NCBI RefSeq assembly: GCF_900129725.1
Contig: NZ_FQWQ01000002.1
Location: 1,302,001 to 1,366,000 of the forward strand
Length of the DNA: 64,000 bases
Direction of reading: 5' to 3'
Source: Chryseolinea serpens
GTDB taxonomy: Bacteria; Bacteroidota; Bacteroidia; Cytophagales; Cyclobacteriaceae
Both the position numbers and the translations under genes were made by a program. How positions within the stretch are numbered: position 1 is the stretch's first letter; every line of letters begins with the position of its first letter. The notes under the pieces are model-generated. The model made no database searches. It was given only the letters and a program-made list of their open reading frames with translations, and was not told the origin of the DNA. Of this stretch, positions 1 to 64,000 are shown piece after piece.

Positions 1-72
1 AGTTTTAACCATCCCCGATGTAGCCTTCCTGATGGAATGGGCCGTAATTTCGTTATTCAAAACAACCGAACC

Positions 73-918
73 ATGAAAACGCTATTCACTCCGGAACAAG
101 TGGCCCAATACAACACCGACGGATACATTGTTGTCGAAAACTTCTGCTATCCGCAGGAGATCGACCGGCTCATGACCATCGCCTACGAGGATAAGAACAT
201 CCGCTCCAATGCCTGGGACCTTGATGACCAGTCGGGTAAAAAGACAAAGCTTTCGCTTTGGTATACGCCCGGCAACAATCCCTATGGCTATCTCACGCGA
301 AGCGAGCGCATGGTGAACCGCGTGGCGCAGTTGATGGAGGGAAATGGTCGTATCTGTCACTATCATTCGAAGCTCATGCAAAAGGAACCTCGGGTGGGCG
401 GTGCCTGGGAGTGGCACCAGGATTATGGTTATTGGTATAAGAATCAATTTATGTATCCCGACCAACTGATGAGCGTGATGGTCGCGCTGACGACGGCGAA
501 TAAAGGCAACGGCTGTCTGCAGGTGATCAAGGGCTCGCATAAACTTGGCCGCGTCAATCATGGCTTTGCGGGAGAACAGGTGGGTGCAGACATGGTGATG
601 GTCAACAATGCCTTGAAAACCATGGAGCTGGTCTATTGCGAGTTGCATCCCGGCGACGCGCTTTTCTTTCACAGCAACCTGCTGCATCGTTCCGAAGCCA
701 ACCTGTCGGACAATTCGCGGTGGTCGGTGATCTCCTGCTACTCAGCCGAATCCAACCTAGCGTATAACGAGCCTTCTTCGGCGTGGAAAATTCCCGTGGA
801 GATCGTGCCCGACAACGCCTTGATGGAATGGGAAACCGAGTCGTTCTCGGAAAAAGATTTCTTGAAAAAAGAAAATGATGAAGCCCTGAAGGAGTCGGGC
901 TGGGAAACCAAATTGTGA
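73..918 (+). CDS. Phytanoyl-CoA dioxygenase (PhyH) family protein
   Basis: Predicted Fe(II)/2-oxoglutarate-dependent oxygenase of 281 residues, cytoplasmic (no signal peptide). The metal triad is visible: His and Asp in WHQDYGYWY (about residue 117) and the distal His followed by an Arg in FFHSNLLHRSEAN (about residue 205), as in the PhyH family. I start at the ATG at 73 (MKTLFTPEQV) because the family normally opens with a phrase like FTPEQVAQYNTDGY; an in-frame ATG at 37 would add 12 residues of unconvincing sequence. The natural substrate cannot be read from the sequence; members hydroxylate small molecules from phytanoyl-CoA to ectoine. No operon partner: the next gene is convergent. Confidence 0.85.
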   Translation: MKTLFTPEQVAQYNTDGYIVVENFCYPQEIDRLMTIAYEDKNIRSNAWDLDDQSGKKTKLSLWYTPGNNPYGYLTRSERMVNRVAQLMEGNGRICHYHSKLMQKEPRVGGAWEWHQDYGYWYKNQFMYPDQLMSVMVALTTANKGNGCLQVIKGSHKLGRVNHGFAGEQVGADMVMVNNALKTMELVYCELHPGDALFFHSNLLHRSEANLSDNSRWSVISCYSAESNLAYNEPSSAWKIPVEIVPDNALMEWETESFSEKDFLKKENDEALKESGWETKL

Positions 919-963
919 GCTTGACTTAAAGAATTGGCCTGGGATGGAGCTAGCTTCACATGA

Positions 964-1623
964 CTAGTTCTTTTTCCGGGCCGTTGTTTTTCTTGCTACC
1001 GTCTTCCTGGTGGCGGTCTTCTTGGCCGCCGTTTTTTTTGGCGCACGTTTCTTTTGAATTTGGTCCAAGGTCTTCCCGGACTTGGCTGAGCGGTCCTTTA
1101 AAAGAATGTCACCGGTGGTGGCATATTCATCTTTGGTCTTCATAAGCAGCCACGCGTTTTCGCCCCGGGCGCTGGTTTTTACGAGGGCAAATTCTCCCTT
1201 TAATTTTTCGCCAAGCATAACAAACTTTAGCTTGCCGGCATGCAGCTGGTGAAGCAACGCTTTGTCTTCCTCTTTCTTCGAAGCAAAGGGTCCATCGGCT
1301 GCGGCATACGCCCCCGCATCCCAAACCATGACCGTGCCGGCGCCGTAGTTGCCTTCTGGGATGGTTCCTTCAAAGGTCCGGTAGTCATAGGGATGATCTT
1401 CCACCATCATGGCGAGACGCTTCACGGAAGGGTCCATCGATGGGCCTTTCGGGACGGCCCAACTTTTGAGCACGCCGTCCATCTCCAGGCGAAAGTCGTA
1501 GTGAAGGTGGGACGCCGCGTGTTTTTGAACGACAAATGTATGCGCAGCACCGGCAGACTTTCCGCCGGTGGGTTCTGGGGTTTCGCTAAAGGCCCTTTTC
1601 TTTTTGTAGGTTGTTAAGCTCAT
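964..1623 (-). CDS. Stand-alone LigD-type 3'-phosphoesterase domain protein
   Basis: 219-residue protein matching the DNA polymerase/ligase N-terminal (3'-phosphoesterase) domain of bacterial LigD, which trims 3'-phosphate and 3'-ribonucleotide ends during non-homologous end joining. Visible core: HTFVVQKHAASHLHYDFRLE, the WAVPKGPS phrase, then EDHPYDYRTFEG and GNYGAGTV, which carry the His/Asp/Arg active-site positions. The polymerase and ligase domains are absent and no Ku or ligase gene is nearby. The last 25 residues are a Lys/Ala/Thr/Arg tail of histone-H1 type (repeats like KKTAAKK, RKTVARK), likely for DNA binding. Start at 1623 (MSLTTYKKK) rather than the long upstream extension to 1860, whose composition is not protein-like. 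Confidence 0.85.
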   Translation of the reverse strand: MSLTTYKKKRAFSETPEPTGGKSAGAAHTFVVQKHAASHLHYDFRLEMDGVLKSWAVPKGPSMDPSVKRLAMMVEDHPYDYRTFEGTIPEGNYGAGTVMVWDAGAYAAADGPFASKKEEDKALLHQLHAGKLKFVMLGEKLKGEFALVKTSARGENAWLLMKTKDEYATTGDILLKDRSAKSGKTLDQIQKKRAPKKTAAKKTATRKTVARKTTARKKN

Positions 1624-1635
1624 ATTCTTTGGCGT

Positions 1636-1755
1636 AAGAAATGCGTTAAACCACCCTCCTTCGCTGAAGCTTCGGCGGGCAAGCAAAGTTAAAGCAAAGC
1701 ACTGCGTTTCCTTGCGTCTTTCTTTGCTCGCCGAACAGGTGAGGCGGTTCAACAA
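1636..1755. repeat. Degenerate dispersed repeat, copy A
   Basis: Intergenic stretch with a hairpin (CTTCGCTGAAGCTTCGGCG) followed by TTGCGTCTTTCTTTG, GCTCGCCGAA and AGGTGAGGCGGTTCAA. The same three blocks in the same order occur at 53286-53346 with small changes and an 11-bp insertion. It looks like a small palindromic intergenic repeat of unknown function; only two copies are in the window. Confidence 0.4.
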
Positions 1756-1931
1756 CGGATTAACCCAACAAAATTGTGCCAGCCCTACACAGCATCCCAA
1801 CCCTACTGAATCGAACAAAATGTGGAAAATCCACGCCAACCGCTCAACACTATTCCCCAACGCTTTTTGGGGTGGCCTGTAGCGCGAACGCCCGCAATGC
1901 TTACCTTTAGACGCGTTATTTTTAAGATCTC

Positions 1932-3254
1932 ATGAAAGCATCGGTACTCGTCGTCGACGACGAAGAGAATCTTCGGAAGTTGCTCTCCCGCGTGGTGGAG
2001 TTGGAAGGCTATACGGTTACGCAGGCGGCGTCGGTGAAGGAGGCCATCAAGGCGCTGCAACACGACCTGTTCCAGGTGGTCATCTCGGACGTAAAACTTC
2101 CCGACGGCAACGGCATCGATCTGACGGCCCGGATCAAAAAAGAATATCCCGGCGTGGAAGTGATCGTGCTCACGGCCTATGGCACCATCGCGGATGGCGT
2201 GAAAGCGATCAAGAACGGCGCGTTCGATTATCTCACAAAAGGCGACCACCAGGAGCGCATCATTCCCCTGCTAAGCAAGGCCGCCGAGAAAGCCATGCTG
2301 CAACAAAAAGTGGTGGCGCTGGAATCACTGCTCCAAAAGAAATTTGGGTTCAACAATATTCTCGGCGAGAACAAACGTCTGACAGATTGTATTGCGCTTG
2401 CTGAAAAAGTCGCTGCCACCGATACCAGCGTTTTGTTGCTGGGCGAAACGGGAACGGGGAAAGAAGTGTTTGCGCAGGCCATCCACTATGAAAGTCCGCG
2501 CAAATCGCGATCGTTCGTGGCGTTGAATTGCAGCGCGTTCCCGAAAGACTTGTTGGAAAGCGAATTGTTCGGTCATGCCGAGGGCGCGTTCACGGGCGCC
2601 ACCAAATCGAAAAAAGGCTATGTCGAGGAAGCGCACGAAGGCACCTTGTTTTTGGATGAGATCGGCGAGATGAACATCGACCTGCAAGCCAAACTTTTGC
2701 GCGTGATCGAGACCGGCGAATACTATCGCGTGGGCGACAGCAAGCCCCGGAAAGTCAACACCCGTTTCATTGCCGCGACCAACCGAAACCTGGAGAAGGA
2801 ATCGGATGAAGGGCATTTTCGCAAGGATCTGTATTACCGGCTCTCGGTATTCACCATCGCCCTTCCTTCACTTCGCGACCGGAAGGACGACATCGGGATC
2901 CTGGCCCGGTTTTTTATCACGCAGTTTTCCATCAAAACCAACAAGCGCGAACCCGCCATGAGCGCTGCGTTCCTGAAAGCGTTGGAGCAGCATCCCTGGA
3001 AAGGAAATATACGCGAACTGAAAAATGTCATCGAACGCAGCGTGATCCTTGCCGACGACGAGCTCACCGAGTCGGTGCTCCCTTCTGACTTTGCTATCGA
3101 CGAAAGTCGCGACTCCTTTGAGCTTGCCGTGGCCGAAAAACACCACATTTTAAAAGTGCTCCGCCATACACAGGGCAATAAAACGCAGGCAGCAAAACTT
3201 TTGGGCATTGCCTTAACCACGTTGTATCAAAAAATAAAAGAGTACAGCCTCTGA
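1932..3254 (+). CDS. Sigma-54-dependent response regulator (NtrC family)
   Basis: 440-residue response regulator. Receiver domain at about residues 4-118 with acidic pair D9/D10 and phospho-acceptor D53 (VVISDVKLP). AAA+ sigma-54 activator domain at about 140-370 with Walker A GETGTGKE, the sigma-54 contact loop GAFTGA, and Walker B LFLDEIGE. Fis-type helix-turn-helix at the C-terminus (NKTQAAKLLGIALTTLYQKI). All residues for ATP-dependent open-complex formation by RNA polymerase-sigma-54 are present. It lies 1.2 kb upstream of kdpF, on the same strand, and the histidine kinase at the end of the kdp cluster has no other regulator near it, so I infer it controls kdp in place of an OmpR-type KdpE. 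That link is inference; I found no clear -24/-12 promoter before kdp. Confidence 0.9.
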   Translation: MKASVLVVDDEENLRKLLSRVVELEGYTVTQAASVKEAIKALQHDLFQVVISDVKLPDGNGIDLTARIKKEYPGVEVIVLTAYGTIADGVKAIKNGAFDYLTKGDHQERIIPLLSKAAEKAMLQQKVVALESLLQKKFGFNNILGENKRLTDCIALAEKVAATDTSVLLLGETGTGKEVFAQAIHYESPRKSRSFVALNCSAFPKDLLESELFGHAEGAFTGATKSKKGYVEEAHEGTLFLDEIGEMNIDLQAKLLRVIETGEYYRVGDSKPRKVNTRFIAATNRNLEKESDEGHFRKDLYYRLSVFTIALPSLRDRKDDIGILARFFITQFSIKTNKREPAMSAAFLKALEQHPWKGNIRELKNVIERSVILADDELTESVLPSDFAIDESRDSFELAVAEKHHILKVLRHTQGNKTQAAKLLGIALTTLYQKIKEYSL

Positions 3255-3263
3255 ATCCTGGAC

Positions 3264-3845
3264 TTAATTTCCATTGACCGCGCTGACAGTTTTTGCCTTC
3301 GGGTCGAATCGCATGGCCGTGCAGAGGCAAAACTTGCGACCGGTGCGTTTCAGGATGTCGTGGTTCACGCACAGCTCACAACCTTTCCAGAATTTTTCGT
3401 CACGCGGCATTTCGGAAAATGCGGTTGGATAAAAACCTAGTGCTGTATTGATCTTCATAACGGCAGGGCTGGTAGTGATGCCTATTACGCTTGCTTCCGG
3501 ATATTTTTCGCGGCACAAGTCAAACAATGCTTTTTTAAGGAGGGTGGCCAATCCGTGTTCACGAAATTCCGGGGCAACGATCAGCCCTGAGTTGGACACC
3601 ATGGCGCCGTTGTCGAATTCGTTCATGTAACAAAATCCGGCCCAGCGGCCGTCATGGTGAAAGGCCATCAAGGCTTTCCCTTCGCGTATGTAGTGGGCGA
3701 TGGTTTCGGGTGAGCGCTTGCCGATGCCTGTGCCCCTCGCTTTTGCACTTTCCTCCATCGTTGCAGCGATGCGTGGCGCCAGGTGGAGGTGTTCGGTGGT
3801 TGCTTGTTGGATGTTAAAATGATGATGACTACTGTCTTCGTCCAT
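3264..3845 (-). CDS. GNAT acetyltransferase, N-acetylglutamate-synthase-like
   Basis: 193-residue GNAT-fold acetyltransferase. The CoA-binding region is APEFREHGLATLLKKAL (Q/RxxGxG/A motif). The C-terminal phrase FWKGCELCVNHDILKRTGRK plus CLCTAM, with four cysteines, is characteristic of the GNAT protein that heads arginine operons (beside argG) in Bacteroidota and is thought to make N-acetylglutamate. Here it stands alone, without arg genes, so it may be a paralogue with another substrate. The start at 3845 (MDEDSSHHHFNIQ) fits the family; upstream in-frame ATGs at 3890 and 3956 would add low-complexity sequence. The three histidines near the N-terminus are unusual. Confidence 0.75.
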   Translation of the reverse strand: MDEDSSHHHFNIQQATTEHLHLAPRIAATMEESAKARGTGIGKRSPETIAHYIREGKALMAFHHDGRWAGFCYMNEFDNGAMVSNSGLIVAPEFREHGLATLLKKALFDLCREKYPEASVIGITTSPAVMKINTALGFYPTAFSEMPRDEKFWKGCELCVNHDILKRTGRKFCLCTAMRFDPKAKTVSAVNGN

Positions 3846-3954
3846 ATCGGTGTGATCCGGTTGTTTGTGCGTGTCCTTAGCAACATCCATACCATCTGGC
3901 CACGCTGCCCTGTTTGCAAGGTCTGGCCTGGGGTGCCCTATGATTTCCGGAAAC

Positions 3955-3975
3955 ACCCTACGGATTCCGTAGGGT
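3955..3975. promoter_or_regulatory. Perfect 10+1+10 palindrome between divergent genes
   Basis: ACCCTACGGA and TCCGTAGGGT form a perfect inverted repeat around one base, in the divergent gap between the GNAT gene and the small gene at 4000. Position and symmetry suit an operator for a dimeric regulator; a cruciform or RNA hairpin is the alternative. The 10-mer CCCTACGGAT recurs in another inverted repeat at 56203-56224. Confidence 0.45.
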
Positions 3976-3999
3976 AGGCTCCGGGGTGCATCTTCCTAA

Positions 4000-4425
4000 A
4001 TGACTGTTATTGAACCCCTTAACGGTTCCGGCATTCCTGTTGCCCTGAGCGGTGTAAATCATTCACAACACTATATGATAACCGAACGAATAGCCCTGGT
4101 CATGCTGGATGGCGAAGTTCCCGAAAGGAAAGACGACCCCCATTATACACGGCAGTTTTACAAATCGATCCAGGCTTTTGCCAACGCTTCGTTGAAGCTG
4201 TGCGACGAAGGTAAATTCAAAAAACTCGAACAGTTTTTGAAAGTCGCCTTTCGTCTTTTCAAGGAAGGAAACGAGACCGTGAAAAACGGCGTCGTGGACA
4301 TCTACCTGTACACGCTCGCCCACTCACTCGACCAACGACCCAATGCGCGGAAGTGGATTGAGCCGTTTATGCCGGGTGAGCTTCGGATTGCTTATGCCCA
4401 GTTGCATCACGCTTCGAGTCTTTGA
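4000..4425 (+). CDS. Small protein of unknown function upstream of kdp
   Basis: Not recognised with certainty. 141 residues if started at 4000; an in-frame ATG at 4075 (MITERIALVMLDGEVPERKDD) would give 116 residues and removes a less conserved-looking N-terminus. Soluble, no signal peptide or membrane segment. The body is helical, with a phrase like KLEQFLKVAFRLFKEGNETVKNGVVDIYLYTLAHSLD suggesting a compact helical domain. It sits 72 bp before the kdp micro-ORFs on the same strand, so it may belong to the potassium locus, but nothing in the sequence gives a function. Confidence 0.6.
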   Translation: MTVIEPLNGSGIPVALSGVNHSQHYMITERIALVMLDGEVPERKDDPHYTRQFYKSIQAFANASLKLCDEGKFKKLEQFLKVAFRLFKEGNETVKNGVVDIYLYTLAHSLDQRPNARKWIEPFMPGELRIAYAQLHHASSL

Positions 4426-4497
4426 GACAACGTGCTTAAGGCTTCTCAACTCCCCATCACAACATTCTAAATTTCACTATACCAAAATCTAAGTCGT

Positions 4498-4581
4498 ATG
4501 CTAACCATCATCTTTCTCTTGTCGTTCCTGCTGAGCTTCCTGCTCTTCTTCAAATCTGTCGACTATTTCGAAAAAATATAA
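4498..4581 (+). CDS. 27-residue single-span membrane micro-protein before kdpF
   Basis: Micro-ORF starting MLTIIFLLSFLLSFLLFF and ending KSVDYFEKI: one hydrophobic helix of about 18 residues and a short charged tail. It precedes kdpF by 10 bp, is in the same transcription direction and has the same shape as KdpF (one helix, charged end), so it may be an extra small subunit or stabiliser of the KdpFABC pump, or an alternative KdpF. Too short for statistical support; the argument is position and hydrophobic pattern. Confidence 0.55.
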   Translation: MLTIIFLLSFLLSFLLFFKSVDYFEKI

Positions 4582-4591
4582 ACGCGCTGCC

Positions 4592-4672
4592 ATGATCATT
4601 GCACTCTTCATCTTATCCATAGCCGTGTTTTGCTACCTACTCTATGTATTGGTAAAACCGGAAAAATTTTAA
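4592..4672 (+). CDS. kdpF: KdpF, small subunit of the K+-transporting ATPase
   Basis: 26-residue peptide MIIALFILSIAVFCYLLYV followed by LVKPEKF. One transmembrane helix and the terminal KPEKF phrase are the family pattern for KdpF, which stabilises the KdpABC complex in the inner membrane. Its stop codon overlaps the first possible kdpA ATG (TAATG), which suggests translational coupling. Confidence 0.8.
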   Translation: MIIALFILSIAVFCYLLYVLVKPEKF

Positions 4673-4683
4673 TGCCGAATCGT

Positions 4684-6399
4684 ATGAACACAGAAATCAC
4701 AGGCATCATCTTCACCTTCCTGATCACGGTGGCCCTGGCCTCCCCCTTGGGAAAATATATCGCCAAAGTTTTTGGCGGCGAGCGCACCTTCACCGATTTT
4801 TTGAATCCGGTGGAGCGCTTTATCTATCGCATTTGCGGCATCGATCCAAACGAGAGTATGGATTGGAAACAGTTTCTCAAGGCCATGTTGACCATCAACA
4901 TGGTGTGGTTGTTTTATGCCTTCTTCATGTTGATGTACCAGGACAAATTGCCACTCAATCCCGATGGCAACGCCGGGCAAACCCCTGACCTGGCTTTCAA
5001 TACCGCCATCAGCTTTGTGGTGAATTGCAACCTCCAGCACTACTCGGGTGAATCGGGCCTCACCTACCTGACGCAGCTGCTGGTGATCACCTTTCTCCAG
5101 TTTGTGAGCGCCGCTACCGGCATCGCCTGCCTGGTGGCCCTGTTCAACGGGCTGAAAGAAAAGACCACGAACAACCTTGGAAACTTCTGGAGCATCTTCA
5201 TCAAGACCAATACACGGATCTTGCTCCCGCTTTGTATCGTCATGGCCATATTGCTCGCCTTCAACGGTAGCCCCACGAGCTTTGACGGCAAGGATGCCAT
5301 CACCACACTGCAAGGCGACGCTGTGCAGGTTTCGCGTGGACCGGCAGCTGGCATGATCGCCATCAAGCACCTGGGCACTAACGGTGGCGGATGGTTTGGC
5401 GCCAATTCGGCGCATCCCCTGGAGAATCCCAACTACTTCACCAACATCCTGGAGATGGTAGCGCAGGTGATCATTCCCGTGGCGATGATCTTCGCATTAG
5501 GCTTTTACATCCGCAAGAAAAAATTTGCTTACGTGATCTTCCTCGTCATGACCGTGGGCATGCTGTTCTTGCTGATCCCAACGGTGATCACCGAGTTGCA
5601 CGGCAACCCGGCCATCGCACAAATGGGTGTTACACAAAACACTGGGGCGATGGAAGGAAAGGAGGTTCGATTCGGCCCGGCTGCGTCTGCGTATTGGAGC
5701 ATCGTGACAACGATCATCTCGACCGGCTCGGTGAACTCGATGCACGACAGTTCCATGCCGCTCTCGGGCATGATGCAATTGTTGGGCATGATGGTGAACG
5801 GATTTTACGGTGGCTGCGGTGTGGGTATCCTGAACTATTATATCTACATCATCATCGCCGTGTTTATTTCCGGCCTGATGGTAGGGCGCACACCCGAGTT
5901 TATGGGTCACAAAGTCGAAGCGCGCGAAGTAAAGATCGCCATGATCGTGACGCTGTTCACTGCGTTGATCACGAAAGGCTTTACGGCGCTGGCCGCGTAC
6001 ATGGTGGCCCATCATCCCGACGTGGCGTGGGCGGTTAAACCCTCGGGCTGGCTGAACAATCCCAGCTACCACGGCTTTTCCGAAATGCTATACGAATACA
6101 CTTCGGCCAATGCCAACAACGGCAGTGGGTTTGAGGGACTTGGCGACAATAATATTTTCTGGAACGTGACCAGCGGTTTTGCGCTGATCCTGGGTCGGTT
6201 CATTCCGATCATCGGTCCCGTGGCCATTGCCGGCTTGCTCGCGAATAAAAAATTCATTCCGGAAAGTGGTGGCACGTTGAGAACGGATTCTTTCACATTT
6301 GGTATGATGACTTTTGCCGTGATCATTATTGTCACCGCCCTGTCATACTTCCCTCCGCTCGCCCTGGGCCCCTTGGCCGAATACTTCTCTTTAAAATAA
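4684..6399 (+). CDS. kdpA: KdpA, K+-binding and channel subunit of Kdp ATPase
   Basis: 571-residue polytopic membrane protein of the superfamily of K+ transporters; it forms the K+ selectivity filter and passes ions to KdpB. The opening MNTEITGIIFTFLITVALASPLGKYI, the GTNGGGWFGANSAHPLENP loop (about residues 235-255) and the later GLGDNNIFWNVTSG loop are typical KdpA pore-region signatures. The length is normal. The start at 4684 matches the family opening; the alternative ATG at 4672 overlaps the kdpF stop and would add MPNR. It is followed by kdpB after 7 bp. Confidence 0.95.
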   Translation: MNTEITGIIFTFLITVALASPLGKYIAKVFGGERTFTDFLNPVERFIYRICGIDPNESMDWKQFLKAMLTINMVWLFYAFFMLMYQDKLPLNPDGNAGQTPDLAFNTAISFVVNCNLQHYSGESGLTYLTQLLVITFLQFVSAATGIACLVALFNGLKEKTTNNLGNFWSIFIKTNTRILLPLCIVMAILLAFNGSPTSFDGKDAITTLQGDAVQVSRGPAAGMIAIKHLGTNGGGWFGANSAHPLENPNYFTNILEMVAQVIIPVAMIFALGFYIRKKKFAYVIFLVMTVGMLFLLIPTVITELHGNPAIAQMGVTQNTGAMEGKEVRFGPAASAYWSIVTTIISTGSVNSMHDSSMPLSGMMQLLGMMVNGFYGGCGVGILNYYIYIIIAVFISGLMVGRTPEFMGHKVEAREVKIAMIVTLFTALITKGFTALAAYMVAHHPDVAWAVKPSGWLNNPSYHGFSEMLYEYTSANANNGSGFEGLGDNNIFWNVTSGFALILGRFIPIIGPVAIAGLLANKKFIPESGGTLRTDSFTFGMMTFAVIIIVTALSYFPPLALGPLAEYFSLK

Positions 6400-6406
6400 T
6401 TGAGTC

Positions 6407-8476
6407 ATGACTAGAAAACGCAAAATAAAATTATTCGAGCCTGCTTTGGTGAGCTCCGCTTTCAAGCAGTCGTTCGTAAAACTTTCTCCCCGGCTGATGA
6501 TCAAGAACCCGGTGATGTTCACGGTGGAGTTGGGTACACTGGTGATGTTGTTTGTCATCGCCAACCAGCTCCTCACGGGTGATGCTTCGCAAGGTGCGCT
6601 GTGGTACAACGTGGTCGTGTTCATCATTCTCTTCGTCACCTTGCTCTTCGCCAATTTTGCAGAAGGGCTTGCCGAGGCCCGCGGAAAAGCGCAGGCCGAA
6701 AGTCTGCGCAAAACCCGGGAAACAACGCAAGCCAAAGTGCTTGCCGAAAATTCCAATCACATCAAAATGGTGCCTTCCTCACAGCTGAAGAAAGGTGACG
6801 TCTTCCTTTGTGAAGCCGGTGATACTATTCCTATGGACGGCGAGATCATCGAAGGCATCGCCACGGTGGACGAATCGGCTATTACGGGAGAATCGGCTCC
6901 CGTCATTCGGGAAGCGGGTGGTGATAAATCGTCGGTGACCGGTGGGACGAAAGTTCTTTCCGACAGCATCAAAGTGCGCGTGACCACTTCGCAAGGCGAA
7001 ACGTTTTTAGATAAAATGATCTCCCTCGTAGAAGGTGCCACACGTCAAAAGACACCGAATGAAATCGCGCTCACTATTTTGCTGGCGGCCTTCACGATGA
7101 TCTTCACCATTGTGTGTGTTACCCTGAAGCCGTTTGCTGATTATGCAAACACGCCCATTACCATTGCGGCCTTTATTTCACTCTTCGTGTGTCTTATTCC
7201 TACCACCATCGGCGGGTTGCTGTCGGCCATTGGCATTGCCGGTATGGATCGTGCGCTTGGCGCGAACGTGATTGCCAAGAGTGGCAAGTCCGTAGAAACG
7301 GCCGGCGACGTGGATGTGCTGTTGCTGGATAAAACAGGAACGATCACCATCGGCAATCGCAAGGCCACCCACTTTCATCCAGGCAAAGGCGTCAACGTGG
7401 ATAGTCTTATTGAAAGCGCCACGCTGGCTTCCTTGTCGGATGAAACGCCGGAAGGAAAATCTATTGTGGAGCTTGCGGCCACAAAAGGCTACCGGCATCC
7501 GGCTTCGATGGGAAGTCCCGAAGATCTTTCCTATGGCTTGCCCAATTCGAAGGTGATAAAATTCTCTGCCGATACCCGCACGTCGGGAATTGATTTGGAT
7601 GGCCGGATGATCCGCAAAGGCGCCTATGATGCCATCCGGAAACTGGTGGAGAAAAACGGCAACCGTTTCCCTGAGGAAATAAAAGCCACGGTCGACAAGA
7701 TCTCTTCCAATGGAGGAACGCCCCTGGTCGTGGCCGAGAATCACGTAGCGTTGGGTGCCATCGAATTGCAGGACATCATCAAGCCCGGCATTGCCGAACG
7801 ATTTGAGCGCTTGCGCAAGATGGGCGTGAAGACCGTGATGGTGACGGGCGACAATCCGCTCACCGCAAAATACATTGCCGAAAAGGCCGGCGTCGACGAC
7901 TTCATTGCCGAAGCCAAGCCCGAAGACAAAATGAACTACATCAAGGCAGAGCAAGCCAACGGCAAACTGGTGGCCATGATGGGCGACGGCACCAACGACG
8001 CTCCCGCCCTGGCGCAGGCCGACGTGGGCGTGGCCATGAACAGCGGCACACAAGCCGCCAAGGAAGCCGCCAACATGGTGGACCTGGACAGCGACCCGAC
8101 GAAGTTGATTGAAGTGGTGGAGATCGGAAAGCAGTTGCTGATCACGCGCGGAACGATCACCACGTTTTCCATTGCCAACGACGTGGCGAAATATTTTGCC
8201 ATTGTGCCGGCGCTGTTCATAACGTCCATCCCAGCCCTGCAAAGTCTCAACATCATGAACCTGAACAGCCCGGAGTCGGCCATTCTATCGGCGATCATCT
8301 TCAATGCGCTGATCATTCCGATGCTCATTCCGCTGGCCTTGCGTGGCGTGGCGTATAAGCCGATCGGGGCGTCGGCCCTGCTGAGAAGGAACCTCTTTAT
8401 CTATGGTTTAGGAGGGATCATAGCACCCTTCATCGGCATCAAGCTCATCGACGCCTTACTGGGTTTTGTCATCTGA
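6407..8476 (+). CDS. kdpB: KdpB, P-type ATPase subunit
   Basis: 689-residue catalytic subunit of the high-affinity K+ pump. The P-type hallmarks are all intact: TGES actuator loop ([11 protein letters not shown], about residue 160), phosphorylation site DKTGTIT (about 308), TGDNPLTA, and the hinge [20 protein letters not shown]. Membrane helices lie at about 35-75, 215-275 and in the last 110 residues, as in the family. It hydrolyses ATP in the cytoplasm to drive K+ through KdpA. Tight spacing to kdpA (7 bp) and kdpC (19 bp) marks an operon. Confidence 0.97.
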
Positions 8477-8495
8477 ATTTAAAATTGCAATACAA

Positions 8496-9059
8496 ATGAA
8501 AACGAATATCATTATATCGCTCAAACTTACCCTGGTGTTGTTGATCATCACCGCGGGATTATATCCGCTGCTGATTGCGGGCGCTGGCAAGGCCGCACCG
8601 GGTGGTGGAAAAGGTGAAACCCTTTCGGTCCATGGCAAAGTAGTAGGCTATGAACGCGTGGGACAAAAGTTTACGGAAGACAAGTATTTCTGGGGAAGGC
8701 CCTCCGCCGTGGAGTACAACGCCGCGGGTTCGGCCGGTAGCAACAAAGGCCCCAGCAACCCGGACTATCTCGCTACGGTGCAGGCCCGTATCGATACCTT
8801 CCTCGTGCACAATCCCGGCATCGCCAAAGAACAAATCCCTGCCGACCTGGTGACGGCGTCGGGTAGTGGATTGGATCCGGACATCTCACCGGAGGCCGCC
8901 CGAATTCAGATCGCGCGGATTGCGCGCGTCCGGAACCTGGGCGCCGATAAGCTCGAAGCCCTGGTGAACGCGCACATCGAAGGTCCCTTCCTGGGCATGT
9001 TCGGTCCCTCGAAAGTACACGTCTTAAAACTGAACATGGCTTTGGATGAATTAAAATAA
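8496..9059 (+). CDS. kdpC: KdpC subunit of the K+-transporting ATPase
   Basis: 187-residue subunit with one N-terminal membrane helix (about residues 6-28) and a periplasmic domain; it is needed for assembly and may raise ATP affinity of KdpB. Family phrases: YFWGRPSAVEYN, SAGSNKGPSNPDY, and the ending PADLVTASGSGLDPDISPEAA...Q. The ATG at 8496 (MKTNIIISLKL) is preferred over 8466, which would overlap kdpB and add non-family residues. Confidence 0.95.
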   Translation: MKTNIIISLKLTLVLLIITAGLYPLLIAGAGKAAPGGGKGETLSVHGKVVGYERVGQKFTEDKYFWGRPSAVEYNAAGSAGSNKGPSNPDYLATVQARIDTFLVHNPGIAKEQIPADLVTASGSGLDPDISPEAARIQIARIARVRNLGADKLEALVNAHIEGPFLGMFGPSKVHVLKLNMALDELK

Positions 9060-9144
9060 TGTCATCACTTTTGTGTGCCCGGCAGGAAGCAACGCACGTT
9101 GTCTTCCCGCCGCACACATCTCCTTTATCTTTTAGCACTATACT

Positions 9145-10224
9145 ATGAAAACTATCATCCTGATATTTCTATTGACTTCATTTTCTATGCTTTGCTTTTC
9201 CCAGGAGGAAGAAAAACCCTCCCCCTTCACGGTGAGCGGTTATTTGGAAACCTATTATGTCTATGACTTCAATAAGCCCGCAGACAACACGCGACCCAGT
9301 TTTGTCTATTCCTATAATCGACACAATGAAGTGAACCTCAACCTCGGCTTCATCAAAGGGTCCTATAACACCGACAACGTGCGGGCCAACCTGGCGTTGA
9401 TGACCGGCACCTACGCCAACGCCAACCTCGCCTCCGAACCGGGCGTGTTGAAGAATATCTATGAAGCCAACGCCGGTGTAAAACTTTCGGCCCGCAAGAA
9501 CCTGTGGGTTGACGCGGGCATCTTTGCTTCGCACATCGGTTTTGAGAGTGCCGTCGGCAAAGATTGCTGGAGCCTCACGCGGAGTATATTGGCCGACAAC
9601 ACACCATACTATGAAGCGGGTGCCAAAATCTCTTACACCACCGACAACGGCAAATGGTTTTTCTCCGGGCTTGTGCTGAACGGCTGGCAACGCATTCAGC
9701 GCGTCAGTGGCAACTCCCTCCCCTCTTTCGGAACGCAGATCACCTTTAAACCTTCATCCACCATGACCCTCAATAGCAGTTCGTTTATCGGCACAGACAA
9801 ACCCGACAGTGCCCGGCAGATGCGTTACTTCCATAACTTCTATGGCACCTTCCAGGTGACTGAGGCCTTTGGTTTGATCGTAGGCTTTGACTACGGTGTG
9901 GAAGAGAAAAGTCCTGAAAGCAGTTCTACCAATGCATGGTATTCGCCTGTTGTGATTGCAAGACTCGCGTTAAGCAAGAAAGTTACGGTGGCCGCGCGCG
10001 GTGAGTACTATAGCGACGGCAACGGCGTGATCATTGCCACGGGCACACCACACGGTTTCAAGACGGCCGGCGCTTCGGCCAACCTTGACTACCAGATCGC
10101 TCCGAATGCACTGTGGCGGATCGAGGTGCGTCATTTAAATAGCAAGGATGAAGTCTTCACAAAAGAACAGCGCGCCACGAAAAACGACACATTTGTTTCC
10201 ACGGCCTTGGCCATAAGCTTTTAA
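9145..10224 (+). CDS. Outer-membrane beta-barrel porin-like protein of the kdp cluster
   Basis: 359 residues with a Sec signal peptide (cleavage after about residue 19, CFSQEEE). The remainder shows alternating aromatic/polar strands, e.g. VSGYLETYYVYDFN, and ends in an aromatic residue (ALAISF), which is typical of outer-membrane barrels. It resembles the Bacteroidota porin-like proteins found after kdpC. I infer that it lets K+ or another small solute through the outer membrane when the pump is induced; no substrate is evident from the sequence. It lies 85 bp after kdpC on the same strand. Confidence 0.75.
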   Translation: MKTIILIFLLTSFSMLCFSQEEEKPSPFTVSGYLETYYVYDFNKPADNTRPSFVYSYNRHNEVNLNLGFIKGSYNTDNVRANLALMTGTYANANLASEPGVLKNIYEANAGVKLSARKNLWVDAGIFASHIGFESAVGKDCWSLTRSILADNTPYYEAGAKISYTTDNGKWFFSGLVLNGWQRIQRVSGNSLPSFGTQITFKPSSTMTLNSSSFIGTDKPDSARQMRYFHNFYGTFQVTEAFGLIVGFDYGVEEKSPESSSTNAWYSPVVIARLALSKKVTVAARGEYYSDGNGVIIATGTPHGFKTAGASANLDYQIAPNALWRIEVRHLNSKDEVFTKEQRATKNDTFVSTALAISF

Positions 10225-10323
10225 CCTCATGCCGTACTCATGGCGGCACGTCTGCACTTTAAAGTTCATCATGCCGTCCAGGGATTTGATTGATGGGTTC
10301 GCGCCCGGCCTTTTGAAACAACG

Positions 10324-10356
10324 AGAAGAGCTGTGCCTAGGCACGGCTTCTTTCTT
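10324..10356 (+). terminator. Stem-loop with T-rich tail between the barrel gene and kdpD-like gene
   Basis: AGAAG..C.GTGCC pairs with GGCACGGCTTCT around the perfect core GTGCCTAGGCAC, followed by TTCTTT. It could end the kdpFABC-porin transcript or reduce readthrough into the sensor genes, giving them lower expression. Confidence 0.55.
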
Positions 10357-10467
10357 TAAATATTAAATAGAAAACTGTGGGCTTTCATAATCTGTGTGGA
10401 TATTTACCGGGCTTATATCCGCCCTTTCCCGCAAGATGCGCAGGTGAACGCCTTTCATAACTTTGAC

Positions 10468-11592
10468 ATGGAAGAAAAAGAGAAATCGGTCGAACACTTC
10501 CTGAACCTGATCAAGAAATCCAGGCGTGGGAAATTCAAGGTCTACATCGGCATGAGCGCCGGTGTGGGGAAGACGTATCGCATGTTGCAGGAAGCCCACA
10601 GTTTGTTAAAGAATGACGTGGATGTGAAGGTAGGCTTCATTGAAACGCACAACCGGAAAGAGACCCATGACCTCATCGCAGGCCTACCGATGATCGCAAG
10701 GAAAACCGTCTTCTACAAGGGCAAAGAACTCGAGGAAATGGACCTGCAGGCTATTCTCAACATCCACCCGGAGGTGGTCATCGTCGACGAGCTGGCCCAT
10801 ACCAATATTGAAGGCAGCAAAAATGAAAAACGCTGGCAAGATGTGTTGGAAATATTGGACGCAGGCATCAACGTGATCAGCGCCATGAACATCCAGCACA
10901 TCGAAAGCCTGAACGAAGAAGTCCAGCAGATCACCGGCATCGAAGTGCGCGAACGCGTACCCGACCGCGTGCTGCAACTCGCCGACGAAGTAGTGAACAT
11001 CGACCTGACGGCCGACGAGCTTATCGTGCGCCTGCGTGAAGGAAAGATCTATCATCCCTCCAAGATCGAGACCGCTTTGCGAAATTTCTTCCAGGCGGAG
11101 AAGATCCTGCAACTGCGCGAACTGGCATTGAAGGAAGTGGCCTCACAGGTCGAGCGCAAAGTAGATAGCGAGGTTACGGTAGACAAAAGGATACGACACG
11201 AGCGATTCCTGGCGTGCATCAGCACCAACCACGATACCGCCCGAATGATCATTCGCAAGACCGCCCGCCTGGCGGGGTATTACAATTCAAAATGGCATGT
11301 GCTCTATGTTCAGACGCCGCAGGAAGATTCCAACCGGATAAAGCTTTCCGTACAACGTCACCTGATCAACAATTTCAAATTGGCCACCGAGCTGGGTGCC
11401 GAAGTGATCCAGGTGAAAAGCAATCGCGTACCCGATGTGATCGCCACGGTGGCGGAAGAAAAAAAGATCACCACCGTGTGCATCGGCAAGCCTCACTTGC
11501 GGCTGTGGCAAGTGATCCTGAAGACCAACGTCTTCAACCAGTTGCTTAACAGACTTTCAGATTCAGATATCGACTTAGTGATACTATCATGA
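10468..11592 (+). CDS. KdpD N-terminal half: sensor ATP-binding plus USP domain, no kinase
   Basis: 374-residue soluble protein equal to the cytoplasmic N-terminal part of KdpD. Residues 18-230: KdpD domain with Walker A GMSAGVGKTY and Walker B VVIVDELAHTN. Residues 245-374: universal-stress-protein-like domain. The membrane helices, GAF and kinase domains of full KdpD are missing. The next gene, overlapping by 4 bp (ATGA), encodes a separate membrane histidine kinase, so the two likely act as a split KdpD. The ATG at 10468 (MEEKEKSVEHFLNL) fits the family; the upstream extension to 10396 does not. Confidence 0.88.
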   Translation: MEEKEKSVEHFLNLIKKSRRGKFKVYIGMSAGVGKTYRMLQEAHSLLKNDVDVKVGFIETHNRKETHDLIAGLPMIARKTVFYKGKELEEMDLQAILNIHPEVVIVDELAHTNIEGSKNEKRWQDVLEILDAGINVISAMNIQHIESLNEEVQQITGIEVRERVPDRVLQLADEVVNIDLTADELIVRLREGKIYHPSKIETALRNFFQAEKILQLRELALKEVASQVERKVDSEVTVDKRIRHERFLACISTNHDTARMIIRKTARLAGYYNSKWHVLYVQTPQEDSNRIKLSVQRHLINNFKLATELGAEVIQVKSNRVPDVIATVAEEKKITTVCIGKPHLRLWQVILKTNVFNQLLNRLSDSDIDLVILS

Positions 11593-13301
11593 GCATCAAG
11601 ATCAAAGTGGCATGGGGTGTAATCTTTCTCTTCCTGGTGATCGTTACCATCGGCGGGTTGGGATTGTATTATCTCGAAACGCTCTCCAACGATTCGGAGA
11701 ACATATTGACCGACAACTATGAAACGCTGGAGTACACCAAAAGCATTGTCGAAAATTGCGACAGCCTGAAGATCGACTCCGTCAAGGCCATGAACGCTAT
11801 GGCGGCCAACCTCAAACTGCAGGAGGCCAACGTAACGGAGAAGGGTGAACGCGAACTCACCCTTGCGCTTCGCGTGGCCTTCGAGCGACTAAAAAACACC
11901 ACGCTTGGTGACAGTAACATCGTGCGTATCCGAAGCATTTGTCTTGCTATTCAGGATATGAACATGAAAGCTATCATCCGGAAGAATGAAGTGACGCAAA
12001 AGACGGCCACCAAAGCTTCCACCTACCTGATCATCATCGGCAGCATTTGTACACTGGCAGCGTTTACATTTATCATCAACTTCCCCGGCTACATCGCCAA
12101 CCCCATTGTGCAGCTCACCAGCAGTATCAAGTCAATCGCCCGCAAAAATTACGAAGAGCGGCTGCACTTCGACCGCAAGGACGAGTTTGAAGAACTGGCT
12201 GAAGCGTTTAACCAAATGGCAGAAAAGCTCGACGAATACGAACACAGCAATCTGGCCAAAATACTGTTTGAGAAGAAGCGCATCGAGACCATCATCAACC
12301 GCATGACCGACCCCGTGATCGGGCTTGACGAACATGACAAAGTGATCTTCGCCAACGAGCCTGCGCTGAACCTGCTAAATCTTTCCAGCAACGATGTGAT
12401 GGATCGCTATGCGCCCGACATCGCCGTGAATAACGACTTGTTCAGAAGTCTGATCCGGCAGAGCCCACCAGCCGAAAGCGCGCTCGTCAAAGCCGTGATC
12501 GGCGGGAAAGAAAATTATTTTTCAAAAGAATCCATCACCATCCACCATACGCCCACAGGGGAAACGGATGCGATGAAGATCGGTCAGGTGATTTTATTAA
12601 AGAACATCACCTCCTACAAAGAACTCGATCTGGCCAAGACAAACTTTATTGCCACCATCTCACACGAACTAAAAACACCCATTGCCTCGCTGCAAATGTG
12701 CACGCGCCTTCTGCAGGACAAACGGGTCGGCGAGCTAAACGAGGAGCAACTCAACATCATCCACACACTCGACGATGAAGTCACCCGCCTTTCGAAGATC
12801 ACCAACGAGCTGCTGGATCTTTCCCAGGTGGAGACCGGCAACATCAAGCTCAACATCCGCAAGGCCGACGCCGGCGACATTATCCACCTGGCCGCCGAAG
12901 CCGTGAAATTTCAAGCCGAGCGAAAACATGTGGCCATAACCGTGGCGCCGTTTCACGACATCCCATCCCTGCAGGCCGACCTGGACAAGACGACATGGGT
13001 ATTGGTGAATTTCCTCACCAACGCCATCCGCTATAGTCCGGAAAATGAAACGGTGACGGTGCGGTGCAAATCGGAGAGCGGCGCCATCATTTTTTCGGTC
13101 GAAGACCACGGCCCCGGCATAGAGGAAAAATACCTGAACAGGATATTCGAAAAATTCTTCCAGGTACCGGGCACACCATCGGGCACGGGCCTGGGACTTG
13201 CCATTTCCAAGGAATTTATCGAGGCCCAGGGTGGTAAGATAAAAGTGGAGAGTCACATCGGGAAGGGAAGCGTATTTTCATTTGAATTGTTAAAATCTTA
13301 A
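11589..13301 (+). CDS. Membrane histidine kinase (HAMP-PAS-HisKA-HATPase), Kdp-associated
   Basis: 570-residue sensor kinase. Two membrane helices (about 6-28 and 148-170) enclose a helical periplasmic domain; then HAMP (about 170-225, ending EEL...FNQMAEKLDEYEHS), PAS (about 235-345), HisKA with phospho-acceptor His in ATISHELKTPIASL, and HATPase with N-box NFLTNAIRYS, G1 VEDHGPGI and G2 GTGLGLAIS. It starts inside the stop of the kdpD-like gene, so both are translationally coupled. It is probably the kinase for the NtrC-type regulator at 1932; no OmpR-type KdpE is present. Whether it senses K+ itself or through the KdpD-like partner is not visible. Confidence 0.9.
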   Translation: MSIKIKVAWGVIFLFLVIVTIGGLGLYYLETLSNDSENILTDNYETLEYTKSIVENCDSLKIDSVKAMNAMAANLKLQEANVTEKGERELTLALRVAFERLKNTTLGDSNIVRIRSICLAIQDMNMKAIIRKNEVTQKTATKASTYLIIIGSICTLAAFTFIINFPGYIANPIVQLTSSIKSIARKNYEERLHFDRKDEFEELAEAFNQMAEKLDEYEHSNLAKILFEKKRIETIINRMTDPVIGLDEHDKVIFANEPALNLLNLSSNDVMDRYAPDIAVNNDLFRSLIRQSPPAESALVKAVIGGKENYFSKESITIHHTPTGETDAMKIGQVILLKNITSYKELDLAKTNFIATISHELKTPIASLQMCTRLLQDKRVGELNEEQLNIIHTLDDEVTRLSKITNELLDLSQVETGNIKLNIRKADAGDIIHLAAEAVKFQAERKHVAITVAPFHDIPSLQADLDKTTWVLVNFLTNAIRYSPENETVTVRCKSESGAIIFSVEDHGPGIEEKYLNRIFEKFFQVPGTPSGTGLGLAISKEFIEAQGGKIKVESHIGKGSVFSFELLKS

Positions 13302-13346
13302 CGCGTCATTGGGGATCGCTCGTGACGGGCCGACCCCGCTTGCCAT

Positions 13347-14060
13347 TCAACGCGAAAGACCGCCGGTTATAAACGGCTTCAAATTATCCAACGGCAACAC
13401 CTCGAGTGGCGGCCCATCTTTTTTGATGATGCCGTCTTCCAAAATCAAAACGCGTTTCGACATTTTGATTACTTCATTGAGATCGTGGCTCACCATGAGG
13501 GTGGTGAGGTTGTATTGACGGTGTACGCGTAAAATATAATCCTGAAGTTTTATTTGCATCGCCGTATCCAGCGCCGACAGGGGCTCGTCCAGGAGCAATA
13601 GGTTGGGTTGGCGCACCAGGGCGCGGGCCAACGCCACACGTTGTTTTTGTCCGCCGGAAAGCAACGCTGGTTTTTTATCGCGGAGCTGTTCCAACTCGAT
13701 CAATTGCAGTAACTCGTCGATCCTTGATTTCGGCTGGTCTTTTTGCAGGGCAAACTCCAGGTTGCCTTGCACCGTCATGTTGGGGAAGAGCGAATATTCC
13801 TGGAAGACCATGCCGAGGTTCCGGAACTGTGGCCTTAGGTTGATGTCCTTACTTTTGTCGAACCAGATCTGGCGATCGCAGACAATGCGTCCGTCATTCG
13901 GCGTGAGCAAGCCGGCGAGCATGCGGAGTACGCTGGTTTTGCCCGCGCCCGAGGGACCGTAGACCGTCACAAAATCACCCGTCCCGATCCTGACATCCAG
14001 GTTTAGGTTGATCGCGCCACCGGCGCCGTGTAGCTTTCGAGTGATGGCGAGCTCAATCAT
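13347..14060 (-). CDS. modC: ModC-like molybdate ABC transporter ATPase, short form
   Basis: 237-residue ATPase powering molybdate import. Walker A GPSGAGKTS, signature LSGGQKQRVALARALV, Walker B LLLLDEPLSALD and H-loop MVSHD are intact. It is about 110 residues shorter than enteric ModC because the C-terminal molybdate-binding (TOBE/Mop) domain is absent, so it has no built-in trans-inhibition. The ATG at 14060 overlaps the modB stop by 8 bp (ATGATTGA), indicating coupling; an in-frame ATG at 14084 is further inside modB. Last gene of the molybdate unit, convergent with the kdp-linked kinase. Confidence 0.9.
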   Translation of the reverse strand: MIELAITRKLHGAGGAINLNLDVRIGTGDFVTVYGPSGAGKTSVLRMLAGLLTPNDGRIVCDRQIWFDKSKDINLRPQFRNLGMVFQEYSLFPNMTVQGNLEFALQKDQPKSRIDELLQLIELEQLRDKKPALLSGGQKQRVALARALVRQPNLLLLDEPLSALDTAMQIKLQDYILRVHRQYNLTTLMVSHDLNEVIKMSKRVLILEDGIIKKDGPPLEVLPLDNLKPFITGGLSR

Positions 14061-14733
14061 GATACGGGTCAACTTTAAATGCACGATTGTTTACGAGGTA
14101 AACACTGATCAATACCAGGAAAGAAAATACGAGCAGGATCGAGGCATACACATTCGCCTGGTGATAGTTCATGGCCTCCACTTCATCGTAGATCGTCACG
14201 GAAATCACGCGCGTCTCGTGCGGTATATTTCCTCCCACCATCAACACCACTCCAAATTCACCAATCGTATGCGCGAAGGTGAGCATGCAACCCGTGAGGA
14301 GTGCACCTTTCATGTTGGGGAGCAAAACTTTGGTGAGGGTAGTGAACCGGCTCTTGCCTAATGTGTACGCCGCCTCCTTGAGGGCCACGGGCACGGACCG
14401 AAAGCCATTTTGGATCGGCTGGATCATGAACGGCAAGCTATAAATTACAGATGCCACCACGAGTCCCGGGAAGGTGAACACGAGTCGCAGATCGAAATAT
14501 TTTTCCAGGAAATGACCGAATGCATTTAGCGGACTGAGCGCCAGCAGTAAATAAAATCCCAAAACAGAAGGTGGCAATACCAACGGCAGGCCCACGATCG
14601 ACTCGACGATCACTTTGCCACGCCAGCGGGCAAACGCCAATCCATAGGCCACCGGCACGCTGATCACAAACAGGATCGCCGTCGTCACGGTGGCTAATTT
14701 CAGCGTCAGGTAGAAGGGGGAAAGGTCGAGCAT
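14053..14733 (-). CDS. modB: ModB, molybdate ABC transporter permease
   Basis: 226-residue inner-membrane permease with about five helices. The coupling-loop (EAA) phrase GEFGVVLMVGGNIPHETR contacts ModC, and PLVLPPSVLGFYLLL is typical of ModB. Length is normal for the family. Three bases separate it from modA and 8 bases are shared with modC, so modABC is one translation unit. Confidence 0.93.
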   Translation of the reverse strand: MLDLSPFYLTLKLATVTTAILFVISVPVAYGLAFARWRGKVIVESIVGLPLVLPPSVLGFYLLLALSPLNAFGHFLEKYFDLRLVFTFPGLVVASVIYSLPFMIQPIQNGFRSVPVALKEAAYTLGKSRFTTLTKVLLPNMKGALLTGCMLTFAHTIGEFGVVLMVGGNIPHETRVISVTIYDEVEAMNYHQANVYASILLVFSFLVLISVYLVNNRAFKVDPYHD

Positions 14734-14736
14734 AGG

Positions 14737-15492
14737 CTAGGGTTTGGTGAACCCAAAGTGGAGCAAAATGGCATTGGCCGTGGCGCCGTTCATATAGTCC
14801 AGGAAGGCTTTGGCGTAGGCGTTGCCCAGCGCGTGTTTTGTGATGACCGCTCCTTGCTCGAGTGGTTTATGGCTTTCTTCGGGAATGAGAAAATAGGTCC
14901 CGTTCTCTTTTTTCATATTTGGCGAAAGGGCCAGCGACAACGCGACGATGCCCGCATCGGCCGCACCCGTAGTCACAAACTGGGCGGTCTGCGAAATATT
15001 CTCACCAAACACCAATTTCGATTTCACACGCTCCGTCAATTTATAATAAGCCAATGCCTCCTCCGCGCGTTTTCCATAGGGTGCATGCTGTGGGTTAGCG
15101 ATCGCAATTTTCAAAATGGACGGCGACAACAAGGTGTTCATGCCTTCTTTTTCCGGATCGATCTTTTTACTCCATAACACAATGCGTCCCTTTCCATATA
15201 TATAGATCTCGGAAAGGGTCAATTTTTTTTGCTTAAGCTGTTGGGGATACGTGATATCGGCTGAGAAGAAAATATCGAAGGGCGCGCTGTTGGAGATCTG
15301 TTCGAATAATTTTCCGGACGAACCATAAGTGATGTCCACCGTTCCGGGGTGAGTTTTCTTAAACGTAGCGGCCACGGAGTCCAGGGCAAATTTCAAATCG
15401 GATGCCGCCGCGATCAGGATCTTGGGTTGTGCATGCCCCTGCCCGGCGATCATCATGACAATGCATACGATACTGAGTCTTATCCTGTTCAT
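14737..15492 (-). CDS. modA: ModA, periplasmic molybdate-binding protein
   Basis: 251 residues with a signal peptide ending near GQGHAQ. Type II binding-protein fold; the oxyanion-binding residues are in AAASDLKFAL and TYGSSGKLFEQI, and APFDIFFSADITYPQQL is the ModA hallmark. It delivers molybdate or tungstate to ModBC. No lipobox, so it is expected to be soluble in the periplasm. Confidence 0.93.
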   Translation of the reverse strand: MNRIRLSIVCIVMMIAGQGHAQPKILIAAASDLKFALDSVAATFKKTHPGTVDITYGSSGKLFEQISNSAPFDIFFSADITYPQQLKQKKLTLSEIYIYGKGRIVLWSKKIDPEKEGMNTLLSPSILKIAIANPQHAPYGKRAEEALAYYKLTERVKSKLVFGENISQTAQFVTTGAADAGIVALSLALSPNMKKENGTYFLIPEESHKPLEQGAVITKHALGNAYAKAFLDYMNGATANAILLHFGFTKP

Positions 15493-15534
15493 ATCACCAA
15501 AAATAATATTTGTACGCTGCTTACGCAGACGCCG

Positions 15535-16035
15535 TCATTCTTTTGAAAACACCACCTTGATCGTGGTGAGCTCCCGAATCCAACGCGCCTGTTTTTTATC
15601 CGATGGTACAACCATGCGAAACGGACCTTCCCCTTTCGCCAGCGGATGGCCGTCCACTTCGTAGGCCAGCAACACGGTTTGACTGGTAAACTCTGGGTCG
15701 ATTTCCGGAAGGGAGAAGATCACCTCATAGCCGTCGGCGGCTTTCACGAGGACGTATTTGGCCAGGTTCTCTCCCCTCAGTTTCCCGCCGAGGGTTACAC
15801 CAGCCGAATCCAGCACATCGACCAGGCGCACGCCTTTGAACACGTGTTCCTTGCCGTCGCGGTCTTTGCCCTTCACTTCGGTGGTCTTCCACTTCAGGAG
15901 GTCGTCTTGCGTGAGCGTGCGCGGTTTCAGCACTTCGCCTTCCACGCGGAACGATGGTTTAGGTTGAGCGTGACCCGCGATGGAGATCAGCAGCAGGGCT
16001 GCCAGCAAAAAGGGATTGCAAAATTTCTTGCTCAT
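15535..16035 (-). CDS. SUOX-fold molybdopterin-binding-type protein without the metal-ligand Cys
   Basis: 166 residues, Sec signal peptide (about 1-24), then a single domain of the sulfite-oxidase/nitrate-reductase fold: VEGEVLKPRTLTQDDLLKW, VRLVDVLDSAGV, LLAYEVDGHPLAKGEGPFRMVVPSDKKQARWI. The only cysteine is in the signal peptide, so the Mo-coordinating cysteine of true SUOX enzymes is absent. It may bind the pterin cofactor in a different way or act as a non-catalytic partner. Its place between modA and the peroxidase gene, in a ModE-marked unit, ties it to molybdenum. Confidence 0.75.
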   Translation of the reverse strand: MSKKFCNPFLLAALLLISIAGHAQPKPSFRVEGEVLKPRTLTQDDLLKWKTTEVKGKDRDGKEHVFKGVRLVDVLDSAGVTLGGKLRGENLAKYVLVKAADGYEVIFSLPEIDPEFTSQTVLLAYEVDGHPLAKGEGPFRMVVPSDKKQARWIRELTTIKVVFSKE

Positions 16036-16044
16036 AGGGTAAAG

Positions 16045-17154
16045 TTACGGTTTTGTGCTTCTTAAAAAATGAGGGTTCGAAAAATCAGGGTTGTTGACAA
16101 AGGCCGAGTCGGTAAGCATCTGCAAGAAAACCAACAGGTCGCCTTTCTCGGTTTCCGTCAGCATAAGACTTTTACCGTCCACCGCGTTGGTGGCTTCGGC
16201 GATGAATGGACTCAGGGTGGTGCTGGGCTGCACGTGTTCGTTGTAGTGATTCAGGACTTCCGTCAATGTCGCGAACCGGCCGTCGTGCATGTAGGGCGCT
16301 GTGAGACTAATGTTCCGTAGCGTGGGCACGCGGAAACGTCCCCGGTCGATGGCCTGGCCGGTGATGGCTTCGCGACCTGCGTCTTTGGGCAGCGTGTCGA
16401 GTCCGTTGTTGTGAAAGAGCTCGACAAAAGTTTTGGGTGTTCCGTGGCAGTGGCCGCAGTTGGCACCGCGAATATTCCGCTGCGGCGAAGGCGGGGTCAT
16501 GAAGAGTTCTATGCCGCGCAGCTCTTGCGCTGTGGGTTGATATTGCCCGCGCAGATATTTATCGTAACGCGAATCGCCAGAGATCAGCGTACGTTCAAAT
16601 TGCGCGAGGGCCTTTAGCAGGTTTTCTCCGGTGATGTCGCCGGAGCCAAACGCCTGGGCAAATTTTTCGCGGTATGAACCGTCGGCTTTCAACTTCATCA
16701 CCGACGCTTCGAGCGACTGCCCCATCTCGTGCGGGTCCGTTAGCGGCACCACGGCCTGGGCTTCCAGGCCACTCACCCGTCCATCCCAGAATAAGTTCCG
16801 CACCCACAAGAGATTGGAAAGCGACATGGAACTGCGTTTGGTCAACGTTCCGTCAACGCCCGCGCTAAAGGCTTTGCCGTCGGTGAACGCCAATTTTTGT
16901 TGGTGACAGGTGGCGCACGTGACCCGGTTGTTGCCCGACAGCCTGGGCTCATAAAACAGCATCCTTCCCAACGCCACCCCTTCTTGGGTCATCGGGTTGT
17001 TTTCGGGGATGGTGAACCTGCCGCCGAAATAGGCTGGGTAGTTGAGGGTGTAGGGTTGGGATGAGGGACCGGGTGTTTGAAACGAAAGCAAGACCGTCAG
17101 CGTCGTCGCCGCAGTTGCGAGCATCCATACCGAGGGCCGCTTTCGTTTCTTCAT
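16045..17154 (-). CDS. Di-heme cytochrome c peroxidase / MauG-family protein
   Basis: 369 residues; N-terminal signal or anchor segment (about 10-30). Two c-type heme sites are visible, CATCHQQ (about residue 80) and CGHCHGT (about residue 235), the usual arrangement for bacterial di-heme peroxidases, which reduce H2O2 or modify partner proteins in the periplasm. Closing phrase TLRNISLTAPYMHDGRF with the distal Met region is typical. Spacing is 15 bp after the TonB receptor gene and 9 bp before the SUOX-fold gene, so it is in the molybdate operon, which is unexpected for this family. Confidence 0.88.
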   Translation of the reverse strand: MKKRKRPSVWMLATAATTLTVLLSFQTPGPSSQPYTLNYPAYFGGRFTIPENNPMTQEGVALGRMLFYEPRLSGNNRVTCATCHQQKLAFTDGKAFSAGVDGTLTKRSSMSLSNLLWVRNLFWDGRVSGLEAQAVVPLTDPHEMGQSLEASVMKLKADGSYREKFAQAFGSGDITGENLLKALAQFERTLISGDSRYDKYLRGQYQPTAQELRGIELFMTPPSPQRNIRGANCGHCHGTPKTFVELFHNNGLDTLPKDAGREAITGQAIDRGRFRVPTLRNISLTAPYMHDGRFATLTEVLNHYNEHVQPSTTLSPFIAEATNAVDGKSLMLTETEKGDLLVFLQMLTDSAFVNNPDFSNPHFLRSTKP

Positions 17155-17169
17155 TTTTTCCCTTCTCTT

Positions 17170-19143
17170 TTAAAAATTACGGAAGCTCAAACTGACAAAA
17201 TAATTACGGCCGGCTTCCGGAAATCCTTCTACCAACGCATAGTTGGTGTCGAATATATTATTTACACCGCCTTCCAGCTGGAGGTTCTTGATGATCTTCA
17301 CCGAAGCCTTTGTGTTCACCACCGTATAGCCACCGGCCGATGTTCCATAGCTGGTGCTGTAGCGCTTACTGTTGCGTTCTGCACTTGCCAGGATATTTAC
17401 GCGCGACAGGAAGCTATAGTCCACGAATCCGAAAATTTTGTGATCGGGGACGTTGGTGAAATATAAGGACGGATTGGTCTCATTTTTCCGGCGCATGTAG
17501 GTGTAGTTGACCCCCAGGTTCAGGCCTTTCATGAGATGGTAGTCGGCGTTGGCCTCATAGCCATAAAACAAAGCGTCGCCCGCGTTCTGCAATTGGAAAC
17601 GGCCCGGCTGCACGTTGTCCACTTGTTGGATGATGTTGGAGATGTCGCTGCGGAAAGCGCTGGCGGTTACCACCAGCTTGTTGAAAAACTTCCCGGTGTA
17701 GGTGAGATCGTAGTTAACGGCCACTTCAGCCGACAGATCCGGGTTGGGAATGGCTTGCCCCATGCGATAGGAATAGCGGTCTTTGATGGTGGCAAAACGC
17801 GTCTTGCGCGAGATCGTGCCCTTCAGCGTATGGCTTGGGTTGACGTCCCAAAAGATCCCCAACTGGGCGTTCACTGCGTTGTTGTTATTGGATGGAAAAT
17901 CAGAAACTTCTTTCGTGCCCGCGTTGTAGTCCTGCGCCTTGGAGCTGTTGCGGGCGTTGTAGCTGATGCCCGGCACGACGGCCACAGTGGGCATAATTTG
18001 GTACGTATTTTCCAGCCCGATGGAAAGCGTGTTGTCGATGAACGTCCGCTGTGGCTCCCCAAGGTTGTTTTCGCGGTGGATATCCCGCTTATACTGAGCA
18101 CCCAATTTCAATGTGTTCTTGCTGATCACATGCGATTCCAATTCCGCACTTCCCCCCACCGTATAGTCGTCGTAGTAACTTTGAAACGCATAGCCTTTGG
18201 TCATTTTCGAGTAGGTGGCGTCATCATAGCTGAAGAGTTCGTTCACAAACGTGTCGTAGTACCAGCGGGTCTTTAGTTTGTTTTTTGTGCCGAGGGCGGT
18301 GTTGGTAACGAAGTAGAGGCTTTGTTTATCCCACTTGGGCCACTGCCAGAAACGCGTTTGTATTTTCGGGTCCGTGCCGGTATAGGGTGGTGTTCCCTTT
18401 TCACCGTGCTGCGTACTAAAGCTCACGACATATTCGTCGGTAGCATTCGGGGTGAAGCCCGCCTTTACGCTGAACTTGATATCGTCGCGATAAGAGTTCT
18501 CGCGCTCACCACCGTCTTCGTTGGGCATGGCGGTGAAGTCTTTCGACATGGGGAAATAGTTCTGTTTCAATTGCGACAAGCCCAGTTGAAAATAATACTT
18601 CCCCAGGTTCGAGCCGGCATTCACATTCCACCGGAATCCTTCGCCGCTGAAAACGCCTGCCCGTGCGCCCAGCTCAAACTTTTGCTGTGGCTTTCGCGAC
18701 ACCAGGTTGATAGCGCCGCCCATGGTGTTGGCCCCGTATAGAATAGAGGAAAATCCTTTTGACACATTCACCTGCGATAAATCCACAGAGGTGAATCGTC
18801 CCATGTCGACATAGCCATCGTAGGGAACATACACCGGCACGCCGTCGATGAACACCGGCACCTGCCGCAGGTCGAAGCCGCGTACGTAGACCACCGATTC
18901 GTTGCGCGGCCCTACGTTGGCCAACGTTACGCCGGACAATATGTTCAGGGCATTGGAAACGTCGGTCCGGTTGAATTTTTCAATTTTCTTGAACGACAGC
19001 GCGTTGGCGGTGTCGAGGGGTGAACCTAGCACCAGCACTTCTCCCAACGTGAACACACGGTCGCGCTGGGCGAGGCTGTCGGGGGCCTGCGCAAAAACAG
19101 TAAATGATGTGAAGAAGGCAATGGGGAGTAACAGTCTTTTCAT
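17170..19143 (-). CDS. TonB-dependent receptor of the molybdate operon
   Basis: 657-residue outer-membrane receptor. Signal peptide (about 1-19), plug domain at about 40-150 (VVYVRGFDLRQVPVFIDGVPVY and YGANTMGGAINLVSRKP), then a 22-strand barrel ending FVSLSFRNF with terminal Phe. No carboxypeptidase-regulatory domain, so it is of the classic siderophore/vitamin type and not SusC. It is the first gene after modE and directly follows a ModE-like palindrome; downstream genes end in modABC. I infer import of molybdate, tungstate or a molybdenum chelate through the outer membrane. The substrate is not proven by sequence. Confidence 0.9.
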   Translation of the reverse strand: MKRLLLPIAFFTSFTVFAQAPDSLAQRDRVFTLGEVLVLGSPLDTANALSFKKIEKFNRTDVSNALNILSGVTLANVGPRNESVVYVRGFDLRQVPVFIDGVPVYVPYDGYVDMGRFTSVDLSQVNVSKGFSSILYGANTMGGAINLVSRKPQQKFELGARAGVFSGEGFRWNVNAGSNLGKYYFQLGLSQLKQNYFPMSKDFTAMPNEDGGERENSYRDDIKFSVKAGFTPNATDEYVVSFSTQHGEKGTPPYTGTDPKIQTRFWQWPKWDKQSLYFVTNTALGTKNKLKTRWYYDTFVNELFSYDDATYSKMTKGYAFQSYYDDYTVGGSAELESHVISKNTLKLGAQYKRDIHRENNLGEPQRTFIDNTLSIGLENTYQIMPTVAVVPGISYNARNSSKAQDYNAGTKEVSDFPSNNNNAVNAQLGIFWDVNPSHTLKGTISRKTRFATIKDRYSYRMGQAIPNPDLSAEVAVNYDLTYTGKFFNKLVVTASAFRSDISNIIQQVDNVQPGRFQLQNAGDALFYGYEANADYHLMKGLNLGVNYTYMRRKNETNPSLYFTNVPDHKIFGFVDYSFLSRVNILASAERNSKRYSTSYGTSAGGYTVVNTKASVKIIKNLQLEGGVNNIFDTNYALVEGFPEAGRNYFVSLSFRNF

Positions 19144-19153
19144 AGCATTGATT

Positions 19154-19183
19154 TTTCGATATATACGATCATATATATCGAAA
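19154..19183 (-). promoter_or_regulatory. ModE-like operator before the TonB receptor gene
   Basis: Perfect inverted repeat with arms TTTCGATATATA and TATATATCGAAA separated by 6 bp, 10 bp upstream of the receptor start. It closely matches the known ModE box of Proteobacteria (TCGCTATATA-N6/7-TATATAACGA). The modE-like gene lies immediately upstream. Likely molybdate-responsive repression of the receptor-to-modC unit. Confidence 0.8.
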
Positions 19184-19302
19184 GATACGCATTTTGCTAT
19201 GTTCGATGCCGGTGGGGCGATCAGATTATGGGAGAAGAATACAATACCGGACCAAACTGCCGGCGGCGCCTGCGAACGGCGGGGTTCACCTGACGAAAAA
19301 CG

Positions 19303-19644
19303 TCAGATGTGTTTCAGAATGGCCACATCTTTTTCAACGATCTTATTGAGTTTGGCGGCCAGGCGACGGTAATGGGCCACCACGGTTTTGCCGGCCTTGG
19401 TCAAGGAAGCCCCGCCCCCTTTTTCGCCGCCTTTGCGGGATTCTACGTAAGGGCTTTTGCCACGGGCGTTCAGATCGTCGACCATGTCCCAGGCTTTTTT
19501 GTAGGACATGCCCATTTGTTTTGCTGCTTTTGCGATGGAGCCTTCCTGTTCGATGTGCTCCAACAATTCGGCAGGGCCCGGGCCGAAGAATTTTACACCA
19601 TCGATCTCGATCCAGCAGCGGAAACGGATTTCTTTCTTTTTCAT
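19303..19644 (-). CDS. ModE-like winged-helix regulator (N-terminal domain only)
   Basis: 113 residues corresponding to the DNA-binding domain of ModE/LysR-type winged helix proteins: IEQEGSIAKAAKQMGMSYKKAWDMVDDLN is the helix-turn-helix, followed by the wing region VESRKGGEKGGGASLT. The molybdate-binding Mop domains are missing, so sensing must work through another protein or an as yet unseen mode. Start at 19644 (MKKKEIRFRCWIEIDG); the longer reading to 19728 adds implausible sequence. Its target is probably the palindrome 120 bp downstream. Confidence 0.88.
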   Translation of the reverse strand: MKKKEIRFRCWIEIDGVKFFGPGPAELLEHIEQEGSIAKAAKQMGMSYKKAWDMVDDLNARGKSPYVESRKGGEKGGGASLTKAGKTVVAHYRRLAAKLNKIVEKDVAILKHI

Positions 19645-19733
19645 GATGCAAAATACAAAAACATGTCCAAACGTCACGGTGTCGATGCACGGTGGCAGTG
19701 GCCCGTGATCGGTACCCTTAACGTGCACCCATC

Positions 19734-21071
19734 CTACACAACGTTAACCTTGGGCCGGCTTAGAAAATGAACGACAAGTGAAATAACAGCAAGCAAACCA
19801 ATGCCGTACATCGCGTGACCGGCAAATTTTTCAATAATGACTGAAATGAACGTTGACGTTCCGGAGACGCGTTCAAAAATCCATGCCAGGGAAGCGACGA
19901 TCGCAAAGCCTGCTCCACCCCTTCTCACGATGCCGTAATGCGCCGAACGGCTCAGCACGATAAGCCATGGCATGGTCATCGCAATCACAAAAATCTGCAT
20001 AAGCTCAATACCCATATTGAATCCAAGAATGCTCCATGCCATTTGTTCCGTGTCAAGGTTTAAATCCGTGAGGATGCTGGCAAAAGCAAGTCCGTGAATC
20101 AACCCAAAGCCGGCGGCGATATAGATTTCCTTACCGGCAAAGATCGGACGGAATGCGTGGACTGCCGAGATCAGTATTGAAAATGCAATCAGCACTTCGA
20201 CCGGCTGACTGGGGATGCGTGTCCAACCCAAAGCTCCAACTAATAAGGTGAGCGAATGGCCTATCGTAAATGCTGTGACAACCTTTAGCAGGTTAAACAC
20301 GCTGTACCGGAGACCACCATAATTGCTCCACCTGTGGTATTTAACTGTCAATGGTGCCGACAGAAGAAGGGTCAGCAGAAAAAGCAAATGGTCGGTGCCT
20401 TCTTTTATGTGTTGCATGCCGAGCATGATCATGCTGGCGATCCCCTTCCACCAACTGCCCGCATCAAGGTTCACGTCCAGCGGGGGAATCGAATTGTCGC
20501 TTAGGTTCCAACCGATCACACTGACATCTTTTGTGGTATCGGCATGGATGATACCAGCCTCCCAGTCGCTTCTGATTGAAATAAACGCGACGTGATTCAT
20601 CACCTGGTGCATGACCGCATCGTATTGCAATGTAAAGGATCGGGTGCCTTCGCCGGGATTTGGGAGCAGTACAAATTGTACGGCGACCTCCCAATACGGA
20701 ATGTTGCTGTCGACGTATTTGCCTTTGTCCATTCTCATTTGCTTAATGGACACCTGCCACGGGTGATTTTTGTCAACATACGCATGAATGTGTTCCGTCA
20801 GATAGGCGCGCAGCGGTGACGAGAAGCGCTCGGTTAGCACTTCGGGCGTCTTTTGTATTTCATCACCCAACACGAGTGCCAATTCGGGCAAGGGAATGTG
20901 TGCCTCCAACACGACCTGGCGTGAGCTTACATCGAGGAGTAATATTGAATTCGGCGATGGATGGGCGTGGACGCTTAGCGGGGAAAGAACGCTCATCGCA
21001 AAGATCGTTATCCAAAAGAGCAATCGCCAGTTTTTACGCTGGCGATCGCTGAAATATGAATGGGCTTCCAT
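19734..21071 (-). CDS. HupE/UreJ-like membrane protein
   Basis: 445 residues: signal peptide or first helix ending SVHAHPSPN, a periplasmic beta-rich domain (about 35-210) and a C-terminal bundle of about seven helices. The histidine motifs of the HupE/UreJ family are present: HIKEGTDHLLFLL, FTIGHSLTLL and LIHGLAFAS. Family members are proposed nickel or cobalt permeases, but this long form with a periplasmic domain has no established substrate. Start at 21071 (MEAHSYFSD), 25 bp after the DUF3500 gene; an upstream ATG at 21116 would overlap it. Probably co-transcribed with that gene. Confidence 0.8.
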   Translation of the reverse strand: MEAHSYFSDRQRKNWRLLFWITIFAMSVLSPLSVHAHPSPNSILLLDVSSRQVVLEAHIPLPELALVLGDEIQKTPEVLTERFSSPLRAYLTEHIHAYVDKNHPWQVSIKQMRMDKGKYVDSNIPYWEVAVQFVLLPNPGEGTRSFTLQYDAVMHQVMNHVAFISIRSDWEAGIIHADTTKDVSVIGWNLSDNSIPPLDVNLDAGSWWKGIASMIMLGMQHIKEGTDHLLFLLTLLLSAPLTVKYHRWSNYGGLRYSVFNLLKVVTAFTIGHSLTLLVGALGWTRIPSQPVEVLIAFSILISAVHAFRPIFAGKEIYIAAGFGLIHGLAFASILTDLNLDTEQMAWSILGFNMGIELMQIFVIAMTMPWLIVLSRSAHYGIVRRGGAGFAIVASLAWIFERVSGTSTFISVIIEKFAGHAMYGIGLLAVISLVVHFLSRPKVNVV

Positions 21072-21096
21072 AAACTCGAATGAACGTTGCTTATTC

Positions 21097-22461
21097 TTAT
21101 AGTCCGATATAGTCACGGTTGTGGTCGCGCATTACGGTGTGATAGTGCACTTGATTTGAAATGACGACCCCATTTTGACAGATGAATTCAATCCATACGC
21201 TTGGTCCATCAATTCGCACGTAGTCTGTATTGGAGGTAAAAAATGAACTCGCATTCCCCGAGGCACCACTTGTGTTGGTGGAATACGTAACATATGTATT
21301 CGCCAGCTCATTTTGATAAGTAGTGAGATACGTCGCAGCACTCGTCGGATCTACATCATTGACCCAGGCGGCAATGGTCACTAATACTTTTGCCTGGGCG
21401 ATTGAATTCAGGTTACCTACCTGTATACCCTGTTTTGTAGACGGGAATGTGTTGGTGGTCGAGCCGGGAACCATTAGACAATCCGAGAAAGTTGTCGAGA
21501 TCTTGGCTGAAGCAAGCTCACTCGTGGTGAATGCTGCAAGCATATCGCGAACTGCGGCAAGTTCCGTGGTCATCGGACTGCTGTAGGTCGTGCCATTCAC
21601 GGTGAAGGAGCCGTTTGGTTCGACCGCCTCATGCAATGGCGTTATGCTGGTGACTTGTCCATTGTCGTAAGTTATGTTCTGAGCGTAGTGATGCCCGCCA
21701 AACTGGAGCATCCATTTACCCGTCGTGCTCGGTGTCCCCAAAAATGCAATCACATAATTCCCCGAACTGTATCCGGACTGCATCGTGCCCAGGTAGTCAT
21801 CGGCTGCGCGAATCGTTTGAAATTCTTCATAGCCCTCATTGCTGACGGTTCCTGATGCGGCCTCGATCACCGCCAAGGCTGCTGTTTGCTGGGCTGTTGT
21901 CAAACTACTGAAAAGTAATCCATTCCGGCACGACAAAGCACAAGGCAGATTTGACCATCTTTTCGCATTCGTTAGATTTAACGTTATCACCACAGCGGAC
22001 TGCTGCGTACTGGTCAACGTGGACAGGAAGGTGTTGGCCAGGCACACCAGCTTTTCAATTTGTGTTGTGGCCGAACTGCAGTCACTCGTCGTCGTCGAAG
22101 TTGTTACGGTGAAGTCGGCACTTGAAGTCACCGTCGTTCCGCTAACGGTAACGGCAATCTTTCCCGTGGTCGCGCCCGTTGGAACCGTTACGGTGAGTTG
22201 CGTGGAAATGGCCGCCGTTATCGTTGCCTGTGTGCCGTTGAACGTCACGGTATTATTGGCAATCGTGCTGTTGAAGTTCGTGCCCGTTATGGTGACGGTC
22301 GTTCCGATAGGGCCGCTCGTCGGTGTAAAACTTGTTATCGAAGGGGTCGCGACGGGTTCATCTGCGTCGTTGCAAGCCGAAATAGTAAACACACTTGCCA
22401 GGATAAGGATGGCTCCAGCTAACACTACGTTTGGGTTCAGATTTCTTTTCAGCGATTTCAT
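21097..22461 (-). CDS. IPT/TIG-domain lipoprotein with DUF3500
   Basis: 454 residues. Lipoprotein signal with lipobox TISAC; one IPT/TIG immunoglobulin-like domain (about 42-118, SITSFTPTSGPIGTTVTITG); a Thr/Ser-rich linker; then a domain resembling DUF3500 (about 130-445) with KWMLQFGGHHYAQNITY and HYHTVMRDHNRDY. These conserved His/Arg residues suggest a metal or ligand site, but the function of DUF3500 is unknown. Expected location is the cell surface or periplasmic face. It is upstream of, and probably in one operon with, the HupE-like gene, which may point to a metal-related role (inference). Confidence 0.75.
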   Translation of the reverse strand: MKSLKRNLNPNVVLAGAILILASVFTISACNDADEPVATPSITSFTPTSGPIGTTVTITGTNFNSTIANNTVTFNGTQATITAAISTQLTVTVPTGATTGKIAVTVSGTTVTSSADFTVTTSTTTSDCSSATTQIEKLVCLANTFLSTLTSTQQSAVVITLNLTNAKRWSNLPCALSCRNGLLFSSLTTAQQTAALAVIEAASGTVSNEGYEEFQTIRAADDYLGTMQSGYSSGNYVIAFLGTPSTTGKWMLQFGGHHYAQNITYDNGQVTSITPLHEAVEPNGSFTVNGTTYSSPMTTELAAVRDMLAAFTTSELASAKISTTFSDCLMVPGSTTNTFPSTKQGIQVGNLNSIAQAKVLVTIAAWVNDVDPTSAATYLTTYQNELANTYVTYSTNTSGASGNASSFFTSNTDYVRIDGPSVWIEFICQNGVVISNQVHYHTVMRDHNRDYIGL

Positions 22462-22483
22462 AAGGGGAGATATATTTGCTTAG

Positions 22484-22732
22484 ATCTGGCAATGGAACGT
22501 GTGGTCACCCCGGAAAATGATGGCCACAAGCGGATTTGCGACTAATGCGATATATCCCGCGACGAACTGGACGTTGAAACAAGGGGTCGACAATCTAATT
22601 TTTGAGTTGCTGCATTACCGCAATCGGATTCGCATTTTGATCAAGCGCGGATTGATCAATCAGGATCCAGCGCTCTCCATAAAATGAATAGATACGTGAA
22701 AACTTAAAGTAACGTGAGACATATTTATGACC
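22484..22732. other. Non-coding stretch with no recognised element
   Basis: About 250 bp upstream of the DUF3500 gene and before the structured-RNA candidate. I see no convincing ORF, terminator or repeat; it must hold the minus-strand promoter of the DUF3500-HupE unit, but no clear -33/-7 pair stands out. Confidence 0.5.
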
Positions 22733-22905
22733 CCGCACGCGTGAGGGATGGTAGCGGCAGCCCGGAGCAGCGTGGGCCGGTGCGGTGGAGCGAGGACTAT
22801 AGCGGACAGCCCGACCCGAACATTCGGGAGGGGTATACGCAATAGAGGGCTAGTTACATGTTCGATACGAGCCGACCCGACCCGACGTAGGAGGGGCACG
22901 CCCAA
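22733..22905 (+). ncRNA. Structured-RNA candidate of a Bacteroidota type, with internal partial duplication
   Basis: GC-rich stretch in an intergenic gap with blocks GCACGCGTGAGGGATGG, GCGAGGACTATAGCGGACAG, CCCGACCCGAACATTCGGG and a closing GGGGCACGCCC. From memory these blocks recur in intergenic regions of Flavobacteriia and Cytophagia and resemble the Flavo-1-type structured RNA, but I cannot verify the family. CCCGAA/TTCGGG forms one visible hairpin. The 3' part looks duplicated: a first CCCGACCC...GGGAGGGG end at about 22808-22834 and a second CCGACCCGACCC...GGAGGGGCACGCCC end at 22872-22903, separated by unrelated sequence. Strand is uncertain. Confidence 0.5.
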
Positions 22906-22948
22906 GTCATCAAGCGTGCCACCTCCTTATCGGTGTTGAGCCAACGGA

Positions 22949-25183
22949 TTATGGCTTGTTGTATGCCAAGGGCAAACACAACTTGTCGGGCAGGGACCAG
23001 ATCAACATCTTGAGGTCGACCTTTTTCAATTGGTCGTCGCCCTCGGTGATCTTGAAGAACTGGTTGACCCCTACGTTTTTGAAAACCTGCACAGTGTTGC
23101 TGCCATGCCAGCGAATTTCGATCTCATCGATGGTGGCGGCCTGGCCCACCCCAATCTCGCGCCGCAGCGGTGAACAACCGAAGCTGCCGCCGGAGTTTAC
23201 ATCACGGTAGACGCTTCGTTGTTGGCCATTCTCTGTGAAGGTGACCTTCACGCTGGTGCCGATGGCCGCGCGGTTGGCTTTGGTGCCTTCCAGTTGCAAC
23301 GAGATCCAATGGTTGTTGCTCTGACCCGGATTCAGAAAGAAAGCGTTCTGGTATGCATCGCCAGGGAAGGCGCCACCCATTTCAATGTAGATGTCCTGAT
23401 CGCCATCGTTATCCATATCGGCAAAAGAAACGCCGTGACCTTTTTGAAGATGCCCTACGCGCGCGGAGCTGGTGACGTCGGCGAATTTTTTTCCACCCAG
23501 GTTTTTAAACATTTTGTTTGGGACAAGCGATTTGTAATCCGGGTTGCCCGTGCCCAGGTACATGTCGAGCCAGCCGTCGTTGTCGATGTCGCCGAAGTTC
23601 GATCCCATGGCAAAGGTTACCTTGTCGAGTCCGAGACTGTCGGCCATGTTGGTGAAGGTGCCGTTGTGATTGTTGTGGTACAGCAACATTTTTTGCGGGT
23701 TGCCTTCGGGGATGCCCAGTTTTTCTGCGGCGGCATAGAAGGCCAGCGTGTGGCGGAAGGTGTAGTCGCAGGCAAAGATGTCGAGCCAGCCGTCGTTGTC
23801 GTAGTCGAAGAACCAGGTCGGGAACGTGTTGCCGCGTTCATGATCCAGCCCGGCAACGTGTGTGGCATCTGCAAAGGCGATCTCTTTGCCTTGTTGCACG
23901 CCCATGTTCTTTAGCAGGACGCGCTGGCCGTTCATGGTGGAGAGAAAAAGATCTTTCCATCCGTCGTGGTCATAGTCGCCCGAGGTCACTCCCTTTACAT
24001 ACAACTCGATGTCACACATGGCGTCTCTGGCAACTTCGCGGAAGGTGCCGTCCTGGTTGTTGATGTAGAGTTCGCACGGGTGACCTTTTTCAAATTGCGC
24101 GACGGCTGTTTCGTTGCCAATGAACAAGTCAATCCAACCATCGTTGTTGAAGTCGTTCCAGGTGGCCGCTTGTGTGGGGTGAAACGATAGCAGACCGGCT
24201 TGCGTGGTGACGTCCGTGAAGGTGCCGTTGCCATTGTTGCGCAGCAGGGAGTTGGGTTCTTCACCGAATTGTTTTTTCCACGCGCCGCGCAGCACGAGCA
24301 CATCTTTGAAGCCGTCGTTGTTGTAGTCGGCCTGCACCATGTTCAAGCCGCCGCTGATGCCCTTGAGGCCCACCTTGTCGGAGAGGTCGGTGAACGTTCC
24401 ATCGGCATTGTTCTTGAAATAGTGCATCGCTTCTTCGGTGCCCATGCCGGAGGTGAGCAAGTCGAGGTAGCCGTCGTTGTCAAAATCTTCCACGATGCTT
24501 CCTCCGGCCATGTTGTTCACGTCGAGCTTCAGGTCGGCAGCGATGTCGTCGAAGGGTTTCACTTTCACGGTGGTGTCGCCTTCCATGCCGGGGATCAGGA
24601 ATTTTTCGGGCACACCGGCCGGGTATTTTCCCAGCGTCATGTAGGCCAGGTTCAATAACCATCGCGACTCGATGTCGTTGGGATGTTTCTCCAGCAGACG
24701 CTGATAAATTTCAATGGCCTTCCGCGATCCCAGGGGATCGTCGTGTATGCCCATACCTTTCACGGGCATGATGCACGATTCGGAAGCGTGGTTGGAAATG
24801 CAATTGGCTCTTTCGCCTTGACGCAAATAGGCCACGGCCAAATCCTTCCAGGCCAGCTCCACCTGAAATTCAGGGTCATCTCTCACGACGCCTTCCAGGA
24901 GTTCGACGGCTTTTTCTTCCTGGCCCAACTCCAGGTAAATGTTAGCCTTTAAATATTGACAGTAGCGGACCTGGCTGGGGGTGCTGTGCGGGAGGCCCAG
25001 CAGGGAATCCATATAGGGCAAGCCCGCCTCCGGGTAAAACTGGTTGGCCGGGCGATAAGAGGCTTTGTGTACGCGATCCAGGATGGCAACCATCTCATCG
25101 TGGCACGCATCTTTCTTTGCGCACGACAACATATTCATGGCCGTCACCAGGGAGAGTAATAAGACAGGTAAATTTCGTTTCAT
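22949..25183 (-). CDS. CRTAC1-family lipoprotein with FG-GAP/VCBS repeats and ASPIC/UnbV domain
   Basis: 744 residues. Lipobox near residue 20 (MNMLSCAKK). The N-terminal 190 residues are helical and TPR-like. Seven calcium-binding-type repeats follow (DFDNDGYLDLL, DYNNDGFKDVLV, DFNNDGWIDLFI, DYDHDGWKDLFL, DYDNDGWLDIFA, DIDNDGWLDMYL, DMDNDGDQDIYI), giving an integrin-like beta-propeller. The C-terminus carries an ASPIC/UnbV-type domain (TSVKVTFTENGQQR, GGSFGCSP). Such proteins are surface-exposed in Bacteroidota and are often linked to binding of macromolecules. Start at 25183 (MKRNLPVLLL). Confidence 0.85.
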   Translation of the reverse strand: MKRNLPVLLLSLVTAMNMLSCAKKDACHDEMVAILDRVHKASYRPANQFYPEAGLPYMDSLLGLPHSTPSQVRYCQYLKANIYLELGQEEKAVELLEGVVRDDPEFQVELAWKDLAVAYLRQGERANCISNHASESCIMPVKGMGIHDDPLGSRKAIEIYQRLLEKHPNDIESRWLLNLAYMTLGKYPAGVPEKFLIPGMEGDTTVKVKPFDDIAADLKLDVNNMAGGSIVEDFDNDGYLDLLTSGMGTEEAMHYFKNNADGTFTDLSDKVGLKGISGGLNMVQADYNNDGFKDVLVLRGAWKKQFGEEPNSLLRNNGNGTFTDVTTQAGLLSFHPTQAATWNDFNNDGWIDLFIGNETAVAQFEKGHPCELYINNQDGTFREVARDAMCDIELYVKGVTSGDYDHDGWKDLFLSTMNGQRVLLKNMGVQQGKEIAFADATHVAGLDHERGNTFPTWFFDYDNDGWLDIFACDYTFRHTLAFYAAAEKLGIPEGNPQKMLLYHNNHNGTFTNMADSLGLDKVTFAMGSNFGDIDNDGWLDMYLGTGNPDYKSLVPNKMFKNLGGKKFADVTSSARVGHLQKGHGVSFADMDNDGDQDIYIEMGGAFPGDAYQNAFFLNPGQSNNHWISLQLEGTKANRAAIGTSVKVTFTENGQQRSVYRDVNSGGSFGCSPLRREIGVGQAATIDEIEIRWHGSNTVQVFKNVGVNQFFKITEGDDQLKKVDLKMLIWSLPDKLCLPLAYNKP

Positions 25184-25457
25184 AGTTTGGTTAGTTCCGG
25201 GTACGCGAGGGTAGAGGATCATAGGATCACCCGGCTTATCAGGTTCGCGTCACCCCAAACAAACGCTGCAGGGTAGGCCTTGCGTGGTGAAGCCAAGCGT
25301 GACGAGAAACTAAAAAAGACGGATGGTTTTTATCCGATCAACAGAAGCCTGCATGCTAACGTGCCATGTTGTTTTGAACAAAACGCAACACACGGGCATG
25401 CCCTTCCTTTTTTTAGAACGGACAGTTCGTAAATTCTACAAAGAGAATTTGAGAGGA

Positions 25458-26000
25458 TCAGCCGCGCTCAGGCGGATGGATGATGGAGGGATAATGATCG
25501 GACGTCGGCAAAATAACCGGCGTCGCTTTTACAACATTGTGCGCCCAGCCCGGGGATACGGAATGAATGGCGAACGTTTGTGCTACATAATCTTTGATGA
25601 GTGTGGGCAGTACTTTGGCCCCGCCGTGCGCATTCGCTGGTTTTCCTGTGAAGGTTTTTACAAAGCTGGCCAGGGTTTCCTCTATGGATTTGCGCTGTTG
25701 ATCTTTCACGCACACCATGAACAGCGTATCGCGCGAATAGCGCTGTTTCACCAGGCGGTAAAATTCACCTTCGCGTTCAAACGTCCCGTCCACGCGTTCG
25801 AAGCGGCTGGCGTCGGCCATGTAGGGAATGGCAATGGGAATTTTAATGAGGATGGTTTCGGATGGCGTGTATTCGCCGGCATCCAGCTTTTCGATCATCG
25901 CCTGCTCGTTCTGGTAGGTAAGCCCCCAAAACAGGCCATAGTACCCGATCACATGAATGAGGATGAGGATGGAGAACAATATCGAGAAGAGTCTTTTCAC
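25458..26000 (-). CDS. Unknown protein with N-terminal membrane segment
   Basis: Not recognised. A GTG start at 26000 gives 180 residues opening with RLFSILFSILILIHVIGYYG, a single membrane helix or signal anchor, followed by about 150 soluble residues; an ATG at 26051 would add 17 residues. The reading frame is long, protein-like and not overlapped by a better one. No catalytic motif is evident. Neighbours on both sides are surface-associated proteins on the same strand, but gaps of more than 140 bp argue against one tight operon. Confidence 0.55.
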   Translation of the reverse strand: MKRLFSILFSILILIHVIGYYGLFWGLTYQNEQAMIEKLDAGEYTPSETILIKIPIAIPYMADASRFERVDGTFEREGEFYRLVKQRYSRDTLFMVCVKDQQRKSIEETLASFVKTFTGKPANAHGGAKVLPTLIKDYVAQTFAIHSVSPGWAHNVVKATPVILPTSDHYPSIIHPPERG

Positions 26001-26193
26001 GCGGGTCCGGCCAATAGTTAATAAAAGTACTGGAAAACGGGAAAGATTCAAAGCGTCTACCAGGCGCGTTGAGCGTGTTTTCGGCGTGTGCGGCAGACCC
26101 CCCTCGTCATACCCCCCATCCTCGGGAGGCGGCTATGCCAAAATCATGCTTTTGGCGTTGGTTTAGGCTGAGACCGGGGGAGGCGTTGCCCTG

Positions 26194-28989
26194 CTACCGG
26201 TCCCTGACGGTGATGATCTTTTCCCCGCGCACCGGCAAACCCTCGGCTGTAAATCCTTCCGCCACGATGCGATAGCGGGTGGGCAGGTCGGCGGCAAAGA
26301 AGGTTAGGGTGGCCTGGTTATGTTCATCCATCACCACCAGCGGTTTCCAGTAGAGTGTGGCCCTATAGTCCGGCACGCCCTGAACATCGCCGCCAACGGA
26401 ATGATCGGGGGCTGTAAAATTTCGCGGCGCGGCATAGCCGTGTATGTTCAGCGTTACCAATTTCTCCTCTTTGTAAAGCGGCGCGCGCGTTTTGCCTTTT
26501 ACCTTATACGTGTTGCGCGTGTAGATGGCAATCACCCCATTGCCACCGCGGGCGCCGTAGGCTGCGCCGTTGCCAAACTTGGTGACTTCGATGCGGTCGA
26601 TCTCGTTGGGGTTGAGTTGGGATATGCGATCGGCCGTACCCCCATCGCCGGCGTTGACGACCAGACCGTCGATGAGCACCACGGGTTCTTTCGCTTCGGG
26701 CGATCCCTGCAAAGTCGAAGACCCACTAAAGACAATATACTTCTTGGGATAGGAGTCGGCCCCAAGAAAAGCGATGATGTGCAACCCGGGTACCCTGCTC
26801 TGCAAGGCCGAGAGCATATCAATAAACCCGGATGATCTGAAAAATTCTCCGTCCACCGAAACATCGGCAAACCCCAACCGCGTCGGCGCAGTGTCGGCGA
26901 TGCGCGTGCTGGTCACCACCACTTCTTTCAACACCCGGGTTTGCTTGTTCATGGCGTGGTCGCGCAAGCGCGTGGTCGTCTCGCGATACACATCGATGCC
27001 GAGTGTATCGGACGGCGTTGGCGGCGCCGACACCACCAAAGTGTCTACGATCACTTTTCCACCACGGCCTCCGCCGGCTGTTTTAGGATGGACGGAAATT
27101 TTCGCCGTGTCGTAGAGCAACAAATCCGGCACATAAAAATTTCCAACTTCGTCGGTGTCGACCGTGAACACGTCTTTGGATGCTTTTTGAGTGAAGATGA
27201 GCAAACCCGCTTCCGCTTTGCCACGATTGGTCGTGAAGCGTCCTTTGATATCGATGCCATATTGAATGGGATACATGGTCTTCCGTTCGAGGGTATCGGG
27301 CATGACCACCTCCGGCATTTGGGCCGAAAGAATGGTGGTCTCATTGGTGGCGGGCACTGCCTGGTCCAGGTCGGTAACGGACACTGACAACCCCGTTGCT
27401 AAGTGTAATTCGGAAGGCGTGACCCTTAGCGTGACGGTGATTTTATCGCGCGCACGATATTCGTCCTGGTCGGTTTGTACGATCACATTGGTGGTATCTG
27501 CCTCCCATTCCGTTTTCGGATAGTGCACCCATTCCTGCTCGTCGAGGATGCGGATCGGTTTTACAAAAACAAATTGCTTATCGAAGTTCAACATCCACCG
27601 CGTGTAGGCTCGAAGCTGATAGTTTCCTTTCTTCAATGTGCGGGGAAGTTCGATTTGCCCGACACCTCCATCACGCGAAAGTGGAAATATCCGGGTCATG
27701 ACGGTCTTGCCGGAAGGTTCGACGATGTCGGTGTACAAAACGCGGCTCAGCGAATCGCGCATGGGCGGCGAATAATAATGCATGTGCGCACTGAACCACA
27801 TCGTTTCGCCCGGATAATAATAAGAGCGGTCGGTATGCAAGTAGGGCATCTCGGCGAGCACGGCGAGGCGGCCTGCGATGTTGGGCAAGATCTTTTTATG
27901 ATGCGGTGTGGTCTTCTGGGGCCTGTAGTCGGCGGGCAGTGTTTGGGCCACCCGGGCATCGGCCATCTCGCCCAACACCGTCAGTCTTGCCGGATTCGAT
28001 ACAATGCCGTCGGCATTGACTTCCAGCGATCCACCCTTCACCTCAATCCAACTCACGGGATAGGGAATGTCTTTGTACACTTTGGCGACGGTGGCTTTGT
28101 GAGCGTAGTGGATCTCGAGGCGTGGCGGCAGCTTTACGGTATACCATCCGGGTGTCTTGGCGGGCTTGACAATGCTGTCGGTCTTAAAGATGTTGACCAG
28201 CCAATCCACGTTGCCCATGAAGGTTGCATTGCGTGCATCGGTTGCCTTGGCGTTATCCCGGAACAGGTTGAAGTCTTCGTCCTTTGCAGTTCCGGCCACC
28301 AGCGACGCCAGGAGATGACGGACCGATCCTTTGTAGACCGCGTCGCGATTTTTCTGCCAGCGCTTTATCAATACCGAGTCCGTCGTTTCAATCTCGGTGT
28401 AACGCACATAGCCGGCGATGACATACTGTTTGGGACTCACGGCAAAATTCCGGAGATCGTAGGTGAGCATATAGCCGAGGTTCAGATTCTCGATCTGAAG
28501 GGGTACCGGGCAAGAGGCGTTGAGCATACCGTTCTTCCCTTCGGAAAACTCCAGGCGCCAAGGATTCAATATTTTGGTTTGGGATACCTGTCGTCCGGTG
28601 CCGAGAAATAGTTTTGTGAACTTGGCCAATTGCTTTGGCCATTCCGTGTCTTTTGTTGTGTTCACCTCAACCTCTTTCAACGTCGTGGCGGTTAGCGAGA
28701 ACCGCATGTATTGAAGCGGACCTTCTGTTACATGCACGAAAGTTTGATGGGGCTTGTAGCCTACAAACGACACGACCACCTCATGGTCGCCAGGCGCCAA
28801 CGGCAGCACGAAGTCTCCGCTGGCATCCGTGTAGGTGCCCATGGTGGTCTGGTTGATGTATACACTGGAAAATGGAAGGGGTTCCTTCGTCTCCTCGTCG
28901 ATCACCTCCCCCCGGATGCCACTCGTCTGGGCCTGGGCCAAGCCTGCCAGGAAGATACAGCAGAATGTTCCAAAGAAAACCTGGCGCAT
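26194..28989 (-). CDS. TonB-plug protein without barrel (carboxypeptidase-regulatory/MG2/plug)
   Basis: 931 residues with a signal peptide (about 1-20). CarbopepD-regulatory-like domain at about 22-105 (GIRGEVIDEETKEPLPFSSVYI), a macroglobulin MG2-like region near 380-480 (HTDRSYYYPGETMWFSAHMH), and a TonB-receptor plug-like domain at about 720-840 (FRSSGFIDMLSALQSRVPGL, EPVVLIDGLVV, YGARGGNGVIAIYTRN). The long beta-barrel that should follow a plug is absent; the protein ends about 80 residues later. Bacteroidota encode many such proteins; they may sit on the periplasmic side or join envelope complexes. No partner gene nearby suggests the cargo. Confidence 0.8.
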   Translation of the reverse strand: MRQVFFGTFCCIFLAGLAQAQTSGIRGEVIDEETKEPLPFSSVYINQTTMGTYTDASGDFVLPLAPGDHEVVVSFVGYKPHQTFVHVTEGPLQYMRFSLTATTLKEVEVNTTKDTEWPKQLAKFTKLFLGTGRQVSQTKILNPWRLEFSEGKNGMLNASCPVPLQIENLNLGYMLTYDLRNFAVSPKQYVIAGYVRYTEIETTDSVLIKRWQKNRDAVYKGSVRHLLASLVAGTAKDEDFNLFRDNAKATDARNATFMGNVDWLVNIFKTDSIVKPAKTPGWYTVKLPPRLEIHYAHKATVAKVYKDIPYPVSWIEVKGGSLEVNADGIVSNPARLTVLGEMADARVAQTLPADYRPQKTTPHHKKILPNIAGRLAVLAEMPYLHTDRSYYYPGETMWFSAHMHYYSPPMRDSLSRVLYTDIVEPSGKTVMTRIFPLSRDGGVGQIELPRTLKKGNYQLRAYTRWMLNFDKQFVFVKPIRILDEQEWVHYPKTEWEADTTNVIVQTDQDEYRARDKITVTLRVTPSELHLATGLSVSVTDLDQAVPATNETTILSAQMPEVVMPDTLERKTMYPIQYGIDIKGRFTTNRGKAEAGLLIFTQKASKDVFTVDTDEVGNFYVPDLLLYDTAKISVHPKTAGGGRGGKVIVDTLVVSAPPTPSDTLGIDVYRETTTRLRDHAMNKQTRVLKEVVVTSTRIADTAPTRLGFADVSVDGEFFRSSGFIDMLSALQSRVPGLHIIAFLGADSYPKKYIVFSGSSTLQGSPEAKEPVVLIDGLVVNAGDGGTADRISQLNPNEIDRIEVTKFGNGAAYGARGGNGVIAIYTRNTYKVKGKTRAPLYKEEKLVTLNIHGYAAPRNFTAPDHSVGGDVQGVPDYRATLYWKPLVVMDEHNQATLTFFAADLPTRYRIVAEGFTAEGLPVRGEKIITVRDR

Positions 28990-29001
28990 ACGTTGAGGGT
29001 T

Positions 29002-29032
29002 ATCGGTATGGAAATATAATGAAAATACCGAT
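29002..29032 (-). promoter_or_regulatory. Inverted repeat just before the TonB-plug gene
   Basis: ATCGGTAT and ATACCGAT, perfect 8-bp arms 15 bp apart, 12 bp before the start codon. Either an operator or an RNA hairpin in the 5' untranslated region. A second short hairpin (GCGGCG/CGCCGC, 29036-29056) next to it may end the sulfatase operon. Confidence 0.4.
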
Positions 29033-29085
29033 TCGGCGGCGCCCAGAAAACGCCGCGATGGGATGTCACCCTGAAGGCTGTTTCT

Positions 29086-30717
29086 CTAATTTCCTCGTGT
29101 CCTCGCCGGTGCGCTTTGGCCTGGGATGTTCATTGGCTGTGCGGGCTTGATCTTATCATAGTCCACCACACCGGTCCGTTCCGCCCATTGAAAATATTCC
29201 ACCGATAGTTCGTTGACCACCGCGGGAAATTTCGCGGCCACATCGGTGGTCTCGCCGCGGTCTGTTTCCAGGTCGTAGAGTTCCCAGGTGTAGCTTGGAA
29301 AGGTAGATACCAGTTTCCATTTTCCTTTATGAACGGCACGATTACCGGCGCGCTCCCAGAAGAGTGGCTCACCACGATTCACTTCCGTGGCTTGTCCAAA
29401 TAGCACCGGCGCAAGGCTTTTGCCAACCAGTGGATTGGATTTTACATTGTGATAATTAGCCGGATAGGTTGCTTTTGCCAATTCATAAAATGTCGGCGCG
29501 ATGTCGATGAGGTGCCCTGTGCCTTTCACGAGTGTGCCGGCTTTGATCTTTTTGGGATACCAGGCGATGAACGGCGAACTGATGCCACCTTCGTGCATGT
29601 TGTTCTTATACTGACGAAACGGTGTGTTGCTCACGTTGGCCCAGGGTTGTTCCTGGTAATCGTATGAACCGGCCGTGCCGATCGGGCCTGAGTTGCGCGT
29701 TGGCTTGCGGGCATTGCCGGAATAACCGCCTTGCGCACCGTTGTCGGAAATAAAAACGATGAGGGTATTGTCGTCTTTTTTCAGCTCCTTCAATTTGTTC
29801 AACACCCGTGCTATGTTTTGGTCTACGCGGTCGAGCATGGCAGCGTACACTTCCATTTTGGCTTCCCAAAGTTGTTTCTGATCGTAGGTAAGATTGTCCC
29901 ACACCGGCACGTCGGGATCGCGGTCGGCCACGCGTTGGCCCGCCTGCAAAATGCCCAGCTCTTTTTGGCGGGCGATGCGTTGCTGTCGCAAGGAATCCCA
30001 TCCGATGTCATAACGCCCCTTGTACTTCGCGATGTCCTCGGGCAACGCCTGCAACGGCCAGTGTGGCGCGTTGAAAGCGAGGTATAAAAAGAATGGTTTG
30101 TTCTGTTTGTTTTGTTCGGTCAAAAATTCCAGCGCGTTGTCCGTGATCGTGTTGGTGAGGTATTCGCCGGGCTTCAACTTTTCTTTCTTGTTGTTCTTAA
30201 CCAGGATCACCGGGTCGGCCTTTCCATAATTGCCAATATCAAAATAGTCGCTGGCGCCGGGGATGAATCCGTAGAACTGATCGAAGCCGCGCTGGTTCGG
30301 CCACGCCAGGCTGTCCTTGCCCAGGTGCGATTTGCCCGACATCAAGGTGCTGTAGCCGTTGGCTTTTAGTACTTCGGCAAGCGTGAGCGATTCTTTGTTG
30401 AGGAAACCCTGATAGGCCGGCAAGCCGAGGTTCACATCGAAGAAGCCCATACCGGCACGGTGTGGATATTGGCCCGTCAGCAGAGAAGCCCGCGTGGGTG
30501 CGCAAATGGAATTGTTATAAAATTCACGAAAGCGAATGCCTTCCGCGGCCAGCTTGTCCAGCGTGGGTGTTTGGATCTCCGATCCGTAGGCGCCGAGATC
30601 GGAATAGCCCATGTCGTCCACCATGATCAGGATCAGGTTGGGCGGTGGGGTTTTCTGTGCGTGTGCAAAAGCGCAGGACAACAAGATGAGAAGGGCGGTG
30701 GCAAAGCGTTTGTTCAT
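29086..30717 (-). CDS. Sulfatase, Cys-type (FGly), S1 family
   Basis: 543-residue periplasmic sulfatase with signal peptide (about 1-20). The metal site IMVDDMGYSDLG is at about residue 32 and the modification motif CAPTRASLLTG at about residue 72, where Cys becomes formylglycine, the catalytic nucleophile for sulfate ester hydrolysis. VFISDNGAQGG and GKWKL phrases are the usual second half of the fold. Last gene of the first sulfatase operon, 30 bp after the FGE gene that should activate it. Substrate is unknown; it is closest in layout to arylsulfatase-like members with the same MGFFDVNLG insertion as the protein at 39028 (MGFMNGNLG type). Confidence 0.93.
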   Translation of the reverse strand: MNKRFATALLILLSCAFAHAQKTPPPNLILIMVDDMGYSDLGAYGSEIQTPTLDKLAAEGIRFREFYNNSICAPTRASLLTGQYPHRAGMGFFDVNLGLPAYQGFLNKESLTLAEVLKANGYSTLMSGKSHLGKDSLAWPNQRGFDQFYGFIPGASDYFDIGNYGKADPVILVKNNKKEKLKPGEYLTNTITDNALEFLTEQNKQNKPFFLYLAFNAPHWPLQALPEDIAKYKGRYDIGWDSLRQQRIARQKELGILQAGQRVADRDPDVPVWDNLTYDQKQLWEAKMEVYAAMLDRVDQNIARVLNKLKELKKDDNTLIVFISDNGAQGGYSGNARKPTRNSGPIGTAGSYDYQEQPWANVSNTPFRQYKNNMHEGGISSPFIAWYPKKIKAGTLVKGTGHLIDIAPTFYELAKATYPANYHNVKSNPLVGKSLAPVLFGQATEVNRGEPLFWERAGNRAVHKGKWKLVSTFPSYTWELYDLETDRGETTDVAAKFPAVVNELSVEYFQWAERTGVVDYDKIKPAQPMNIPGQSAPARTRGN

Positions 30718-30747
30718 AGCAGGGTTGCAGAAAGAAAAATTAAATGA

Positions 30748-31611
30748 TCAGATATCCTTCGCGCATCGAAAGCCGATGTGCACCATAGACGATTCGGGCG
30801 TTGACGATGACCGGCCCGTTACCTGGAAGCCATGACAAACCATGGGATCGCACAGAAAAGAACCTCCCCGTGTGACCTTGCGCATCGCAGGATCCATTTC
30901 GGCGTCGCGACCCTGGGGTTGGATGTCGTCGGAGCACCATTGCCATACGTTGCCGCCCATGTCGGTGAGGCCGAGTTTGTTTGCACCAAAGGCGCCTACC
31001 GGTGACGTTGCGGCATAGCCGTCTTCCACCGTGTTGTAGGAAGGGAAGCTGCCTTGCCAGGTGTTGGCTTTGTATTTGCCGGCTACGACCAGGTCTTGTC
31101 CCCAGGTGTATTGTTGTCGCGAGTTCTCGCCGTTCTTCGCGGCGTGTTCCCACTCCCATTGCGTGGGTAGCCTTTTGCCTTTCCACTTCGCATAGGCTAC
31201 GGCGTCGTTCCAGGAGACCTGTGTCACGGGGTGTGTGGGTTGTGCTTTGGGTTTGTCTCTTCCAAACGGGTAGTGATAGTCGGCACCGTCAATCAACGTC
31301 CAGCCGTGGGTATCGTTGTCGAACACACCGCCGTTGCCAAATCGCTGCGCTTCGGTGACGTAGTGGGTGGCGTTCACAAATTCGTCGAACTGCGCTACGG
31401 TCACCAGGTTTTTATCCAGCAAGAACGATTTGATCTTCACTTCCTTGTTGGCTTTGGTTACCGGGTCGGTCGTGTAAAGCACTCCCCCTTTTACCAGCGC
31501 CATGTCTCTTGTTTCAAGCCGTGTAAAGGCGAAGAAAAGAACCGAGCCTGCCAGGATCGCCAACGGCAGAAGGGTCACCGCCAGCGTATTCTTTTTGAAT
31601 GAAAGTTTCAT
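30748..31611 (-). CDS. Formylglycine-generating enzyme (sulfatase-modifying factor)
   Basis: 287 residues with an N-terminal signal or membrane anchor (about 8-30) and an FGE-sulfatase domain. Two active-site cysteines are present in GGSFLCDPMVCHGF (spacing C-x4-C, as in copper-dependent aerobic FGE), followed by GRSSSTPESSMVHIGFRCA. It oxidises the Cys of the C-x-P-x-R motif to formylglycine. It is the only FGE in the window, while all seven sulfatases carry a Cys motif, so it probably serves them all. Flanked by a binding-protein gene and a sulfatase gene in one operon. Confidence 0.93.
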   Translation of the reverse strand: MKLSFKKNTLAVTLLPLAILAGSVLFFAFTRLETRDMALVKGGVLYTTDPVTKANKEVKIKSFLLDKNLVTVAQFDEFVNATHYVTEAQRFGNGGVFDNDTHGWTLIDGADYHYPFGRDKPKAQPTHPVTQVSWNDAVAYAKWKGKRLPTQWEWEHAAKNGENSRQQYTWGQDLVVAGKYKANTWQGSFPSYNTVEDGYAATSPVGAFGANKLGLTDMGGNVWQWCSDDIQPQGRDAEMDPAMRKVTRGGSFLCDPMVCHGFQVTGRSSSTPESSMVHIGFRCAKDI

Positions 31612-31638
31612 GGGTGTCTGACTAAGGTAATCAATTTC

Positions 31639-32637
31639 TTAAGGATTATTGCGGGCCGTCTTGGTCGAGCGACGCGTTTTCATCAGGTCGTCGGCACCTT
31701 CGCACGAGGAGACCGAAAGGGTCTTGAAGGTAGCGGAGGCAAGCGTGCGTTGGGCTTGCAGCGTTTGGTCATCGAATGCCAGGAAGCCCAGCGCGTGGCT
31801 GAATTGCTGACCTTGGGTGAGTGCCCAATGCAGGAAAATGCCGGCGGCTACATTCGATGAATTTTTGTTGAACAGGAAGTTTACATTTTCGGTCACGAAC
31901 TTGCTGATGTTCGTTTTCTCGACGTAGGTGATCACCTCGTCCAGTGAACCATACAGTTGCTCCTCTTTATCCACTTTGCCGTTCTCATTCAAATCCAGGG
32001 GAATGACCGCCAGGCCTTCCACCACCTTGCGGGTGTTGACATCATAGATGAAGCCAAGGTTGTTGAACGAGATCCCATTCACATCCGACTTCACCGCCTT
32101 CGCCAGATCCTGGTCGTCGCCTTTCACACCCACGCCTTGAATGGCTTTGGGGTCGTGATCGAAATGAGCAGCAAAGGTCTTTGCAGCACATGCGGGTTTT
32201 TCGCGGGTGTACAACGTGATGGGCGAAGGATTTTGTGACGACGCAAAGAACGTTGGCGTTTCCGGGGTGAAGTACAATTTTCTAAAATCGGCTTCACTGA
32301 AACCGCGTGCCTGCAACTGTGCGAGATCGGGACGTTTGCTGTTGGCCACCGGCAGTTGTACGTAGCGCGTAAAGGCCACGCCACCGCGGGTCTCGGTCAA
32401 TTCTTTATCGGTCAATGCATAGGCAGCAATCGAAAAGTCGATGCTATCGGCCGGGGCAGACGGAGCTATGGAGACCTGGATGTTGGGATATACCTTTTTA
32501 AATTCTTCTATCCATTTATTGATCAACGGATAGGCCAGGCGCGTACCGCGAATTTTCACGACACCGCTTTCTTTTTGCTGCCCGAAGGCAAACGAAACGC
32601 TCACGAGGAGCAAGAGCAGGATTCCGTACTTTTTCAT
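31639..32637 (-). CDS. PstS-type substrate-binding protein with EF-hand-like loop (copy 1)
   Basis: 332 residues, signal peptide ending at about residue 19 (AFGQQ). PBP-like-2 fold of phosphate/tungstate/sulfate binders: VKIRGTRLAYPLINKWIEEF opens the fold. A 12-residue EF-hand-type loop (DLNENGKVDKEE, with D1, N3, N5, G6, V8, D9, E12) lies at about residue 210. No ABC permease or ATPase gene accompanies it. It is homologous to the protein at 51764, which heads the second sulfatase operon. I infer binding of sulfate or a sulfated compound released by the sulfatases; phosphate cannot be excluded. The C-terminus (about 40 residues after the fold) carries a basic tail. Confidence 0.75.
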   Translation of the reverse strand: MKKYGILLLLLVSVSFAFGQQKESGVVKIRGTRLAYPLINKWIEEFKKVYPNIQVSIAPSAPADSIDFSIAAYALTDKELTETRGGVAFTRYVQLPVANSKRPDLAQLQARGFSEADFRKLYFTPETPTFFASSQNPSPITLYTREKPACAAKTFAAHFDHDPKAIQGVGVKGDDQDLAKAVKSDVNGISFNNLGFIYDVNTRKVVEGLAVIPLDLNENGKVDKEEQLYGSLDEVITYVEKTNISKFVTENVNFLFNKNSSNVAAGIFLHWALTQGQQFSHALGFLAFDDQTLQAQRTLASATFKTLSVSSCEGADDLMKTRRSTKTARNNP

Positions 32638-32699
32638 ATTTGTTTGATTAGGGTTATATTTTTTAACATTTCATTTCTATCCTCCGTGGTTCACTCCTG

Positions 32700-34112
32700 T
32701 TATTTGAAGCGATAGGCCGCGGCCTTTGCTTTCAGTTGCTGCACGATGTCGGGATGCTCGGCGGCTACGTCGCGTTGTTCTGCGGGGTCGGTCTCCAGGT
32801 CGAACAGCAGTCCCGCTAAAGCGGGTGTGCCCGTCTTCACGCCCGGGAAGCGGGTTGCTTTAGGTTGCTCAAAGGGCGCGAGCAGGGTCACGCCATCGGG
32901 AAGCCGCGGGTCGATCCAACTTTCGTCGGAGGGCAACTGCGCCGACTCCGGCGACAACAGGTGGAGTTTCCATTTGCCGCTGCGCACGGTTTGCAGTTTG
33001 TCGTTGTAAAATGAGAACAGCGCTTCGTGTGGCGATTTCGCAGGTGAGGTGAACAGGCTGAAAATGTCGCGGCCATCCAACAGGTGATCTTTCGGAAGCG
33101 CGAGTCCCGCTGCTTTGACGAGGGTAGGAAACAAGTCGATCACCCCCGCGGCCTCAGCGCTCACGTGCCCGGGCGCGATGTGTCCTTTCCATTTCACCAA
33201 CAGCGGCACGCGTATGCCTCCCTCCCAGTTCTGCGATTTCATGCCCCGCAGTCCCCCTGTGGAGCCACCAAACCAGGGACCGTTGTCGGAGAGGAAAATG
33301 ACGATCGTGTTTTCTTCCAGGTGCGCTTCCGCGAGCTTTTTCAGGACCTCTCCTACCGACCAATCCAACTCACGCATCGCGTCGGCATACAGGTCGTCTT
33401 TCGTTTGCGGGGTATAAAATTCTTCCGAAGGACTCAGCGGTTTGTGTGGCATCGCCTGGGGGAGATACAGGACGAAGGGTTTGTCTTTGTGTTGATCGAT
33501 GAACGACACGGCGGCTTGCGTGTAGCGTTTGGTGAGCGTAGTCTGAACAACGGGGTACTCCACAACCTTTTCGTTTTCCATCAGCAATACCGGCCTCATA
33601 TCATTGGAGTAGGGAATACCAAAATATTCATCGAAGCCGTGACGCGTAGGAAAGAACTGGGGCTTGTGACCGAGGTGCCACTTGCCGATGATCTTCGTGG
33701 CATAGCCAGACGTCTTGAACACTTCGCTCAACAACAATTGATCATCCCCGATCCCGATGTCGTCGCCGCCACGGAAGGTTTGAAAGCTGCTGTTTACTTT
33801 CTCCGGATTGGGGTTGAGAATGAGGCCATGGCGCAAGGGATACCGGCCCGTGAGCAGCGACGCCCGCGTGGGGGCACAATAGGGTGTGGGCGTGTAGAAA
33901 TGTGTGAGCTTGGCGCCCTCGGCAGCCAGTTTGTCGATGTTGGGTGTTTGCCATCCCGGGGAGCCAAAGGATGACAAATCACCGTATCCCAGGTCATCGG
34001 CCAGGATAAGCACAACGTTCGGTCGGCGTGTAGCCCCACCGGGTTGGGCTTGGCTGGTGATGCCGGTTGTTGCCAGGGCAACGATCAACAGAAAATACAG
34101 ATACAATTTCAT
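32700..34112 (-). CDS. Sulfatase, Cys-type, first gene of sulfatase operon 1
   Basis: 470 residues with signal peptide (about 1-22). Metal-site phrase LILADDLGYGDLSSFG, modification motif CAPTRASLLTGRYPLRHG (Cys about residue 79), and VIFLSDNGPWFGG. Arylsulfatase-A/N-acetylgalactosamine-sulfatase-like arrangement, periplasmic. It starts 61 bp downstream of a cysteine-rich leader ORF (34174-34266) and is therefore the gene most directly exposed to the proposed leader control. Confidence 0.93.
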   Translation of the reverse strand: MKLYLYFLLIVALATTGITSQAQPGGATRRPNVVLILADDLGYGDLSSFGSPGWQTPNIDKLAAEGAKLTHFYTPTPYCAPTRASLLTGRYPLRHGLILNPNPEKVNSSFQTFRGGDDIGIGDDQLLLSEVFKTSGYATKIIGKWHLGHKPQFFPTRHGFDEYFGIPYSNDMRPVLLMENEKVVEYPVVQTTLTKRYTQAAVSFIDQHKDKPFVLYLPQAMPHKPLSPSEEFYTPQTKDDLYADAMRELDWSVGEVLKKLAEAHLEENTIVIFLSDNGPWFGGSTGGLRGMKSQNWEGGIRVPLLVKWKGHIAPGHVSAEAAGVIDLFPTLVKAAGLALPKDHLLDGRDIFSLFTSPAKSPHEALFSFYNDKLQTVRSGKWKLHLLSPESAQLPSDESWIDPRLPDGVTLLAPFEQPKATRFPGVKTGTPALAGLLFDLETDPAEQRDVAAEHPDIVQQLKAKAAAYRFK

Positions 34113-34173
34113 CGAGGCGATTTCAAATGTGGTGGAGATAAATAAGGATGAGCGTTTGGCGCAGGGGAAAGCG
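34113..34173 (-). promoter_or_regulatory. Leader-to-gene spacer of sulfatase operon 1
   Basis: About 60 bases of mRNA between the leader stop and the sulfatase start. On the transcript, GGGATG inside the leader's last codons can pair with CATCCT in this spacer, placing the Cys codons within the base of the hairpin; the pairing is followed by a T-rich TTATTTAT. Translation through the Cys codons would melt it. Weak by itself. Confidence 0.35.
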
Positions 34174-34266
34174 TCAACAACAACATCCCATAGCAGGAGC
34201 AGGTCGTGGTGCTGCGGAAAGATTTGCCGCGGCGATATAAGCTATACGCGTGATGATTTCCACCAT
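34174..34266 (-). CDS. Cysteine leader peptide of sulfatase operon 1
   Basis: Short ORF of 30 codons plus TGA on the operon strand, opening MVEIITRIAYIAAANL and ending AMGCCC-stop: three TGT codons directly before TGA. It lies between the operon promoter (34364-34394) and the first sulfatase. Same design as the leader at 52879, which ends in five Cys codons. Leader peptides of this kind sense charging of the matching tRNA: low cysteine stalls the ribosome. The start is uncertain because the frame is open further upstream and an internal ATG would give only MGCCC. Confidence 0.65.
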   Translation of the reverse strand: MVEIITRIAYIAAANLSAAPRPAPAMGCCC

Positions 34267-34326
34267 GTGAAGGAATATTGGGTTACAGGCAATCTGCCCG
34301 GAAATCGCTTCCGGGACAGGCGGAGG

Positions 34327-34367
34327 TCAATCTGGTGGCATTGATCTCTACTAATCCTATAGACAAA
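34327..34367 (-). promoter_or_regulatory. Shared operator-like element of sulfatase operon 1
   Basis: Read on the minus strand: TTTGTCTATAGGATTAGTAG then AGATCAATG and CCACCAGATTGA. The core TCTATAG...GTAGA is an imperfect palindrome (TCTAY-N6-RTAGA pattern). The same blocks occur at 53077-53151 before operon 2. It begins at the -7 element, so a bound protein would cover the transcription start. A dimeric repressor of sulfur genes (for example Rrf2-type) is a reasonable guess; the protein is not in the window. Confidence 0.65.
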
Positions 34368-34394
34368 AATAGCAATGAATTGCCCATAAGCAAT
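34364..34394 (-). promoter_or_regulatory. Bacteroidota-type promoter of sulfatase operon 1
   Basis: On the minus strand, -7 element TATTTTTG (TAnnTTTG consensus) at 34364-34371 and an ATTG at 34391-34394 serving as -33 element, 19 bp apart, the usual spacing for the primary sigma factor of this phylum. Confidence 0.6.
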
Positions 34395-34423
34395 AGCCCG
34401 GAAAAGGATTTATTTTTTTGGCA

Positions 34424-34792
34424 CTAGGCTGGGATGGCGGGCTTCGTCTTTTGGGGTACTGCAATCGTTTCTGTCGAGGCATATTCGAAGCCCCAGTCTT
34501 TCAACGCGGTCAGCACCGGGATCAGGGCCTTGCCTTTGGGGGTGAGGAAGTATTCTACGTGTGGCGGAATTTCGGCATAGACCACGCGCTCGAGAATACC
34601 ATCCCGCTCCAGCTCGCGAAGCTGGGTCGTCAGCATTTGGCGGCTGATGTGTTTCAGGAGCATGCCCAGCTTACCGAAGCGGTTGATGTCGTTGTTGATG
34701 AGGTGGATGATGAAGATTTTCCATTTTCCCCCAATCACCGCCATGGTCGATACGACCGGGCAGTGTTCAACATTGTCTAAACTCATTTTCAT
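34424..34792 (-). CDS. HxlR-family transcriptional regulator
   Basis: 122-residue winged-helix protein: CPVVSTMAVIGGKWKIFIIH, RFGKLGMLLKHISRQMLTTQLRELERDG and TPKGKALIPVL are the three family blocks. The N-terminal Cys in HCPV is the redox or electrophile sensor residue of many HxlR members. It is divergent from the NmrA-type gene with a 123-bp gap and very likely controls it; GTAAG (34815) and CTTAC (34852) in the gap could be half sites. The pair separates the two sulfatase operons and appears unrelated to them. Confidence 0.9.
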   Translation of the reverse strand: MKMSLDNVEHCPVVSTMAVIGGKWKIFIIHLINNDINRFGKLGMLLKHISRQMLTTQLRELERDGILERVVYAEIPPHVEYFLTPKGKALIPVLTALKDWGFEYASTETIAVPQKTKPAIPA

Positions 34793-34915
34793 AATGCCTT
34801 CATTTTCAGTGTGGGTAAGAAAAAACTGACTACATCCGTTTTTGATGCCTACTTACATTTTCAAGACCGAAGCGGTACTCTTGCCTTACAATTTTAACCC
34901 AAAAAAAATTCTGTC

Positions 34916-35803
34916 ATGAAAAAATATGTCATCACCGGATCCCTGGGCCACATCAACAAACCGCTTGTAGCGGGATTGATCCAGGCAAAGAAAGACGTAA
35001 CCGTCATCACCCGCGATGCGGGTAAGGTCAAAGAAATCGAAGCATTAGGGGCGAAAGCGCTGGTGGGCTCTGTGGCCGACCCGGCGTTTGTCACCGCCGC
35101 CTTTCGCGGCGCCGAAGTCGTCTACGCCATGATCCCTCCCATCTGGCAAGCCGACAACTGGCGGCGCGCGCAAGACGAAGTGGGCGACGCGTATGTCGAA
35201 GCCATCAAAGCGAACCGGGTTCCCTTCGTGGTGACGCTTAGCAGCATCGGTGCACATCTCAGCGAAGGATGCGGCCCGGTCAATGCCTTGCACGCGTTCG
35301 AAGAATCGCTGAACCGCATCGACGGCTTGCATGTAAAACATTTACGGCCTGCATCGTTCTACTATAACCTGCTAAACCAGATCGGCATGATCAAAGCAGC
35401 GGGCATCATGGGAAATAACTACGGCGAGCAAAAGATCCCCCTGGTCCATACGAATGATATTGCCGGCATCGCGTTGGAAGAATTGATCCAACTCAACTTC
35501 ACCGGCCACTCCGTGCGTTATATCGTGAGCGATCTACGGACGGGCAACGAGATCGCTCAAGTGTTGGGTGAAGCCGTGGGCAAGAAGTTTCCATGGGTTG
35601 TCTTTTCTGACGAAGATCAATTGAAGGGTCTTTTGCAAGCCGGTGTTCCTTCCAGCCACGCGGTTCCATTTGTAGAGATGGGCAACGCGCTCCGGACGGG
35701 AAAGATGCAGGAGGATCTATTGAAACATCTCCCTGCTTTTGCGCCGACCAAATTGGAGCAATTCGCCAAGGAATTCGCGGGCGCCTTTGCGGCCAGCAAT
35801 TAA
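34916..35803 (+). CDS. NmrA-type NAD(P)-binding oxidoreductase
   Basis: 295 residues, cytoplasmic, Rossmann fold of the atypical short-chain dehydrogenase/NmrA group: opening MKKYVITGSLGHINKPLVAG replaces the classical GxxGxxG, followed by VITRDAGKVKEIEALGAKA and HLRPASFYYNL. Such proteins reduce quinones or sense the NAD(P) redox state. Divergent from the HxlR regulator, as is common for quinone or electrophile-stress genes. Ends in a strong terminator. Confidence 0.85.
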   Translation: MKKYVITGSLGHINKPLVAGLIQAKKDVTVITRDAGKVKEIEALGAKALVGSVADPAFVTAAFRGAEVVYAMIPPIWQADNWRRAQDEVGDAYVEAIKANRVPFVVTLSSIGAHLSEGCGPVNALHAFEESLNRIDGLHVKHLRPASFYYNLLNQIGMIKAAGIMGNNYGEQKIPLVHTNDIAGIALEELIQLNFTGHSVRYIVSDLRTGNEIAQVLGEAVGKKFPWVVFSDEDQLKGLLQAGVPSSHAVPFVEMGNALRTGKMQEDLLKHLPAFAPTKLEQFAKEFAGAFAASN

Positions 35804-35826
35804 TAAGCCGTGCAACCTGCAAACAG

Positions 35827-35870
35827 AACCGCCTTTCTATTCATCGCAAGAAGAAAAGAAAGGCGGTTTT
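35827..35870 (+). terminator. Rho-independent terminator after the NmrA-type gene
   Basis: AACCGCCTTTCT pairs perfectly with AGAAAGGCGGTT (12 bp, 18-base loop), followed by TT. It also separates the convergent sulfatase operon 2, whose last gene ends at 35893. Confidence 0.8.
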
Positions 35871-35892
35871 ATCACTATATCATTTTATTCCC

Positions 35893-37284
35893 TCACTTAC
35901 TTCCCTGGCGTTGCTTTCGTTTTGCAATGTGACTGTCATCAGACGGCATACGCTGCACCAGTGGCGGCGGTGTTTTGCCAAGCTTGTTTGTGGCAGCGTC
36001 CAGCGCCTTCAGCAAACCGGGCACGACGTCGTGTTTTTCCTTTAAAACGTTTTGTTGCTCACCCACGTCGGTCCGCAGATTGAAGAGCAGCGTATCGTGC
36101 GCATTGTCGGCGGTGACGGGTTGGTTTGGGGGGGCCGTTGCGGGGAAAATGATTTTCCAGTCGCCTTTGCGGAATGCTTCGATCTTGCCGTTGTAATAGT
36201 AGATGAACTCGTCGCCCTTGCGTTTGGTCTTGCCCGTGAGCACGGTGGAGATATCTTCACCATCGATTGGATTTTTAAATTTGTAATCCGTAGCTCCCGA
36301 AAGTCTCACGAACGTGGGGAAGATATCGAACATGAGGGCCAGGTCGTTGTTCTCCGTTCCGGGCTGGATCGTTCCCGGCCAATAGAAAATAGCCGGCACA
36401 CGCTGACCGCCTTCAAAGGTGGTGCCCTTTCCATTGCGCAAAGGTTTGGCCGAGCCGCCCTCCACATCGAAGATCAACCAAGGCCCGTTGTCGCTGGTGA
36501 AAACCACGAGCGTGTTGTCCGCCACGCCGGCCGCGTTCAAAGCTTTCACGACCTCTCCTACGCTCCAGTCGATCTCTTCGATCACGTCGCCATACAACCC
36601 GCGCTTCGACTTGCCTTCAAATGCGGGCGAAGCATAGAGGGGCACGTGTGGCATCGAGTGGGCCAGGTAGAGAAAGAAAGGGCCGTTCTTATGTTTGTTG
36701 ATAAACTTGACCGACTCCTCCGTATAGGTTTTGGTGGTATAGTGCTGGTCGACCGAAAAATTCTCCACTGTATTGCCGCGCAGATACACCACACCCTGCA
36801 TGTCGTTGCTGTAGGGGATACCGAAGTATTCATCGAAGCCTTGTTGCAGCGGCAGGTATTCGCGGTGATGCCCCAGGTGCCACTTGCCGATGGCGCCGGT
36901 GGCATAACCCTGTGTCTTCAACGCTTCCGCAAGGGTGACCTCATCCGGCGAAAGGCCTGTAAAACTCTCGGGGAAGAAAACATGATCGATGCCCAATCGC
37001 TTTGGATACCGGCCGGTCAGCAAACCGGCACGCGTAGGACTGCATACCGGCGACGGCGTGTAGAACGAAGTGAACTTGAGCCCACCCGAAGCCAGCTTGT
37101 CGATGTTGGGTGTGCGAATGTCGGTGGCACCATATGGTCCGACGTCGTTGTAGCCCATGTCGTCGCAGAGGATGAAGACGAAGTTTGTTTTTTTTGATTT
37201 TGATTGAGCGCTCGTGCCGATGGCATGGACCAATGACGCCAGCAGCAAAGCAACCATGATTATTTTTTGGGAGCGGGTTTTCAT
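35893..37284 (-). CDS. Sulfatase, Cys-type, last gene of operon 2
   Basis: 463 residues, signal peptide (about 1-27). ILCDDMGYNDVGPYG metal-site phrase, CSPTRAGLLTGRYPKRLG modification site (Cys about residue 80), VFTSDNGPWLIF. Note that the first metal-site stretch has Cys before the Asp pair. The start at 37284 (MKTRSQKIIM) follows the usual signal-peptide pattern; the ORF is open to 37344 but that overlaps the preceding gene. Similar in size and arrangement to the sulfatase at 32700, likely the same subfamily. Confidence 0.92.
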   Translation of the reverse strand: MKTRSQKIIMVALLLASLVHAIGTSAQSKSKKTNFVFILCDDMGYNDVGPYGATDIRTPNIDKLASGGLKFTSFYTPSPVCSPTRAGLLTGRYPKRLGIDHVFFPESFTGLSPDEVTLAEALKTQGYATGAIGKWHLGHHREYLPLQQGFDEYFGIPYSNDMQGVVYLRGNTVENFSVDQHYTTKTYTEESVKFINKHKNGPFFLYLAHSMPHVPLYASPAFEGKSKRGLYGDVIEEIDWSVGEVVKALNAAGVADNTLVVFTSDNGPWLIFDVEGGSAKPLRNGKGTTFEGGQRVPAIFYWPGTIQPGTENNDLALMFDIFPTFVRLSGATDYKFKNPIDGEDISTVLTGKTKRKGDEFIYYYNGKIEAFRKGDWKIIFPATAPPNQPVTADNAHDTLLFNLRTDVGEQQNVLKEKHDVVPGLLKALDAATNKLGKTPPPLVQRMPSDDSHIAKRKQRQGSK

Positions 37285-37306
37285 TTCTTTCGGTGGTTTA
37301 TCAAAG

Positions 37307-38950
37307 CTACAAAGTAAAACGGTCTTCCTGGCCATCAAATTCATTCACAAAAAATCCATTGCTGGGCCAAAGGGGATGCACGAGTTTCTTTTCCCAATCG
37401 GCCAGGGCGCTCTCGAGTTCCTTTACCTTTGCGGGATTCGCCCCGGCCACATTGTTACGTTCGGATTTGTCGGTGGCCAGGTTATATAGCGCCGTGATGT
37501 TGTCGTAACGGTTGATCACGAGTTTCCAATCGCCTTTGCGCACGGCCTTGTTAGCTCCGGCCCGCCAGAACAACGTTTCGTGCGGAACGACTGAATCGGT
37601 TTGCGTGAGGTAAGGAACAAGATTCACGCCGTCGTACTCGCGGCCGGGCGGAAGTTCAGCATGTGCTGCGGCGGCGGACGTAGTGAATATATCCAGCGAC
37701 GAAACCGGCTTGTCGTACACCTTGCCCGCGGGCAAGTGACCCTTCCACCGCACGATGAAAGGAACGTTGATGCCGCCTTCGTAGAGCGACATCTTTCCGC
37801 CTTTCAAGGGTGCATTGTCCGTGGCGCCGGTATAGGTTGCTCCACCATTATCACTGATGAAATATATCAATGTATTTTCTTCCAGCCCCGAGGCTTTCAC
37901 TTTCTTCAGGATCGCACCGATCGCATTGTCCAGGTCTTCGATCATGGCATAATACACGGCTTTCCGACGATCGATCCCTTGCGCTTCCAGTTTGGCTACA
38001 TCATTTTTTGGTGCCTGAAACGGTGTGTGCGGGGCGTTGAAGGGAACGTAGAGGAAAAACGGTTTGTCTTTTTTTTGATCGATGAAGTTTATGGCTTCAC
38101 CAGCGATCTTGTAGGTCAGGTATTCCTTCTCGTCCAGGATCTCATTGTTGCGCCGGATCAATGCATCTCCCTCCCGTCCGAATTCCCACACATGCGAGTC
38201 CATAATGCCGCGGTTGCGCACGTTCACAAAATCGTGATCCGTCGTATCGGCATACCAGGAAAATGCTTCATAAAATCCATAATGATAATCGAAGCCCCGG
38301 TTCAGCGGCTGGAAACTTTCGGCCGCGCCCAGGTGCCACTTTCCAATGATGCCCGTGGCATAGCCATTGTGTTTCAACAAATCGGCCAGCGTGATCTCTT
38401 GCAATGGCAACCCTTGTTTCGCGATGCTTTCGGCTGTCGGTGTCTTTGTCAGATCCGCAAACTCGAGTTGCTGCCGGTCAATGAATGTGTTGGCCAGTGA
38501 GCGCTCCAGGTAGTTGTGTATGTACCGGTTCACAGGCTGCGTCTCATGACCAAAGCGCTGCTGGTAGCGCCCCGTTAAGAGTCCAGCGCGCGACGGACTG
38601 CAAATGGAAGCGGTCACATAACCCTCGGTGAACTTCACTCCCGTTGCCGCCAGGCTGTCGAGGTAAGGTGTCTTCACGGGAGTAGGTCCGTAGAGCGGTA
38701 TGTCCGTTTTCCCCAGGTCGTCGGCCACCAAAATGATGATGTTGGGTGGACGTTCGGCCGTATCGCGAACTACCGGTGCGGATAAAAATTGTTTTTTTTG
38801 TTCGATGCCTTTTTCGTCAAAAACAATATCCCAGTCATGCGACGCATACGGTCTGAGCACGATGGAAAACACGACCGCCAAGGGAACGGCGATGGCAAGA
38901 AAAATGCGGAGTATTTTTTTCCAGCGCGGTGGCGATTGGGTAGCGGTCAT
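37307..38950 (-). CDS. Sulfatase, Cys-type, with N-terminal membrane anchor
   Basis: 547 residues. Unlike its neighbours it starts with a basic segment and an uncleaved-looking helix (ILRIFLAIAVPLAVVFSIVL), so it may be inner-membrane anchored and face the periplasm. A 50-residue linker precedes the catalytic domain: ILVADDLGKTDIPLYG, CSPSRAGLLTGRYQQRFGHE, YFISDNGGATYTGATD. The C-x-P-S-R motif is a valid formylglycine site. It lies in the middle of operon 2 with a 22-bp gap to the next gene. Confidence 0.92.
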   Translation of the reverse strand: MTATQSPPRWKKILRIFLAIAVPLAVVFSIVLRPYASHDWDIVFDEKGIEQKKQFLSAPVVRDTAERPPNIIILVADDLGKTDIPLYGPTPVKTPYLDSLAATGVKFTEGYVTASICSPSRAGLLTGRYQQRFGHETQPVNRYIHNYLERSLANTFIDRQQLEFADLTKTPTAESIAKQGLPLQEITLADLLKHNGYATGIIGKWHLGAAESFQPLNRGFDYHYGFYEAFSWYADTTDHDFVNVRNRGIMDSHVWEFGREGDALIRRNNEILDEKEYLTYKIAGEAINFIDQKKDKPFFLYVPFNAPHTPFQAPKNDVAKLEAQGIDRRKAVYYAMIEDLDNAIGAILKKVKASGLEENTLIYFISDNGGATYTGATDNAPLKGGKMSLYEGGINVPFIVRWKGHLPAGKVYDKPVSSLDIFTTSAAAAHAELPPGREYDGVNLVPYLTQTDSVVPHETLFWRAGANKAVRKGDWKLVINRYDNITALYNLATDKSERNNVAGANPAKVKELESALADWEKKLVHPLWPSNGFFVNEFDGQEDRFTL

Positions 38951-39027
38951 AAGAAAGTATGCAAATAGGTTTTGGGTTACGGATCGCCCGCGGCGCTCCG
39001 CTGTTTCTTCTTAAACGTAATCGGGGT

Positions 39028-40668
39028 TCATGGTGTTTGCAAGGATGCCCACTCCACCACGCCCGCCCGGGTTGCCCAGGCTTGGTACAAGGCAACCAGT
39101 TCGCGAAGCTTATCAGGATTCGATGCCGCCAGGTTTTTCAGCTCGGTGCGGTCGTCTTTCAGGTTGTAGAGCTCCCATTTATTTTCAGGATAGAACGACA
39201 CGATCTTCCAGTCGCCTTTGCGCACGGCGCGGTTGCCCTGGTGTTCCCAGTAAATGGCGTCGTGGCCGGCGTACGGTTTTCCTTCGAAGGCATCCTTTAA
39301 TGACAGGCCCTCTTGCGGTATCAGCCTGGCGCCTTTGTATTCTACCGGGTACTTCACGCCCGCCAAGGCAAGCAGTGTCGGTTGAATATCGATGACATGG
39401 GCTGGCGTATGTTGCAGGGTATTCGGTTGGATCTTGCCCGGCGCATAAACAATGAACGGCGTGCTGATCCCACCTTCATGCTCCCAATGTTTGAAGGCGC
39501 GGAAGGGCGTATTGCTCACGTTCGCCCAATTGTATTCATACGAAACATACGACTCCGGATTGTCGGCCGTTAGCGGCTTCACATAGTCAGCCACCTCTTT
39601 TGTCTGTTTTTTTCCGGGAAACGCATACTCATGACTGGCGCCATTGTCGGAGAGGAAGATCACATAGGTGTTGTCTTCCACGCCCAGGTCTTTTAGTTTT
39701 TGCAGAATGCGTCCCACGTTGTAGTCGATCCGGTCAACCATGGCGGCATACACCGCCATCTTCAGATCCCAAGCCTCCTTTTCGGATTGACGGAGTTGAT
39801 CCCATCCGGGAATGAGCGAGTCGCGTGGCGACAATTTCCATTCCGGCCGCAGCATGCCGGAGGCCAATAATTTTTGATAGCGAGCACTGCGCACGACATC
39901 CCAACCCTGCAGGTATTTGCCCCGGTACTTGGCGATATCTTCCTTTCGGGCCTGAACCGGAAAATGGGGCGCGTTGTAGGCCGTGAACAAAAAGAAAGGT
40001 TTGCCTTCCGTGCGCGTTTCTTCCAGGAAGCCAAGTGCATGATCGGTAAATTCGTCGGTCAGATAAAATCCTTCCGGCTTTTTTTCAGTCGTAAAGTTTT
40101 CCAACTTCTGTACGTTCTTCACAAAGAAGTCCATATCCCCCAATTGAAAGGGATGGGGATAAAATTGATGACTCGTGCCGCCGATCAATGCAAAGTATTT
40201 ATCATAGCCACGTGCGCCGGGCCATTGCTCCGGCGTGTTGCCTACGTGCCACTTACCCGACATGAGCGTGGTGTAACCGGCCGTCTTCAATCCTTCCGCA
40301 ATGGTGATCACATTTCTATTCAGGTAGCCCTGGTAGGTAGGCTTGCCCAGGTTGCCGTTCATGAAACCCACCCCCGCCTGATGCGGGTACACACCTGTCT
40401 GCAACGCCGCACGTGTCGGGCAGCAACGAGAGGTGTTATAGAATTGGGTGAACCGCAATCCTCCGGCGGCGAGTCGGTCCAGGTTGGGCGTAGGAATTTC
40501 CGAACCGTACGCACCAATGTCGGAGAAGCCCATGTCATCCACGAGGATCAAAACAAAGTTGGGCTTGGCTGGTCCTTTACCCTTGGTCTTTGGCGGTGAC
40601 TGTGCCATGACCGGCGCGAGAAGGACAGCGCATAAAACGGCAACGGCCGTAGCAAAACGTATTCTCAT
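39028..40668 (-). CDS. Sulfatase, Cys-type (CCPTR motif)
   Basis: 546 residues with signal peptide (about 1-22). ILVDDMGFSDIGAYG, then CCPTRAALQTGVYPHQAGVG; the second Cys of the pair is the residue in the C-x-P-x-R register that starts CPTRA only if offset, so the modified residue is the first Cys of CCPTR. VIFLSDNGASHEYAF and IFYPENKWELYNL in the second half. Closely parallels the sulfatase at 29086 in operon 1 in length and in the GVGFMNGNLG-type insertion, suggesting a duplicated pair. Confidence 0.92.
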   Translation of the reverse strand: MRIRFATAVAVLCAVLLAPVMAQSPPKTKGKGPAKPNFVLILVDDMGFSDIGAYGSEIPTPNLDRLAAGGLRFTQFYNTSRCCPTRAALQTGVYPHQAGVGFMNGNLGKPTYQGYLNRNVITIAEGLKTAGYTTLMSGKWHVGNTPEQWPGARGYDKYFALIGGTSHQFYPHPFQLGDMDFFVKNVQKLENFTTEKKPEGFYLTDEFTDHALGFLEETRTEGKPFFLFTAYNAPHFPVQARKEDIAKYRGKYLQGWDVVRSARYQKLLASGMLRPEWKLSPRDSLIPGWDQLRQSEKEAWDLKMAVYAAMVDRIDYNVGRILQKLKDLGVEDNTYVIFLSDNGASHEYAFPGKKQTKEVADYVKPLTADNPESYVSYEYNWANVSNTPFRAFKHWEHEGGISTPFIVYAPGKIQPNTLQHTPAHVIDIQPTLLALAGVKYPVEYKGARLIPQEGLSLKDAFEGKPYAGHDAIYWEHQGNRAVRKGDWKIVSFYPENKWELYNLKDDRTELKNLAASNPDKLRELVALYQAWATRAGVVEWASLQTP

Positions 40669-40695
40669 GAGTCGTTTCTCTTTTTTAACAAAGCA

Positions 40696-41175
40696 TCATT
40701 CGGCATAGCTGGAGCGCATCTTCACGCCCCAGCGTCCGTTTTCTTTCGTGAGGATGTACAGCGACTCGTAAACACCTAGCTTGGAACCGTCCGCTTTATA
40801 ACGACTGAACCGTGTGTCCACATGCACCTTGGTGTCGGATGCCTGAACGATGTTCCGGTGATCCCATGCACTGTGATCCCAGCCGCCTTTTTGCAAGGGC
40901 ACAAATACGCTGGCTGAATCGCGAAGTCCCGCGTTCTCCAACACATTCATCTTGCCACTGGCCAGCCGGTGGTGGGGAAATTGGTACGTGGCTTCCCACG
41001 CTTTCAAGTTTTTCGCGTTGAAAGTGTTCATGTAATCGTCCAGCACCTTGTACACCTCGGCCTTCACCTTCGCGTCGATCTCGTGCGATCCGCGTTCGTT
41101 TCCTTCCGTCAGCTTAAAGGCTGTGAGTGCAACGCAGCCGAACAATACAGCCGCAAATAACATATTCCTCCTCAT
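40696..41175 (-). CDS. Secreted NTF2-like protein
   Basis: 159 residues with a signal peptide (about 1-22, ending near TAFKL). The fold is NTF2/SnoaL-like: VYKVLDDYMNTFNAKNLKAWEATYQFPHHRL, then VFVPLQKGGWDHSAW and YILTKENGRWGVKMRSSYA, the usual final strands. Such proteins are often isomerase-like or ligand-binding. Three bases after the sulfatase at 41178, so it is translated as part of operon 2. Role unknown. Confidence 0.7.
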   Translation of the reverse strand: MRRNMLFAAVLFGCVALTAFKLTEGNERGSHEIDAKVKAEVYKVLDDYMNTFNAKNLKAWEATYQFPHHRLASGKMNVLENAGLRDSASVFVPLQKGGWDHSAWDHRNIVQASDTKVHVDTRFSRYKADGSKLGVYESLYILTKENGRWGVKMRSSYAE

Positions 41176-41177
41176 TC

Positions 41178-43478
41178 TTATTTCCCTCCGGTTACAGTAG
41201 CCGTTTCAGGTTGTCTTAATTCGACGGTGACTTTATTCAAGGTGCCACTGAAAGCAAACGGAACTTTGTAAGTATCCGACACGGGCGTGAGATCATCAAA
41301 GCCCACATTCAAGCCTTCATGTCCGAAGATGCTATTGGAGGTTTTATCAATACGCGCCTCCCCTACTTTTGTGCCGTTCACATACAATGTGCCCGTGCCA
41401 CCGGAGTTCCTCGGACCGCCGTCGTACTTGAAATCAAATTTCAACAAGGCTTTACCGGGCGTGATCGCCTTGGCCGACGAGGTGACGTTGAATTTCGTCC
41501 ATCCCAAGTTATAGGTAAAGTTCAGCTTCTGATCCTGCACAAAGAAGCTCGTGCCGTTGTCGCGACCACCGGTGGAGAACAACACACCGTCCGCGCCCTT
41601 CGCAGGGATTTCCACATCCGCCGTAAGGCTAAACGATTTATTTCTCAGGTCAGGAGCCGCCAGTTCCACAATGGTGGACGATCCGGGATAGAACACGATG
41701 ACATTCCGTCCATCGAAGATCGTAGGACCAACAATGGGGGTGGCCAGATCTTTCAAAGGATATACATTGTATTTGTAGGCTTCCTTGTCAAAGAGTTCTT
41801 GCAGTTCTTTCAACTTCTCCGGGAACTTTGCCGCCAGGTCGGTCCGTTCGTTGAAGTCCTCATTGAGGTTATACAATTCCCATTTGTCCTGGTTGAAGTC
41901 CTCGCCGTCTTTGTGCAGGGCGCCGGCCTTCCAGCCGTCTTTATAAATAGAGCGCGATCCCTTCACTTCATAGTGCTGGACGGCGTGCTGCGAAGGAGCC
42001 GCCGCGTTGTTGATGCTATACGCCAGGCTGGTGCCTTCGATCGGTTCTTGTTTATAGCCGTTGATCGACGCGGGCACTTGCGCATGGATCAACTCGAGCG
42101 TGGTCGGCAACACATCGATGACGTGACCATATTGATGACGAACGCCACCCTTTTCTTTAATGCCTTTCGGATAGAAAACGATGAGCGGGTTGCGCGTACC
42201 TCCCTCGGTGTTGGCATCTTGTTTCCAATACCGGAAAGGCGTGTTGGCCGCCATCGCCCAACCCAGTGGATAATTCACTTTGGAGAACTCCGTACCGATC
42301 AGGTCAATGTTCTGAATATTTTTTTGCAACACTTGCTCTTGCGTCAGTGATGGGTCGGTGTTGTTCACCACGCCCACAAACGTTCCTTCCTTGCTGGCGC
42401 CATTGTCGCCCACGGAAACAAAGATGAGTGTGTTGTCGAGCTGACCGGTCTTCTTCAGGTATTTAATGATCCTTCCGATCTCATAGTCCGTTTGCGTGAG
42501 GAACCCTGCGTACACTTCCATGAAGCGTGCATATAATTTCTTCTCGTCCGCGCCAAGCGTGTTCCAGTCTTTGATGCCGGGATTACGCGGTGGAAGTACA
42601 GTGTTCTTCGGCACAACGCCTAACTTGATCTGGTTTGCCAAAACCACCTCGCGGTACTTGTCCCAACCCGCATCAAATTTTCCTTTGTAACGATCAGACC
42701 ATTCCTTGGCGACCTGGTGGGGCGCGTGACCTGCGCCCGGTGCTACATATAAGAAGAACGGCTTATCCGGTGCCGACGATTCTTGTTCCGTAAGATATTG
42801 AATGGCCTTATCGGCTAAGAGCGTGTTAAGATGCTTGCCTTTGGTGTCTTCATATTGACGACGGGTATCCTCCCAAAGCTGCGGGTGAAATTGATCCTGG
42901 CTTCCGCGATAGGGAAAGCCATAAAAATGTTCGAAGCCGCGGCCGGTAGGCCAGCGGTTGAAAGGTCCGGCGGCGGTGAGATCGGCGAGTGGCGTGATGT
43001 GCCATTTACCAAGGGCATAGGTATTGTACCCATTCTCCTTCAGGAGTTCAGCGACAGTAGCTTTCTCAAACGGCATGCGTGCATCGTAACCCGGTGTCCC
43101 TACGGCGTTCTCCGGGAAGAGACCCATGTGCACGGAGTGCGAGTTGCGTCCCGTGAGCAGGGCTGCGCGTGTAGGCGCGCAAATGGCCGTGGTGTGAAAG
43201 TTTGTATAGCGCAGGCCTTGGTTGGCCAATGAATCGAGGGTCGGGGTTTGGACGAGTCCGCCGAATGTGCTGATGGCGCCGTAGCCGATGTCGTCCAGCA
43301 GGATCCATACAATGTTGGGTGCTCCTTCGGGGGCTTTTTTCTTTTCGGGCCACCACTGTTGCGTCTCTGCGAGGGTCTTTCCGATCTTTCCCTGGTAGGG
43401 TTGCTGCGGGTCCGATTGCGCGATCAGCAGCGTGGCGCTGGTGGTGACCATCAGCGCGGTGGCAAGTATATTTTTCAT
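41178..43478 (-). CDS. Large arylsulfatase, Cys-type, with C-terminal beta domain
   Basis: 766 residues, signal peptide (about 1-20). ILLDDIGYGAISTFGG, CAPTRAALLTGRNSHSVHMG (Cys about residue 103), FVSVGDNGASKEG. Long form typical of AtsA-like arylsulfatases, in which a concanavalin-like C-terminal domain (about 570-755) follows: FDGRNVIVFYPGSSTIVEL, ADGVLFSTGGRDNGTSFFV, GTLYVNGTKVGEARI. Related to the next sulfatase upstream (43614), which lacks the C-terminal domain. Confidence 0.93.
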   Translation of the reverse strand: MKNILATALMVTTSATLLIAQSDPQQPYQGKIGKTLAETQQWWPEKKKAPEGAPNIVWILLDDIGYGAISTFGGLVQTPTLDSLANQGLRYTNFHTTAICAPTRAALLTGRNSHSVHMGLFPENAVGTPGYDARMPFEKATVAELLKENGYNTYALGKWHITPLADLTAAGPFNRWPTGRGFEHFYGFPYRGSQDQFHPQLWEDTRRQYEDTKGKHLNTLLADKAIQYLTEQESSAPDKPFFLYVAPGAGHAPHQVAKEWSDRYKGKFDAGWDKYREVVLANQIKLGVVPKNTVLPPRNPGIKDWNTLGADEKKLYARFMEVYAGFLTQTDYEIGRIIKYLKKTGQLDNTLIFVSVGDNGASKEGTFVGVVNNTDPSLTQEQVLQKNIQNIDLIGTEFSKVNYPLGWAMAANTPFRYWKQDANTEGGTRNPLIVFYPKGIKEKGGVRHQYGHVIDVLPTTLELIHAQVPASINGYKQEPIEGTSLAYSINNAAAPSQHAVQHYEVKGSRSIYKDGWKAGALHKDGEDFNQDKWELYNLNEDFNERTDLAAKFPEKLKELQELFDKEAYKYNVYPLKDLATPIVGPTIFDGRNVIVFYPGSSTIVELAAPDLRNKSFSLTADVEIPAKGADGVLFSTGGRDNGTSFFVQDQKLNFTYNLGWTKFNVTSSAKAITPGKALLKFDFKYDGGPRNSGGTGTLYVNGTKVGEARIDKTSNSIFGHEGLNVGFDDLTPVSDTYKVPFAFSGTLNKVTVELRQPETATVTGGK

Positions 43479-43569
43479 GACTATGTTCTTGTTAGAAAAA
43501 ATTAAGATTGTATTTGATTCAGGTCCGAATGGGTCTCACTCACGCGAGGCCATCGGCATGAAATCCACC

Positions 43570-43602
43570 ATGGGCGAAGGAATGGCAATTACCTCCGCCC
43601 AT
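43570..43602 (-). promoter_or_regulatory. Intercistronic hairpin between two sulfatase genes
   Basis: ATGGGCG and CGCCCAT, 7-bp arms with a 19-base loop, in the 135-bp gap between sulfatases. Could stabilise or process the operon mRNA; no T-run follows, so not a standard terminator. Confidence 0.35.
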
Positions 43603-43613
43603 CGGGCACATTG

Positions 43614-45518
43614 TTACTTCGACGCGGTGGTCTTTACCGGCGCTTTTGGCGGCGGCTGAAGTTTGTATCGCTCCGCGGCATGTTCGATATCGATGAGCGG
43701 GTAGATATTATACTTCGCCGCTTCCGCATCAAACAGGTCTTTCAGTTCTTTCAATTTTTCAGGATATTTTTTTGCGAGATCTTTCAACTCATTAAAGTCC
43801 TCGTTCAGGTTGTAGAGTTCCCAAACTTCTTTTTCAGGATTGTTTTCAATGGCCGGCTTGGCTTCGCCTTTGTAGGTGAACAACTCCAATGAAGTAGGAT
43901 GGTGTGCTGCTGCAGCCTTCCAGCCATCTTTGTAAATGGCCCGGTTGCCAAAAATGCAATAGTACTGTTGCGTATGGCGCGTGGCCGCTGTCTTGTCGTT
44001 GAGCGAGAAGGCGAGGCTGGTGCCGTGCAACGGATCCTGCTGGATGCCTTGTATGGCTTCCGGTTGTTTCACGCCCGTCAGCTCCAGCGTTGTCGGGAAC
44101 AGATCGATCAGGTGGGAGTATTGTTCTCGGATACCGCCTTTTTCTTTCACTACTTTCGGATAGTAGACAATGAGCGGGTTGTGCGTGCCTCCTTCGGCGT
44201 TGGCATCGCTCTTCCACAAACGGAAAGGCGTGTTCGTGGCCTGCGCCCAGCCCAGGGGATAGTTGGCTACGCTGGCCACTTCTTTGGTTCCGATCTTATC
44301 GTATTCGCCCAGGATAAACTTCTTGTATTCGTCGCGCGTGATCGCGTCAGCACCAAAGCGAATGGACTTGGTGGTCACACCGTACTCAAGTCCTTCCTTA
44401 CTACCACCATTGTCGCCGATCATCACAAACACCGCCGTGTTTTCGAGTTGGCCGGAGGTTTTCAAATAATTGATGAAGCGTCCGATCTCGTGGTCGGTTT
44501 CTTCGAGGAAGCCGGCATACACTTCCATGAAACGCGCATACAAATGTTTCTCTTCCGCAGGCAGGTCTTTCCATGCCTTCAGATACGGATCGCGCGGTGG
44601 CAACTGTGCATTGGCGGGGATCACACCGAGTTTCTTTTGGTTGGCGATCACTTTCTCGCGATAGACATCCCATCCTTCATCGAACTTGCCTTTGTACTTG
44701 TCGGACCAGACTTTGTCTACCTGGTGCGGGGCATGACCGGCGCCGGTAGCATAGTAGATGAAGAAAGGTTTTTCCGGCGCTAGTTCTTTTTGGCGTTTAA
44801 CGTAGCTGATCGCCTTGTCGGCCAACAGCTCATTCAGGTGGCGGCCGTCGGATTTGATGTGTTGGTTGTCTTCCACCAGGTCTGGCTTGTACTGGTCAGT
44901 GGCTCCTCCCAGGAAACCATAGTTGTGATCGAAGCCCTTACCGGAAGGCCAGCGCAGGAACGGACCCAGGTCGGTCGATTCATCATCGGGTGTAAGGTGC
45001 CACTTGCCCAGTTGATAGGTGCTGTAACCATTTTCGTGAAGCACTTCGGCGATGGTGCCTTTCTGTGGAAGGATGTGGCCGTTGTAGCCGGGGTAATCGG
45101 CGGAGAGATAAAAATGGGGGAACAACCCCATGCCTACCGAATGGTGGTTGCGGCCCGTGAGCAAGGCCGAGCGCGTGGGCGAGCAGATGCCGGCGGTATG
45201 GAAATTGGTGTAGCGCAGGCCTTGGTTGGCCAGTGAATCGAGATGAGGGGTCTGGATCAATCCCCCGAACGCGCTGGTCGCACCATAGCCCACATCATCC
45301 AAAATGATCCACACGATGTTAGGCGAATTGGCGGCCGCCTTCTTCACGTATTCGACTTTATACGGCTGCGAGTCTTTTGCCGATTTGCTGATCTTTCCTT
45401 TCCAGGCAGCATCCGGATTTTGTTGTCCTAAGGCAGGCGACAAAAAGAATGGCGCCGCTACCAAAGCCAGGGATAAAAACTTCAGGTTTCTATACCCGGA
45501 ACGAAATGGGGTTTTCAT
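43614..45518 (-). CDS. Arylsulfatase, Cys-type, long form without C-terminal domain
   Basis: 634 residues, signal peptide ending at about residue 31 (ALGQQ). IILDDVGYGATSAFGG, CSPTRSALLTGRNHHSVGMG (Cys about residue 111), FVMIGDNGGSKEG. Same subfamily as the 766-residue neighbour; here the chain stops after the catalytic domain with a Pro/Lys-rich tail (PPPKAPVKTTASK). 25 bp separate it from the sterol-desaturase-family gene upstream. Confidence 0.93.
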   Translation of the reverse strand: MKTPFRSGYRNLKFLSLALVAAPFFLSPALGQQNPDAAWKGKISKSAKDSQPYKVEYVKKAAANSPNIVWIILDDVGYGATSAFGGLIQTPHLDSLANQGLRYTNFHTAGICSPTRSALLTGRNHHSVGMGLFPHFYLSADYPGYNGHILPQKGTIAEVLHENGYSTYQLGKWHLTPDDESTDLGPFLRWPSGKGFDHNYGFLGGATDQYKPDLVEDNQHIKSDGRHLNELLADKAISYVKRQKELAPEKPFFIYYATGAGHAPHQVDKVWSDKYKGKFDEGWDVYREKVIANQKKLGVIPANAQLPPRDPYLKAWKDLPAEEKHLYARFMEVYAGFLEETDHEIGRFINYLKTSGQLENTAVFVMIGDNGGSKEGLEYGVTTKSIRFGADAITRDEYKKFILGEYDKIGTKEVASVANYPLGWAQATNTPFRLWKSDANAEGGTHNPLIVYYPKVVKEKGGIREQYSHLIDLFPTTLELTGVKQPEAIQGIQQDPLHGTSLAFSLNDKTAATRHTQQYYCIFGNRAIYKDGWKAAAAHHPTSLELFTYKGEAKPAIENNPEKEVWELYNLNEDFNELKDLAKKYPEKLKELKDLFDAEAAKYNIYPLIDIEHAAERYKLQPPPKAPVKTTASK

Positions 45519-45543
45519 TGGGGTTTGGGGTGATAAGGTTGTA

Positions 45544-46482
45544 TTAAGTCAATTTCAATTCGGAAGACACTGCAATTTTAGCGGGGGCTTCCTCCGCCGT
45601 CGCGGGAACAGCGGCATCGTCTTCTTTTACCATCGGGCCGTTGGCCGCCAGTTCGCTGCCTTCTTTTTTGGATTTCAGGATCGGCCAGAGAAACTGGGCA
45701 TACCATTCCTCCTGCTGATAATGTTTGATGCCATACGCTTTGGGATACTGACGCGTGATGAGTCCCGTGCCAAAGATCACATCCCACAAGAAAAACATGT
45801 TGCCAAAATTTCCTTTGTAATGCCCGATGCCATCGTCGTTGCTGTCGGCGTGATGCGCGTGATGCGTCGCCGGTGTCGAGATGGTGCGCTCCAATACCCA
45901 AGCCACAGGGTGAAGCCATTTCTTCTCATAAAAAGGTTTATCCCAGGGAATGCTGGAGTGGGCGAGCGTAGTGATGATGGACTTGATCCCTTTCACAAAT
46001 AACGCGGGATATCCCAGTCCCAGGTAAACCAATGCCGTGGTGAGATAGGTTTGCGAAAAGAACATCGTGTAGATCACATTCTGACGGCTGGCCATGGCCA
46101 TCCCCATGTAGGGCGCCGAATGATGCGTGCGATGAAACCGCCACAGGAAGGGTACTTCGTGGTGCAGGCGGTGATACCAGTATTGTGTCAGGTCATCGGC
46201 CACGCAAAGAATGGCAAAGCCCCACCAGAAAGGCACCCAGCTGAAAGTATCCTTCAACCCCGGCAACGCATAGGGCAGGAACTTCAAAGCGAAATACGTT
46301 ACCAACGGCCGCACGACAATACGCGGTATGGTGTAGCACACGAGGTCCAGGATCTTTTCATTGGTGTTCCAATGCTTTTTGTACAGACCGAACGAGAATT
46401 CGACTATACCCAGGATGAGCATCAACACGGGCAGTCCCCACGTGCTGAGGTTTTGAAAAATGGCTTCGATGAATTTGATCAT
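45544..46482 (-). CDS. Sterol desaturase / fatty acid hydroxylase family membrane protein
   Basis: 312 residues with about five helices. The di-iron histidine boxes are present: HRLHHE, HRTHHS (HxxHH type) and HHAHHAD, with a further His in the THHAHHADSNDD stretch. Family members oxygenate alkyl chains of sterols, fatty acids or ether lipids in the membrane. It is embedded between sulfatase and micro-protein genes in operon 2. A possible role is opening the alkyl moiety of a sulfated lipid or modifying an own sulfonolipid, but this is inference from location only. The C-terminal 50 residues are Ala/Glu-rich and probably cytosolic. Confidence 0.85.
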   Translation of the reverse strand: MIKFIEAIFQNLSTWGLPVLMLILGIVEFSFGLYKKHWNTNEKILDLVCYTIPRIVVRPLVTYFALKFLPYALPGLKDTFSWVPFWWGFAILCVADDLTQYWYHRLHHEVPFLWRFHRTHHSAPYMGMAMASRQNVIYTMFFSQTYLTTALVYLGLGYPALFVKGIKSIITTLAHSSIPWDKPFYEKKWLHPVAWVLERTISTPATHHAHHADSNDDGIGHYKGNFGNMFFLWDVIFGTGLITRQYPKAYGIKHYQQEEWYAQFLWPILKSKKEGSELAANGPMVKEDDAAVPATAEEAPAKIAVSSELKLT

Positions 46483-46505
46483 AGGGTTGATTTAGGTTGA
46501 TAGCG

Positions 46506-46667
46506 TTACTTTGAACCTTGAGCAGCGGGAACCGGCTTCTTCTCCCACGGCCTCTGGCCGGTGAAGTAGAACGTGAGCAACATGAGCAATACAGGCAATG
46601 CGTAGATGAAAACGCTCAACAGGACATTTCTGACGATCCGGTTGGCAATGTGTGATTCCATTTTCAT
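46506..46667 (-). CDS. 53-residue single-span micro-protein A in operon 2
   Basis: Starts MKMESHIANRIVRNVLLSVF, continues IYALPVLLMLLTFYFTG and ends with a basic/proline tail (RPWEKKPVPAAQGSK). One membrane helix at about residues 17-36. Located 23 bp before the hydroxylase gene and 12 bp after micro-protein B, all on one strand. The positive charges before the helix and the tail suggest a bitopic inner-membrane protein. Family not recognised. Confidence 0.6.
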   Translation of the reverse strand: MKMESHIANRIVRNVLLSVFIYALPVLLMLLTFYFTGQRPWEKKPVPAAQGSK

Positions 46668-46679
46668 AGGCGATGCGTT

Positions 46680-46835
46680 TTATTTTGTCGTTTGAACCGA
46701 ATTTCCCTCGCGACTCTTGTTCAGCACGCTCTTCGTCAACCAAAGTCCACCAAACAGGATCAGGAAAGGAACAAGCGTTACAACGATCCCCACAAGGATC
46801 TTCCGGGCTAAAAGGGTTACATCGGAAGCAGTCAT
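46680..46835 (-). CDS. 51-residue single-span micro-protein B in operon 2
   Basis: Starts MTASDVTLLARKILVGIVVT and continues LVPFLILFGGLWLTKSVLNK, ending in a polar tail. One membrane helix at about 14-34. An ATG at 46913 would lengthen it by 26 residues that do not look like protein. With micro-protein A it forms a pair of small bitopic proteins between SusD and the hydroxylase; they may be accessory subunits of that enzyme or of an envelope complex. Confidence 0.55.
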   Translation of the reverse strand: MTASDVTLLARKILVGIVVTLVPFLILFGGLWLTKSVLNKSREGNSVQTTK

Positions 46836-46958
46836 ACTTTTTTTGTTTTGATGTGGCAAGATTAAGCTCCTGCTCACTCCGCCACCAACGGAGGAGCAGG
46901 ATGTCGTTTTCACGACGTCTTAATCTTTATCTTCAATTTCTTTCTCAATAGTCATCGA

Positions 46959-48575
46959 TCAATATCCAGGATTCTGATGGCCTTCCAGCTTGGGATTCAA
47001 TTCGATCTCTTGTTGCGGCAGCGGATGCAGGCGATGTTTGTCCTGGGCATTCGGCTTGCCGGCGGCCTGCAGCGTCTTCACAAAGATGGAGTTGCCCCCT
47101 GCGTCTTTCTGGCGAACCAGGTCAAACCACCGTTGGTATTCGAACACCAATTCCAAACGACGATCCAGGTACAGTGAGTCGCGGAATTGATCGCGCGACA
47201 GGCCCGCGGTGAGGTCGTCCAACCCAGCCCGGTTGCGCACTTTATTAAGCGACGCATAGGCCTTCGCTGTGGGGCCGTTTAATTCGTTCTCGGCTTCCGC
47301 GTGGATCAACAACAATTCGGCATAGCGGATGATGGCCACGTTCGCAGCCGACTCACTGGTGAAGGCCGTTGTAGCGGGATCCCATGTTTTATTGAAGTAA
47401 GGAATGGAGTCGACCTTGTGACCGGAGATGGCCGGGTCGTTCAATGCACCATACTTCTTGCCATTGGTTGGACTTTTGAAGTTGGTCACGAAGGTTACGT
47501 CCCTGCGTTTGTCTTTGGAGGTGTACAATTTGAACACACTGAAAAACTTGTCTTTACCACCGGGCTTGGTAGCATCGTCTACGGTATAGAACCAGGTTTG
47601 ATCGGCATAGGAACCGGCGAGACCGGGAACCTGCGTGCGTATAGACCTGGGATTTTGGTTGTTGCCTTGTGTGAGGAAGCTGGAGCTGGAACCCGACTTG
47701 AATTGTGCAGAGAAGATATGCTCAGAATTGTTCTTGAACGCCGGCAGAAAAACTTTCGAGTAGTCGGTCTGCAAGGCGTAACCGAACGTGCCTGTGCCAC
47801 CTTCTGCGGGCGAGAGTGCTTTCTCTGCCGTGGTGACGGCGTCCTGGTAGTGTGCCGTGAGGTTTAGGGGCAGCGAAGCTTTGGTCAGATAAACTTTAGC
47901 CAGCAAGGCAATGGCGGCACCTTTTGTAGCACGTCCCACGTCGGGTGCGGAGTAAGAATTGGGTAGCGCGTCGGCGGCTTCCTTCAGATCCTGTTCGATC
48001 TGGTCATATACTTGTGCCGAGGGGGTGCGTTCGATCGCATAGTCCGTGGCTGTTATCCCGCTCTGTACATGCGTAATGAGCGGCACATCACCATATAGGC
48101 GAACCAGGTTGAAGTACCACAGCGCCCTTAGAAATTTGGCTTCACCGAGGAGGCGGCTTTTCAATGCCGTACCCACGGTGGTCATGGCAGGGATGTTGTC
48201 GAGCGCCAGGTTGGCCTTTTTGATGGCCGCATAATGCTGCTGCCATAACTCATAGACACGGAGGTTCGTGGAGGTGTGCAGCAGGTTAGCCATGGAACGC
48301 ACGTCGGGGTTCGTGGCGCCGGGGCCAGGGAATTCATCGTCGCACTCGAAGTTGAGGCCGGTGTTGAACAAGGTGTTATACGGCGTTTGCACCGAGTTAC
48401 CGCCCTGGTTCAGGAGGTAGTATACTGCCGTGACCGCATTTACAGCATCGGCTTCCGTTTTGTAAAAATTATCGGTGGTCACAAATCCTTTCGGATCTTC
48501 TTCCAGGAATTTGCCGCAGGAAGCGAGCAGCGCAACCAATCCACTGAGGGCAAAAATATATTTAAGAGATTTCAT
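46959..48575 (-). CDS. SusD/RagB-family outer-membrane lipoprotein (sulfatase locus)
   Basis: 538 residues with lipobox LLASC (Cys about residue 20), so it is a surface-exposed lipoprotein. SusD-type start EEDPKGFVTTDNFYKTEADAVNAVTAVYYLL, TPR-like helices, and the closing HRLHPLPQQEIELNPKLEGHQNPGY typical of RagB/SusD. It forms the lid over the SusC pore encoded immediately upstream and captures the ligand. No glycan-degrading enzyme accompanies it; with the sulfatases next door I infer a sulfated small molecule or sulfated polymer fragment as cargo. Confidence 0.93.
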   Translation of the reverse strand: MKSLKYIFALSGLVALLASCGKFLEEDPKGFVTTDNFYKTEADAVNAVTAVYYLLNQGGNSVQTPYNTLFNTGLNFECDDEFPGPGATNPDVRSMANLLHTSTNLRVYELWQQHYAAIKKANLALDNIPAMTTVGTALKSRLLGEAKFLRALWYFNLVRLYGDVPLITHVQSGITATDYAIERTPSAQVYDQIEQDLKEAADALPNSYSAPDVGRATKGAAIALLAKVYLTKASLPLNLTAHYQDAVTTAEKALSPAEGGTGTFGYALQTDYSKVFLPAFKNNSEHIFSAQFKSGSSSSFLTQGNNQNPRSIRTQVPGLAGSYADQTWFYTVDDATKPGGKDKFFSVFKLYTSKDKRRDVTFVTNFKSPTNGKKYGALNDPAISGHKVDSIPYFNKTWDPATTAFTSESAANVAIIRYAELLLIHAEAENELNGPTAKAYASLNKVRNRAGLDDLTAGLSRDQFRDSLYLDRRLELVFEYQRWFDLVRQKDAGGNSIFVKTLQAAGKPNAQDKHRLHPLPQQEIELNPKLEGHQNPGY

Positions 48576-48605
48576 ATCGTTATCTGTAGAAAGTCTGTAA
48601 TGATT

Positions 48606-51600
48606 TTAGAAAGTCAGGCTGATGCCGCCCAGTATCGTTTTAGAGTTGGGGTACACGCCGTTGTCGATGCCGCGGTTTACGAGCGACTGGCCCGAAAAGC
48701 TCGCCTCCGGATCGTAACCGGTATAGTTCGTCCAGGTGGCAATGTTCTGCGCCGAGCCGTAGATCCGCAACCGCTGGATATGGATGCGCGATGTCCAGGT
48801 TGTCGGCAACGTATAGCCGATCGTCAAATTCTTCAACCGCAAATAGGAAGCGTCTTCAATAAAGCGATCGGAGATCGTCACGGCAGGATCCTGGTAGGCT
48901 TCCTTCACGTCGGTGTTGGTATTGGAGGGTGTATACCGGTTCAGCATTTCGGTCGATCCATTGTAATAGCCCGTGCCCAATTCCAGCGTCGCGCGGTTGT
49001 TGTTGTACAACTTGCCGCCCACGTTCGATTGAAAAAATACGGTGAGGTCGAAATCGCCAAAGGAAGTCTTATAGCTCGCCGTGTTTGTAAAACCGAAGTT
49101 GGTGCCGGGTTGATTTTTGATGAGCACGCGGTCGTACGCTTGCGTGATCACACCATCGGGTACACCGTTAGGACCGCTGATGTCCTTGTACTTCTGACCA
49201 CCGGCGCTTTTATTGGCCTGGGGCGTGAGCGCGGAAGCGCCGGCTTCTTCAGCTTGAATGATGCCATCCGTCTGGTATACATAGAAGGACCCTACCGGAG
49301 CGCCTACCTGCAAGACCGAGGGTTGGCTGATGGTAGGAATGATCCGATCCACACCCGGACCAAGGCTTACAATTTTGTTGACGTTTTTGGAGAAAACGAA
49401 GATGCTGTTCCAATGAAAATTATTGGTCACTACATTTTGCGTATTCAGGGCAACTTCAATCCCTTTGTTTGACACCTCGCCGATGTTCTGGTAAACCGTC
49501 GATTGCTGGCTTGGGTTGGTGTTGGGATCGTAGTAGGACAAACCCGATGTGCCCGGAACAGCAGCATTCAGCAACAGGTCGGTAGTCTTCTTGTTGTAGG
49601 CATCGACGATCAGGTTCACGCGGTTATTGAACAAACCCAAATCAAAACCAACGTTGGTCTGGAAGGTTTTTTCCCAACCCAGGGAAGGGTTGTTTACCGA
49701 TAGCGGTGCATAGCCTTGCACGGTCGTATTGGAGAAATTGTAGCGGTTGGGTGCGATCTGTCCCAGGGAAGAATACGGCGGAATGCCTTGGTTACCCGTA
49801 GTACCCACGCTGACGCGAAGTTTCAGGAAGCTGATCTGGCGGATGTCTTTCAGGAACTCCTCTTCATTCACATTCCATCCCAAAGCTGCCGAAGGGAAGT
49901 ATCCCCATTTGTTTCCAGAACCGAAACGCGAAGAGCCGTCGGCACGCAAGGTAGCCGTGAGCAAATATTTTTCATTGTACACATAATTCACACGTCCCAG
50001 GAAGGAGGCCAGCTGCCAATTCACCGACGAGGAGCTTGGTGTCCGGGCACCGGTTCCGTTTTGAAGGGCGTTGTACGTGAGATCATCGAAAGCAAAGACG
50101 GCGGCAGAGGCAATTTCCCCTTGCGTCTTCGAGGCTTGTGCCGTAAACCCGGCCACGACGTTCAGGTTGTGTTTGTCGTTGAACACTTTGCTATAGGTGA
50201 GCGTGTTCTCATTCAACCAACTGGTGGTGAATTGCGACCCGATGGTAGCGATACCCCCCGTACCCACCCCCCCCGAGGGATTGCCTTCATAGGTGCTGTT
50301 GGGCAAGTACCGGTTCTGACGGTTGTACACAATATCCGTTCCCAACAACACTTTCAGCGCCAGGCCATCGATGAGTTTGTATTCCCCCGCCACGTTGGCC
50401 AGCAAACGCGACGTACGCGACTCGTTGACCTGGTTCAGCAGCGAGTTGATCGGATTCTGCAGCGGCGAATCCGTGGAAGTATTCTTCACGAAGTTGCCCA
50501 GCGTATCATAAACCGGGATGGCCGGTGAGGTCAGGAGCAGGTTGGGCACGATGGCGTTGGGGGCAATCTTCCCCAGCGTTTGCGCCGCGGTGACATAGGA
50601 CGTGATCCTGAATTTTTCGTTAACCTCATGATCGATGCTAAACCGCATAGCGTAGCGTTTGAATCCCGTGTTTTTCAACACGCCATCCTGGTTGAAGTAG
50701 TTGCCGGAAATGGCCAGTGCCGTGCGCTCGGAACCGGTGTAGATGGAAAGGCTGTGACTTTGCACGGCGGCTTGCGTGAAGGCTGCCTTCTGCCAGTCGG
50801 TTCCTTCACCAATCGTGTCGTATTTGAATGCTCCCGCGGCCGGAAGCGTAGGGGCTTTTCCGTTGGGTGTATTGACATACGCCTCCTTGCGCAACTCCCA
50901 CCATTGACGGGCATTCAACACCGGCACCGTGCGGATCACATCCTGCACACCGTAATACCCATCATACACGATGGACGAGCGATCGGTCTTGCTTCCTTTT
51001 TTGGTCGTGACCATGATCACACCGTTGGCGCCGCGCGAACCATAGATGGCCGTGGCCGAAGCATCCTTCAACACTTCGATGTCGGCAATATCATTGGGGG
51101 TTAAAAAAGACAGCGGGTTCAGTTTGGGTCCGTCCACCACACCGGCGTCGGTGACACTGTAATCGTTGTTAATGGGGAAACCATCGATGACATACAAAGG
51201 ATCGGATGCCGCGGTGATGGAGTTGTTGCCACGCACCTGCACGCTAACACCCCCGCCAGGCTGACCGGTGGTTTGGGTTACGGTGACCCCGGCAGTGGCG
51301 CCCTGCAGTAAACGCTCAGGCGAACTCACCGGCTGTGCTTTCAATTCCACGGGAACAGAAGCGACCGAGCCGGTAATGTCCTTGCGTCTCAACTCACCGT
51401 AGCCGACCACCACCACTTCGTCCAGCACGTTGTCGATCTTCAGCGTCACGTCCAATGGTTCTTCGGGCAATTCATAGATGTCGACATCTTGCGCTTTGTA
51501 GCCGACAAGATTCACGGTGAGCGTAAAGGGAAATTGTTTGCCGGCCTTCAACGAAAACTCGCCGTTGGCATCGGCCAGAACCGAATTGGTGGTGCCTTTG

Positions 51601-51728
51601 ATATAGACCGACGAACCTGGCAGCGGACCACCATCTTCATCTTTCACACTTCCTTTAATGACTTCCTGGGCCAGGGCCGACCCAAGCGATAGCAACACGA
51701 ACGATGTCGCCAGTAAAATTCTCTTCAT
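48606..51728 (-). CDS. SusC/RagA-family TonB-linked outer-membrane transporter (sulfatase locus)
   Basis: 1040 residues. Signal peptide, CarbopepD-regulatory domain (about 22-100, VIKGSVKDEDGGPLPGSSVYI), plug domain (about 115-225) with SVQVRGNNSITAASDPLYVIDGFPI, ATAIYGSRGANGVIMVTTKKG, then a 22-strand barrel ending GGISLTF. Complete SusC architecture. It should import the ligand captured by the SusD protein downstream, using TonB. Upstream 35 bp is the binding-protein gene, so operon 2 starts with a capture-and-import set. Confidence 0.95.
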   Translation of the reverse strand: MKRILLATSFVLLSLGSALAQEVIKGSVKDEDGGPLPGSSVYIKGTTNSVLADANGEFSLKAGKQFPFTLTVNLVGYKAQDVDIYELPEEPLDVTLKIDNVLDEVVVVGYGELRRKDITGSVASVPVELKAQPVSSPERLLQGATAGVTVTQTTGQPGGGVSVQVRGNNSITAASDPLYVIDGFPINNDYSVTDAGVVDGPKLNPLSFLTPNDIADIEVLKDASATAIYGSRGANGVIMVTTKKGSKTDRSSIVYDGYYGVQDVIRTVPVLNARQWWELRKEAYVNTPNGKAPTLPAAGAFKYDTIGEGTDWQKAAFTQAAVQSHSLSIYTGSERTALAISGNYFNQDGVLKNTGFKRYAMRFSIDHEVNEKFRITSYVTAAQTLGKIAPNAIVPNLLLTSPAIPVYDTLGNFVKNTSTDSPLQNPINSLLNQVNESRTSRLLANVAGEYKLIDGLALKVLLGTDIVYNRQNRYLPNSTYEGNPSGGVGTGGIATIGSQFTTSWLNENTLTYSKVFNDKHNLNVVAGFTAQASKTQGEIASAAVFAFDDLTYNALQNGTGARTPSSSSVNWQLASFLGRVNYVYNEKYLLTATLRADGSSRFGSGNKWGYFPSAALGWNVNEEEFLKDIRQISFLKLRVSVGTTGNQGIPPYSSLGQIAPNRYNFSNTTVQGYAPLSVNNPSLGWEKTFQTNVGFDLGLFNNRVNLIVDAYNKKTTDLLLNAAVPGTSGLSYYDPNTNPSQQSTVYQNIGEVSNKGIEVALNTQNVVTNNFHWNSIFVFSKNVNKIVSLGPGVDRIIPTISQPSVLQVGAPVGSFYVYQTDGIIQAEEAGASALTPQANKSAGGQKYKDISGPNGVPDGVITQAYDRVLIKNQPGTNFGFTNTASYKTSFGDFDLTVFFQSNVGGKLYNNNRATLELGTGYYNGSTEMLNRYTPSNTNTDVKEAYQDPAVTISDRFIEDASYLRLKNLTIGYTLPTTWTSRIHIQRLRIYGSAQNIATWTNYTGYDPEASFSGQSLVNRGIDNGVYPNSKTILGGISLTF

Positions 51729-51763
51729 AAAAATGGATTATTGGGGATGGTTGTTTGATTACA

Positions 51764-52696
51764 TTAATTGATGGCGACACCGTCGAACTTCTCTTTGCTG
51801 GGCAAAAAGCGCTTGGGCTCCGGTTTCAGGAAACCAAAATCGTGCAGGGTATCCTGGCTATTGTCGAGCACCCACTTGAGAAACTTCAAGGCTTCAGGAT
51901 TGGCCCCGTTTTTCGCGATAGACAAATGCAGGTATTCTACCGGGATATTCTTGGGCGCTTCGTCTTCCACTTTTTGCAACACCACGTCCAGGTTATCGTA
52001 GAATTTCTCATTGTCTGAAACACGGCCGTTGTTGTCGGCGTCAACCGGCAAGATGACAAGGCCTTCGAGCGGTTTACGTGTTTTCACGTCGTACAGCAAT
52101 CCGGGCACGCCATAGGACACTCCCGTAGAATCCTTTAGCAATGACTTGATCAGGTGCTCGTCGGCGCCGGCAATGGCGCGTCCCTTGATGTTGGCTTGCT
52201 GATAGCCGAAATAGTGCGCAAAGGTGATGGGCGCGCCGGCTTTTTGGAGACGTGTATACAAGGTGTATGACGCCGGATCCAGTTTGTCGTCCTTGCGGCT
52301 GGCGGTCACATCGTTGAAATAGGTTTGGATGATCTTGTCCTTGGTGAGGCCTTTGTCGGCGTAGGTTTTGGCAAAGCTCGATTTTGCGTTGGCCACGGGC
52401 AGCAGGGAATAACGCGCCAGGTAAACGAAGTCGCGGCTTTCCTTTATTTTATCGTCGGGCTCATAGGCTTCGATCAGCAGATCGTATTGAGTTGGGTCGG
52501 TCACGGTGCGGGGTTCGATCTTGATGTCCGCATCGGGGTTCGCCACTTTGTAGGCCTCGATCCATTTTTCAACCAACGGATAGGCAAAGCGCACACCCGT
52601 GATCACGATCTTCCTGGAGGAAGCCTCTTGTGCAAAAAGACTGCTGGCGCCCAGCAATACGAAATAGAGAATGAGTACAGAAATAAAAGATTTCAT
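51764..52696 (-). CDS. PstS-type substrate-binding protein with EF-hand-like loop (copy 2)
   Basis: 310 residues with signal peptide (about 1-22). PBP-like-2 fold, VITGVRFAYPLVEKWIEAY opening parallel to the protein at 31639 (VKIRGTRLAYPLINKWIEEF). The same EF-hand-like loop occurs: DADNNGRVSDNE, at about residue 215, following the same phrase LEGLVILPVD. First gene of sulfatase operon 2 behind a Cys5 leader. No transporter ABC genes nearby. A periplasmic or surface binder of sulfate or a sulfur compound is the best reading, but specificity cannot be read from the sequence. Confidence 0.75.
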   Translation of the reverse strand: MKSFISVLILYFVLLGASSLFAQEASSRKIVITGVRFAYPLVEKWIEAYKVANPDADIKIEPRTVTDPTQYDLLIEAYEPDDKIKESRDFVYLARYSLLPVANAKSSFAKTYADKGLTKDKIIQTYFNDVTASRKDDKLDPASYTLYTRLQKAGAPITFAHYFGYQQANIKGRAIAGADEHLIKSLLKDSTGVSYGVPGLLYDVKTRKPLEGLVILPVDADNNGRVSDNEKFYDNLDVVLQKVEDEAPKNIPVEYLHLSIAKNGANPEALKFLKWVLDNSQDTLHDFGFLKPEPKRFLPSKEKFDGVAIN

Positions 52697-52735
52697 TGGT
52701 GGAGTGTTTTTAATGATTTGTGAAATTGGCGGCGA

Positions 52736-52868
52736 CGGAATGCACCCACGCGTAATGAAATACCACCAAGTCTCTCGTTAAGACGGGTGCATCCGAAGCC
52801 AGGTATGTATGATGATTAAGTGTCGCCCATCCGAAAACGGATGGCACGCGCGGTATAGGCGTTATACC
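52736..52868 (-). promoter_or_regulatory. Leader RNA with alternative hairpins, operon 2
   Basis: On the transcript after the leader stop: a hairpin GGTATA/TATACC (52852-52868) beginning 10 bases after TGA; A = GTGCCATCCG (52838-52847); B = CGGATGG (52827-52833); C = CGGATGCACCC (52785-52795); D = GGGTGCATTCCG (52736-52747). A pairs with B (TTTT loop), C with D; alternatively A pairs with C (nine pairs, one bulge). This gives two exclusive folds, as in attenuators, although neither hairpin is followed by a long T-run. Confidence 0.5.
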
Positions 52869-52878
52869 TCAGAGAAAA

Positions 52879-52956
52879 TCAACAGCAACAACAACAGCTG
52901 CCGCTGGTTCCGGTATGGAGTGATGGAAAGCATGGAAACGCCCTACGTGTTTTCAT
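52879..52956 (-). CDS. Cysteine leader peptide of sulfatase operon 2
   Basis: ORF of 25 codons plus TGA on the operon strand, opening MKTRRAFPCFPS and ending GTSGSCCCCC-stop; codons TGT TGT TGT TGC TGT TGA. It lies 183 bases before the binding-protein gene and downstream of the operon promoter. Five consecutive cysteine codons, the rarest amino acid, at the very end of a leader ORF before sulfur genes are the hallmark of amino-acid-sensing leader peptides. A hairpin starts 10 bases after the stop, within reach of a ribosome stalled on the Cys codons. There is an extra Cys at position 9. Confidence 0.75.
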   Translation of the reverse strand: MKTRRAFPCFPSLHTGTSGSCCCCC

Positions 52957-53076
52957 CGCAGTGATCTTATAGTCCCGTAAAAAAAAATGTTACCTCAGGA
53001 TGTCATGGCATGTTCTTGGTGGGGACATTGCCGGAAGATCGTCGAGCTCCTGTTCTCTCCCTTCGCTTCTATAAAA

Positions 53077-53151
53077 TCAATCTGGTGGGAATTGATTACG
53101 GACAAATCAATGTTGGTGGGCGTTGAATTGTCTACTTATTCTATAGACAAA
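53077..53151 (-). promoter_or_regulatory. Shared operator-like element of sulfatase operon 2, with internal duplication
   Basis: Minus strand: TTTGTCTATAGAATAAGTAG, AGACAATTCAACGCCCACC, then a second partial copy ATCAATTCCCACCAGATTGA. Matches the element at 34327-34367. The CCACC/CAATTGA part is present twice (53077-53098 and 53107-53127), so an ancestral tandem duplication is likely. The TCTATAG...GTAGA core overlaps the expected transcription start. Confidence 0.65.
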
Positions 53152-53179
53152 GAAATATTAAATAATATTGAAAACCAAA
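53148..53179 (-). promoter_or_regulatory. Bacteroidota-type promoter of sulfatase operon 2
   Basis: Minus strand: -33 element TTTG (53176-53179), 20 bp, then TTTCTTTG (53148-53155) as a near-consensus -7 element. It is followed directly by the shared TCTATAG...GTAGA element, the same arrangement as at operon 1. Confidence 0.55.
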
Positions 53180-53253
53180 ATATCCCAAAAAAAATTTGAG
53201 CACCCCCTTCCGCAAACGATTCAAAAACACGGAATGGGCCTCAAAGAGCCCGA

Positions 53254-53295
53254 AATAAAAAAAGACGCAAAGCTCTCTACAAGAACTTTGCGTCT
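53254..53295 (-). terminator. Rho-independent terminator of the phosphatase unit
   Basis: AGACGCAAAG pairs with CTTTGCGTCT (10 bp); on the minus strand the stem is followed by TTTTTTTATTT. It ends the transcript of the genes at 53366-56166. Confidence 0.85.
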
Positions 53296-53346
53296 CCTTT
53301 GAGTCTCACGCGCTCGCCGAAATTTTAGCGAAGGTGAGACGGTTCA
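53286..53346. repeat. Degenerate dispersed repeat, copy B
   Basis: TTGCGTCTCCTTTG, GCTCGCCGAA, AGGTGAGACGGTTCAA in the order seen at 1710-1755, with an inserted ATTTTAGCG and an added GTCTCAC/GTGAGAC stem. Confidence 0.4.
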
Positions 53347-53365
53347 AGAAAAATCGCGCAAGCCG

Positions 53366-55201
53366 CTATCGCAACGACAACAACTTCTCGATCTTTTTAC
53401 TGATCTCCGTATTCTGATAAACTCCCCGGAACATCTCCGCACCCGGTCCATAAGAAAACACCGGCACGGCGATCCCTGTGTGATCATTCGTGCTAAAATT
53501 CCCCAGCACGGCCCCCTCCGAAATATTACCATCCAACAATGACAGCCCGCCCGTCTCGTGATCGGCCGTGATGATGAGCAAGGTCTCATTATTCTGATCC
53601 ACAAACTTCATTGCCTCACCCACCGCCTGGTCCAGGTCGAGCACTTCCCTGACCACATACTCCATATTATTATCATGACCACCCCAATCGATCTGGGCCC
53701 CTTCGCTCATCATAAAAAAAGGCTGCCGCTGCCCCGAAAGGTGCGCCAGGCTCTTCGTCAGCGACCGCGAAACAAAATCCTTACGCCCCTTGATCTTCGA
53801 CACCACCGCAGCATCTTCCAGGATGACAAAGCGATTTGATTTCACCGTATCGATCGACGAAAACGACGTGCTCACCACATAGTTTTTCGACGCCAGCGTG
53901 GTCAACAGGTTTTGATTGTCCTTGCGGCTTTGGAATGCTTTTTCCCCGCCTCCCACGAGAATATCAACATTACTCGATGTAAAATCTTGCGCGATGGCTT
54001 CGCTTTTGCTGCGTTCGTCTTGATGGGCATAGAAAGAAGCGGGCGTGGCATCGGTGATGTCGCCATCGGAGATGATGGCCACGTTGAAATTGTTGCGCTT
54101 ACATTTTTCAGCAAGGGTGGTCAGGCTCGCGCCTTTGGGATCCACGCCGATGTAGCGGTTGTTGGTCTTGGTGCCGGTAGCCATTGCCGTAGCCCCGGCA
54201 GCAGAATCAGTGATGTAGTTGTCCGCCGACGTGGTCACGGAGAAGCCGATGTCGGTGAGCTGAAAAATGTTGAGCTGCCCATGATTGCCCGTATAGCCGC
54301 TGTACCATTGGGCCAGACCCGTGCCGTCGCCAATGATGAGGATGACATTCTTCGGTGTTTTCTTCCAACGCTTCACGTTATATTGAGGCGTATACACCGT
54401 GTGCACTTCGGCGTTGCGAAAAGAATTCTTCGGGAAACGGATCAGGAAATCCGAAACTTCCTGGGCATGGTCCGTATTGATGACATCGATCTTCAAGTCC
54501 ATAAATTTGATCCAGGCGTTCACAAAATCGGGTGTGCCCCAAAAGCGCATGGGTTTTCCTTTGCTGTGCGCGTCCTTGATCACCACATTCAGTTGGTCGC
54601 GCTCCGGTTGTACGATCACTCCTTTTCCGTTCCATTTACTATACGATCCAAAACTCGCGCTCACCAACGCTACACGACGCAGTTGTTCGTCGGTGTAGGC
54701 GACGCCGGGTCGGCCATCGAAGTGAATAAATTCGGGATAGCGCGACCACAACTGCGGTGCGGGCATATCGCCACTCACGGTGATGCGCAACGTGGGGCAA
54801 GCCGTCAGGGAAGGATATTTTTTCAGACTATTGACCAAGGCATCCAAGGTGGCTGCACCTTCCGTCTTCAGATCGATCATCAACGTTAACGGTTTCCCTG
54901 CGTCGGCATAGGCATTGCCTTTATTACGAGCTATTTTATCCTGCAAGGGACGCAGGTAGAGCGTTTGCAGGGTCTTGCTGGTGTCTTGCTCCGCAGCTTC
55001 GTGCGCCACGAGTAGTTTGCCGTTGTTCAGAAACACATCGGCCTCTATAAATCCTACCTGGCGGTCATAGGCCGCAAAAAAAGGAACAGGGTTCTTGTAG
55101 TCGTTGTGTGAAAAAATGGATGATGAATTAAATTCTTGTGCCGATGCGCTCACGGCAGCAAAACTTATCGCGCAGATGCTCAGTAATTTTCTTGTTGTCA
55201 T
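53366..55201 (-). CDS. GDPD-like phosphodiesterase fused to alkaline phosphatase
   Basis: 611 residues, signal peptide (about 1-21). Residues about 25-270: glycerophosphodiester/PI-PLC-like TIM barrel (SHNDYKNPVPFFAAYDRQVGFIEADV; LLVAHEA; final INTDHAQEVSDFL). Residues about 290-611: PhoA-type alkaline phosphatase with IGDGTGLAQW, nucleophile Ser in TDSAAGATAMATG, and metal residues in GAQIDWGGHDNN and TADHETGG. One chain could thus cut a phosphodiester and then remove the phosphate. Its start overlaps the stop of the upstream metallophosphatase gene by 4 bp. The fusion order GDPD-AP is uncommon to my knowledge. Confidence 0.85.
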   Translation of the reverse strand: MTTRKLLSICAISFAAVSASAQEFNSSSIFSHNDYKNPVPFFAAYDRQVGFIEADVFLNNGKLLVAHEAAEQDTSKTLQTLYLRPLQDKIARNKGNAYADAGKPLTLMIDLKTEGAATLDALVNSLKKYPSLTACPTLRITVSGDMPAPQLWSRYPEFIHFDGRPGVAYTDEQLRRVALVSASFGSYSKWNGKGVIVQPERDQLNVVIKDAHSKGKPMRFWGTPDFVNAWIKFMDLKIDVINTDHAQEVSDFLIRFPKNSFRNAEVHTVYTPQYNVKRWKKTPKNVILIIGDGTGLAQWYSGYTGNHGQLNIFQLTDIGFSVTTSADNYITDSAAGATAMATGTKTNNRYIGVDPKGASLTTLAEKCKRNNFNVAIISDGDITDATPASFYAHQDERSKSEAIAQDFTSSNVDILVGGGEKAFQSRKDNQNLLTTLASKNYVVSTSFSSIDTVKSNRFVILEDAAVVSKIKGRKDFVSRSLTKSLAHLSGQRQPFFMMSEGAQIDWGGHDNNMEYVVREVLDLDQAVGEAMKFVDQNNETLLIITADHETGGLSLLDGNISEGAVLGNFSTNDHTGIAVPVFSYGPGAEMFRGVYQNTEISKKIEKLLSLR

Positions 55202-56166
55202 TTTACCAATTGAGTTGTGTATAGAAGAGTTCCTTTGTAGTCGATCACCTGCACCAGGAATTTCTCGCGGGTGAGCGAAACCAGCATAAAGCCATATTCC
55301 GATTTAGAGAACTTGCTGATGGGCAGCATGCGCGCCGGTGTATGTTCCGAGGCGGCGCCCGAAACAAAATGGTTCAGTCCGTTGGTTGCCACCATGTGTT
55401 GCAGGCTATGCTCGTGCCCTGCCAGGTAGGCGTCTACTTTATATTTTGAAAAAACAGGTTCCAGCATCCGGCGGATGGCGCGGGTGTCGTTGCCCTCGGT
55501 GCGACTGCCGCCGGTGTACATGGGATGATGTCCCACCACAAACTTCCATTTCACATTCGGCGATGCCTTGGCCAGCGTTTGCTCGATCCACTTCACCTGC
55601 GCCGTGCTGTCCTGGTCGTGCACCTTGTGGCCATCACCCTTATAGTAGCCTTTGATCAACGGCGTGGTGTCAATAAAAACAAAAAGCGCTTGCTGCGTGG
55701 TGTCGCCGCCAAGATTGAACACCTCGGTGTAATAGCGCGCGGGCATGCGCCACCGGCGGCTGATCTTTGAATAGGCCACCTGTGCGTCCGGGTTGGAACC
55801 ATAGTCGTGGTTGCCCAACACGGGATGCCAATCGCGTTGCAGCGAAAAGGCTGTATAAATTTCCTCAAAGGAATACCTCCACAACGGGTCAAATTCGCTG
55901 GCGACACCTTCCGGATAAAAATTGTCACCCGTGGTAATGACAAAATCCACATCGGCGGTTTCGGCGGTCTTGCCCATTTGTGTGGCCACTTCTTTCTGGT
56001 GATCGGCCCCCACGCGCCCCCAGTCGCCCATCAGAATAAAATTGAGCGCCTGCGGGTTTACCTGGACTTGGCTGGTGGTTGCCTTGCCGGTTTGGGCCGG
56101 CAGGGAAAAGATCACGAGCATCGCCGCGACCAACAGGGTGATCGGCTTTATGTATACGTTTTTCAT
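55198..56166 (-). CDS. Purple-acid-phosphatase-like metallophosphatase
   Basis: 322 residues, signal peptide ending near SLPAQ. All five metallophosphatase blocks are visible: GDWGRVG, TTGDNFYPEG, LGNHDYGSN, VVGHHPMYTGG and LAGHEHSLQ. Size and spacing fit tartrate-resistant (purple) acid phosphatases of bacterial type. Periplasmic or secreted; releases phosphate from organic esters. It is coupled to the GDPD-alkaline phosphatase fusion gene. Confidence 0.9.
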   Translation of the reverse strand: MKNVYIKPITLLVAAMLVIFSLPAQTGKATTSQVQVNPQALNFILMGDWGRVGADHQKEVATQMGKTAETADVDFVITTGDNFYPEGVASEFDPLWRYSFEEIYTAFSLQRDWHPVLGNHDYGSNPDAQVAYSKISRRWRMPARYYTEVFNLGGDTTQQALFVFIDTTPLIKGYYKGDGHKVHDQDSTAQVKWIEQTLAKASPNVKWKFVVGHHPMYTGGSRTEGNDTRAIRRMLEPVFSKYKVDAYLAGHEHSLQHMVATNGLNHFVSGAASEHTPARMLPISKFSKSEYGFMLVSLTREKFLVQVIDYKGTLLYTTQLVK

Positions 56167-56202
56167 GTTAAGAATATGTTCCCTTAAAAGTAATCATCCA
56201 CG

Positions 56203-56224
56203 CCCTACGGATTGTCAACCGTAG
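56203..56224 (-). promoter_or_regulatory. Inverted repeat CTACGG-N8-CCGTAG upstream of phosphatase genes
   Basis: 6-bp perfect arms spaced by 8 bp, about 40 bp before the metallophosphatase start, in the divergent gap to the gene at 56397. It shares CCCTACGGAT with the palindrome at 3955-3975. Operator or 5'-UTR hairpin; no recognisable PHO box was found here. Confidence 0.35.
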
Positions 56225-56396
56225 ATGAAGTTTTACAAAATTCAAAATTTCATATCCGGAAGGTAGCCGGACATGTCGGACGCGCCATCGATCGCGTCAA
56301 CAACCGGGCAAACTTATCCGTTAAATACTTCACCACCATCCCTGACACAAAACCATAACACACCCGTAACGATAAGAATATTTCATCACCCGATCT

Positions 56397-57440
56397 TTGC
56401 ACATGCGAATACTTGTTACTTTTATTCTTTGCCAGATCGCCTTCGTCGCCGCCGCCCAGCAGCGCAAAACCGAAAATCTGATCGTGATCACCCTCGATGG
56501 TTTCCGGTGGCAGGAAGTATTTGCCGGCGCCGATTCCGCCTTGCTTTTCAACACCCGATATAGCAACCCTGATTTCAATACGACGACATTCTGGGACGAT
56601 TCCCCTGAAGAACGGCGGGAGAAATTAATGCCTTTCCTCTGGGAGGTACTGGCCAACCAAGGCCAGCTTTATGGCAACCGCGCGTTCCACAATCGTGTGA
56701 TTTGCGCCAATCCCTACTGGGCTTCCTATCCCGGCTACAGCGAACTGTTCACCGGCTTTGTGGACAAGTCGCTGATGTCTAACAAGAAAAAAGAAAACCC
56801 GAACGGCAACATTCTGGAAGCCGTACAGGCCCGGCCGGACTTTCGTGATCGGGTGGGCGTTTTTTCAACGTGGGATGCGGTGCCGTATATTTTGCGCGCA
56901 AAGCGAAACCACATCACCACAAATCCACCCCACGATCATTCCCACACCACGGCGTTCACACGCGACAGCATCACGTTCGCCCAGGCCTTCGACTATCTGA
57001 AACGTGACCATCCCAAAGTGCTCTACATCAGCTTCGACGCAACGGACGCGTTTGCCCATGGCGGACACTATGATCAATACCTACAGGCGGCGCACCGCAT
57101 AGACCGCATGATCGCTGCCCTCTGGACCTGGACCCGGTCGCAGGAAGATTACCGGGAGAAAACATCGTTGCTCATCACCACCGACCACGGTCGTGGAAGA
57201 AGTTCACGTTCATCCTGGGTCAGACATGGCACCTTTACTCCAGGTTCCGGACAGACATGGTTCGCACTGATGGGGCCGGACACGCCGCCACTGGGAGAGA
57301 TCAGGACCGAAACACGCCACTACCAAAAGCAACTGGCGCAAACCATGGCCAACATTCTTGGTGTTGACTTCTCGCCGGCACACCGGGTAGCACCCGCCGT
57401 TGCAGGAACGGTTGTGTATCCGGTATATACAGGAAGGTAA
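56397..57440 (+). CDS. Alkaline-phosphatase-superfamily hydrolase (nucleotide pyrophosphatase-like), copy 1
   Basis: 347 residues, signal peptide (about 1-20; MRILVTF at 56403 is an alternative start). Metal-site phrases VITLDGFRWQEVFAGAD, FDATDAFAHGG and TTDHGRG are those of the nucleotide pyrophosphatase/phosphodiesterase and phosphoglycerate-mutase-like branch of the alkaline phosphatase superfamily. The nucleophile is probably the Ser in ASYPGYSE. Homologous to the gene at 59207 and in an opposite orientation, with a compact group of phosphatase genes around. Transcribed divergently from the metallophosphatase unit. Confidence 0.82.
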   Translation: MHMRILVTFILCQIAFVAAAQQRKTENLIVITLDGFRWQEVFAGADSALLFNTRYSNPDFNTTTFWDDSPEERREKLMPFLWEVLANQGQLYGNRAFHNRVICANPYWASYPGYSELFTGFVDKSLMSNKKKENPNGNILEAVQARPDFRDRVGVFSTWDAVPYILRAKRNHITTNPPHDHSHTTAFTRDSITFAQAFDYLKRDHPKVLYISFDATDAFAHGGHYDQYLQAAHRIDRMIAALWTWTRSQEDYREKTSLLITTDHGRGRSSRSSWVRHGTFTPGSGQTWFALMGPDTPPLGEIRTETRHYQKQLAQTMANILGVDFSPAHRVAPAVAGTVVYPVYTGR

Positions 57441-57470
57441 AATTGTCTTCGTCATGGTGCTCTGCAGCCT

Positions 57471-59210
57471 CTACTTGGTTCGCTGAAAGCTATCCACCAC
57501 TTTTTTCGAAATATCGATCGCCTCAAAACGCAACGAGCTTCCCGCAATATAAAACCTTCCCATATGGTGCACCTTCAGCACCGTATCCATCTGCGGCGTG
57601 GCGGAAGACTCTGCAGGCTCCAGCGAACCACCCGCGCCTCCCACAATCAAAAACGTAGTTTGCTGACGACCATACATTTTTGTGAGACGCTCGTAGTCGT
57701 GTGTGTGACCGGCGACGACAAAATCAATGGCCGAAGATTCGATGAACGGTTCGAGTAACTGCCGGATCGTTTCATCGCCCTCGTATCCAGCCCAACCCTG
57801 CGAGTAGGGTGGTTGATGAAGAAAAACAAAATGCCATGTGGCGGTCTTCCACATATCGGATTCCAGTTGTTCACGAAACCACTGGTATTGCCGGGACGAA
57901 GCCGGCACGTCTATCGGGAATCGCTCGTTTGGATCCAGCGCAATAAAGGCACACGGGCCATAGCGCCAACTGAAATAATTTTGTGGTGTGTGGGGAAGAT
58001 AATGTTTGTATTGTTCGGGTTGCAGGTCGTCGTAGTAGCCATCATAGTCGTGATTGCCGGGCACCAGGAAATAAGGCCTTTCGGCTGACGACGCGCCGAG
58101 CACGTTGAAAAACATCCGCCACTCTTCCGACGTCGCCCCGTTGCTCACAAGGTCGCCCACCCCAACCCCAAAGGCATCGCCGTAGCCGGAGAGATTGCTC
58201 ACATTTTGTTGAAAATTTTCGATACCCGATTGGCTATCGGCCCAAACATTAAAGCTGAACGGGCGATCAGCAGATGGTGTACGGAAAGTAAAAAGAGGGG
58301 ATTGCGTCTTGCCGGATGTCAAGGTGTAGGAATAGGCCGTGTCGGGCAACAGGTTCTCAAGGACAAAGGATACTTTCTTTCCTTTTTGAATCATGGGCCC
58401 CTGCCAACGATCGCCTTTCAATTGCAGGCGCAACTCCACCGGCAAATCACCGTCCAATTCCAACGATACGGTCATACGCTTCGCGTCGTTCCATTGCAGC
58501 CAGGGGCCGGTGAAATAAGGATACGGTTTTAAGATCGCTTCGGCCGCGGCCCATGAGGCATCGTCATTTTGGAGGATAGCTGTTTCCATTTTTTCAGACA
58601 CGCCCTCCACCGGCTCGGCCAGCAGCCGCACTTTTTCCATCAAACGCTTCCGGCGAATGTGCAGCGCAGACTGTTCATTGAATAGTTTGTATTGTTCGCT
58701 TGTGGAAAACGATACGTGGCGCAACCCGCCGGCCATGGCGTTGTTCAACACGCGGATGGTAATGGCCAGATGGCCCACGGTGTCGACTGGAAAATCGTTG
58801 TTGTGCAGCCGCGGTATGAGCTTCCCATTAATATAGAGTTGCGCCCCGTCGTCTGCGCGAATGGTGAGGACACCGGGTGCGCTCAGATCGATCGCCTTCG
58901 CGTACCACATCGGCGTGTTGGGCAACGTCAGACGGTGCGGAAGATTGACACCAACACCGTCCACTTTTTTGCAATCGGTTTGCAAGCCTTCCTTTGGTTC
59001 GCCCTGCAGGTAGACCCATCCGCTGTCGAATGTGGCGGTTGCCGGCAATGACGGAGCATCCAATTTCTCAAACGCCGCGACAAGCTGCTGTCGTCTCACA
59101 TCGTCGTCGGGTGCGAACAGCGTATGGTATGGTTTATAGGTTGCTGTAACATTCTCGTGTCCACCGCACGCCATCATCACTACGGCCGAAAGAAAAATCA
59201 GTCTTCTCAT
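57471..59210 (-). CDS. Metallophosphatase lipoprotein with N-terminal accessory domains
   Basis: 579 residues with lipobox (MMACGGHEN). The first 200 residues contain a galactose-binding-like fold (DDGAQLYINGKLIPRLHNN) and a fibronectin-type segment (about 225-290, NLLPDTAYSYTLTSGKTQ) as in purple acid phosphatases. Catalytic domain at about 300-560: VGVGDLVSNG, VPGNHDYDGYYDD, VFLHQPPYSQGW, VAGHTHDYERL. Surface or periplasmic phosphoesterase. It starts inside the stop of the upstream alkaline-phosphatase-family gene (4 bp overlap). Confidence 0.88.
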   Translation of the reverse strand: MRRLIFLSAVVMMACGGHENVTATYKPYHTLFAPDDDVRRQQLVAAFEKLDAPSLPATATFDSGWVYLQGEPKEGLQTDCKKVDGVGVNLPHRLTLPNTPMWYAKAIDLSAPGVLTIRADDGAQLYINGKLIPRLHNNDFPVDTVGHLAITIRVLNNAMAGGLRHVSFSTSEQYKLFNEQSALHIRRKRLMEKVRLLAEPVEGVSEKMETAILQNDDASWAAAEAILKPYPYFTGPWLQWNDAKRMTVSLELDGDLPVELRLQLKGDRWQGPMIQKGKKVSFVLENLLPDTAYSYTLTSGKTQSPLFTFRTPSADRPFSFNVWADSQSGIENFQQNVSNLSGYGDAFGVGVGDLVSNGATSEEWRMFFNVLGASSAERPYFLVPGNHDYDGYYDDLQPEQYKHYLPHTPQNYFSWRYGPCAFIALDPNERFPIDVPASSRQYQWFREQLESDMWKTATWHFVFLHQPPYSQGWAGYEGDETIRQLLEPFIESSAIDFVVAGHTHDYERLTKMYGRQQTTFLIVGGAGGSLEPAESSATPQMDTVLKVHHMGRFYIAGSSLRFEAIDISKKVVDSFQRTK

Positions 59211-60313
59211 TTGGCGGGAAGCGCAGGCGTTATGGCCTCGCCGGGTTTCTTTTCATTTTCATAGACCACACCCAAAAGCGTTGCGGCGGTTTTGGCGACC
59301 TGGTTTTGATAGTATTGTCCTGCCTCTTTCATTTCCCCTTTCGCGGGCGTGTCGGGGCCCAACACGGCGAACCATATCTGATCCGATCCGCCCACTTTTG
59401 TTCCATGACTGCGCCAATTGTCCAAGGGCTCCGTGCCGCGTCCATGATCGGTGGTGATGATCAGGGTGGTCTTGTCCTTGTACGCGGGTTGCGATTGAAG
59501 TTCGTTCCAAAGCTCCTCTATAAATTTATCGGTTTGATGAGCCGACGTGAGGTAAGCATCATATTTGCCGCCATGGGCAAAGTCATCGGTTTCGCCAAAC
59601 GAGATGAACACGACGCGCGGTTTCTGTTTGGCGATATATTCCAGGGCGTAGTGATGCGTGAAGCCGTCCATCCTAACCTCACTCCAGGGCCGCGGTAATT
59701 CCGTTTGCAACACGTTCAAAAATTTCTCGCGCTCAGAAAGATTTGTCCCGGTAGCCGGCGCATAACCCGCATTCACCGGAATGCCGCTTCGCTTTTCATG
59801 GATGATAAAAGGAAACACATCCCACGAGCCAAAGGCCGCTACTTTCCCTTTGAACGCCGGCTGCTTGTTCAAAAACTCCAGTACCGTGACGTTGGGATTT
59901 TCCAGTTTGTCGTTGCTGTGAATACGGGCGTCATCTGAAAAGCCGCAGAGGATCTCGTTATATCCCGGGTAAGAAAACCACATGCCATTGGAACAGTTCA
60001 CCTGGTTGCCGTATTCCCGGTTGCCATACAACTGCCCCTTTTTCGCAATCACCGACCAGAAAAAAGGCATTAATCGCTGGCGGCGCTCCACCACCGTTTC
60101 TGCCCAGAAATTTTTCCGCAATGCCGCGGTGTCCTCCACATATTTTTTTTCGCCCATCAACGCTTTGTCCGCGCCCTGAAATAATTCCTGCCAGCGATAG
60201 CCATCGAACGTGATGATAAAAACATTTTCCGTTTTCATTTTTTTCTGTGCCGTGCTGATCATAGCGGGCAACAAAAGCAGTATGACGATAGGGTATCTCA
60301 AAAGTTTGGTCAT
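59207..60313 (-). CDS. Alkaline-phosphatase-superfamily hydrolase, copy 2
   Basis: 368 residues, signal peptide (about 1-22). Same family as the gene at 56397: FIITFDGYRWQELFQGAD, FISFGETDDFAHGGKYD, ITTDHGRGTEPLDNWRSHGT. The putative nucleophile region is FSYPGYNE. Probably hydrolyses phosphodiesters or pyrophosphates of nucleotides or headgroups in the periplasm. Coupled by 4-bp overlap to the metallophosphatase lipoprotein gene. Confidence 0.85.
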   Translation of the reverse strand: MTKLLRYPIVILLLLPAMISTAQKKMKTENVFIITFDGYRWQELFQGADKALMGEKKYVEDTAALRKNFWAETVVERRQRLMPFFWSVIAKKGQLYGNREYGNQVNCSNGMWFSYPGYNEILCGFSDDARIHSNDKLENPNVTVLEFLNKQPAFKGKVAAFGSWDVFPFIIHEKRSGIPVNAGYAPATGTNLSEREKFLNVLQTELPRPWSEVRMDGFTHHYALEYIAKQKPRVVFISFGETDDFAHGGKYDAYLTSAHQTDKFIEELWNELQSQPAYKDKTTLIITTDHGRGTEPLDNWRSHGTKVGGSDQIWFAVLGPDTPAKGEMKEAGQYYQNQVAKTAATLLGVVYENEKKPGEAITPALPAK

Positions 60314-60337
60314 AGGATAAAGTTACGGTTCGTATAA

Positions 60338-60379
60338 AGAAAAAAAGGGAGAAAGCGACACGGATGTTCGCGATCTCCC
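60338..60379 (-). terminator. Rho-independent terminator of the SusCD unit
   Basis: GGGAGA and TCTCCC with nested GCGA/TCGC; on the minus strand the stem is followed by TTTTTTTCTTT. It separates the SusD gene at 60400 from the phosphatase gene at 60313. Confidence 0.8.
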
Positions 60380-60399
60380 TTGCTCTAACTAATTACACA

Positions 60400-61926
60400 T
60401 CAGTTTGCATCCCACCACACACGGGTGTTCAGGTTGTCGGGTCCTTGGCGTGTCACCGCGATCTCGCGACTGGCAGCGTTTAGCGACTGCTCCGCCAACG
60501 GATAGATATAACGGACCGGAATCTTATTGTTGTTCAGGTTGCTCGCCCCGGGAACCAACATGGGAAGATTTGTTCTTCGCCAATCGAACCATGCTTCGAG
60601 TCCATTGAATACAAGGGCGATCCATTTTTGCGTGCCGATCTTCGCGAGTTTTTCGGCTTGCGATCCGGTGTAGGCAACACCATCCTGGGTGAAATAGTCT
60701 GCGGGTAAGGTGAGGTCTATTCCATATTCAGCCGGGGTGATCCGCTTGTAGTAATCCATGTTGGCTTCAATGCCCTTCGTATAAAATGTTTCGGCATCGC
60801 CGGTGGAGATGAGGTTTTTCTCGCGGGCTTCTGCTAAGATAAATTGCAATTCAGCATAGGTCATCAACAATCCACGAGAGGCATTGGCAACGGGGGCCGG
60901 TTTGCCTGCATCGTTGCACACCAGGCAGGCGAAGACAAGACCCACCCGCGAAACCGCCAGTGGACCGCCATTATAACTCAGCGCCTGTGTGTCTTCCAGT
61001 CCGTTGGGGATCCCTTCGATCGTCGGCGTACCGGCAGCGACCGACTTTTCCGTGGGGCGTGCAAATACTTTCAACCGTGGATCGTTTAGGTTGGTCAGTA
61101 CATCGCCGAGGGTTTTGCTCAGCCTGAATTCATCGAACGACCCAACCCGTGACGTGTACAACGGCCATTGATTGGGCGAGCTCGCCAGGTAGACCAGCGC
61201 GGCATTGTCGTCGTTGCTTTCAAAGATGGGGAAGGTTGACGGGTTGTCGAGGATGGCCTGCATTTCGGCCTTCACATCTTTTTTATCGGAGATGCGCATG
61301 AGGTAACGCAGGCGGAGCGAATTGGCCAGCTTTTTCCATTTGGCGAGTGAACCTCCAAACAACAGATCGCCGCCCACCGCTTCGTTGCTGGTACCCAGGA
61401 TCTCGTTCGCTTTTTTCAAATCCGCCAGGATGCCGGCATAGATCGATTCTTGCGTGTCATAGTCGGTGAGATACACGCCATCGGATTTTGCCTGTATGGC
61501 CTGCGAATAGGGAATGTCTCCATGCGCGTCCGTGGCCAGGGAGAACATCCACGATTTCATGACCAGCGCCACGCCAAGGTAATTGTTTTGAACCGGCTCG
61601 GTATTCTCCGCGATGTCGATGATGTTCTTCACATTGCGCATGTTCCCAAAGACGCTGTTCCAAACGCTGGTACGCTCACCCCACAGGTAGCGGTCCTCGT
61701 TTACAAACTGGATCTTGGCCGTGTGTTGCACCACAATATTGCCGATGCTCCACGCCTCGTTCACCTGGTCATTCAAGGTATTCTTGATCACACCCGACAA
61801 CAACAGATCGGGGGTTACCACGGTGGGTACGTTGGGATTGGTGTTGACATCTTCAAAGTCTTTATCGCAGGCTCCTGCCACCAGCACCGCGGCAAAAAGC
61901 AAAGTGATCTTTCTTATATTTTTCAT
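60400..61926 (-). CDS. SusD-like outer-membrane lipoprotein (phosphatase locus)
   Basis: 508 residues; lipobox VAGAC. Opening CDKDFEDVNTNPNVPTVVTPDLLLSGVI is the SusD-like group 2 signature (proteins with DLLLSGVI and TNPN). Helical body and RYIYPLAEQSLNA close to the C-terminus as in the family. Start at 61926 (MKNIRKITLL); another ATG at 61938 is in frame. Expected to cap the SusC barrel encoded next to it. With phosphatases on its left I infer an organophosphate ligand; an unrelated ligand such as a peptide cannot be excluded. Confidence 0.88.
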   Translation of the reverse strand: MKNIRKITLLFAAVLVAGACDKDFEDVNTNPNVPTVVTPDLLLSGVIKNTLNDQVNEAWSIGNIVVQHTAKIQFVNEDRYLWGERTSVWNSVFGNMRNVKNIIDIAENTEPVQNNYLGVALVMKSWMFSLATDAHGDIPYSQAIQAKSDGVYLTDYDTQESIYAGILADLKKANEILGTSNEAVGGDLLFGGSLAKWKKLANSLRLRYLMRISDKKDVKAEMQAILDNPSTFPIFESNDDNAALVYLASSPNQWPLYTSRVGSFDEFRLSKTLGDVLTNLNDPRLKVFARPTEKSVAAGTPTIEGIPNGLEDTQALSYNGGPLAVSRVGLVFACLVCNDAGKPAPVANASRGLLMTYAELQFILAEAREKNLISTGDAETFYTKGIEANMDYYKRITPAEYGIDLTLPADYFTQDGVAYTGSQAEKLAKIGTQKWIALVFNGLEAWFDWRRTNLPMLVPGASNLNNNKIPVRYIYPLAEQSLNAASREIAVTRQGPDNLNTRVWWDAN

Positions 61927-61955
61927 AGTGATGATCATTAAGGTTGTTCGGCAAA

Positions 61956-64000
61956 TTAGAATTTGAGACTCACGTTAAAACCGTAGCTTCTGGACGACGG
62001 GATGGACATGTATTCGATACCGGGCAGCGCCGTACCACCCGAATACGACATCACCTCCGGATCGATGTGCGGCACATCGGTCCACAACGCGAGATTTCTT
62101 CCCACCAGGGCAACGCTCACGCTGCGGAAAGGAACCTTACCAAAAAACTTGTCCGGGAAAGTGTAGCCGATCTGCACCTCGCGGAGCTTCACGAAGGACG
62201 CATCATACATCACCCCTTCGGCAATGCTTCTGCCACCGGTCCAAGCCGAGTGCCACTGGCGCGGCAACACGCGATGATCGTTGACACGGAACGAGCCGTC
62301 AGCATTTTGGTTGACGCCTTCGCCCACCACATAGGTGCCTGCCGGCGCGTTCAAAAGCTGAGGATCGTTTTGTACAGAGGCTTGCGGATAGTAGCCGTTC
62401 TCGCGGCCCTGCAAAGTTTCCATGATGATACCGCCTTCACGTCCCACCGTTTGTGTTTCGGAATATACCTTACCACCATGACGGACGTCGAACAGGAAGC
62501 CGAGCTTCACGCCTTTGAAAGTCAGGGTGTTGTTGATACCGGCCATCCAGTCAGGATTGTAATTTCCGAGATTGATGCGATCGGTCGTGGCGATCGGACG
62601 GCCTTGGCCATCGTATACCATTTGTCCGGTGTATTGACCCGATGCGTCATAGTAAGGCTTCGTTGGGTCCGTGTTCTGCACGCGGGCAAAACCGATACCA
62701 TACATCTCACCCATGCGCTCACCCACACGTGCCTCGATGCTTACGCGGCGGCTGGCCATCACGAAATTATTGAGACCATCGGACAAGGATAATACTTCAC
62801 TCCTGTTCTTGGAGAAATTGACATCAAAGTTCCAGCGCAATCCCCACGTCGTTTGGATCGGTACGGTGGTCAACATGACCTCGATCCCATGATTCTTGAT
62901 CTCACCGGCGTTGATGGACCGGCTGTTGTAGCCCGTGGTGATGGAAAGCGGTATGTTGAGGATCTGGTTGCGCGTACGGGATTCGTACATCGTAACGTCC
63001 ACCCCAAGTCTATTGCCAAAGAAACGCAGGTCAAGTCCACCTTCATAGGCGGTGCTGATCTCCGGCTTCAGGCTGAAGTTTGCCAGGCGGTCGTTCTCAC
63101 CGTATACTTGCGCGGAGCCATACGGATCGCTGGGGTTATACGATTGTGTGAACGTGAACGGATCGGTATCGTTACCCACCTGGGCAATGCTGGCCCGCAC
63201 TTTAGCAAACGATATGGCTTCCGGCAGTTGCACCATATCCGTCACCACTGCACTGAGGGCGGCAGACGAGTAAAAATAACTGTTGTCTTCTGTGCCGATG
63301 CCCAGGTTCTTCAGTTCCTGGGGCAACGTCAGCGCACTGGACCAGTCGTTCCGCGCAGAAAGATCGAGGAACAACATATTCTTGTAGCCCAATTGCACGG
63401 AAGTATACAAACTGTTCACGCGTTTCTTGGTGTCGGTCTGCGTGGTCTGCAGCGGGGCGCGCGAGTTGGTGAGGTTGTAAATGCCGGGAATGTTCAGCTG
63501 AGGCGCATTGACTTCGAGAAAGTCCGACTTCTGACGCAATTGGTTCCCGCCCACCGATGCGGTGAGGGTGAACACAGAAGAAATGATCTCCTTGTTGAAC
63601 GTCAACAAGAAATCCGAATTCCGCTCTTCCGTGACAATATTGTTTTCGCGGTATTGTCCAAACGGAAAACGTTGTGTGCTGAAGGCGCGACGGAACTGGC
63701 GGCGGTCGTTAGCATAGTCGGTGGCGGTACGCACTTGCAGGCTGAGCCAGGGTGCGAAGTCGTATTTCAAACTCAGGTTCCCGATGATGCGATCCACCGA
63801 CTGGCCGTTGGTGTTCTCATACATCGTGAAGTAGGGATTGTCGTGATAGTTGTAGTTCCAGTTAAATTGGCGACGGCCTTCCTGGCCATCCATCCAATAG
63901 TCTTTCAACGCGCCTACGTCGACGGAGCGAGGCAACCAGCAGTTGAAGAGATACATGATGTTCTCCGTGCCATAGCTGATGGAAGGGCGGTTGCCGCTCT
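61956..64000 (-). CDS. SusC/RagA-family TonB-linked transporter, 5' end outside the window
   Basis: Only the C-terminal 680 or so residues are seen; the frame stays open to the right edge, so the signal peptide, regulatory domain and plug lie outside. The barrel part is typical: ANDRRQFRRAFSTQRFPFGQ, LFLDLSARNDWSSALTLPQE (SusC hallmark), YGIGFARVQNTDPTKPYY, ending YGFNVSLKF with terminal Phe. 29 bp upstream of the SusD gene on the same strand. Function: import of the ligand bound by that SusD partner. Confidence 0.92.
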   Translation of the reverse strand, partial: SGNRPSISYGTENIMYLFNCWLPRSVDVGALKDYWMDGQEGRRQFNWNYNYHDNPYFTMYENTNGQSVDRIIGNLSLKYDFAPWLSLQVRTATDYANDRRQFRRAFSTQRFPFGQYRENNIVTEERNSDFLLTFNKEIISSVFTLTASVGGNQLRQKSDFLEVNAPQLNIPGIYNLTNSRAPLQTTQTDTKKRVNSLYTSVQLGYKNMLFLDLSARNDWSSALTLPQELKNLGIGTEDNSYFYSSAALSAVVTDMVQLPEAISFAKVRASIAQVGNDTDPFTFTQSYNPSDPYGSAQVYGENDRLANFSLKPEISTAYEGGLDLRFFGNRLGVDVTMYESRTRNQILNIPLSITTGYNSRSINAGEIKNHGIEVMLTTVPIQTTWGLRWNFDVNFSKNRSEVLSLSDGLNNFVMASRRVSIEARVGERMGEMYGIGFARVQNTDPTKPYYDASGQYTGQMVYDGQGRPIATTDRINLGNYNPDWMAGINNTLTFKGVKLGFLFDVRHGGKVYSETQTVGREGGIIMETLQGRENGYYPQASVQNDPQLLNAPAGTYVVGEGVNQNADGSFRVNDHRVLPRQWHSAWTGGRSIAEGVMYDASFVKLREVQIGYTFPDKFFGKVPFRSVSVALVGRNLALWTDVPHIDPEVMSYSGGTALPGIEYMSIPSSRSYGFNVSLKF

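Follow-up and report, generated by a model that had tools for sequence, protein, structure and literature searches.

The attenuators of the his, trp and leu operons carry a leader open reading frame (ORF) with a run of codons for the relevant amino acid. The trp and leu systems are named among the classical amino-acid attenuators in excerpts of PMC1262725. Short ORFs with cysteine runs ahead of sulfur genes appear in excerpted accounts of mycobacterial polycysteine ORFs (Canestrari et al. 2020, via PMC9031893 and PMC13236596) and of actinobacterial cys leaders (Seliverstov et al. 2005, PMC1262725), and the leader described below shares this feature with both. As excerpted, the actinobacterial leaders also place the run near the stop and have no obvious intrinsic terminator (PMC1262725), and the same is true here. 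For SAM-I riboswitches that hide a ribosome site inside the aptamer, excerpts of PMC2258182 locate that site within the 3' strand of P1.

The window, the 64,000-nucleotide stretch of Bacteroidota DNA analysed here, presents in order a candidate operator, a SAM-I aptamer, a leader start just 3' of P1, a tail of Cys codons (joined by Met codons in relatives), hairpins and sulfur genes, as assigned from sequence and conservation (Table 1). The explanation we favour for this arrangement is a leader RNA that reads two signals of sulfur supply, and we hold this reading to be probable.

Table 1. Features of the two leader regions and the downstream operon, in window coordinates
Feature	Position	Strand	Basis
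Candidate operator motif TTTGTCTATAGAATAAGTAGA preceding the aptamer (inverted repeat GTCTA-N9-TAGAC)	53131..53151	-	pattern match
Short 5' hairpin TCAAT-tcccaccag-ATTGA, precedes the aptamer	53077..53095	-	sequence by eye
Divergent SAM-I (S-box) riboswitch aptamer	52964..53077	-	RF00162, 30.1 bits
P1 3' strand of the aptamer (TATAAGAT)	52964..52971	-	Rfam alignment
Cys-run leader ORF, MKTRRAFPCFPSLHTGTSGSCCCCC and stop	52879..52956	-	sequence and conservation in orthologs
Five Cys codons TGT TGT TGT TGC TGT	52882..52896	-	sequence
Hairpin GGTATA-acgcc-TATACC after the leader stop	52852..52868	-	sequence, fold
Hairpin CCATCCG-tttt-CGGATGG	52827..52844	-	sequence, fold
Conserved long hairpin, apical UUGGUGG, 3' GCCGCC	52721..52803	-	alignment of 9 loci
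First operon gene, 310 aa	51764..52696	-	no known family
Rest of operon: SusC-like, SusD-like, FA_hydroxylase, two sulfatases, weak NTF2-like match, three sulfatases	35893..51728	-	Pfam, NCBIfam
Same candidate operator, precedes the second leader	34347..34367	-	pattern match
Second Cys-run leader, MVEIITRIAYIAAANLSAAPRPAPAMGCCC and stop	34174..34266	-	sequence

The cysteine-run leader and its conservation

A sequence-only reading of this DNA had claimed a 25-codon leader with five terminal Cys codons, which we recovered at 52956..52879: on the minus strand it reads ATG AAA ACA CGT ... GGC AGC TGT TGT TGT TGC TGT TGA, and the peptide ends CCCCC. The hairpin claimed 10 bases past the leader stop was also located, starting at 52868; the operon, counted as 11 genes in that reading, came to 10 ORFs of 100 aa or longer, all in the same direction, once nested frames were excluded; they run from 51764-52696 to 35893-37344 and include five sulfatases. 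The first of these genes encodes a 310-aa protein with no match in Pfam or NCBIfam, and its paralog at 31639-32637 resembles binding proteins weakly (PF12849, E = 1.5e-4), the 22.1 bits lying below the cut-off of 27. The NTF2-like match within the operon likewise falls under its cut-off.

When the 310-aa protein was used to search 196 family genomes, 28 matches were obtained in 18 genomes, eight of them with at least 59% identity (the genome of the window itself, hereafter the own genome, and G042, G041, G078, G162, G178, G130 and G135). In all eight loci, 158-244 nt separate the gene from the stop of a Cys-run ORF upstream, and the run, whose loss in orthologous loci the earlier reading had named as an outcome that would refute it, is in frame as Cys in 8/8. 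The leader bodies differ among these loci, except between the own genome and G042, where the Cys run is identical and about one base in eleven differs (551-base query). In G130 the leader tail is HFCCCF, and from the most distant ATG the ORF counts 71 codons; a shorter ORF from an internal start fits as well. Among the 20 more distant matches, a Cys-run ORF was found within 1.5 kb in three, one being another gene's leader (G015, L126). The window leader thus has two of the properties by which leader-peptide attenuators are recognised, namely a short ORF with consecutive Cys codons before a sulfur-metabolism gene and conservation in orthologous loci (8/8 at 59% identity or more, 3/20 beyond).

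Several properties of the leaders in related loci point to translation. TGT and TGC are mixed in 102 of 120 Cys runs (111 leaders, duplicates included), so it is the amino acid rather than the codon that is kept. Across 107 unique leaders, the last 45 nt contain 120 ATG codons in the leader frame compared with 16 and 12 in the other two frames, and a stop falls close behind the run in 83/107 leaders in the leader frame compared with 16 and 9 in the others; this frame test ruled out a Leu or Val reading frame of the run. Methionine makes up 7.5% of tails and 0.7% of bodies, such that both sulfur amino acids are favoured, with the Cys enrichment of tails arising by selection and the Met enrichment not. 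We have little doubt that the leader is translated. A TGY repeat acting untranslated, as RNA structure or as a microsatellite, could account for the trinucleotide-like look of the run and for its capacity to self-fold in the window, but it sits poorly with the mixed codons, with the in-frame start, stop and Met codons and with retention of the run in orthologs whose flanks are unrelated, and we regard it as extremely improbable.

A further alternative is that the peptide itself functions, as a Cys-rich micropeptide with a role in trans such as metal binding or redox reporting. Runs of 7 or 8 Cys do exist among the leaders, and some targets do not resemble sulfur genes, as such a peptide might lead one to expect; however, the body is not conserved even among orthologous loci, none of 10 leaders matched a peptide family in NCBIfam, and the counted leaders lie in cis before genes, many of them of sulfur metabolism, making this explanation highly improbable. 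The earlier proposal that the leader senses cysteine stands insofar as the run is conserved as Cys, and we judge it likely that the run is the sensor; as an account it was incomplete, because a SAM-I riboswitch forms the other half of the element.

SAM-I aptamers, the candidate operator and the distribution of the module

The window aptamer reached E = 1.2e-4 in a permissive Rfam search of 721 bases, and its 30.1 bits fall below the gathering score of 44.4. Rfam at gathering thresholds returned zero matches across the entire window, such that the aptamer surfaced under the permissive search alone, and an RF00162 search of the own genome down to 15 bits did not return the window copy, which was apparently lost in that first look. 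The core of this copy is altered, and the leader ATG follows the P1 3' strand, and with it the aptamer end, by 7 nt. Seven further RF00162 aptamers above the gathering score are present in the own genome. At the orthologous loci, scores ranged from 78.0 bits (G162), 74.8 (G078), 71.6 (G178) and 69.3 (G135) to 30.1 in the own genome and 26.6 in G042, and no match was found at G041 or G130 up to E 1; the aptamer is therefore weak or not found in 4/8 loci, all of which retain the Cys run. Judging from sequence, the intact aptamers of relatives very likely bind SAM, whereas SAM binding by the window copy is rather doubtful. With the window aptamer apparently decaying, the dominant signal at this locus may by now be cysteine.

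Decay of the aptamer raises the alternative that the leader is a relic and that control now rests with the TTTGTCTAT operator alone. The drop from 30.1 bits here to 26.6 in G042 and none in G041 would fit a relic, as would the operator pattern, which occurs before Cys leaders only (5/5). Specifically, the pattern TTTGTCTATNGNNTNNNTAGA has five matches in the 8.36 Mb genome and none in the reversed control, and every one of the five sites is closely followed by a Cys-run ORF (at the window leader, the second leader at 34266..34174, L006, L008 and L010). Because the pattern was written from its own five sites, the informative part is the absence of other sites; it has no match at the other own-genome leaders L004, L005 and L335. 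Against a relic, the Cys run is unchanged between the own genome and G042 despite the divergence of the surrounding DNA, and we consider this alternative very unlikely. An HxlR-type regulator (PF01638) is encoded at 34424..34792 (-), adjoining the TTTGTCTAT motif that belongs to the first sulfatase operon, and is a candidate binding protein of that motif. By eye, a 5' hairpin resembling the one before the window aptamer is also found in L008, in L010 and ahead of the 34 kb leader.

The Cys-run leader is not unique within the window. The second one, kept in the close relative G042 as MVEIITRISIVAAINLSAAPRHAPAPGCCC and stop, heads the window's other sulfatase operon and precedes genes for a sulfatase, a binding-protein-like product, a sulfatase-modifying enzyme and another sulfatase. 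No Rfam family, SAM aptamers included, was matched there up to E 0.1 (L317, L318).

Features of the leader start suggest a link to P1. A TATAA-like P1 strand begins 15-17 nt before the leader ATG in 51/107 unique leaders, and A is frequent upstream of the ATG at -3 (64%), -6 (62%), -12 (75%) and -13 (61%), the same positions that are positive for initiation in Flavobacterium johnsoniae according to excerpts of PMC6847099. The aptamer's position directly 5' of the leader ATG, conserved in relatives, would argue against a leaderless transcript. These observations bear on whether the transcript instead carries two independent controls, with the SAM aptamer acting alone (e.g. on Rho access or mRNA decay), the Cys leader acting alone, and no gating between them. 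The modules come apart over evolution, which favours independence: the second leader lacks a recognised aptamer, the run stays in G041 and G130 where no aptamer was found, and aptamers without a leader precede metH-like genes. The recurrent P1 distance of the leader start and the A-rich signal in or beside the P1 strand are nonetheless hard to explain if the two are unlinked, and we regard independent controls as unlikely. That SAM acts by gating leader translation has, in our estimate, about an even chance of being correct.

At six of the eight aptamers in the own genome (seven plus the window copy), the leader that follows has 3-5 consecutive Cys; at another it contains HCCHS, and after the metH-like one there is none. 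Gene labels outside the window (homocysteine-synthase-, dioxygenase-, glutamate-dehydrogenase-, metH-like and so on) were taken from the look of the sequence rather than from a family search, and are to be read as presumed. The leader tails, up to the stop, are ...DICMCCCCACCC at a homocysteine-synthase-like gene, ...QTCCCCC at a 157-aa ORF, ...GSCCCC at a dioxygenase-like gene, ...RCCCC and ...NYCCC at two sulfatase-like genes and ...LHCCHS at a glutamate-dehydrogenase-like gene.

Across the family, aptamers were found in 40/41 genomes at 108 places, which together with the window copy make up the census; by P1 type, these are 68 TTATA and 41 TTATC sites. A Cys run of at least 3 follows 38/68 TTATA sites and 0/41 TTATC sites, the latter subtype lying mostly before metH; at a threshold of at least 2, the counts are 49 of 68 and 0 of 41. 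Thirty of the 68 TTATA sites are without a run of 3. In shuffles of the DNA downstream of the 68 sites (dinucleotides preserved, 200 per site, 13,600 total), a run of at least 3 arose in 0.1% and a run of 4 in none. Leaders with three or more consecutive Cys occur in 23 of the 40 aptamer-bearing genomes. While the contrast between P1 types was set post hoc, the contrast between gene clusters is independent of P1: runs of at least 3 precede 0/33 metH-like genes, 17/46 homocysteine-synthase-like genes (plus 9 with CC), 6/7 ferredoxin-like genes (plus 1 with CC), 4/4 OsmC-like genes, 2/2 sulfite-reductase-like genes and 2/2 sulfatase-like loci. Such leaders are not confined to sulfatase genes: homocysteine-synthase-like, ferredoxin-like, OsmC-like and sulfite-reductase-like genes of relatives have them too. 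The search for Cys-run ORFs before sulfur genes of relatives that the earlier reading had suggested found them after SAM-I aptamers across the family genomes. Singleton targets with a Cys-run leader include a transporter-like (L090) and an ATP-grasp-like gene (L107); together with the dioxygenase-like gene (L006) and the 157-aa ORF (L005), they do not resemble sulfur genes.

We rejected CCCC-stop as a genome-wide marker. The pattern had 96 matches in 41 genomes compared with 19 in the reversed control, and 24/29 examined matches overlie a long open frame; the pattern alone is therefore not evidence, whereas position after an aptamer is. Four own-genome CCCC-stop sites lie outside the module (L309-L312), and L310 and L311 contain short ATG-started Cys-run ORFs.

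Beyond the family, a collection of 84,980 species was scanned for an aptamer core, an ATG and three Cys codons, and 80 of at least 120 matching stretches were listed. An ATG-started ORF with a Cys run of at least 2 was found in 73 of these 80, although this is not a frequency, because the scan pattern was tuned on the family (fitting 19/35 leaders) and demands Cys codons. A crude core test was passed by 62 of the 73, with the core visible by eye in the remaining 11, and was failed by the 7 stretches without such an ORF. Records among the listed stretches include Mucilaginibacter, Pedobacter cryoconitis, Pontibacter and Rufibacter as well as Saprospiraceae, Crocinitomicaceae and Flavobacteriales bins. 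In a phylum sample, 69/80 genomes had the aptamer, and at the 107 sites beyond the own genome a run of at least 3 occurred at two sites of one same-order genome and CC at four more. The aptamer and Cys-leader module is present in several lineages and is not phylum-wide. Many aptamers outside the family in this sample (e.g. L338) have CATC in the P1 5' strand, the opposite strand of which could hold an ATG.

Proposed mechanism and readout

We infer leader translation, stalling, the direction of control and the readout as follows. When SAM is plentiful, the aptamer would hold P1 and mask the A-rich leader start, leaving the leader untranslated and the operon low; when SAM is low, the leader would be translated. 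A shortage of charged tRNA-Cys would then slow the ribosome at the Cys codons, and the stalled ribosome would keep the downstream RNA permissive, such that the operon would be most active when SAM and cysteine are both low.

Intrinsic terminators were ruled out as the general readout, occurring between leader and gene in 5/97 loci (1.6% in shuffles), with two clear cases, L103 and L114; none was found for the window leader. At these two sulfite-reductase-like loci, a single SAM aptamer is followed by two successive Cys-run ORFs and then by a strong intrinsic terminator before the gene. Since no terminator/antiterminator arrangement was found, we do not file the window leader as a classical transcription attenuator. 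Folds of those family leaders whose Cys run reaches 3, the pairing test given below and alignments of four small groups showed good hairpins in some and no shared architecture, so a common attenuator structure was also rejected. We think that the readout quite probably involves Rho-dependent termination or translation of the first gene rather than an intrinsic terminator. Excerpts of the actinobacterial study describe the same gap in the readout and suggest Rho (Seliverstov 2005, PMC1262725), and excerpts on the Mbox of M. tuberculosis describe a uORF controlled together with Rho-dependent termination (PMC12810186).

Pairing between the Cys/stop segment and RNA further downstream was modest (mean z -0.55 across 96 loci, compared with -0.18 for the control arm and +0.29 for the control 3' region). 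In simulated stalling at 75 loci, the openness of the gene start rose from 0.602 to 0.623 (p = 0.0025 versus no ribosome, 0.016 versus a ribosome at the stop), and stall and stop differed by more than 0.1 in 8/75 loci, five up and three down. These simulations lend weak support to the idea that stalling may unmask the gene start. Downstream of the leader, L004, L130, L133, L201 and L206 have a common motif around AGTGAC in a possible nested stem, and in 4/5 of them it is preceded by GCAACA, which could pair with the Cys codons.

The long hairpin before the first gene had no Rfam family match in permissive searches at the window and in relatives. In the 9-locus alignment, 99.3% of cells are paired across 15 pairs, and the lower stem shows covariation, with 3 pairs changed on both sides. 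A loop-to-tail pseudoknot (GGUGG:CCRCC) is possible; its 5 pairs are 100% paired in the nine loci, but 4/5 are invariant, which is suggestive at most. A covariance model gave 19 matches in 13/192 genomes, 16 of them strong, 9 of these 16 being the model's own input sequences, and a Cys-run ORF lies upstream of 13/16 strong matches and of 4/7 outside the input. The hairpin also occurs at G000:C9:547233-547313 and in relatives (L319-L337) before several kinds of gene, and at L320, L325 and L328 it is present without a Cys leader. Going beyond the two-signal reading, we tentatively suggest, at somewhat less than even odds, a modular device in which a SAM-I riboswitch gates a Cys/Met-run leader, computing "SAM low AND charged tRNA-Cys low", to which the conserved hairpin and a dedicated operator would add further inputs in operons of SusCD and sulfatase genes.

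Comparison with described systems

If this reading is correct, the module would amount to a naturally occurring logic gate that combines a metabolite riboswitch with a codon-based sensor for the same nutrient. It would also exemplify control by leader peptides in a phylum without Shine-Dalgarno sequences, as excerpts of PMC6847099 characterise the Bacteroidota, and a way to ask how these bacteria read ribosome stalling, intrinsic terminators being rare in these leaders. The module offers a concrete handle for finding sulfur-scavenging loci (SusCD and sulfatases), and natural losses of each part make the question directly testable.

Searches of the open PMC literature, which leaves subscription papers and preprints outside the scope, brought up no paper recognisable as describing a Cys-run leader coupled to a SAM riboswitch; within that scope, the parts are known, and their combination and the Bacteroidota context appear undescribed. 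The codon run is like that of the classical his, trp and leu attenuators, although no general terminator/antiterminator pair was found here. Excerpts on uORFC-8-2, which precedes cysS in Rhodobacterales (PMC8632094), likewise place Cys codons of a leader ORF within a stem, but that system has two Cys codons, an intrinsic terminator and a tRNA synthetase gene, and the excerpts mention no riboswitch. The mycobacterial polycysteine ORFs are leaderless in the excerpted accounts, which mention no riboswitch, whereas the ORF here has an internal start immediately 3' of a SAM-I aptamer; relative to these and the actinobacterial leaders as excerpted, the present ones belong to another phylum, are enriched in Met as well and precede varied target genes. 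With the SAM-I riboswitch (RF00162), the module shares the aptamer fold, the Rfam score in relatives and the sulfur genes, but the start nearest P1 is that of the Cys-run leader and not of the regulated gene. Coupling between a riboswitch and uORF translation is known from M. tuberculosis, in the Mbox/rv1805A case (PMC12810186), which involves Rho, and in the B12/metE and ppe2 cases (PMC11260477); while the excerpts of these reports mention no run of codons for a regulated amino acid, the uORF here appears to be an additional sensor for the same nutrient.
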